DNA from: a virus | IMG/VR virus record: IMGVR_UViG_3300030419_000651 | Coordinates: 1 to 24,277 of that record | Reading direction: 5' to 3' (one strand) | DNA length: 24,277 bases | Shown: positions 1-24,277 of the stretch, in pieces | Numbering within the stretch: the stretch's first letter is position 1 | How the letters are laid out: every line of letters starts with the position of its first letter | Made by a program: the position numbers and the translations under genes | The notes under the pieces: generated by a model | Databases searched by the model: none | Told to the model about the DNA's origin: nothing | Seen by the model: the letters and a program-made list of their open reading frames with translations, nothing else

Positions 1-486
1 ATGCGACCAACTGTATCAAATGGTTGTGCAAACATAACAGATGTAGAAACAACTGGCGGCCGTCCAGATATGCAAGTTCTGGACTTTGATGCAAGTTCTG
101 ATGAATTTGCACAGTTCTCCATTGCTTTCCCTAAGAGTTGGAATGAGGGAACGGTTACATATCAAGTGTATTGGACCACCACTGCTACTGATACTGATGG
201 TGTTGCATGGCAATTATCAGGTCAGGCAGTTTCAGACAACGACACAATTGATGTTGATTACGGAGGCACAGTGGTGGTAACTGACGATGCTCTAGGTGCC
301 GCAGAGGACTTATGTGTAACGGCAGAGAGTAGTGCGCTTACTATTGGTGGAAGTCCAGCAGTTGGTGACATCTGTTACTTTAAGATTGGTAGAGATGTCT
401 CAGATGCTAATGATGATATGGCAGAGGATGCAAGACTTATTGGTATAAAGATATTCTTTACTACTGATGCAGCGAATGACGCATAA
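1..486 (+). CDS. Virion-associated protein, C-terminal part (probably truncated by window edge)
   Basis: The open frame runs from the first base to a TAA at 484-486. The ATG at base 1 may be an internal Met, because the frame is still open at the window edge and the text begins abruptly with 'MRPTVSNGC'. The 161 visible residues are rich in Asp, Thr, Ala and Val, with alternating strand-like segments. They contain 'LDFDASSDEFAQFSIAFPKSW' style text that I associate from memory with small beta-sandwich proteins of marine phage structural modules, where it follows a longer N-terminal part. There is no signal peptide or membrane segment. It lies 26 bases before gp8, and its stop codon overlaps a late-promoter-like CATAAATA. 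A role in the virion (baseplate or fibre) is inferred from context only. Confidence 0.6.
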   Translation: MRPTVSNGCANITDVETTGGRPDMQVLDFDASSDEFAQFSIAFPKSWNEGTVTYQVYWTTTATDTDGVAWQLSGQAVSDNDTIDVDYGGTVVVTDDALGAAEDLCVTAESSALTIGGSPAVGDICYFKIGRDVSDANDDMAEDARLIGIKIFFTTDAANDA

Positions 487-489
487 ATA
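482..489 (+). promoter_or_regulatory. Putative T4-type late promoter (CATAAATA) upstream of gp8
   Basis: CATAAATA differs at one base from the T4 late consensus TATAAATA, which in T4 is read by RNA polymerase carrying the gp55 sigma factor. It overlaps the TAA stop of the preceding frame and lies 23 bases before the gp8 start, with a Shine-Dalgarno-like AAAGGAA between them. A start of transcription near 495-500 would fit. This is inference from motif and position. Confidence 0.5.
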
Positions 490-512
490 AAGATAGGTTA
501 AAGGAATAAAAA

Positions 513-2015
513 ATGACCGCAATCATAACAGAAAAATTCAGACTACACAATGCTACTCAGTTTTTCGAGTCATTCTCTGAGGCAGCAGCAAACAAATACT
601 ATATGCTCATTGGTAAAGCAACTCCATTCACTGCAGCAACCAGTGGTGGCACAGACTCCTCTCCACCAACTCCTGTTGATGATGTGTCCAGTGAGTTTTA
701 CATTTGGGATCAAACAATCGCAGGGAAGAATATAGCATCGACCGATATCTCGCATGTTCTTCCTCGTAGGGATTGGGCTAACTCTACAACGTATGATATG
801 TACGACGACACGATTAGTTCGTCAAACACAACAACGTCTGGGGCAACAAACCTTTATGACTCAACCTTCTTCTTCAGAACTTCAGACAATAGAGTGTACA
901 AGGTTCTAGACAATAACGGAGGAACTGCTTACTCTGGTTCAGAACCAACCTCCGAGTCCACATCTCCCTTTGCGTCTGGTGGTTACATTCTCAAGTACAT
1001 GTATTCAATTACTGCGTCTGAACAGACAAAGTTCTTGACAACTGATTTTATGCCTGTCTCCACAGACAGCACTGTAAGTGCAGCAGCAACAGATGGTAAG
1101 ATTGAATCACTGGTTGTCACTGGTGGGTCTGGATATACCAACGGGACATACTATGCCGCAGTCTACGGCGATGGTGCGAATGCAGGAACATCTTCTGGTG
1201 CAGTCATAAGAATCACCGTTGCATCAAACACGATACAATCCTTTGGTCTTACTGCTGGAACTGACACAACAATCAACTCAGGTGGTTCTGGATACACATT
1301 TGGAACAGTTAATCTTGGAAGTGGATTTACATTCTCTGATGCATCACTGTCATCTGCCTCTGCAATGGGTGGCTCTGGTGGTTCTATTCGTGTTATCATT
1401 AGTCCGAAAGAAGGACATGGTGATGATGCGGTTGAAGAACTTGGTGGTCATTATGTAATGATGAATACATTGTTTATCGGTGCAGAGCGTGACGACCTTC
1501 TCACAGGAAACGATTTCCGTAACATTGCAATCGCAGTTGATCCAACAGACTTTGGAACATCAACAGTTGCAACAGATAGCACCATTCGTCAGACGTATGC
1601 TCTAAAACTTGCAAGCAGTGGACTTAGTGGAACATTTACAGCAGACGAAAAGATTACACAGGCATCGACAGGTGCGGTAGGTAAAGTCGTTGAGTGGGAT
1701 TCGAGTTTGAGTATTCTTTATTACCAACAGGAACGTTATGGTGACTTTGGTACTGTCTCATCTTCTGGTGCTTACATAGCATTCAGTGGTGCAAACGCTG
1801 TTACGGGTGCAGACTCCTCTGCGACAGGAACACCTGACGCAGATGCAGATAGTGCGGTCACTCTTGCAAATGGACAGTCAATCACATTTGCAAACGGTTA
1901 CGCAAATCCAGAACTGGAACCAGATAGTGGTAACATCATATATAATGAGAACAGGTCACCCATCTCTCGCGCAACGGATCAAACAGAAGACATCAAAATT
2001 ATAGTGGAATTCTAA
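513..2015 (+). CDS. 8: Baseplate wedge protein gp8
   Basis: This 500-residue protein is the homologue of T4 gp8 (334 residues), which joins gp10, gp7, gp6 and gp53 in the baseplate wedge. The N-terminus has 'ITEKFRLHNATQFFESF', like T4 'VTSKFRTEKMLNFYNS'. 'VLPRRDWANSTTYDMYDD' matches T4 'VIPRRDWGDTRYPDPY'. The C-terminus 'IIYNENRSPISRATDQTEDI' matches T4 'MIYMENRPPIIMAMDQTEEI'. The extra length lies in the middle, in Gly/Ser/Thr-rich text including a 'GTFTADEKITQASTGAVGKV' unit (about 1628-1690) that resembles repeats in the next gene. The ATG at 513 follows AAAGGAATAAAA, a good ribosome site. The next gene begins one base after the stop, so the two are very likely co-transcribed. Confidence 0.95.
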   Translation: MTAIITEKFRLHNATQFFESFSEAAANKYYMLIGKATPFTAATSGGTDSSPPTPVDDVSSEFYIWDQTIAGKNIASTDISHVLPRRDWANSTTYDMYDDTISSSNTTTSGATNLYDSTFFFRTSDNRVYKVLDNNGGTAYSGSEPTSESTSPFASGGYILKYMYSITASEQTKFLTTDFMPVSTDSTVSAAATDGKIESLVVTGGSGYTNGTYYAAVYGDGANAGTSSGAVIRITVASNTIQSFGLTAGTDTTINSGGSGYTFGTVNLGSGFTFSDASLSSASAMGGSGGSIRVIISPKEGHGDDAVEELGGHYVMMNTLFIGAERDDLLTGNDFRNIAIAVDPTDFGTSTVATDSTIRQTYALKLASSGLSGTFTADEKITQASTGAVGKVVEWDSSLSILYYQQERYGDFGTVSSSGAYIAFSGANAVTGADSSATGTPDADADSAVTLANGQSITFANGYANPELEPDSGNIIYNENRSPISRATDQTEDIKIIVEF

Positions 2016-2016
2016 T

Positions 2017-5000
2017 ATGGCACAAAAAACTAATCTCAACTCTGCTCCTTACTACGATGATTTTGATAAGGACAAGAATTTTGTTCGCACATTGTTTCGA
2101 CCCGGCTTTGCAATTCAGGCAAGAGAACTCACCCAACTCCAAAGTCAGTTGCAGTATCAGATTGAGACTCACGGTAGTCACATATTTAAAGAGGGTGCAT
2201 TGGTTGTGCCAGGTGTTAATGGCATTAAAAGTTATGAATCACTAAAACTTGCAACACAATTTGGTTCTGAGAGTGTAGACCCATCAAAATATTACAATGC
2301 CACAACACCAGTTATAATCACAGGTGCAACTACAGGTGTTAAAGCAGAGGTTATTGGTTTTCAGGCCGGGACTACAACAGAACAACCTCTCTTGTTCTTA
2401 AACTATACAAGGGCTGGAACGGATAATTCAACCACTAAATTTTCTGATACTGAAAATATTAGTGCTAACGTTGCAATTCAACACGATACGGTTTCTTATG
2501 ATGCTGATGTTGCTTCAGCAACTACTTTTACTGCAACTTCTACTGATGCAACAAGTGCAACAGGATCAGCAGCAGTAAAGGGTTCTGCATACTTTACCAA
2601 AGCAGGTATTTACTATGTCCGTGGATTCTTTGTTGCGGTCACTGAACAAGTATTAACACTTGACCCATACAATAGAGATTTTAATGGATTTGTTGGTTTT
2701 GATATTACAGAGACACTTGTTACACCCGAAACCGATACAACACTTTTAGACAATGCACAGGGTTCTTCAAACTTTGCTGCAAAGGGTGCTCATCGTCTTC
2801 AGTTAACTCTTACTCTTGCGAAGAAAACAACTGCGACTAATGCAGATTTTGTTCAAGTTGCACAGATTAAAAATGGTGTAGTTGTTGCACAAGGCAGGGA
2901 AACTGAATATTCTGTACTTTCGGAAGAATTTGCAAGACGGACATTTGATGAGTCTGGTAATTATACTGTTCGTCCTTTCCAGTTTAATGTTGAAGAGTGC
3001 GTCACTGTAAATGAGAACACTGGTAGATTTGCCGTTGGTGCAACCACAGATGATGGTAATATTGCAAGTTCAGATTTACTTGCAATCAAGATTTCTCCTG
3101 CCAAAGCATATGTTAATGGTTTTGAAATTGAGAAGAATGTTCCCACCATCAAGGATATTAACAAGGCTCGTGACTTTGAAACTAAGAATGCTGACATCAC
3201 AGTTTTTGATACAGGCAACTTTACACTAATAACAAACATCTATGGTACTCCAGATATTTCTGAGGTTGCAAGCGAAACAACTCCATTCAAGGAAGTGCAG
3301 TTTTATGATACTCCAACATCATCTAGAGGAACCGCAAACGGAACCCTGATTGGTGTTGGACGGGCAAGGTCCATGCAGTTTAGTGCGGGTGTTGGTGGAT
3401 CATCCTCATCAAACAATACTTCAGTGTATAGATTGTATCTATTTGACCTTAGGCCATTCACCATTTTAACTTTGAGTGACACACCAAGTCCCACACTAAC
3501 TGCGAATCATGCTGACGGCGTTCAAGTGACGGGTGTTACTAGTGGTGCCACTGGATTTGTGTTCGGTGAAGGAACGAGTGGAACGAATGTTAATCTCACA
3601 AACGTGGTTGGCACATTTGTTGCTGGAGAAAAGATTACAGCATCTGACTCTGCTGAATCAGACGACATTGTGGAAAACTCTGGTAATACAGACCTCACGA
3701 TTAGCACGGTGGTTACCAAGTCCTTTGCCGACTTCCGACAAGTCTTTATGGACGACCCAACGAATGCTGATGAAGATTTTACTGCTGACCTAGTTACAGA
3801 GGCAGAGACACAAGTTGACTTTGTTCTGCTTGAAGATAGTGCTAGTCGAAGTGAGGGTTCGATTGTTTTGGAAGAAGACAACTCAACAGTTGTATCTCTT
3901 GAAAGGGTAGATCAGGCAAAACTTAAAGACGCAGAAAAAAATATTGCGTTGTTTAAACCATCAAAGAATGTTGTGAAAACTCACTTGACAACAGCCAACG
4001 ATGGCGCAAGCGATACACAATTCACCATTCGCAAACAATTTGTTGGAACCACAGACTCATCTGGCGCAGTATCTTTCACCGCTGCTACGGGCGAGACATT
4101 TGTTGGATTTAGTGAATCAGACTATACTCTATCAGTTCTTGATATTGGCAGTGGCGGCACTCATGCAGATGGTGATATTGTAAGTGTTAGTGGTAATATT
4201 TCTGGAACGGGAACAAATCAAATAACGATTACTGATTCTGCTTTTAATGGTTCGAAAGTAAAACTCCTTGCCACACTATTAAAGACCTCTGTTATACAAA
4301 AGAATAAAACTGTCCAGTTGATGAAACAGTTGAAGGTCGTTGCTGGTGATACAGACGCATATGGAACAAGACCAACTGATAGAGACATTTCACTAGGTAG
4401 AGCAGATGTATTTAAACTTGTTGCGGTGTTTGACTCAGAAGATAGTTCGACAGATGCCTCTGCACCAACTCTAACTCTAGGAGCAATCACTGGAACATTT
4501 ACCAGAGGTGAAAAGATTACGGGTTCTGCTAGTGGTGCAACAGGAAGAATTATTGATATTACATCTCCTATGAGTTATGTCTTGACAAGTGTTGGTGACT
4601 TTACTACCTCAGACACGATCACTGGTGAGTCTTCTGGTGCAAGTGCTGATGTCTCCACTGTAACCAGTGGAAGTGTTGTTATCACTTCAGACTTCCTACT
4701 TGATACAGGTATGCGCGATAACTTTTATGATATTTCCCGTCTCGTAAGAAAACCAAGTGTTCCCTCACCACAAGGAAGGCTGCTTGTAGTTTATGATTAT
4801 ATGGAACATGGCACTGGTGATGTAATGACAGTTGACTCATACACTGATGTTGCAAATCAAATGGACTATGAGGACATTCCAACCTACAGTGCATCAAAAG
4901 TTGACCCAGATGATCCAGAACCCACTGGTTCATTTCCCCTTTATGAAACATATGACTTTAGACCAAGAATTGCAGATATTGCTGGTGCGAGTTCAACTCT

Positions 5001-8000
5001 TTCAGTGGTAGACGAAATTACAGGCAACTCCTTTGACTTTACCTCTAGAGTTTTCAGCGGAACTGGTTCTTCATATTCCAACTTTGGTAAACCAGCATCT
5101 AATATTCAGTCAGACCTTGAGTATTTCTTACCAAAGAAAGCATCTATCTTTTTAGACGATAGAGGTCAGGTGGTTATTCGCGAGGGAGCATCTTCTGAAA
5201 GACCTCGGTTACCAACTCCTGTTGATAATGCAATGAAACTTGGTGACCTTTCTTTACCCGCATTTACATTTAAACCACGAGATGTAAAATTGACAAGAGA
5301 AAGAACTCAAAGATTCACAATGCGTGATATTGGTAGAATTGAACAAAGACTTACCAATGTTGAAAGAACTACCACACTTTCATTGCTTGAGAAAGACGCA
5401 CAATCATTTGAAACAACAGATGCAAACGGACTAAACAGATTTAAATCTGGTTTTCTTGTTGATTCATTCCGTGGACACTCTGTTGGTGATACTCAGCACC
5501 CTGATTATAGAAATTCTATGGATATGCAATTGGGAGAATTACGTCCAGTTCATAAGACAAAGGGTATTGACCTTATAGAACAGGCAACTACTGATACTGC
5601 AAGAACAGCTGCTGGTTATCAGAAGACAGGTGACCTTTTGACACTTCCATACACAGAGGAAGTTATTACAGAGCAACCTTTCGCAACGACTCTTGAAAGA
5701 GTTACACCGTTTCTTACTGCAAGTTGGAATGGTAAAATTATACTTGACCCAGACCAAGACTCTTGGTTTGAAACAGAGGTTGCACCAGAGATTGTGATTA
5801 ATGTTGAGGGTAATTTTGATGCTGTCGAAGCTGCAAACAGAAACCAGTTAGGAACTGTTTGGAATGCATGGCAGGATACTTGGAGTGGTCGAATTAGAAC
5901 TATCGGCTCGCCAGGCGAATGGCAGCCGGGTTCGAAAGATAGCACCCCGTCCACCCTCCGCACAGTAGAAACTGGCACTTCAAGAAGAACTGGAACAAGA
6001 ACGTTTGTTGAAGAATCTGTTGAAAGAGAGAGTCAGGGTTTCAGAACAATTTCTAAGGTAGCAATTCCTGTTGTTCGTGCAAGGAATGTTCGTTTCGATG
6101 CTGAGGGTTTACGACCATTCACAAGAGTATATGTGTTCTTTGACAAAACAGATGTAAATGCATACGTTACACCAGATGCCGATTCGACTACAGATACCAC
6201 ACCCGCTGCAGGAAGTCCACTAATTGTTAAATCCGATAGTAGATGCGGTGGTACGTTTGCAATTCCAGACCCAAAAATTTCTGGAAATCCACAGTTTCAA
6301 ACTGGTGATATTCTGTTTAAGATAACCGCAAGTAGCACTGATGAAAATGACCCAACCACTTTTGCACAAACAACTTATAGTGCAAAGGGTATCCTTGAGA
6401 CACAACAAGAAACGATAGTTGCAACTCGTAACGGTAGAGTTGCAACTGAAAATGTTAGTCAATCAAGGGGGACGGCACGGCCCGCGCAAGCTTTCGGCGC
6501 CAATAACGACGGCGGCGACGATGTGGGCGACGGCTCCAGTTGCTTTGTTGCTGGAACTATGGTTAGAATGACTGATGGTTCCGATAAGAAAATTGAAGAC
6601 GTACAGATTGGTGACATTCTTCTTGGTATGGATGGTGCGGAAAATACAGTATTAGAATTTGATCATCCAATGTTAGATGGTCGTGATCTTATTGGTATTA
6701 ATGGATCAGGTCCGTTTAAAACTCCTGAGCACCCACTCTTAACTAAAGATGGATGGAAGGCATATAACAGTCAGGATACCATTGAACAAAAACCACAGAT
6801 AGCACATTTGATGACTAATGGCAATCTTGAGGTTGGTGATGAAATTAAAGATATTAATGGCAACTGGATTTTAGTTGAAAGTCTTGAAGTTTTTGAAAAC
6901 GAAGAAGAACAACAAGTATATAACTTCGTGTTGGACGGAAATAATACATACCATGCAAATGGACTTGTAGTTCATAACCGTGATCCATTGTGTCAGACTT
7001 TCATTATTGCTGACGAAGATAAACAGTTCGAGTCAGATTTGGGTGGAACTAACTCAGACGCTGGTAGATTTGTAACATCTATTGATTTGTTCTTCTCTGC
7101 TAAAGATGACACACTTCCACTCAGTGTTGAAATTCGCAACGTTGTGAACGGATATCCCGGCCCTAAAGTTCTACCATTTAGTAGGGTCACTCTGTCACCA
7201 TCTGAAGTTAATGTCTCTGCTGATGGTAAAACTGCAACTAAGTTCACTTTCAAATCTCCAGTTTACCTACAGTCTATGGCAGAGTATTGTTTCGTTGTTC
7301 TAACAAACACACCAAAATATATCATGTGGATTTCTGATTTGGGGCAAGAGGACTCAGATGGTAATCTTGTTTCTGAACAACCACACATTGGTGTTCTTTT
7401 CAAAGGACACAATAACCGTACTTGGGTTGCTTCACCAACACAAGATGCAAAGTTTACTCTTCGTGCTGCAAAGTTTGATACAGCTGCTGCTGGTGTGGTC
7501 ACGATTACAAATGACACACTACCATCACTCACTCTTGGTAAGAACCCACTAGTGATGACAAATGGTAACACCGCACTGAAAGTAAATCACTTTGACCATC
7601 ACATGTACTCCACTACAAATAACGTTACAATTAGTGGAGTTAAGTCTGGTGCAGAAACTACACTGAACGGTGCGATTAGTAGTAGCGCTACCACCATTAC
7701 TCTTACCTCTGGAACCAACTTTGATGACACCTCTGGAAAGTTTTCTAGGAACGCATCGAATGTTTACTTTATCAAGATTGGTGATGAGGTTATTTCCTAT
7801 ACATCGATCTCAGGTAATGTCATCTCAGGTGCAACGAGGGGTGTTGAAGGAACTGCTGTTTCACACACTAATGGTTCGACAGTGGAACTGTATATGTTAC
7901 ACAAAGTTCCATTTACAGAAATCAATAAAACACATACTGCGATTGCAAATATAGGAACAGACTATTATACTGTTGCTTTGTCAACCACCCCTGTGGTTGC

Positions 8001-8859
8001 TAGTAGTGGTGACTCTTCATTCGGTGGAACTGTGGTTACTGCAACAGAAAACGCAATGTATGATGTGAGTAGTACAGTCCTTGGAACTCTCGTTCCCCCA
8101 GAGTGTGATATTCTTACGAAGAATAGACAGACTACTGCAACAAGTTCTAGTGGTTCAGAGACTTCATTTTCACAAGCTAGTCTTACTAATGCGGAAACAA
8201 TTCCGTTGAATGATAATTACTATTATGAAGACCCACATATGGTTGCTTCAGAGATTAATGAGACAAACGAAATGTCTGGTAGTAAATCTTTGATTTTACC
8301 AATAACGTTGTCTTCAACAAACAACAGTGTGTCTCCTGTTATCGATCTGAAAAGAATGACATTCTTGGCTATTGCAAATAGAATTAATCAAATTGATTCA
8401 TCCTCTGATGTTTACCCAACGTCAATTTATGATCCAATGACAGACCCAGAGGGTGATGACCACGATGCAATCTATGTGACAAAACGTGCGACACTAGAGA
8501 ATCCTGCGACATCGATCAGGGTTATCTTTGATGCGAACAGAGAAGACACTGCTGACATCAAGGTTCTCTTTAGAACTCTTAGAACTGATGATGCAAGTGA
8601 CTTTGATGAACTTGACTTTAAGTTCTTCAATGATGGCGGAACTGTTGCCACCTCTGGTGGACCAGATGTAGCTGTGTCTCCATCACTTGGTATTAGTCAG
8701 TTTAATGAGTATGAGTTTACGGCGGGTGTAACAGATGATGGTATCGGTACACCACTTGATGAGTTCATTGCCTTCCAGATTAAGATTGTAATGCGAGCAA
8801 CAAACTCTGCAAGACCACCAAGGATTAAAGACCTTAGAGTTCTAGCATTGGCGACATAA
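2017..8859 (+). CDS. Giant baseplate/tail structural protein (DUF4815-type) with embedded Hint domain
   Basis: This 2280-residue protein has an N-terminal signature, residues 11-67 ('PYYDDFDKDKNF', 'LFRPGFAIQARELTQLQ', 'HIFKEGALVVPG'), that I recognise as the DUF4815 type found in T4-like marine phage virion proteins. Residues about 1030-1180 hold a helical stretch with 'MRDIGRIEQRLTNVERTT', likely trimer-forming. Residues about 490-560 and 820-890 hold 'GTF..GEKITG.ASGATG' units. A Hint (intein-like) domain occupies residues 1509-1654, followed at once by 'RDPLCQTFII', which resembles a conserved motif I recall from uninterrupted homologues. The C-terminal 600 residues look like beta-rich, Ig-like modules. 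Its place directly after gp8 suggests a baseplate or tail-fibre attachment role. I cannot equate it with one T4 gene. Two short GC-rich stretches (5901-5970, 6466-6540) stand out from its AT-rich surroundings. Confidence 0.88.
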   Translation: MAQKTNLNSAPYYDDFDKDKNFVRTLFRPGFAIQARELTQLQSQLQYQIETHGSHIFKEGALVVPGVNGIKSYESLKLATQFGSESVDPSKYYNATTPVIITGATTGVKAEVIGFQAGTTTEQPLLFLNYTRAGTDNSTTKFSDTENISANVAIQHDTVSYDADVASATTFTATSTDATSATGSAAVKGSAYFTKAGIYYVRGFFVAVTEQVLTLDPYNRDFNGFVGFDITETLVTPETDTTLLDNAQGSSNFAAKGAHRLQLTLTLAKKTTATNADFVQVAQIKNGVVVAQGRETEYSVLSEEFARRTFDESGNYTVRPFQFNVEECVTVNENTGRFAVGATTDDGNIASSDLLAIKISPAKAYVNGFEIEKNVPTIKDINKARDFETKNADITVFDTGNFTLITNIYGTPDISEVASETTPFKEVQFYDTPTSSRGTANGTLIGVGRARSMQFSAGVGGSSSSNNTSVYRLYLFDLRPFTILTLSDTPSPTLTANHADGVQVTGVTSGATGFVFGEGTSGTNVNLTNVVGTFVAGEKITASDSAESDDIVENSGNTDLTISTVVTKSFADFRQVFMDDPTNADEDFTADLVTEAETQVDFVLLEDSASRSEGSIVLEEDNSTVVSLERVDQAKLKDAEKNIALFKPSKNVVKTHLTTANDGASDTQFTIRKQFVGTTDSSGAVSFTAATGETFVGFSESDYTLSVLDIGSGGTHADGDIVSVSGNISGTGTNQITITDSAFNGSKVKLLATLLKTSVIQKNKTVQLMKQLKVVAGDTDAYGTRPTDRDISLGRADVFKLVAVFDSEDSSTDASAPTLTLGAITGTFTRGEKITGSASGATGRIIDITSPMSYVLTSVGDFTTSDTITGESSGASADVSTVTSGSVVITSDFLLDTGMRDNFYDISRLVRKPSVPSPQGRLLVVYDYMEHGTGDVMTVDSYTDVANQMDYEDIPTYSASKVDPDDPEPTGSFPLYETYDFRPRIADIAGASSTLSVVDEITGNSFDFTSRVFSGTGSSYSNFGKPASNIQSDLEYFLPKKASIFLDDRGQVVIREGASSERPRLPTPVDNAMKLGDLSLPAFTFKPRDVKLTRERTQRFTMRDIGRIEQRLTNVERTTTLSLLEKDAQSFETTDANGLNRFKSGFLVDSFRGHSVGDTQHPDYRNSMDMQLGELRPVHKTKGIDLIEQATTDTARTAAGYQKTGDLLTLPYTEEVITEQPFATTLERVTPFLTASWNGKIILDPDQDSWFETEVAPEIVINVEGNFDAVEAANRNQLGTVWNAWQDTWSGRIRTIGSPGEWQPGSKDSTPSTLRTVETGTSRRTGTRTFVEESVERESQGFRTISKVAIPVVRARNVRFDAEGLRPFTRVYVFFDKTDVNAYVTPDADSTTDTTPAAGSPLIVKSDSRCGGTFAIPDPKISGNPQFQTGDILFKITASSTDENDPTTFAQTTYSAKGILETQQETIVATRNGRVATENVSQSRGTARPAQAFGANNDGGDDVGDGSSCFVAGTMVRMTDGSDKKIEDVQIGDILLGMDGAENTVLEFDHPMLDGRDLIGINGSGPFKTPEHPLLTKDGWKAYNSQDTIEQKPQIAHLMTNGNLEVGDEIKDINGNWILVESLEVFENEEEQQVYNFVLDGNNTYHANGLVVHNRDPLCQTFIIADEDKQFESDLGGTNSDAGRFVTSIDLFFSAKDDTLPLSVEIRNVVNGYPGPKVLPFSRVTLSPSEVNVSADGKTATKFTFKSPVYLQSMAEYCFVVLTNTPKYIMWISDLGQEDSDGNLVSEQPHIGVLFKGHNNRTWVASPTQDAKFTLRAAKFDTAAAGVVTITNDTLPSLTLGKNPLVMTNGNTALKVNHFDHHMYSTTNNVTISGVKSGAETTLNGAISSSATTITLTSGTNFDDTSGKFSRNASNVYFIKIGDEVISYTSISGNVISGATRGVEGTAVSHTNGSTVELYMLHKVPFTEINKTHTAIANIGTDYYTVALSTTPVVASSGDSSFGGTVVTATENAMYDVSSTVLGTLVPPECDILTKNRQTTATSSSGSETSFSQASLTNAETIPLNDNYYYEDPHMVASEINETNEMSGSKSLILPITLSSTNNSVSPVIDLKRMTFLAIANRINQIDSSSDVYPTSIYDPMTDPEGDDHDAIYVTKRATLENPATSIRVIFDANREDTADIKVLFRTLRTDDASDFDELDFKFFNDGGTVATSGGPDVAVSPSLGISQFNEYEFTAGVTDDGIGTPLDEFIAFQIKIVMRATNSARPPRIKDLRVLALAT
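6541..6978 (+). other. Hint (Hedgehog/intein) domain, 146 residues, inside the giant tail protein
   Basis: Residues 1509-1654 of the giant protein. Block A is 'CFVAGTMVRMTDGS' with Cys1509 as the expected N-terminal nucleophile. Block B has 'KTPEHPLLT' with the TxxH His1572. The C-terminal blocks are 'VYNFVLDGNNTYHANGLVVH' then Asn1654, giving the usual His-Asn end. No homing endonuclease is present, and the size is that of mini-inteins or bacterial intein-like (BIL) domains. The next residue is Arg1655 rather than Cys, Ser or Thr, so classical splicing lacks its C-extein nucleophile. Known outcomes for such domains are terminal cleavage, or splicing by the BIL A-type route. Removal with ligation would leave a 2134-residue product; cleavage would cut the protein into about 1508 and 626 residues. 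Confidence 0.9.
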
Positions 8860-8860
8860 T

Positions 8861-9082
8861 ATGGGTATTCAAGTTGAAGGACATAAAGACCTTGTTCGTG
8901 ATGAAGGATCAAATGCAATTGTCAACACGAATAAGTCTGCATACCTAATCGCAAAGAAACGCGCAGATGAAGCGCAAAGACAGCGCGATGAAATTCGTCA
9001 GACCACAAGGGAACTAAATAGTCTAAAATCAGAGATGCATGAAATTAAAAACATGTTACTAAAACTGGTAGAGGATAAGTAA
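8861..9082 (+). CDS. Small coiled-coil protein, probably virion- or fibre-associated
   Basis: This 73-residue protein is charged throughout. From about residue 27 on it is predicted by eye to be one long amphipathic helix: Lys/Arg/Glu/Gln-rich text ('AKKRADEAQRQRDEIRQTT') followed by Leu/Ile/Met at heptad-like spacing ('LNSLKSEMHEIKNMLLKL'). The ATG lies one base after the stop of the giant tail gene, and the stop abuts the ATG of the tail-fibre gene, so it belongs to the same unit. A role as a trimerising adaptor or chaperone of the neighbouring fibre is plausible but inferred only from the coiled coil and the position. I recognise no named family. Confidence 0.75.
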   Translation: MGIQVEGHKDLVRDEGSNAIVNTNKSAYLIAKKRADEAQRQRDEIRQTTRELNSLKSEMHEIKNMLLKLVEDK

Positions 9083-11251
9083 ATGGCAGACGTAACCGCG
9101 ACACAAATTTCTCTTGATAGTTCTCTTGAGCAGTTTAAGGAACAATTTAATAATCTTCAGAGTGACGTTAGTGGGATTACCTTAACGTCTTTGGGTGGTG
9201 GTAATAATATTATCTTTGAAGGTTCAACTGATGATGATAATGAAACAACTCTTAGTGTAGTTGATCCCACTGGAGATAGAACCGTTTTACTGCCAAACGC
9301 ATCTACCACTTTGGTTGGAACAGATACAGCTGATACTTTAACAAACAAAACACTCACCACACCCACACTAACAACGCCCATAGCCAACGCGGGTATACAG
9401 TTAAAGAACGGGGCAACGAGTGCCGGTTTCCTTGAATTTTTTGAGGATAGTGATAACGGAACTAACAAGGTAACTCTTATTGGTCCTGCTGCTACGGCAG
9501 ATGTTACGATCACACTCCCATCGTCAGCAGGAACACTAGCTTTATCAGGTGCAAATATTACAGTTGCTGACGGTGGCACAATTGGGTCAACTTCAGACAC
9601 AGATGCTATCTCTATCTCGTCTGGTGGTGTCGTTTCTCTCAGTGCAACCACAGCAAGCACAAATGCTACAACTGGAGCATTAACTGTAGCAGGCGGATTA
9701 GGTGTTGCACTAGATGCGTCTATTGGTGACGACCTTAGAATGATTTCTGATGATTCAGTTATATCTTTTGGCGCGCACTCAGAGATCACTCTAACACATG
9801 TTCATGATGCTGGACTTAATCTAAAACACACTGCCACTGGTGATGACAAACCAATCGTACTTACCCTACAAACAGGTGAGACAGATATTGCTGCTAATGA
9901 TGTTATCGGTGCGATTAACTTCCAAGCACCAGATGAGGCATCTGCGTCTGGTGATAATAAATTAGTTGCTGCTGGTATTGAAGCGGTATCTGAGGGTGAC
10001 TTTAGTAATACAAGTAATGCAACCAAGTTGAGTTTTAAGACAGGTGCGAGTGAAGCTGCAACTGAGAAAATGTCTCTGAGTTCTGCTGGTATTCTAACTA
10101 TTGCAGATGACCTAATAATCAAAGATGGTGGCACTATCGGTGCTACTTCTGCAACCACCGCAATGACAATTGCATCCACAGGTATCGTGTCGTTTGTAGA
10201 TGATATCACGATCAAGGATGGTGGTACGATTGGATCAGCATCTGGACCCACCGCGATTACAATTGACGCATCTGGTAACGTTACACTTGCTGCTAATCTA
10301 ACCGTTAGTGGTTCTACTGTTACAAACGATGCAACAAACACAACCATTAAAGATCAGTTGATAGAACTTGGAACTGGTAGATCAGGTAGCGCATCTGGTG
10401 ATGCTGGTATTGTTATAGAACGTGGTGATGACACAAACGTATTCATTGGTTGGGACGAAAGTGCTGACAGAATTGTTTTGGGTACAGGAAGTTTCACTGG
10501 TGCAAGTAGTGGTGATCTTACCATAAACAATGCTGGAGTTACCGCCGCATCGTTGATAGTCAGTGATGCGGGGACAATCGGTTCTGCAAGTGATACGGAT
10601 GCTATCGCTATAGGGGCCGATGGTGACGTTACACTAACACAAGATTTAGAATTGCAACATGACGGTGCTATATTATATTTTGGTCAAAATGATGATGTCA
10701 AAATAAAACACGTTGCTGATAAAGGTTTGGAAATTTTCCAATCTACGACTGATGATATAGGAATGACTTTAACATTCAATGCATTAGATACTGCAATTGA
10801 AGTTAATCATATATTAGGTAAATTAGAATTTAAAGCAGGAAATGACTCAAGTGGGTCAGATGCTATTCTGCCTGGTGCATTCATTTCTGCTGTCGCAGAA
10901 GGGACTTTTAGTGCGAGTAGCAACGCAACCAAACTTTCATTCGCAACGGCGGTATCTGAAACTGCCTCTGAAAAAATGTCTTTATCATCTAGGGGTTCAC
11001 TAAAAGCAGAGTCAGGTAAGGCAGAGTTCGGTGGTGACTTTATTGTGATGGACAGTACGGATGGTTCTGCTAACGCAGGAGACAACATCATCATAGAGGA
11101 TGGTGGCACAGATGGTAGTGGAACAAACGCTGGTGATAATATGTTGTATGAGTATTATACATCATTTACAAATAGTCAACTACTTATCAAAGACTCAAAC
11201 GGCGCGATTGTTAGAGCAATTTATGGTGTTGGTGGTGATGGAGCAGTATAA
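9083..11251 (+). CDS. Repetitive tail-fibre-like structural protein
   Basis: A 722-residue protein rich in Gly, Ser, Thr, Ala and Asp. The first 30 residues look like a helical attachment region ('LDSSLEQFKEQFNNLQSDV'). They are followed by the 'TLVGTDTADTLTNKTLTTPTL' text common in phage fibre proteins. Modules repeat: 'DGGTIGS'-type units begin near residues 163, 348, 379 and 495. 'KLSFKTGASEAATEKMSLSS' has a second copy, 'KLSFATAVSETASEKMSLSS'. 'SVISFGAHSEITLTHVHDAG' pairs with 'AILYFGQNDDVKIKHVADKG'. Such shaft repeats suggest an extended beta-structured trimer with a receptor-facing tip. The end carries 'NAGDNIIIEDGGTDGSGTN', related to text in gp14. Its stop overlaps the next ATG by one base. 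Long antisense frames under it are by-products of the repeats. Confidence 0.85.
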   Translation: MADVTATQISLDSSLEQFKEQFNNLQSDVSGITLTSLGGGNNIIFEGSTDDDNETTLSVVDPTGDRTVLLPNASTTLVGTDTADTLTNKTLTTPTLTTPIANAGIQLKNGATSAGFLEFFEDSDNGTNKVTLIGPAATADVTITLPSSAGTLALSGANITVADGGTIGSTSDTDAISISSGGVVSLSATTASTNATTGALTVAGGLGVALDASIGDDLRMISDDSVISFGAHSEITLTHVHDAGLNLKHTATGDDKPIVLTLQTGETDIAANDVIGAINFQAPDEASASGDNKLVAAGIEAVSEGDFSNTSNATKLSFKTGASEAATEKMSLSSAGILTIADDLIIKDGGTIGATSATTAMTIASTGIVSFVDDITIKDGGTIGSASGPTAITIDASGNVTLAANLTVSGSTVTNDATNTTIKDQLIELGTGRSGSASGDAGIVIERGDDTNVFIGWDESADRIVLGTGSFTGASSGDLTINNAGVTAASLIVSDAGTIGSASDTDAIAIGADGDVTLTQDLELQHDGAILYFGQNDDVKIKHVADKGLEIFQSTTDDIGMTLTFNALDTAIEVNHILGKLEFKAGNDSSGSDAILPGAFISAVAEGTFSASSNATKLSFATAVSETASEKMSLSSRGSLKAESGKAEFGGDFIVMDSTDGSANAGDNIIIEDGGTDGSGTNAGDNMLYEYYTSFTNSQLLIKDSNGAIVRAIYGVGGDGAV

Positions 11252-12216
11252 TGACAGCAAGAACGCCACTATGTTTTGATGGTTCTGACTTGAGGCAAAT
11301 GACCTCTGGTGAGATAACTGAGTGGAAACAATACATAGCATATCTTTATAGCACTGCACCAACTGTTACTGTGACAGTCGTTAGTAATAGTGGTACATTG
11401 TCTCCGACGATGGCAGACACTAGACTTCAAGCGGGTGCGGCAACAACAGGCCGCGCATCTTCATTTTTGAATGAGGCAGGAACAGCAGAACCTTCAACTG
11501 TAACAGTTAACTATGATAAACTCACTGGTCCAACGTATGACACATCATTAAGTGCAAATGCTGATACAAATAATCTCGCATTTCCTGTATATCTTGATGG
11601 TGATAATAATGTTCAGGCAATGTCATTAACAGACTATAAAGACACGTTTATCTACGCAACACTAAGTGACATGGCATCGTCTAGTGAGAGTGCATCTACA
11701 AATGGAACTTATACAATAGCAACTAGCACATCAGTTACAAACTACACAGAGGTTTCTGGAAGTAACACAGTTATTTTTGCTGATACTCGCGCAGATACTT
11801 CTGCATATAGCGCGGCAGGTATCCCTGAGACACTTGACCAACCCACCACTGTGACAAGTTATTACTTGCAGAGACGCAGCGACTCAAGGTCTTTTCCATC
11901 ACAGGCACTTCTTCTGACAGATTCGAATGGTAATTTAACTCAGACCGACTTGACATCAGATACAAGTTCATTTAACGCAATTCTAAAAAACGACATTCGT
12001 TTTTACGCAGCAGAGGATTCAGCAGGAAATAAATTATCATATAACATTAATGGTTCTGGTAACTCACGCGGAAGTGCTATGGTTGATACAAGACTGAATG
12101 GAAGTGGTAATTATCAGACTTTGTTGGCTGGTCTTGATGATTATCGTTCACAGGAATTTCCAGATGGTTCTCCCGCGACTATAAATACATATACATTCAA
12201 AATCACTCAGGTGTAA
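11251..12216 (+). CDS. Virion structural protein, marine T4-like type
   Basis: A 321-residue protein starting 'MTARTPLCFDGSDLRQMTSGE', a beginning I associate with structural proteins encoded next to fibre genes in T4-like marine phages. The rest is Ser/Thr/Asn-rich and strand-like, without membrane segments. It has a dense run of Ser, Ala and Thr between about residues 140 and 190 and a Gly/Asn-rich tail ('YNINGSGNSRGSAMVDTRLN'). Its ATG overlaps the fibre stop (TAATG), indicating translational coupling with the fibre, so a fibre-tip or baseplate accessory role is reasonable. A perfect late promoter octamer lies inside its last codons. The exact function is unknown to me. Confidence 0.7.
   Translation: MTARTPLCFDGSDLRQMTSGEITEWKQYIAYLYSTAPTVTVTVVSNSGTLSPTMADTRLQAGAATTGRASSFLNEAGTAEPSTVTVNYDKLTGPTYDTSLSANADTNNLAFPVYLDGDNNVQAMSLTDYKDTFIYATLSDMASSSESASTNGTYTIATSTSVTNYTEVSGSNTVIFADTRADTSAYSAAGIPETLDQPTTVTSYYLQRRSDSRSFPSQALLLTDSNGNLTQTDLTSDTSSFNAILKNDIRFYAAEDSAGNKLSYNINGSGNSRGSAMVDTRLNGSGNYQTLLAGLDDYRSQEFPDGSPATINTYTFKITQV
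12180..12187 (+). promoter_or_regulatory. Putative T4-type late promoter (TATAAATA)
   Basis: A perfect TATAAATA octamer lies in the last codons of the preceding structural gene, 41 bases before the ATG at 12228. An AAGGAAA ribosome site follows at about 12215-12221. It is well placed to drive the 188-residue gene and the overlapping accessory genes to 17581. By composition alone about one or two such octamers per strand would be expected in the window, so position rather than mere presence is the argument. Confidence 0.55.
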
Positions 12217-12227
12217 GGAAAATCAAC

Positions 12228-12794
12228 ATGGCATATTTTTGGGAAGGTAAAATCGCAGACGTTGTTTACGCAAATCCAGAATTAGACACAGTAAAGATTC
12301 TGTGGAAAGATGAAGGTGACGCTTATCATGAACATTACCTTGAAGTTAATGAGGAAGATGATCAGTTTAAGGCACTTTTAGAAAAGGTTGGGTATGATGA
12401 TATTGACGACAGGACTCGGGCTGCAAATGAAATAGTTCGTCAAGAGTTCAAGACCGCATTTGCGGATTATGCAGAACGCATGGGGATGAACATCGATCCC
12501 GAAAAAAATCCAGAGTACAAAGATGCAGACTATTTCAATTTTTTTGTCTCTTTTGATTCAGAAAATCCAGAACACAAAGAAAGATTATTTTCTCTCAAAC
12601 TCAATATATTTGAACAGGATGAGGTAAAGAACGCTGATACATCTGAAAGATCAAAGAGCGCGAAGACTGCTATTAGAAAAGCAACGCAACCATATCAGAT
12701 TCTTGCTTTTCGTGAAATTTTCAGAAACGAAAATACAGAAATCAAAAAAGATGATGATGGTAACATTATTGGAGTTTACGTTTCTTTTGAATAA
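12228..12794 (+). CDS. Conserved-looking acidic protein of unknown function
   Basis: A 188-residue, acidic, soluble protein with no signal peptide or membrane helix. It opens with 'AYFWEGKIADVVYANPELDT' and 'VKILWKDEGDAYHEHYLEV', which suggests a small beta domain, followed by helical text with many Glu, Lys and Asp. I do not recognise a family. A good ribosome site (AAGGAAA) precedes the ATG, and a late promoter octamer lies 41 bases upstream. Its last codons overlap the likely TTG start of the next gene by eight bases. It follows the fibre genes and precedes the modification enzymes, so it could belong to either group. Confidence 0.8.
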   Translation: MAYFWEGKIADVVYANPELDTVKILWKDEGDAYHEHYLEVNEEDDQFKALLEKVGYDDIDDRTRAANEIVRQEFKTAFADYAERMGMNIDPEKNPEYKDADYFNFFVSFDSENPEHKERLFSLKLNIFEQDEVKNADTSERSKSAKTAIRKATQPYQILAFREIFRNENTEIKKDDDGNIIGVYVSFE

Positions 12795-13503
12795 TATAAT
12801 ATGTATGAAGTGGGGTGATAAGTATGAGAATGATTATGTGGAGAAACTAAAAGAGCAGTGCGAGAAAAACTGTTCTGTTGATTTCAACTTCTATTGTTTT
12901 ACTGACAACCCGATTCGTGATTATGATATACAACTTCCGACATACCTAGACAAACACTACGATCAGGACAAAGGTTTCTTTTGGGCCTGGCGTAAGTGTT
13001 ATATGTTCAGTGATGACTATGTTGAGGGTAACAAGTTTCTTTTTCTTGACCTTGATGTTATCATTCACCAAGACCTCAAATATTTCTTTGAGTTGCCAAT
13101 GGACAAACCTTGGATTGTCCGTGGGTGGTGGAATAACATGGAAACAGTCAAGAAGAACTATGCTCGTTATAAATCAACACCACTTAACTCGTCTGTCATT
13201 CGATGGAACAGGGGTCAAATGATTCCTGTCCTACAACATGTTAGAGATAATGCGGAGGTTATTTTCTTTACATATCCTAGTTTAGATAATTACTTTGCCC
13301 ATCACTGGTATGACCCTTGGGAAGACAGTGGTTATGTTCAAGGATTTCCACAAGGTGATATTTATTCTTGGTATAAGGGTAATGTGTTTCCTGATGATAT
13401 GAAGAGTAATATACTTAGGCATGACCACAAGATTTGTTTGTTTAACAATAGTGGATTTACAGAAGGTGAGAATGATGATAAATGGAATTACATTAACGCC
13501 TGA
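12787..13503 (+). CDS. GT-A type glycosyltransferase (first of two paralogues)
   Basis: A nucleotide-sugar glycosyltransferase fold protein of 238 residues. 'FLFLDLDVIIHQDL' supplies the DxD metal/nucleotide-sugar motif (Asp88, Asp90), followed by 'GWWNN' and 'WNRGQM'. I choose the TTG at 12787 over the ATG at 12805. The codons from TTG read 'MNNIICMKWGDKY', which matches 'MDIIAVRIGDKY' at the start of the paralogue at 16141 and restores the first beta strand of the fold; the ATG would cut it off. The TTG start overlaps the previous stop by eight bases, with GGAG at 12771-12774 as a possible, rather distant, ribosome site. Sugar donor and acceptor are unknown. Late expression and a place among virion genes suggest decoration of the virion or of a late-made glycan. 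Confidence 0.82.
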   Translation: MNNIICMKWGDKYENDYVEKLKEQCEKNCSVDFNFYCFTDNPIRDYDIQLPTYLDKHYDQDKGFFWAWRKCYMFSDDYVEGNKFLFLDLDVIIHQDLKYFFELPMDKPWIVRGWWNNMETVKKNYARYKSTPLNSSVIRWNRGQMIPVLQHVRDNAEVIFFTYPSLDNYFAHHWYDPWEDSGYVQGFPQGDIYSWYKGNVFPDDMKSNILRHDHKICLFNNSGFTEGENDDKWNYINA

Positions 13504-14125
13504 TCTATTATATCTTTGGAAAAAATCCCTTGTGGGTGCCATGAGAGATTCACCTCATGCTTTTGATAGGGTGATATCTTCTATTAATGCATCACAATTA
13601 CAAAGTAAGTTGTGGATTGTTAATGAGTTGAATAACCTTAATATTCATCAAAAGTCAGCGGCTCTTCTGGGTGGGTGGTATGCTCACTTCACTGTCCCTC
13701 TTTTATTAGAACAGGGTGTTGAGTTCGTTCATAACTTTGAAATAGATGAAGATGTTAAGAGAATTAGTTACAAGTTTAATAAAGAACATAAGGACAATGA
13801 CCGATACAAGTGTGACATTGTAAATGTCATGTTCGAACCTATCTGGAAAAAACAAAAGAAAACAGATAGGGTTTTTGATTTGGTGATTAACACATCATGC
13901 GAGCACATGTTTCCCATGAAACAATTTCACAAACTCAACAGAGGGTTTCTTGACAATCCAGTTTTTGTCTTACAGTCAACCAATGAGGATAAATATGATG
14001 ATCACATAAACTGTGTGAACGGTCCAGAGGAACTTGCAGAGCAATCAGAACTGGTGGACATTATGTACAGCGGTACGAAAACGTTAGACAGCGGTATGGA
14101 GAGGTTTATGGTGATAGGCAAATGA
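13475..14125 (+). CDS. SAM-dependent methyltransferase-like protein
   Basis: A 216-residue Rossmann-fold protein. 'AALLGGWYAHFTVPLL' (about residues 62-77) occupies the glycine-rich motif I position after a strand. 'VHNFEIDEDVKRISYKFN' supplies the acidic residue expected after the second strand to bind the SAM ribose. 'LVINTSCEHM' (residues 136-145) is a motif-IV-like active-site strand that I recall from phage proteins annotated as class I methyltransferases. The frame is open from 13421, but I start at 13475: AAGGTGAG at 13463-13470 gives proper spacing to that ATG (13472 is a close alternative). It overlaps the glycosyltransferase by 29 bases and ends in an ATGA overlap with the oxygenase. 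The methyl acceptor is unknown. Confidence 0.75.
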   Translation: MINGITLTPDLLYLWKKSLVGAMRDSPHAFDRVISSINASQLQSKLWIVNELNNLNIHQKSAALLGGWYAHFTVPLLLEQGVEFVHNFEIDEDVKRISYKFNKEHKDNDRYKCDIVNVMFEPIWKKQKKTDRVFDLVINTSCEHMFPMKQFHKLNRGFLDNPVFVLQSTNEDKYDDHINCVNGPEELAEQSELVDIMYSGTKTLDSGMERFMVIGK

Positions 14126-14826
14126 GTCATAAACAGATTGTAGATTGGTGTAGAGATAATGATGTTTGGTATCTCAAAATGGATATAGAGATACCAGAGG
14201 TTTGTATTCAAGAGGCACAGGCTGTGTATGATGAGGGGTTCTTTGTGGAACATCGTTTTGGTAATGGTGGTCATGGTGGTTGGAAGTCTGCATCTATTCA
14301 TAGTTTTGTGGAGAAAGGTAAAGACCTAGACATGGGTTGGTTTCACACTAAGAACCCAGAGGGCCATGGATTGCGAGAGGAAGATGTTGAGTGGGGTTGG
14401 ACAGAGATTGCTGAAGTATGCCCAGAGACAAAGAGATGGTTAGAGGAGTTCCCCCACAAATCTTATCGACGTTTACGTTTCATGTTGTTAGAGCCTGGTG
14501 CGGGTATTGACGCACATAACGATGCAAGTCCTCAAAGAGTTCGTGAGGGTAGAATTAGAAACATTGCTGGTGCAATCAACATTGCATTCTATCAACCAGA
14601 GAACTGTTACCTGAGACGGGCAGATACGAAAGAGGAGTTGCCCTTTGAGAACTGTACTGGTTTCTGGTTTGACAATGGCGTGGAACACGAAGCACTAAAC
14701 AGTTCGAATGAGAACAGATATCACTTTATCATGCACGGTGGTTTCAATAAAGAGCGTGAAGAGTTGATGAAAAAGTCTATCGTAAAGCAGTTTGGTAAAG
14801 ATGTCTTGAAAGAGATTTATGAATAA
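14122..14826 (+). CDS. Aspartyl/asparaginyl beta-hydroxylase-like 2-oxoglutarate/Fe(II) oxygenase
   Basis: A 234-residue protein with the jelly-roll oxygenase signature. 'RLRFMLLEPGAGIDAHND' carries the HxD pair (His132, Asp134), 'FWFDNGVEHEAL' supplies the third iron ligand His189, and Arg199 in 'NENRYHF' is placed to bind the 2-oxoglutarate carboxylate. This arrangement is that of the AspH-type family, which hydroxylates Asp/Asn in proteins or small carboxylated substrates. All expected ligands are present, so it should be active. Its ATG overlaps the methyltransferase stop (ATGA) and its end overlaps the next gene by eight bases, indicating coupled translation within the accessory cassette. 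The substrate is unknown; a virion protein side chain or a glycan-linked amino acid are both possible. Confidence 0.82.
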   Translation: MSHKQIVDWCRDNDVWYLKMDIEIPEVCIQEAQAVYDEGFFVEHRFGNGGHGGWKSASIHSFVEKGKDLDMGWFHTKNPEGHGLREEDVEWGWTEIAEVCPETKRWLEEFPHKSYRRLRFMLLEPGAGIDAHNDASPQRVREGRIRNIAGAINIAFYQPENCYLRRADTKEELPFENCTGFWFDNGVEHEALNSSNENRYHFIMHGGFNKEREELMKKSIVKQFGKDVLKEIYE

Positions 14827-16153
14827 TTTTGATGAATTTGTAAGTTTGTGGATGTCAGAAACATCTGACATAAAAATAAAAGAACCTAATTTTTTGTTTT
14901 TGGTGGTTTATCCCGATAAACTAAAATGGGATTTTGGAATAGAGAAACAAACACAAACGACAACAATGAATGTCTCTGGTGGGTGGACAGGTTCATCAAC
15001 TGGCAATGATGTTCAATTTTGTTATAGAAGTGAGGTTGATGATTTTTTAAAAAACTGTAACCACACACATGCGATGATTGTTTCTGTGGGTATGGTTTTT
15101 GATATGGTCACATCAGAGACATCAACGAAAGGAAAGTGGAGAGATAGTTTCAATGTCAAACCAAATCAGGTAACTGCGATTACAGACTTCTATGATTTTG
15201 TGGAGAGTGGTCAGTTTTGCAAAGCTCACATAATGGCAAGACCAAACCATAGGGCATATTTTCATCATCAACATATGAACTTGAATTTGATAACTTGGAG
15301 GGATATTGGAACTCCTAACATGTCTGATAGATATGATGTTGTTAAACGATCCTCTGATAATTTCCATGACGACTATACACCATCATGGATAGAGGTGGTA
15401 GGGTTGCCTACTATCACGAATTTTACTAGAGAGGAGAGAACAAGAAAATCCTTTTCGTACTATAGGGATCATCAAACTGAATCTTGGACAAACTTAAAAA
15501 ATGTAGACCGTGGTGATTATTACTTCAGTCGTTTCATGACACGCATGGAACCCGCATTTTATCTATTCAACACAGAAAGTTTCCAGAAAGTACCAAAAGA
15601 AAAATTTGACATTATCTTTTCGCCTACTGCTGGATATAACACAGAACTTCTCGTTGAAGAGTTGAAGTTTAGTGGAGAGGTCATATTCTATGACTACACT
15701 CAAAAAAATATTGACACAAAGAAAACTATTGTGGACATGGGTATGTCTTTAGACGAATTGCACTCTTATACGGAGATACAACGCAGTAGAAACATAAACA
15801 TGGCCGACAACTCTAAAAACTCTGGTGCGGCTGATAGAATAGTTTCTATGGGTAGTCACGAAAAACTTAGACAACTACAAGAGAAGATGCGTGATGAACA
15901 AGAGGTGGAGTATTGGTTGATGGATGTTATAAATCCAGACTATAACAAACTCTCAGAAAAAGTCAAGGGAAAAAATGTTTTCTTTGATACGAGTAACATT
16001 TTTGGTTATCATATGTCTCATGCTTATAACACCTTAGATAAACTGGTTATTTCTTATAACAAATTACATAAGACTTTGATTGAGTCATCCAATATGTGTT
16101 GGTTTCAAGGAACTAAACCCACGAAACAGATGGTGAGAAAATGGATATCATAG
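14819..16153 (+). CDS. Unrecognised 444-residue protein, possibly two-domain, C-terminal half Rossmann-like
   Basis: I recognise no named family. The N-terminal half (about residues 1-200) has alternating hydrophobic strands ('FLFLVVYPDKLKWDF', 'HAMIVSVGMVFDMV') and a His/Asn-rich patch ('MARPNHRAYFHHQHMN') that could bind a metal or nucleotide. From about residue 255 the text 'FDIIFSPTAGYNTELLVEEL' then 'EVIFYDYTQKNI' looks like strand-glycine loop-helix-strand with an acidic tip, as in Rossmann or methyltransferase folds. 'GKNVFFDTSNIFGYHMSHA' may be a later strand and loop. No signal peptide or membrane helix is seen. It overlaps the oxygenase upstream by eight bases and the second glycosyltransferase downstream by 13, so it is translated as part of the cassette and probably acts in the same process. 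Confidence 0.8.
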   Translation: MNNFDEFVSLWMSETSDIKIKEPNFLFLVVYPDKLKWDFGIEKQTQTTTMNVSGGWTGSSTGNDVQFCYRSEVDDFLKNCNHTHAMIVSVGMVFDMVTSETSTKGKWRDSFNVKPNQVTAITDFYDFVESGQFCKAHIMARPNHRAYFHHQHMNLNLITWRDIGTPNMSDRYDVVKRSSDNFHDDYTPSWIEVVGLPTITNFTREERTRKSFSYYRDHQTESWTNLKNVDRGDYYFSRFMTRMEPAFYLFNTESFQKVPKEKFDIIFSPTAGYNTELLVEELKFSGEVIFYDYTQKNIDTKKTIVDMGMSLDELHSYTEIQRSRNINMADNSKNSGAADRIVSMGSHEKLRQLQEKMRDEQEVEYWLMDVINPDYNKLSEKVKGKNVFFDTSNIFGYHMSHAYNTLDKLVISYNKLHKTLIESSNMCWFQGTKPTKQMVRKWIS

Positions 16154-16842
16154 CAGTTCGTATCGGTGACAAGTATGGACCAGAGTACGAAAAATATCTA
16201 GAGAGAAAGTTATCGAAGTACAATATCATCTGGATACGAGAGCCATATGATGACAGGGTGACTTTACAGTGGAATAAGATGTGGGGTATGCAGATGGAGA
16301 CAGACGAACCTATCTGTGTAATGGACATTGATGTTCTTCTCATCAACGACTACGAGAAAATCTTTGACTACCCGATTGAACGAGGACAGTTTGTTGCGAT
16401 GCCGGGATGGTGGAGAAACGATGTCAATGAGTATCGCATCAATGGAGGGTTTTTCAAATACTATCCGAAGGACTGTCGATATATCTACGACAAGTTCATG
16501 AGTGACATTCATCACTGGCAGAAGTTCTACATTGAAAACGGAACGACAACAGGACCAGTGAACGGAGAACAGTATTTCGTAGAGGATAGCATCAGAGAAC
16601 AGTTGGACCTTGTGGTTCTACCAAACGAATGGTTTACAAGATGGGTTGTTAGTGATGAAATAGTTTCTGGCAGTGTCAACCGATGGAACTATAACATGAC
16701 ACAGAAGTATGAATCTCTTACAGGGAACGACTACATATACATGGGTGGGGAGTTTCATCCTGATATAAAGTATGTTCACTTTACTAATAGACTAAACAAG
16801 CCACATGAGTGGAGAGACTATGAGAATTTTTGCAGCAACTAG
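16141..16842 (+). CDS. GT-A type glycosyltransferase (second paralogue)
   Basis: A 233-residue protein paralogous to the glycosyltransferase at 12787. Both begin with a strand plus 'GDKY' ('MDIIAVRIGDKYGPEYEKYL' here), and both have a DxD motif after a hydrophobic strand ('ICVMDIDVLLINDYEKIF', Asp62 and Asp64). Both are followed by an aromatic 'GWW' segment ('AMPGWWRND'). 'VNGEQYFVEDSI' further on could hold acceptor-side or catalytic residues. A GGTGAG ribosome site at about 16132-16137 precedes the ATG, which lies inside the previous gene's last 13 bases. The sequences have diverged well beyond a recent copy, so different donor or acceptor sugars are likely. This is a soluble enzyme without membrane anchors. 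Confidence 0.82.
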   Translation: MDIIAVRIGDKYGPEYEKYLERKLSKYNIIWIREPYDDRVTLQWNKMWGMQMETDEPICVMDIDVLLINDYEKIFDYPIERGQFVAMPGWWRNDVNEYRINGGFFKYYPKDCRYIYDKFMSDIHHWQKFYIENGTTTGPVNGEQYFVEDSIREQLDLVVLPNEWFTRWVVSDEIVSGSVNRWNYNMTQKYESLTGNDYIYMGGEFHPDIKYVHFTNRLNKPHEWRDYENFCSN

Positions 16843-17581
16843 CTCTTCCTCAGATAGTGTCGCTATGTTGTACAAACTTCTCACTGAAACCACGGATGAT
16901 ATTGTATCAAGAATACTCCACCTTGACGCATCTGATCAGGATTTGAAACAGTATCCGATTGTGTGTAACTGGTTGAAAGAAAACGTTCGTGATTTTGATT
17001 TTGGTCTTTCAGAGTTTGAAGACCGTGCCGATGATACTAAGTTAGAAACTATAAGATCAAAAAATTACAACGTTGCATTGTTGTCAGAGACGCACAAGGT
17101 TGATTTGATATGTCTTGGTATAAATACATATAATTGGAGTCATGCTACTTGGTATTTCCAAACGAGAGAACCTATTGACAATTTTTATGCAAAAGATAAT
17201 CGATACTCTAGAGTAGATCATTCCATCCTTAGAGATTATACAGATATTCCTATCGACTGGCCACTGATGAATCGTAAAACTAAACCTATGGGTCGATGGC
17301 AAACGTGGGAAACAATACCACAAGAATTACAAAAATTAGTTTCTATGTGTCCTTGTGGAGAGTGTTCTAAATGTAAATGTTGGGATTGGTATAGTAAAAA
17401 GAAAAATGAGGGGTTTAGTGCAGAGGAACTTGATGATCTGATTATGAAAGAGGGGAAATACGGAAAATATTACACAAAAGATAGTGTTACGGAAACCAGA
17501 CATAATGCTTATACTGACCAAATATTTCCAGTATGGAGTCCAGCTTATCAACCATTGCCAACGAAACCTCACAATAAATAA
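16820..17581 (+). CDS. QueC-like PP-loop family protein with degenerate ATP motif (paralogue 1)
   Basis: A 253-residue relative of the two PP-loop proteins at 20277 and 21695. The shared skeleton is a short first strand followed by the ATP pyrophosphatase loop, 'LLTET', 'RDFDFGLSEF' and 'GRWQTWETIPQELQKLVSMC'. The loop reads 'SSSSDS' (residues 8-13) where the family has SGGxDS, so the two glycines are missing though the Asp is kept. A Cys cluster (Cys177, 179, 182, 185, 187) sits where QueC-type enzymes bind zinc. The frame is open from 16805, but I use the ATG at 16820, six bases after GGAG at 16811-16814. It overlaps the glycosyltransferase by 23 bases and closes the accessory cassette. It may be catalytically weak, a regulatory partner, or bind a different ligand. 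Confidence 0.72.
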   Translation: MRIFAATSSSSDSVAMLYKLLTETTDDIVSRILHLDASDQDLKQYPIVCNWLKENVRDFDFGLSEFEDRADDTKLETIRSKNYNVALLSETHKVDLICLGINTYNWSHATWYFQTREPIDNFYAKDNRYSRVDHSILRDYTDIPIDWPLMNRKTKPMGRWQTWETIPQELQKLVSMCPCGECSKCKCWDWYSKKKNEGFSAEELDDLIMKEGKYGKYYTKDSVTETRHNAYTDQIFPVWSPAYQPLPTKPHNK

Positions 17582-17584
17582 TGT

Positions 17585-17592
17585 TATAAATA
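17585..17592 (+). promoter_or_regulatory. Putative T4-type late promoter (TATAAATA) upstream of gp13
   Basis: A perfect TATAAATA octamer lies in the 30-base gap between the first accessory cassette and gp13, 19 bases before the gp13 ATG. The strong ribosome site AAAGGGGAG (about 17598-17606) lies just downstream. This is the clearest promoter candidate in the window because it is intergenic and precedes a conserved late gene. Confidence 0.7.
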
Positions 17593-17611
17593 TAGATAAA
17601 GGGGAGTTTTT

Positions 17612-18433
17612 ATGGCCACACCCACCTCAAGATCAACATTTAAAAATTATTGTCTCAGGGCACTTGGATTTGGGGTTATCGACATCAACGTGTCAGATGA
17701 CCAAGTTGATGACCGCATAGATGAAGCACTTCAATATTTTGCAGAGTACCACTACGATGGTGTAGAGAGAATGTATCTCAAACATCTGATTACCGAAGCA
17801 GATGTTACCCGTGCAAGGTCTGACATAACAACTTCCGTAACAGACGTTGGAGATGGATCAACAACTGCTGATTGGTTAGAAGGAAAGAACTGGATACCTG
17901 TTCCAAATTCTGTGTTAGCTGTCGTACAGGTGTTCCCTTTTACAGATACAGGTGGTGGGTCTAATATGTTTGACGTTCGGTATCAGTTACGACTGAACGA
18001 TTTGTTTGACCTGTCATCCACATCAGTTATTCAGTATCAGATGTCTATGGACAACCTAGACCTTCTGGAACATATCCTTGTGGGTGAAACTCCTATTAGA
18101 TTTAGTCAACATCAAGAAAGACTTTATATTGATGCAGATTGGGAGAACGACTTTACGGCTGGGGAAGATTATATTATTATTGAGTGTTATAGAAAGTTAG
18201 ACCCAACAACTTACACGGACGTATTCAACGACATGTATCTCAAGAGATATGCCACCGCACTCATTAAGAGACAGTGGGGTGCGAACTTATCTAAGTTCAA
18301 TGGTGTTGAGATGTTAGGTGGTGTTACCATGAACGGTGCAGAAATATATTCGCAGGCTCAAGAAGAGTTAACTAAACTAGAAGAACAGATTCAACTCGCA
18401 TTTGAACTTCCTGTTAATTACATGGTTGGATAA
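17612..18433 (+). CDS. 13: Neck protein gp13
   Basis: A 273-residue homologue of T4 gp13 (309 residues), one of the two neck proteins that close the filled head and create the site where the tail joins. Recognisable marks are the helical N-terminus 'FKNYCLRALGFGVIDINVSD' followed by 'DDRIDEALQYFAEYHYDGVE'. Further marks are 'RLYIDADW' and the helical C-terminal part 'YLKRYATALIKRQWGANLSK' with 'LGGVTMNGAEIYSQAQEEL'. The start follows an excellent ribosome site and its own late promoter candidate. It is followed after two bases by gp14, in T4 order. Confidence 0.95.
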   Translation: MATPTSRSTFKNYCLRALGFGVIDINVSDDQVDDRIDEALQYFAEYHYDGVERMYLKHLITEADVTRARSDITTSVTDVGDGSTTADWLEGKNWIPVPNSVLAVVQVFPFTDTGGGSNMFDVRYQLRLNDLFDLSSTSVIQYQMSMDNLDLLEHILVGETPIRFSQHQERLYIDADWENDFTAGEDYIIIECYRKLDPTTYTDVFNDMYLKRYATALIKRQWGANLSKFNGVEMLGGVTMNGAEIYSQAQEELTKLEEQIQLAFELPVNYMVG

Positions 18434-18435
18434 AC

Positions 18436-19467
18436 ATGGCAGTCAATAGCGCATTTCATACAAGTAACCAAGCAGCAATCACAACAGAGAAAAATCTGTA
18501 TGCAGATTTGATTGCAGAGGCAATTCAGATTTACGGTCATGATGTGCATTATCTTGACCGCACACTTGTTGCCGAGGATAATTTTTTTGGAGAAGACTCT
18601 CTGTCCAAGTTCAACACTCAGGCAAAGATTGAGATGTATGTCGAGAATACTAGTGGTGGATATGCTGGTGAACGAGAGTTGATGACTCAGTTTGGTTTAC
18701 AAAACCTTAGTGAAGTTACCTTCGTTGTTAGTAAGAACAGATTTAGAGATATCACAAAACAGTTTACGATTGAGAGTGGGACGGACACGTTGTCTGGTTC
18801 TATTCTTTTAGAGAGTGGAACACTAGACAGTGATGAGGTAGACATTCCCTCTTCATTCGAAGGTGGTTATTTAATCTCGGAAGCAGACTCTACAGATGAA
18901 GACAGACCGCAAGAGGGGGATGCAATCTACCACCCTATCCTTGGTAAACTGTTTGAGATTAACTTTGTTGATCACGATCAACCTTTCCATCAGTTAGACA
19001 ACAATCCAGTTTACAAAATGAGTTGTCGTCTGTTCGAATATGGATCAGAGGTTCTTGACACAGACATTGCTGCGATTGATGCAATAGAAACCGCAGAGTC
19101 ACTAGATACATACACATATCAGTTTACACTTGAACAGACTGCATCTGCTACAGTTAATCAAGAGATTAGGATTGACCACGCAACCAGCGAGGGTAGTGGA
19201 TTACTTCTGCTTGATAGAACAGACAGTGACGGAACGGATGCTGGTGACAATCTTATTGGTGAGGATGAAACGCCGGGTGGTGAGTCCATTCTTCTTGAGA
19301 ATGCAGCAGACACAGGTGATCCATCATACCTCATCAATGAGGAATATATAGTGGGTGACCAATCAACAGATAAGGTCAATCAGAATGAACTATTCGATGA
19401 ACTGGATGATGACATCCTAGACTTCAGCGAATCAAATCCATTCGGTGACGCGGGAGAACCATCGTAA
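18436..19467 (+). CDS. 14: Neck protein gp14, with inserted repeat region
   Basis: A 343-residue homologue of T4 gp14 (256 residues), the partner of gp13 in the head-tail neck. The conserved part is the N-terminal half: 'NLYADLIAEAIQIYGHDVHY', 'FNTQAKIEMYVENTSGGYAG', 'LSEVTFVVSKNRF' and 'GDAIYHPILGKLFEINFVDH', then 'YKMSCRLFEYGSEVLDT'. The added length is in acidic inserts: 'SGSILLESGTLDSDEVDIPS' near residue 120, and residues about 256-304 with 'DSDGTDAGDNLIGEDE' and 'ESILLENAADTGDPSYLI'. The latter resemble the C-terminus of the tail fibre at 9083. Its stop and the gp15 start share one base (TAATG). Confidence 0.94.
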   Translation: MAVNSAFHTSNQAAITTEKNLYADLIAEAIQIYGHDVHYLDRTLVAEDNFFGEDSLSKFNTQAKIEMYVENTSGGYAGERELMTQFGLQNLSEVTFVVSKNRFRDITKQFTIESGTDTLSGSILLESGTLDSDEVDIPSSFEGGYLISEADSTDEDRPQEGDAIYHPILGKLFEINFVDHDQPFHQLDNNPVYKMSCRLFEYGSEVLDTDIAAIDAIETAESLDTYTYQFTLEQTASATVNQEIRIDHATSEGSGLLLLDRTDSDGTDAGDNLIGEDETPGGESILLENAADTGDPSYLINEEYIVGDQSTDKVNQNELFDELDDDILDFSESNPFGDAGEPS

Positions 19468-20267
19468 TGTTAGGACAACAATTTTATCACGAAACAACTA
19501 GAAAGGTGGTCGTTGCATTTGGAACGTTATTCAACGACATTCACCTTGTTCGTAAAGACAACAGTGGAACAATTCAACAGTCGATGAAAGTGCCTCTTGC
19601 GTATGGGCCGCGACAGAAGTATCTTGTTCGATTGAATGACGATCCAGACCTATCAAAGTCTACGGCGGTGACACTCCCTCGTATCGGGTTTGAGATTGCT
19701 GGAATATCTTATGACCCAACAAGAAAACTACAACGTGTGCAGAAGTTTAAAAAAGTCAAGGGTGCAAAAGCAAATCAGTTAGACACCCAGTATATGCCTG
19801 TGCCCTATAACATCGACTTTGAATTGTATATTCTATCAAAACAGTCAGACGATGCATTGCAGATTGTTGAACAAATTCTACCATACTTCCAGCCTGATTA
19901 CACAGTCACAATCAATGACAACACAGACATGGGTATCAAGAGAGATGTCCCTGTTATTCTAAACAGCATTGCGTATGAGGATGACTATCAGGGTGACTTT
20001 GCAAGTCGTAGGGCTATCATCTATACACTTTCTTTTACTGCAAAATTCTATCTGTATGGTCCTGTTACATCCAGTAAGGTTATTAAGACGGTACAGGTTG
20101 ACCAGTATACAGATATGCCTGATCAGTCACCGAAGAGAGAACAGAGATATAGTGTTACACCAAACCCAACAAGTGCTGATGCTGATGATGATTTTGGTTT
20201 CAGTGAGACAACCTCTTTCTTCCAAGACGCAAAAGAATTCAACTCAGAAACGGGGAGTGATGAATAA
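19467..20267 (+). CDS. 15: Proximal tail sheath stabilisation protein gp15
   Basis: A 266-residue homologue of T4 gp15 (272 residues), whose hexamer caps the tail tube and sheath and binds the neck. The start 'GQQFYHETTRKVVVAFGTLF' and 'DIHLVRKD' is typical. 'VPLAYGPRQKYLVRL' and 'LPRIGFEIAGISYDPTRKLQ' follow, then 'YNIDFELYILSKQSDDALQI' and 'QILPYFQPDYTVTINDN', the conserved core. The C-terminal 40 residues are Ser/Asp/Glu-rich and probably flexible. Translation is coupled to gp14 by a one-base overlap. The next gene is an accessory PP-loop protein nine bases downstream, so the conserved block is interrupted before gp16. Confidence 0.95.
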   Translation: MLGQQFYHETTRKVVVAFGTLFNDIHLVRKDNSGTIQQSMKVPLAYGPRQKYLVRLNDDPDLSKSTAVTLPRIGFEIAGISYDPTRKLQRVQKFKKVKGAKANQLDTQYMPVPYNIDFELYILSKQSDDALQIVEQILPYFQPDYTVTINDNTDMGIKRDVPVILNSIAYEDDYQGDFASRRAIIYTLSFTAKFYLYGPVTSSKVIKTVQVDQYTDMPDQSPKREQRYSVTPNPTSADADDDFGFSETTSFFQDAKEFNSETGSDE

Positions 20268-20276
20268 GTAAATATT

Positions 20277-20351
20277 ATGAAAATATTAATACCGTTTTCT
20301 GGTGGAATAAATTCTACATATTCACTTTATCGTTGGTTGACTGAGACTGAC
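20277..20351 (+). repeat. 5' block of PP-loop gene duplication (copy at 21695-21769)
   Basis: The first 75 bases of the two genes differ at about nine positions by eye, all or nearly all silent, with a shared run of 26 bases at the end of the block. This shows two related copies under protein-level constraint rather than independent acquisition. Confidence 0.85.
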
Positions 20352-21074
20352 GCTGATGTTATTGTTCGATATTCATATGAACAATTTGAGAGTGAAGAGT
20401 ATAATTCTAGAGAATTTAAAAAATTACAAGAAATTATTATTTTTTTAAAATCAGAGGTTAGAGATTTTGATTTTCAAATGATAAACTGGTCCATTGATTA
20501 CGTCGAAGAACGTATACCAATTAGACCCGGCTTCTCTAATTCATATGACTATGGTTGTCTTAAACCTAGATTTGAAAGTTTTCCAACATGGATTAAAGAA
20601 ACTTGTGTTGATGCTATAACACTTGGGTGGTCGTTAGAAAATACAGCAACTGATGGGTATGATCTTTATAGAGTGTATCCTGAGAGTGTAGACGTAGATA
20701 TTTACTTGGCTGGAATTCGTGATCTAACACCAGTTCCACAGGGCGATGATTTTGAGTGGGAGGATATAACTTCAAAAATGATAGGTAGGTTCGAGCAATA
20801 CGAGTCAATACCAGAAGAGTTGCAAAGTTTAGTTCTCAAATGTGATTTAAATACATGTGAAGACAACCAGTGTCGTAACTGTGCTTACCAAAGAACATAT
20901 GAAAAATTTATCAGTGAGGGCAAAACAGGAAGAGACTTTGATTTGTATTGTGCTAAGGAAGGAAGTTATGGTCCTTGGAGACATGAAGCAGACCCAAAAA
21001 CTTATGGTTATCGTGGTGCGATAAAAAGTAGAGATGGTAAACTAGCTACTCTTCCATATCTAATTTATAAGTAA
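20277..21074 (+). CDS. QueC-like PP-loop ATPase family protein (paralogue 2)
   Basis: A 265-residue member of the N-type ATP pyrophosphatase fold. 'ILIPFSGGINSTYSLYRWL' places the PP-loop at residues 8-14. The usual SGGxDS Asp is Asn12 here. A Cys cluster (Cys189, 194, 199, 202; CxxxxCxxxxCxxC) lies in the C-terminal third, where QueC enzymes bind zinc. It shares 'YVEERIPIR', 'GRFEQYESIPEELQSL', 'GKTGRDFDLYCA' and 'GSYGPWRHEADP' with the gene at 21695. QueC activates a carboxylate with ATP and converts it to a nitrile on the way to preQ0. None of its pathway partners is in the window, so I name only the fold. It sits nine bases after gp15 with no perfect promoter of its own. Confidence 0.8.
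   Translation: MKILIPFSGGINSTYSLYRWLTETDADVIVRYSYEQFESEEYNSREFKKLQEIIIFLKSEVRDFDFQMINWSIDYVEERIPIRPGFSNSYDYGCLKPRFESFPTWIKETCVDAITLGWSLENTATDGYDLYRVYPESVDVDIYLAGIRDLTPVPQGDDFEWEDITSKMIGRFEQYESIPEELQSLVLKCDLNTCEDNQCRNCAYQRTYEKFISEGKTGRDFDLYCAKEGSYGPWRHEADPKTYGYRGAIKSRDGKLATLPYLIYK
20916..20996 (+). repeat. 3' block of PP-loop gene duplication (copy at 22331-22411)
   Basis: An 81-base block encoding the 'EGKTGRDFDLYC' to 'WRHEADP' region is nearly the same in both PP-loop genes, while the middle of the genes has diverged strongly. The pattern fits either conversion between the copies or strong constraint at both ends. Confidence 0.8.
21066..21073 (+). promoter_or_regulatory. Late-promoter-like element (TATAAGTA) in the stop of PP-loop paralogue 2
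   Basis: TATAAGTA has one mismatch to TATAAATA. It is formed by the last codons and stop (TAT AAG TAA) and lies 14 bases before the ATG at 21088. The same place in the duplicated gene carries a perfect octamer (22466-22473), which is the main reason to list it. Confidence 0.35.
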
Positions 21075-21087
21075 AATAGGATTGATT

Positions 21088-21693
21088 ATGTTAATGAAGA
21101 AATTGTTAAGCAATATTAATGTTGCGCCGATATGTGATGAAGTTGATGAGGGTCTATGGGAAAAATCTTTAGCGCGTCATAACCCCGTAACGTGGAAAAA
21201 TACAGATGGGCAGATTCTTATAGAATACGAGAAAGTTCCTTTTCCGTATAAACCATTTAAAAAATATCTTGGTGATTTACCAGAAGATATGAAAGATATG
21301 CTTCTTCCTGATTTTTGGCCAACTGAAAATTATTTTTATTACCCGCAAACACACAAATTTCTTCATTGGTTTACAAAGACATATGGGGGTAAATTTGCGA
21401 GAGTAATTTATTATCACACACAACCAAAAAATGGAGTGGGAAAACACGCTGATGGCGCGAGACTTTCACCCGATGATGCTGGTTGGCCTATGTTCGAAAA
21501 CAAAGACAGATTTTCTCTTGTAGTTTCCGGCGAGTATACGTTCACGGTTGATGAAGAAACTGAGCATTTTAAAACAGGCGATCTATGGTGGTTTGCTAAT
21601 AAACTTCCTCACGTTCATTCATCTTATAATCACGGCGATACAAGTAAAACAAATCTTATTTTTGATATTGAAGGGTCGCGCTGGAGAGAGTAG
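21088..21693 (+). CDS. 2-oxoglutarate/Fe(II) oxygenase-like protein (second hydroxylase)
   Basis: A 201-residue protein with a probable AspH-like double-stranded beta-helix. 'VGKHADGARLSPDD' gives the HxD pair (His120, Asp122), and 'LWWFANKLPHVHSSYNHGD' gives the third ligand (His175 or His177). The co-substrate position, usually Arg, appears to be Lys187 in 'TSKTNLIFDI'. A TTG at 21082 is in frame, but the ATG at 21088 has AGG at 21077-21079 at normal spacing and is preferred. It is little like the oxygenase at 14122 outside the motif, so it is not a recent copy. It lies between the two PP-loop paralogues, 13 bases after one and one base before the other. Confidence 0.72.
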   Translation: MLMKKLLSNINVAPICDEVDEGLWEKSLARHNPVTWKNTDGQILIEYEKVPFPYKPFKKYLGDLPEDMKDMLLPDFWPTENYFYYPQTHKFLHWFTKTYGGKFARVIYYHTQPKNGVGKHADGARLSPDDAGWPMFENKDRFSLVVSGEYTFTVDEETEHFKTGDLWWFANKLPHVHSSYNHGDTSKTNLIFDIEGSRWRE

Positions 21694-21694
21694 T

Positions 21695-22531
21695 ATGAAA
21701 ATACTCATACCATTCTCAGGTGGCATAAACTCTACATATTCTCTTTATCGTTGGTTGACTGAGACTGATGATGACATTGTAGTTCGATACGGAGTTGACC
21801 GTTTCGAAAACGATGACTATAATTCAAAAGAACTTGAAAGAGTTCAAAGTGTATCACACTTTCTTAAAAAAGAGTATCGTGATTTTGATTTAGAATTGGG
21901 TGAGTTTCCCAAAGAATATGTAGAGGAGCGTATTCCAGTTCGAGCAGGATTTAAAAAAGGAGAGTATGATATTGGTTCTCTTAGACCACGTTATGCTGGA
22001 TATATAAACTGGTGTTTCGAAACAGACGCTGACGGGGTATCCATAGGAATATGTTTAGAAAATACATCAACTCAGGGTTACGAAGTGAGTCGTCGGGAAT
22101 CTGGTATTGAAAATATTGGTGTTGACATATATTTGGGCGGTGTGAGAGAGTTGGTTCCAGTGGCCACTGGAGATGATTTCAACTATGATGAAGTCGCAAA
22201 ACATATGATGGGTCGATTTGAACAATACGAACTGTTGCCAAAAGAATTACAAGATTTGTCTACTAGGTATTCAGAATCCCGTGATGGGCGTGAGGTTGCG
22301 TATTGGAGAACATATAAAAAATTTATTGATGAGGGAAAGACAGGACGTGACTTTGATTTGTATTGTGCAGAAAAAGGAAGTTACGGTCCTTGGAGACATG
22401 AAGCAGACCCAGAAGATTATATGTATAGGGGTCGAGACGAAGATGGAAAGTTACCTTACTTGATTTATAAATACAAAGGGAGACTGCAAAATGACCTACA
22501 CAGTAACAAAAACTTACACGAAACAAAATGA
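21695..22531 (+). CDS. QueC-like PP-loop ATPase family protein (paralogue 3)
   Basis: A 278-residue close paralogue of the gene at 20277, with identical first 25 residues including the SGGINST loop (Asn12 in place of Asp). The Cys cluster is lost: where paralogue 2 has four Cys, this protein reads 'STRYSESRDGREVAYWRTY'. The open frame reaches back to 21548, but homology fixes the start at the ATG at 21695, with GGAGAGAG just upstream. It continues about 19 residues past the point where paralogue 2 ends ('PYLIYK'), reading through the promoter and ribosome site of the next gene and overlapping it by 41 bases. This tail is probably due to loss of the stop. Without the Cys cluster it may need a partner or have a changed substrate. 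Confidence 0.8.
   Translation: MKILIPFSGGINSTYSLYRWLTETDDDIVVRYGVDRFENDDYNSKELERVQSVSHFLKKEYRDFDLELGEFPKEYVEERIPVRAGFKKGEYDIGSLRPRYAGYINWCFETDADGVSIGICLENTSTQGYEVSRRESGIENIGVDIYLGGVRELVPVATGDDFNYDEVAKHMMGRFEQYELLPKELQDLSTRYSESRDGREVAYWRTYKKFIDEGKTGRDFDLYCAEKGSYGPWRHEADPEDYMYRGRDEDGKLPYLIYKYKGRLQNDLHSNKNLHETK
22466..22473 (+). promoter_or_regulatory. Putative T4-type late promoter (TATAAATA)
   Basis: A perfect octamer inside the 3' end of PP-loop paralogue 3 lies 17 bases before the ATG at 22491, with AAAGGGAG between them. Initiation near 22480 would leave a very short leader. It could drive the 114-residue gene, gp16 and the synthetase-like gene. Confidence 0.5.
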
Positions 22532-22835
22532 CGCAACCTTTTGGCCATGGGAAAAAGAAGGATATTCCGGGCATCTAGACAATGTAAGAAGTGAAAATAA
22601 ATTAATTTCTACTGCTCTAAATGAAGATGGAAACACTGCAACTGTAACTCAGGTATGGTCATCAAAATCAGACTATGTGGATGTTATGGTAAATAAGAAT
22701 GATGACAGTATAAAATCATTTTATAATACTTACAATACTTACATGGCAATCAACAACGTATCCTGTAGAATTGTTGAAGAGGATGGAACTGCCAAAGTTT
22801 TTAACTCTTCTAGTCAATCACATGAATTAGAGTAG
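22491..22835 (+). CDS. Small protein of unknown function
   Basis: A 114-residue soluble protein. The pattern of strands and helices ('MTYTVTKTYTKQND', 'NTATVTQVWSSKSDYVDVMV', 'SIKSFYNTYNTYMAINNVSC') is like a small ferredoxin-type or dimeric alpha/beta-barrel domain, but I cannot assign a family. The ribosome site is AAAGGGAG at about 22475-22482. The gene overlaps PP-loop paralogue 3 by 41 bases and ends ten bases before gp16. It shows no similarity to T4 genes known to me, and could belong to the enzyme set or be an independent insertion. Confidence 0.72.
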   Translation: MTYTVTKTYTKQNDATFWPWEKEGYSGHLDNVRSENKLISTALNEDGNTATVTQVWSSKSDYVDVMVNKNDDSIKSFYNTYNTYMAINNVSCRIVEEDGTAKVFNSSSQSHELE

Positions 22836-22844
22836 ACATTCGCT

Positions 22845-23252
22845 GTGCCTAAAGAAATTGAAATAGAGAAAGCACTTGGGGTCATTGACAAGGTTGTTCC
22901 CCAAGAGGTTGTCGTAGAGAAAAAAGAAATTGTTATGCCTAGTAATGGAGAGGATATTGATAATGACTATGAATACCAAAGACGAAACTTCTACAATCTG
23001 GTCGAAAGAGGAACGGATGCAGTGGAAGGAATACTGGAACTCGCCAAAGAATCGGAACATCCACGAGCGTATGAGGTCGCCGGAAACCTCATCAAACAGG
23101 TTGCTGATGTTACTGAGAAACTTGGTGAGCTTCAAGAGAAAATGAAAAAACTTAAAGAGGTTCCAGATCACGGACCTAAGAACGTTACCAACGCACTGTT
23201 TGTAGGAAGCACTGCTGAACTACAGAAGATGTTAAAGGGGAAAAGTGAGTAA
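22845..23252 (+). CDS. 16: Terminase small subunit gp16
   Basis: A 135-residue homologue of the T4 small terminase (164 residues), which recognises DNA for packaging and stimulates the large subunit. The diagnostic part is 'DNDYEYQRRNFYNLVERGTD' with 'EHPRAYEVAGNLIKQVADVT', then 'EKLGELQEKMKKL' and the C-terminal 'NVTNALFVGSTAELQKML' that I recall in marine T4-like gp16. I use the GTG at 22845, because the residues it adds ('MPKEIEIEKALGVIDKVVP') look like a real acidic helical N-terminus; the in-frame ATG at 22935 would remove them. In T4 gene 17 follows directly; here a synthetase-like gene overlapping by eight bases intervenes. Confidence 0.9.
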   Translation: MPKEIEIEKALGVIDKVVPQEVVVEKKEIVMPSNGEDIDNDYEYQRRNFYNLVERGTDAVEGILELAKESEHPRAYEVAGNLIKQVADVTEKLGELQEKMKKLKEVPDHGPKNVTNALFVGSTAELQKMLKGKSE

Positions 23253-24249
23253 GATTATATATTATTATCTTCTTTCATTTCCAGAGATATTTGAAAGAGA
23301 TGAGTACAGATTAGCAAATACTTTCGGTTTACACTCCCCTCGTTTTAGAATTGGTTTTGATAATCAATTGGACTTGGTAGAGAATCCTCTTATCGATATC
23401 CCAATAAGTTTTACATCAACCCTCGAAGAACTGACTAATCGTAGGGCTATAGAGTTGTGGGATATTGGGAAACCAATACGATTGTGGTGGTCTGGTGGCA
23501 TAGACAGTACATGTGCATTGGTGAGTTTTCTAAAAACTATGAGGTTGGATACGGACCTTATCGTTTATCTATCGAAAAACAGTGTGAAAGAAAATCCACG
23601 TTTTTACGATTTATTGGTAGATAAGAAAGTAAAGTTGCAGTGGCATTCTCACGATAACTATGTTCATAACAATGATGAGTTATGGAACGGACAAACAATC
23701 AATGTGAATGGTGGCGGTGGGGATGAACTGTTTCTTGCAATATCGTCAAAAATGTCTATGGAAGAATTCTTCAAAATTAAAGATGAAAACTGGATTTACC
23801 TTATGAAAGACCCTGATATGTTAAAGACGGCAGAAAAATATATTGATATGTCTCCGTACAAACCAGAAACGTGTTGGGAGTTTCTTTGGTGGTTAGCAAG
23901 GAGTATAGATGATTTATTGTCAGTATATTTTTCACCAAGATTTTTAAAAGACCCATCCGTGTATCACTTAGAATATCCATTTTTCTATACAGATTACTTT
24001 GATAAGTGGGCTTTATCTAATCCATACGCAGGGCATAACGGTGACTATAGAACATACAAATGGCCAATGAAAAAATACATATATGATTATGATAAGAATG
24101 AAGATTACTTGTATACAAAACAGAAGGAAAGTTCTTTTCCCTCAGTTGTCCTTGAGCAAACGCAAATCCAATATCTAGGGGCGTCTCGTAATGAATATGC
24201 TCTCAATAGTATCGTATATGAGGACGGCACATTTGTTAGATATAAATAG
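23245..24249 (+). CDS. Asparagine-synthetase-like PP-loop protein lacking the glutaminase domain
   Basis: A 334-residue protein resembling the synthetase domain of AsnB-type enzymes, which adenylate a carboxylate and transfer an amine to it. 'LWWSGGIDSTCALVSFL' contains an intact PP-loop SGGIDS (residues 83-88), and 'NVNGGGGDELFLA' (Asp160, Glu161) matches the AsnB GxGxDELF segment. AsnB is about 550 residues and begins with a glutaminase domain whose first residue is a catalytic Cys. Here residues 1-75 show no such Cys or domain, so ammonia or another amine must come from elsewhere. The start is the GTG at 23245, with AAGGGG just upstream, overlapping gp16 by eight bases. The last codons form a late-promoter octamer. 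The product is unknown; it may work with the three other PP-loop proteins. Confidence 0.8.
   Translation: MSKIIYYYLLSFPEIFERDEYRLANTFGLHSPRFRIGFDNQLDLVENPLIDIPISFTSTLEELTNRRAIELWDIGKPIRLWWSGGIDSTCALVSFLKTMRLDTDLIVYLSKNSVKENPRFYDLLVDKKVKLQWHSHDNYVHNNDELWNGQTINVNGGGGDELFLAISSKMSMEEFFKIKDENWIYLMKDPDMLKTAEKYIDMSPYKPETCWEFLWWLARSIDDLLSVYFSPRFLKDPSVYHLEYPFFYTDYFDKWALSNPYAGHNGDYRTYKWPMKKYIYDYDKNEDYLYTKQKESSFPSVVLEQTQIQYLGASRNEYALNSIVYEDGTFVRYK
24241..24248 (+). promoter_or_regulatory. Putative T4-type late promoter (TATAAATA) in a stop codon
   Basis: A perfect octamer is formed by the last codons and stop (TAT AAA TAG) of the synthetase-like gene. It lies only six bases before the next ATG (24254), so if it is a promoter the transcript would be nearly leaderless for that ATG, or it would serve a start beyond the window. 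Confidence 0.45.
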
Positions 24250-24253
24250 AAAC

Positions 24254-24277
24254 ATGGAAAAGAATGATACAAAAGAA
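24254..24277 (+). CDS. Start of a further gene, cut by window end
   Basis: An ATG followed by seven open codons ('MEKNDTKE') to the window end. In T4-like gene order the large terminase gp17 would be expected near gp16, but eight codons do not allow identification, and no clear ribosome site precedes the ATG. It is listed only because the position fits a gene start. Confidence 0.3.

Follow-up and report, generated by a model that had tools for sequence, protein, structure and literature searches.

Many uncultured T4-like marine phages share a late fiber operon in which a set of five enzymes is accompanied by swappable, amide-forming enzymes, and the most likely role predicted for this equipment is decoration of the phages' own fibers. 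We put the probability that the core cassette is a decoration module for the tail fiber or for the fiber-associated protein fib2 at roughly one half. The sequence analyzed here, called the window throughout, is the whole of IMG/VR fragment IMGVR_UViG_3300030419_000651, a T4-like phage fragment of 24.3 kb (24,277 nt) and ~40% GC; 30% is reported for Mosig, a Pelagibacter phage isolate.

Organization of the island

A sequence-only reading of the window had proposed an enzyme island inside the virion gene block. Its genes proved real: the coordinates, the plus-strand placement of all island genes, the folds or motifs and the identities of gp13 to gp16 were confirmed (Table 1), as was the baseplate gene upstream, whose homologue in Mosig is annotated Gp8. 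The late-promoter setting was likewise borne out. The motif TATAAATA occurs five times in the window (positions 12180, 17119, 17585, 22466 and 24241), always on the plus strand and against 1.25 copies expected, and four of the five precede w7, gp13, the 114-aa ORF and the first gene beyond the window. Among relatives, it lies 25-28 nt ahead of w7 in 15/57 cases and 20-27 nt ahead of gp13 in 52/58, the background rate being 2.75%, and late promoters also stand ahead of fib. No late promoter of their own precedes GTa (0/45), OX1 (0/53) or U444 (0/50) in these relatives, which places the core enzymes within the fiber late operon.

Table 1. Features of the window discussed in the text
Feature	Position	Strand	Basis or remark
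VrlC-type gene	2017-8859		matches phrog_358; Mosig homologue annotated VrlC
fib, tail fiber	9083-11251	+	PHROG tail fiber 1e-6; C-terminal alignment
fib2, Ser/Thr-rich fiber-associated protein	11251-12216	+	46% identity in isolate Mosig EXVC030M; alignment
T4-type late promoter of w7	12180-12187	+	motif match; core cassette downstream
w7, small acidic protein	12228-12794	+	profile match 7e-17 in Mosig
GTa, glycosyltransferase-like, core gene 1	12787-13503	+	invariant DxD; TTG start overlapping w7 stop
MT, class I methyltransferase-like, core gene 2	13472-14125	+	ORF opens 13421; start ~13472 suggested by relatives
OX1, 2OG-Fe(II) oxygenase, core gene 3	14122-14826	+	Pfam Asp_Arg_Hydrox 3e-10; invariant HxD...H
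U444, phage-only protein, core gene 4	14819-16153	+	N-terminal part of no known kind; C-terminal SAM-methyltransferase-like fold
GTb, glycosyltransferase, core gene 5	16141-16842	+	invariant DID
PPa, PP-loop-like with Cys cluster	16805-17581	+	SSSSDS replaces SGGxDS
Late promoter of gp13	17585-17592	+	motif match; 3' of core operon
gp13 (neck, Ad2)	17612-18433	+	identity confirmed
gp14 (head closure)	18436-19467	+	identity confirmed
gp15 (tail sheath stabilizer)	19467-20267	+	identity confirmed
PPb, PP-loop ATPase-fold protein	20277-21074	+	SGGINS; Cx4Cx4Cx2C
OX2, cupin / Asp_Arg_Hydrox oxygenase, accessory	21082-21693	+	Cupin_2 and Asp_Arg_Hydrox above cut-offs
PPc, PPb paralogue without Cys cluster	21695-22531	+	SGGINS
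114-aa ORF	22491-22835	+	sporadically conserved, no predicted function
gp16 (small terminase)	22845-23252	+	identity confirmed
PPd, AsnB-like synthetase domain	23245-24249	+	SGGIDS, GGGDELF; without glutaminase domain

A fixed five-enzyme cassette

The genes GTa, MT, OX1, U444 and GTb (12787-16842) are a fixed cassette. Across 37 distinct w7-to-gp13 intervals from relatives, all five are present in the same order in 32 and all are missing from four, while a single partial interval lacks OX1 and U444; MT and U444 flank OX1 in each of the 50 distinct cases in which both sides could be judged. Because the five-gene order is conserved, the island goes beyond chance assortment. Joint gain and loss, as expected of the pathway proposed earlier, is supported for these five genes; that the four PP-loop proteins belong to one pathway with them is not.

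It could be argued that no common pathway exists and that the VrlC-gp17 site is an insertion hotspot at which each enzyme has its own role, such as the one in 2-oxoglutarate or nitrogen metabolism proposed for cyanophage oxygenases (PMC3037559). The accessory genes do vary independently, though a core that is all-or-none in 36/37 intervals, in fixed order and with an invariant place for OX1, is at odds with separate roles, and we regard this explanation as improbable. Adjacency alone, however, fits a hotspot and counts against fiber decoration: at the same place, between its fiber genes and gp13, the Pelagibacter phage HTVC008M carries four unrelated 2OG-Fe(II) oxygenases, and its gp16-gp17 stretch has oxygenase and halogenase annotations. 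This cluster is on the opposite strand, and no homologue of a core gene, fib2 or w7 was detected in HTVC008M; Melnitz also lacks fib2, w7 and the core, whereas the divergent Mosig has fib2, w7 and a related island.

The core enzymes are recognizable to differing degrees. OX1 scores 40.5 bits against PF05118 (aspartyl/asparaginyl beta-hydroxylase; cut-off 22.6), and its iron-binding residues H132, D134 and H189 are invariant in the alignment. A distant homologue of GTb in Mosig matches a PHROG glycosyltransferase (5e-17). GTa, by comparison, is a weak match that falls outside the class cut-off of PF01501 (GT8; 15.5 bits against 24.3), and MT is weakly recognizable as a methyltransferase, such that both identities are weak. 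The supposed unknown at 14819-16153, U444, is methyltransferase-like in its C-terminal fold (best match E 7e-4), a match used alone and with caution, as it comes from a whole-protein model that is poor overall (AF2 pLDDT 48.5); the core probably contains two methyltransferases, MT and U444. Median identities among relatives are 81% for OX1 and 75% for GTb, on par with the neck protein gp13 (77%). Cellular relatives of U444 were not found in 84,980 prokaryote genomes, tblastn returned no isolate homologues of U444 or OX1, and PDB profile searches with U444, OX1, GTa and GTb gave no usable match.

Linkage to the fiber genes

In all 40 cases with enough upstream sequence to decide, fib2 and w7 lie upstream of the cassette. 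These two proteins are variable, with median identities of 51% (fib2) and 40% (w7) among relatives, and tblastn found no isolate homologue of w7. In the rearranged L159/G001 the order is fib-fib2-w7-cassette-gp8-VrlC-gp13, so the fiber side took the greater part of the cassette with it, away from gp13. The near-isogenic phages L188 and L191, 95-97% identical outside fib2-w7, differ solely in distal fib, i.e., the fiber tip, and in the entire 6.8-kb cassette. The fiber nonetheless does not require the cassette, since phages with fib2 and w7 but no cassette exist (L187-L190, L226 and L179), and the association between fiber tip and cassette is based on few lineages, because the fiber of L195 resembles that of L188 (69% identity over 281 aa) yet is accompanied by a cassette. 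We propose fib2 as substrate or partner of the core enzymes.

The C-terminal tail of fib, QLLIKDSNGAIVRAIYGVGGDGAV, is similar to a motif that most relatives' fibers carry close to their C-terminus, found in 24/35 cassette-bearing fibers with a strict regular expression and in 33/35 by eye. This motif is a lead only, because the core-less L226 fiber carries it too and the regular expression was too strict. Within it, a conserved Asp/Asn (residue 704, nt 11192-11194, in K-[D/N]-S-x-G) would be a first candidate site under the amide-linkage variant discussed at the end. The fiber C-terminal carboxylate was rejected as a target of the PP-loop proteins, with last residues that vary (GAGA, GMT, FAPGAI, GGDGAV), and a small extra ORF between fib and fib2 was rejected as a substrate, being found with and without the core.

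The main rival to fiber decoration, possible although on balance unlikely, is that the island alters a host surface glycan (the LPS O-chain) late in infection, stopping co-infection or the sticking of progeny to debris. Lipid A hydroxylases (LpxO) belong to the same Pfam family as OX1, the carbamoyl-, sulfo-, acetyl- and methyl-transferase-like genes of relatives are typical of sugar tailoring, and the Mosig island holds an annotated nucleotide-sugar epimerase and a sugar aminotransferase. Host O-chain modification as a defense against co-infection has been proposed for pelagimyophage host recognition clusters, among whose glycosyltransferases GT8 was found to be the commonest family (PMC7029224). 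However, a block to co-infection should act early whereas the promoters are late, none of the core enzymes has a transmembrane segment, the scanned proteins include no recognizable flippase, polymerase or lipid-carrier transferase, and the cassette moves and switches together with the fiber genes.

The fiber linkage also bears on the idea that the enzymes make a small metabolite, diffusible or packaged in the virion, by a natural-product-like pathway. Although the AMP-binding, radical-SAM, AsnB-like, nitroreductase and carbamoyltransferase genes of relatives recall tailoring clusters, and their AsnB-like genes weakly match lasso-peptide cyclase models, nothing would require a pathway to a diffusible product to lie between fiber and neck genes or to track fib2/w7. 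Neither a carrier protein nor an NRPS/PKS, a transporter or a precursor peptide was recognized, and this reading has little to recommend it.

Swappable accessory enzymes

Contrary to the earlier expectation that the PP-loop genes would be gained and lost with the rest, they are accessories that can be swapped, as are OX2 and the AsnB-like gene. Ahead of gp13, PPa interchanges with a GNAT (acetyltransferase-like) gene; the two never occur together, and at least five switches have taken place. Between gp15 and gp17, PPb, PPc, OX2, OX3 and the AsnB-like genes vary freely and independently. In most relatives OX3, a different oxygenase, takes the site of OX2. Relatives also have a full AsnB adjoining PPd. 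Other accessories in relatives include carbamoyl-transferase, GDSL-like, radical-SAM, sulfotransferase-like, AMP-binding and nitroreductase genes.

Four PP-loop proteins had been called in the window. PPb has a confidently predicted PP-loop ATPase fold of the kind found in QueC (PF06508; AF2 pLDDT 86), with Foldseek matches to QueC (2pg3, TM 0.47/0.55, E 3e-4) and TtuA/LarE (E ~2e-5), and PPd is AsnB-like, corresponding to the synthetase part of asparagine synthetase B alone and lacking the N-terminal glutaminase. PPc and PPa are 59% and 28% identical to PPb, respectively. In contrast to the SGGxDS of QueC, the P-loops are altered (SSSSDS in PPa, SGGINS/SGGVNS in PPb and PPc), and the QueC signatures (taken from PMC13329287) VPxRN, YPDC, YxQxHxxE and the Cx8CxxCxxC zinc motif are missing from all 21 PPa/b/c members compared. 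No cellular relatives of the PPa/b/c family were found in the 84,980 prokaryote genomes, and no isolate homologues of PPb or PPd by tblastn.

A role of the oxygenases, PP-loop proteins and methyltransferases in DNA or tRNA modification, by deazaguanine- or thiolation-type chemistry, is very improbable. The fold of PPb is closest to tRNA thiolases, LarE and QueC, and the C-terminal fold of U444 is similar to the tRNA methyltransferase MnmM, but the genes are in a late operon and neither QueD nor GTP cyclohydrolase I (FolE) was found in the long records of 20 relatives, which are mostly fragments, one being 148 kb. Deazaguanine modification was rejected as the main reading on this absence and that of the QueC motifs, in agreement with the sequence-only reading, which had disfavored DNA base modification.

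Relation to known systems

Islands of this type have been named host recognition clusters (HRCs) of pelagimyophages (Zaragoza-Solas 2020, PMC7029224). In the part of that account compared, HRCs share with the window a location flanked by VrlC and the neck genes, fiber genes with glycosyltransferases and a variable content, and, with the window or its relatives, radical-SAM cassettes and an Asp/Asn hydroxylase called core to the group. That part describes no fixed five-gene core, joint loss, fib2/w7 linkage, PPa/GNAT exchange or role in fiber modification; against it, the conserved core, the fiber linkage and the PP-loop/GNAT swap appear to be new. Mosig EXVC030M (MT647606) has VrlC-s73-fib-fib2-w7 followed by carbamoyltransferase, GDSL-like, radical-SAM, MT-like and GTb-like genes, with an Asp_Arg_Hydrox gene further along, but its cassette is rearranged on the opposite strand with extra sugar-biosynthesis genes, and neither U444, the OX1 profile nor the PP-loop genes were detected.

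Two protein-modifying systems offer comparisons. For mimivirus collagen, the part of the work compared (L230; PMC9546862) has a 2OG hydroxylase make the acceptor hydroxyl that virus glycosyltransferases extend, albeit with other enzyme families and another substrate, which makes this an analogy only. QueC-family enzymes with a PP-loop fold act on proteins in Cap9 deazaguanylation and QatC (PMC11996544, PMC13279940); PPa, PPb and PPc lack the QueC signatures and deazaguanine partners, and the same chemistry is unsupported for them.

Proposed fiber decoration and its meaning

In the proposed mechanism of fiber decoration, the five soluble core enzymes would be made late from the fiber operon and work in the cytoplasm while virions assemble. 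The first step would be hydroxylation by OX1 of a side chain on a fiber-side protein, either fib or fib2, in which w7 may help. GTa and GTb would then draw on host nucleotide sugars to add one or two sugars, and the product would be methylated by MT and U444. Lineage-specific accessories (PPa/GNAT; PPb, PPc, PPd/full AsnB; OX2/OX3; others) may add further groups, mostly through amide or acyl bonds, and the decoration would therefore differ between phages. We infer this substrate, order of reactions and use of sugars, as well as a benefit that may lie in receptor binding or in protection from competitors or degradation. A doubtful variant is that the PP-loop, AsnB-like and GNAT enzymes are alternative means of attaching a non-sugar group, through an amide bond, to one and the same sugar-decorated fiber site. 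If true, related phages would show different chemical tips on one conserved core, a modular coat chemistry that includes protein conjugation by PP-loop enzymes, so far known solely from CBASS/Qat defense.

T4-like phages that infect small marine bacteria are very abundant, and two guesses have been published for their fiber-region enzymes, host O-chain modification and 2-oxoglutarate metabolism. A fixed, fiber-tied cassette that is lost as a unit is a specific and testable alternative, for which Mosig provides an isolate. If it is correct, these phages would equip their receptor-binding apparatus with a covalent decoration of their own making and diversify it, using enzyme families for which the genomes searched have so far given no close cellular relative.

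Results

Structural genes of the window

The window is the whole of a linear 24,277-bp IMG/VR fragment, and it encodes gp13, gp14, gp15 and gp16 in addition to the features tabulated below. Among isolates, its gp15 is closest to those of Methylophilales phage Melnitz (65%) and Pelagibacter phage HTVC008M (63%). The sequence-only reading had labelled the upstream genes "gp8-side", correctly, as the annotation of the homologue in Pelagibacter phage Mosig indicates.

Structural features upstream of the enzyme cassette (plus strand)
Feature	Position (nt)	Remark
Baseplate wedge gene	513-2015	Mosig homologue annotated Gp8
VrlC-like giant protein	2017-8859	
fib (tail fibre)	9083-11251	
Conserved fib C-terminal tail	11180-11251	
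fib2 (Ser/Thr-rich, fibre-associated)	11251-12216	
w7 (small, acidic)	12228-12794	

The VrlC-like baseplate protein is interrupted by a Hint/intein-like domain (6541-6984; motifs SCFVAGTMV...VVHNRD), the start of which matches Pfam Hom_end_hint at 1.6e-9. Ordinary splicing is doubtful because Arg, rather than Cys/Ser/Thr, follows HN; among 77 VrlC-like ORFs, the start motif turned up in a single relative (L174). In two other relatives the VrlC gene is split, with an Asp_Arg_Hydrox oxygenase ORF separating its two parts (L182:1211-1873, L211:11293-12090), and in further ones solute-binding protein genes of the DctP and TctC types occur within the fibre/neck region (L035:3912-4856, L050:7014-8030, L161:13489-14493).

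Enzyme identities

The enzyme set is as first described from sequence, save for corrections to U444 and to the PP-loop motifs. OX1 and OX2 exceed the Pfam cut-offs for 2OG-type oxygenase/cupin families, and H132, D134 and H189 of OX1 are invariant among relatives. The DxD motif is invariant in both glycosyltransferase-like proteins, GTa and GTb, and a remote GTb homologue in Mosig matches a PHROG glycosyltransferase at 5e-17; MT is only weakly recognisable as a methyltransferase. U444 had been considered unknown throughout, which does not hold, as its C-terminal part is predicted to fold like SAM methyltransferases in a model that is poor for the whole protein. PPb gives a good PP-loop model, with TtuA/LarE/MnmA and QueC as nearest folds; PPa and PPc are its paralogues, and in this family the loops SGGINS and SSSSDS replace SGGxDS. 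PPd resembles the synthetase domain of AsnB but has no glutaminase part. Among 84,980 genomes of bacteria and archaea, no U444 or PP family member was found. In the 72-kb record of L247, the segment G016:C1:41810-42061 partially matches QueC (PF06508) with a score exceeding the cut-off, on the contig that also carries the core cassette.

A five-gene core with swappable accessories

Profile annotation of up to 300 IMG/VR loci yielded 37 distinct complete w7-to-gp13 intervals. GTa, MT, OX1, U444 and GTb are all present, in fixed order, in 32; four (L187, L189, L190, L226) have none of the five, and one (L212) lacks OX1 and U444. L212 and L209 are 99.8% identical; what separates them is the deletion of OX1 and U444 and a further 255-bp deletion between fib and fib2, either a natural event or an assembly effect. 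An independent scan recovered 60 distinct OX1 genes, with MT upstream and U444 downstream in 50/50 cases judgeable on both sides; the exceptions, L261 and L280, are each judgeable on one side only. By median identity to the window, the core enzymes (OX1 81%, GTb 75%, GTa 69%) are conserved to the same degree as the neck proteins (gp13 77%, gp15 81%), and the fibre side stands at 51% (fib2) and 40% (w7). Insertions placed exactly at the w7/GTa and OX1/U444 junctions set the closest relative, L171, apart from the window; the U444 of L171 is 61% identical to that of the window and its remaining core genes 94-96%, and U444 alleles have therefore been exchanged.

Directly 5' of gp13 lies either PPa (10/37 intervals) or a GNAT acetyltransferase-like gene (25/37), never both, and on the gp13 tree this state switches seven times, at least five of them forced by well-supported branches. 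Further accessories in relatives comprise a carbamoyltransferase, a GDSL-like protein, three radical SAM types, full AsnB, an AMP-binding enzyme, nitroreductase, APS kinase, and sulfotransferase-like and solute-binding proteins. Tandem pairs of AsnB-like PP-loop genes in several relatives (L089:5404-7595, L034:9499-13448) suggest repeated family expansion.

Linkage to the fibre genes

Each of the 40 decidable cases has fib2/w7 ahead of the cassette. Locus L159 of record G001 reads fib-fib2-w7-GTa-MT-radical SAM-U444-GTb-GNAT-gp8-VrlC, with VrlC-s73-gp13-gp14-gp15-gp16 at the opposite end of the record; the cassette, which here has no close OX1, thus relocated with the fibre side, away from gp13. 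In the near-isogenic pair L188 (core-less) and L191 (core-bearing), homology stands at 96.5% across VrlC and into the beginning of fib, disappears in distal fib, returns across fib2-w7 (91%), breaks cleanly at the 6.8-kb cassette of L191 and is restored, at 95%, starting with GNAT. The C-terminal end of the core-less fibre differs from that of the core-bearing one. Two loci limit this link with the fibre tip: L195 has a partly similar fibre, yet the core is present, and core-less L226 bears the common fibre tail. This short conserved tail ends nearly all fibres upstream of fib2 (LLIKNSSGTTLKT..GAGA, QLLIKDSNGAIVRAI.., NVIEIRDSGGGLLNSV..) and is absent from the C-terminal ends of the HTVC008M and Melnitz fibre genes examined. 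In the isolate Mosig, fib2 (46%) and w7 (7e-17) adjoin a related island, whereas no fib2, w7 or core homologue was found in HTVC008M or Melnitz.

Late promoters

The late promoter motif TATAAATA occurs five times in the window, always on the plus strand (1.25 expected). It lies a fixed 20-27 nt 5' of gp13 in 52/58 relatives and 25-28 nt 5' of w7 in 15/57, against a background of 2.75% of 180-nt windows, and also precedes the gp8-like gene and fib in relatives. None was found in relatives before GTa (0/45), OX1 (0/53), U444 (0/50) or PPa (0/20). With the motif before w7 and fib and none before the enzymes, the latter would be transcribed as the distal portion of the fibre/w7 late unit.

Discussion

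Islands of this type have already been named host recognition clusters (PMC7029224), and the published view, the main rival to our own, is that they modify the host O-chain. The late timing, the missing membrane enzymes and the link of the cassette to the fibre all speak against that function here, though it retains some probability; action of the enzymes on DNA or tRNA is unlikely. The available portion of the same paper (PMC7029224) holds no mention that we found of a fixed core or of all-or-none loss of that core, nor of the fibre linkage or the PPa/GNAT exchange. Precedent for a QueC-like enzyme acting on protein exists in defence systems (PMC13279940, PMC11996544).

A stepwise decoration fits the joint inheritance, the shared late unit, the soluble enzymes and the combination of hydroxylase, transferase and methylase. 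We infer the substrate, the reaction order and the sugars; the fibre or fib2 is taken as substrate because the cassette follows both through rearrangement and loss. Side-chain hydroxylation would come first, followed by addition of one or two sugars and then methylation, after which variable amide or acyl groups may be attached.
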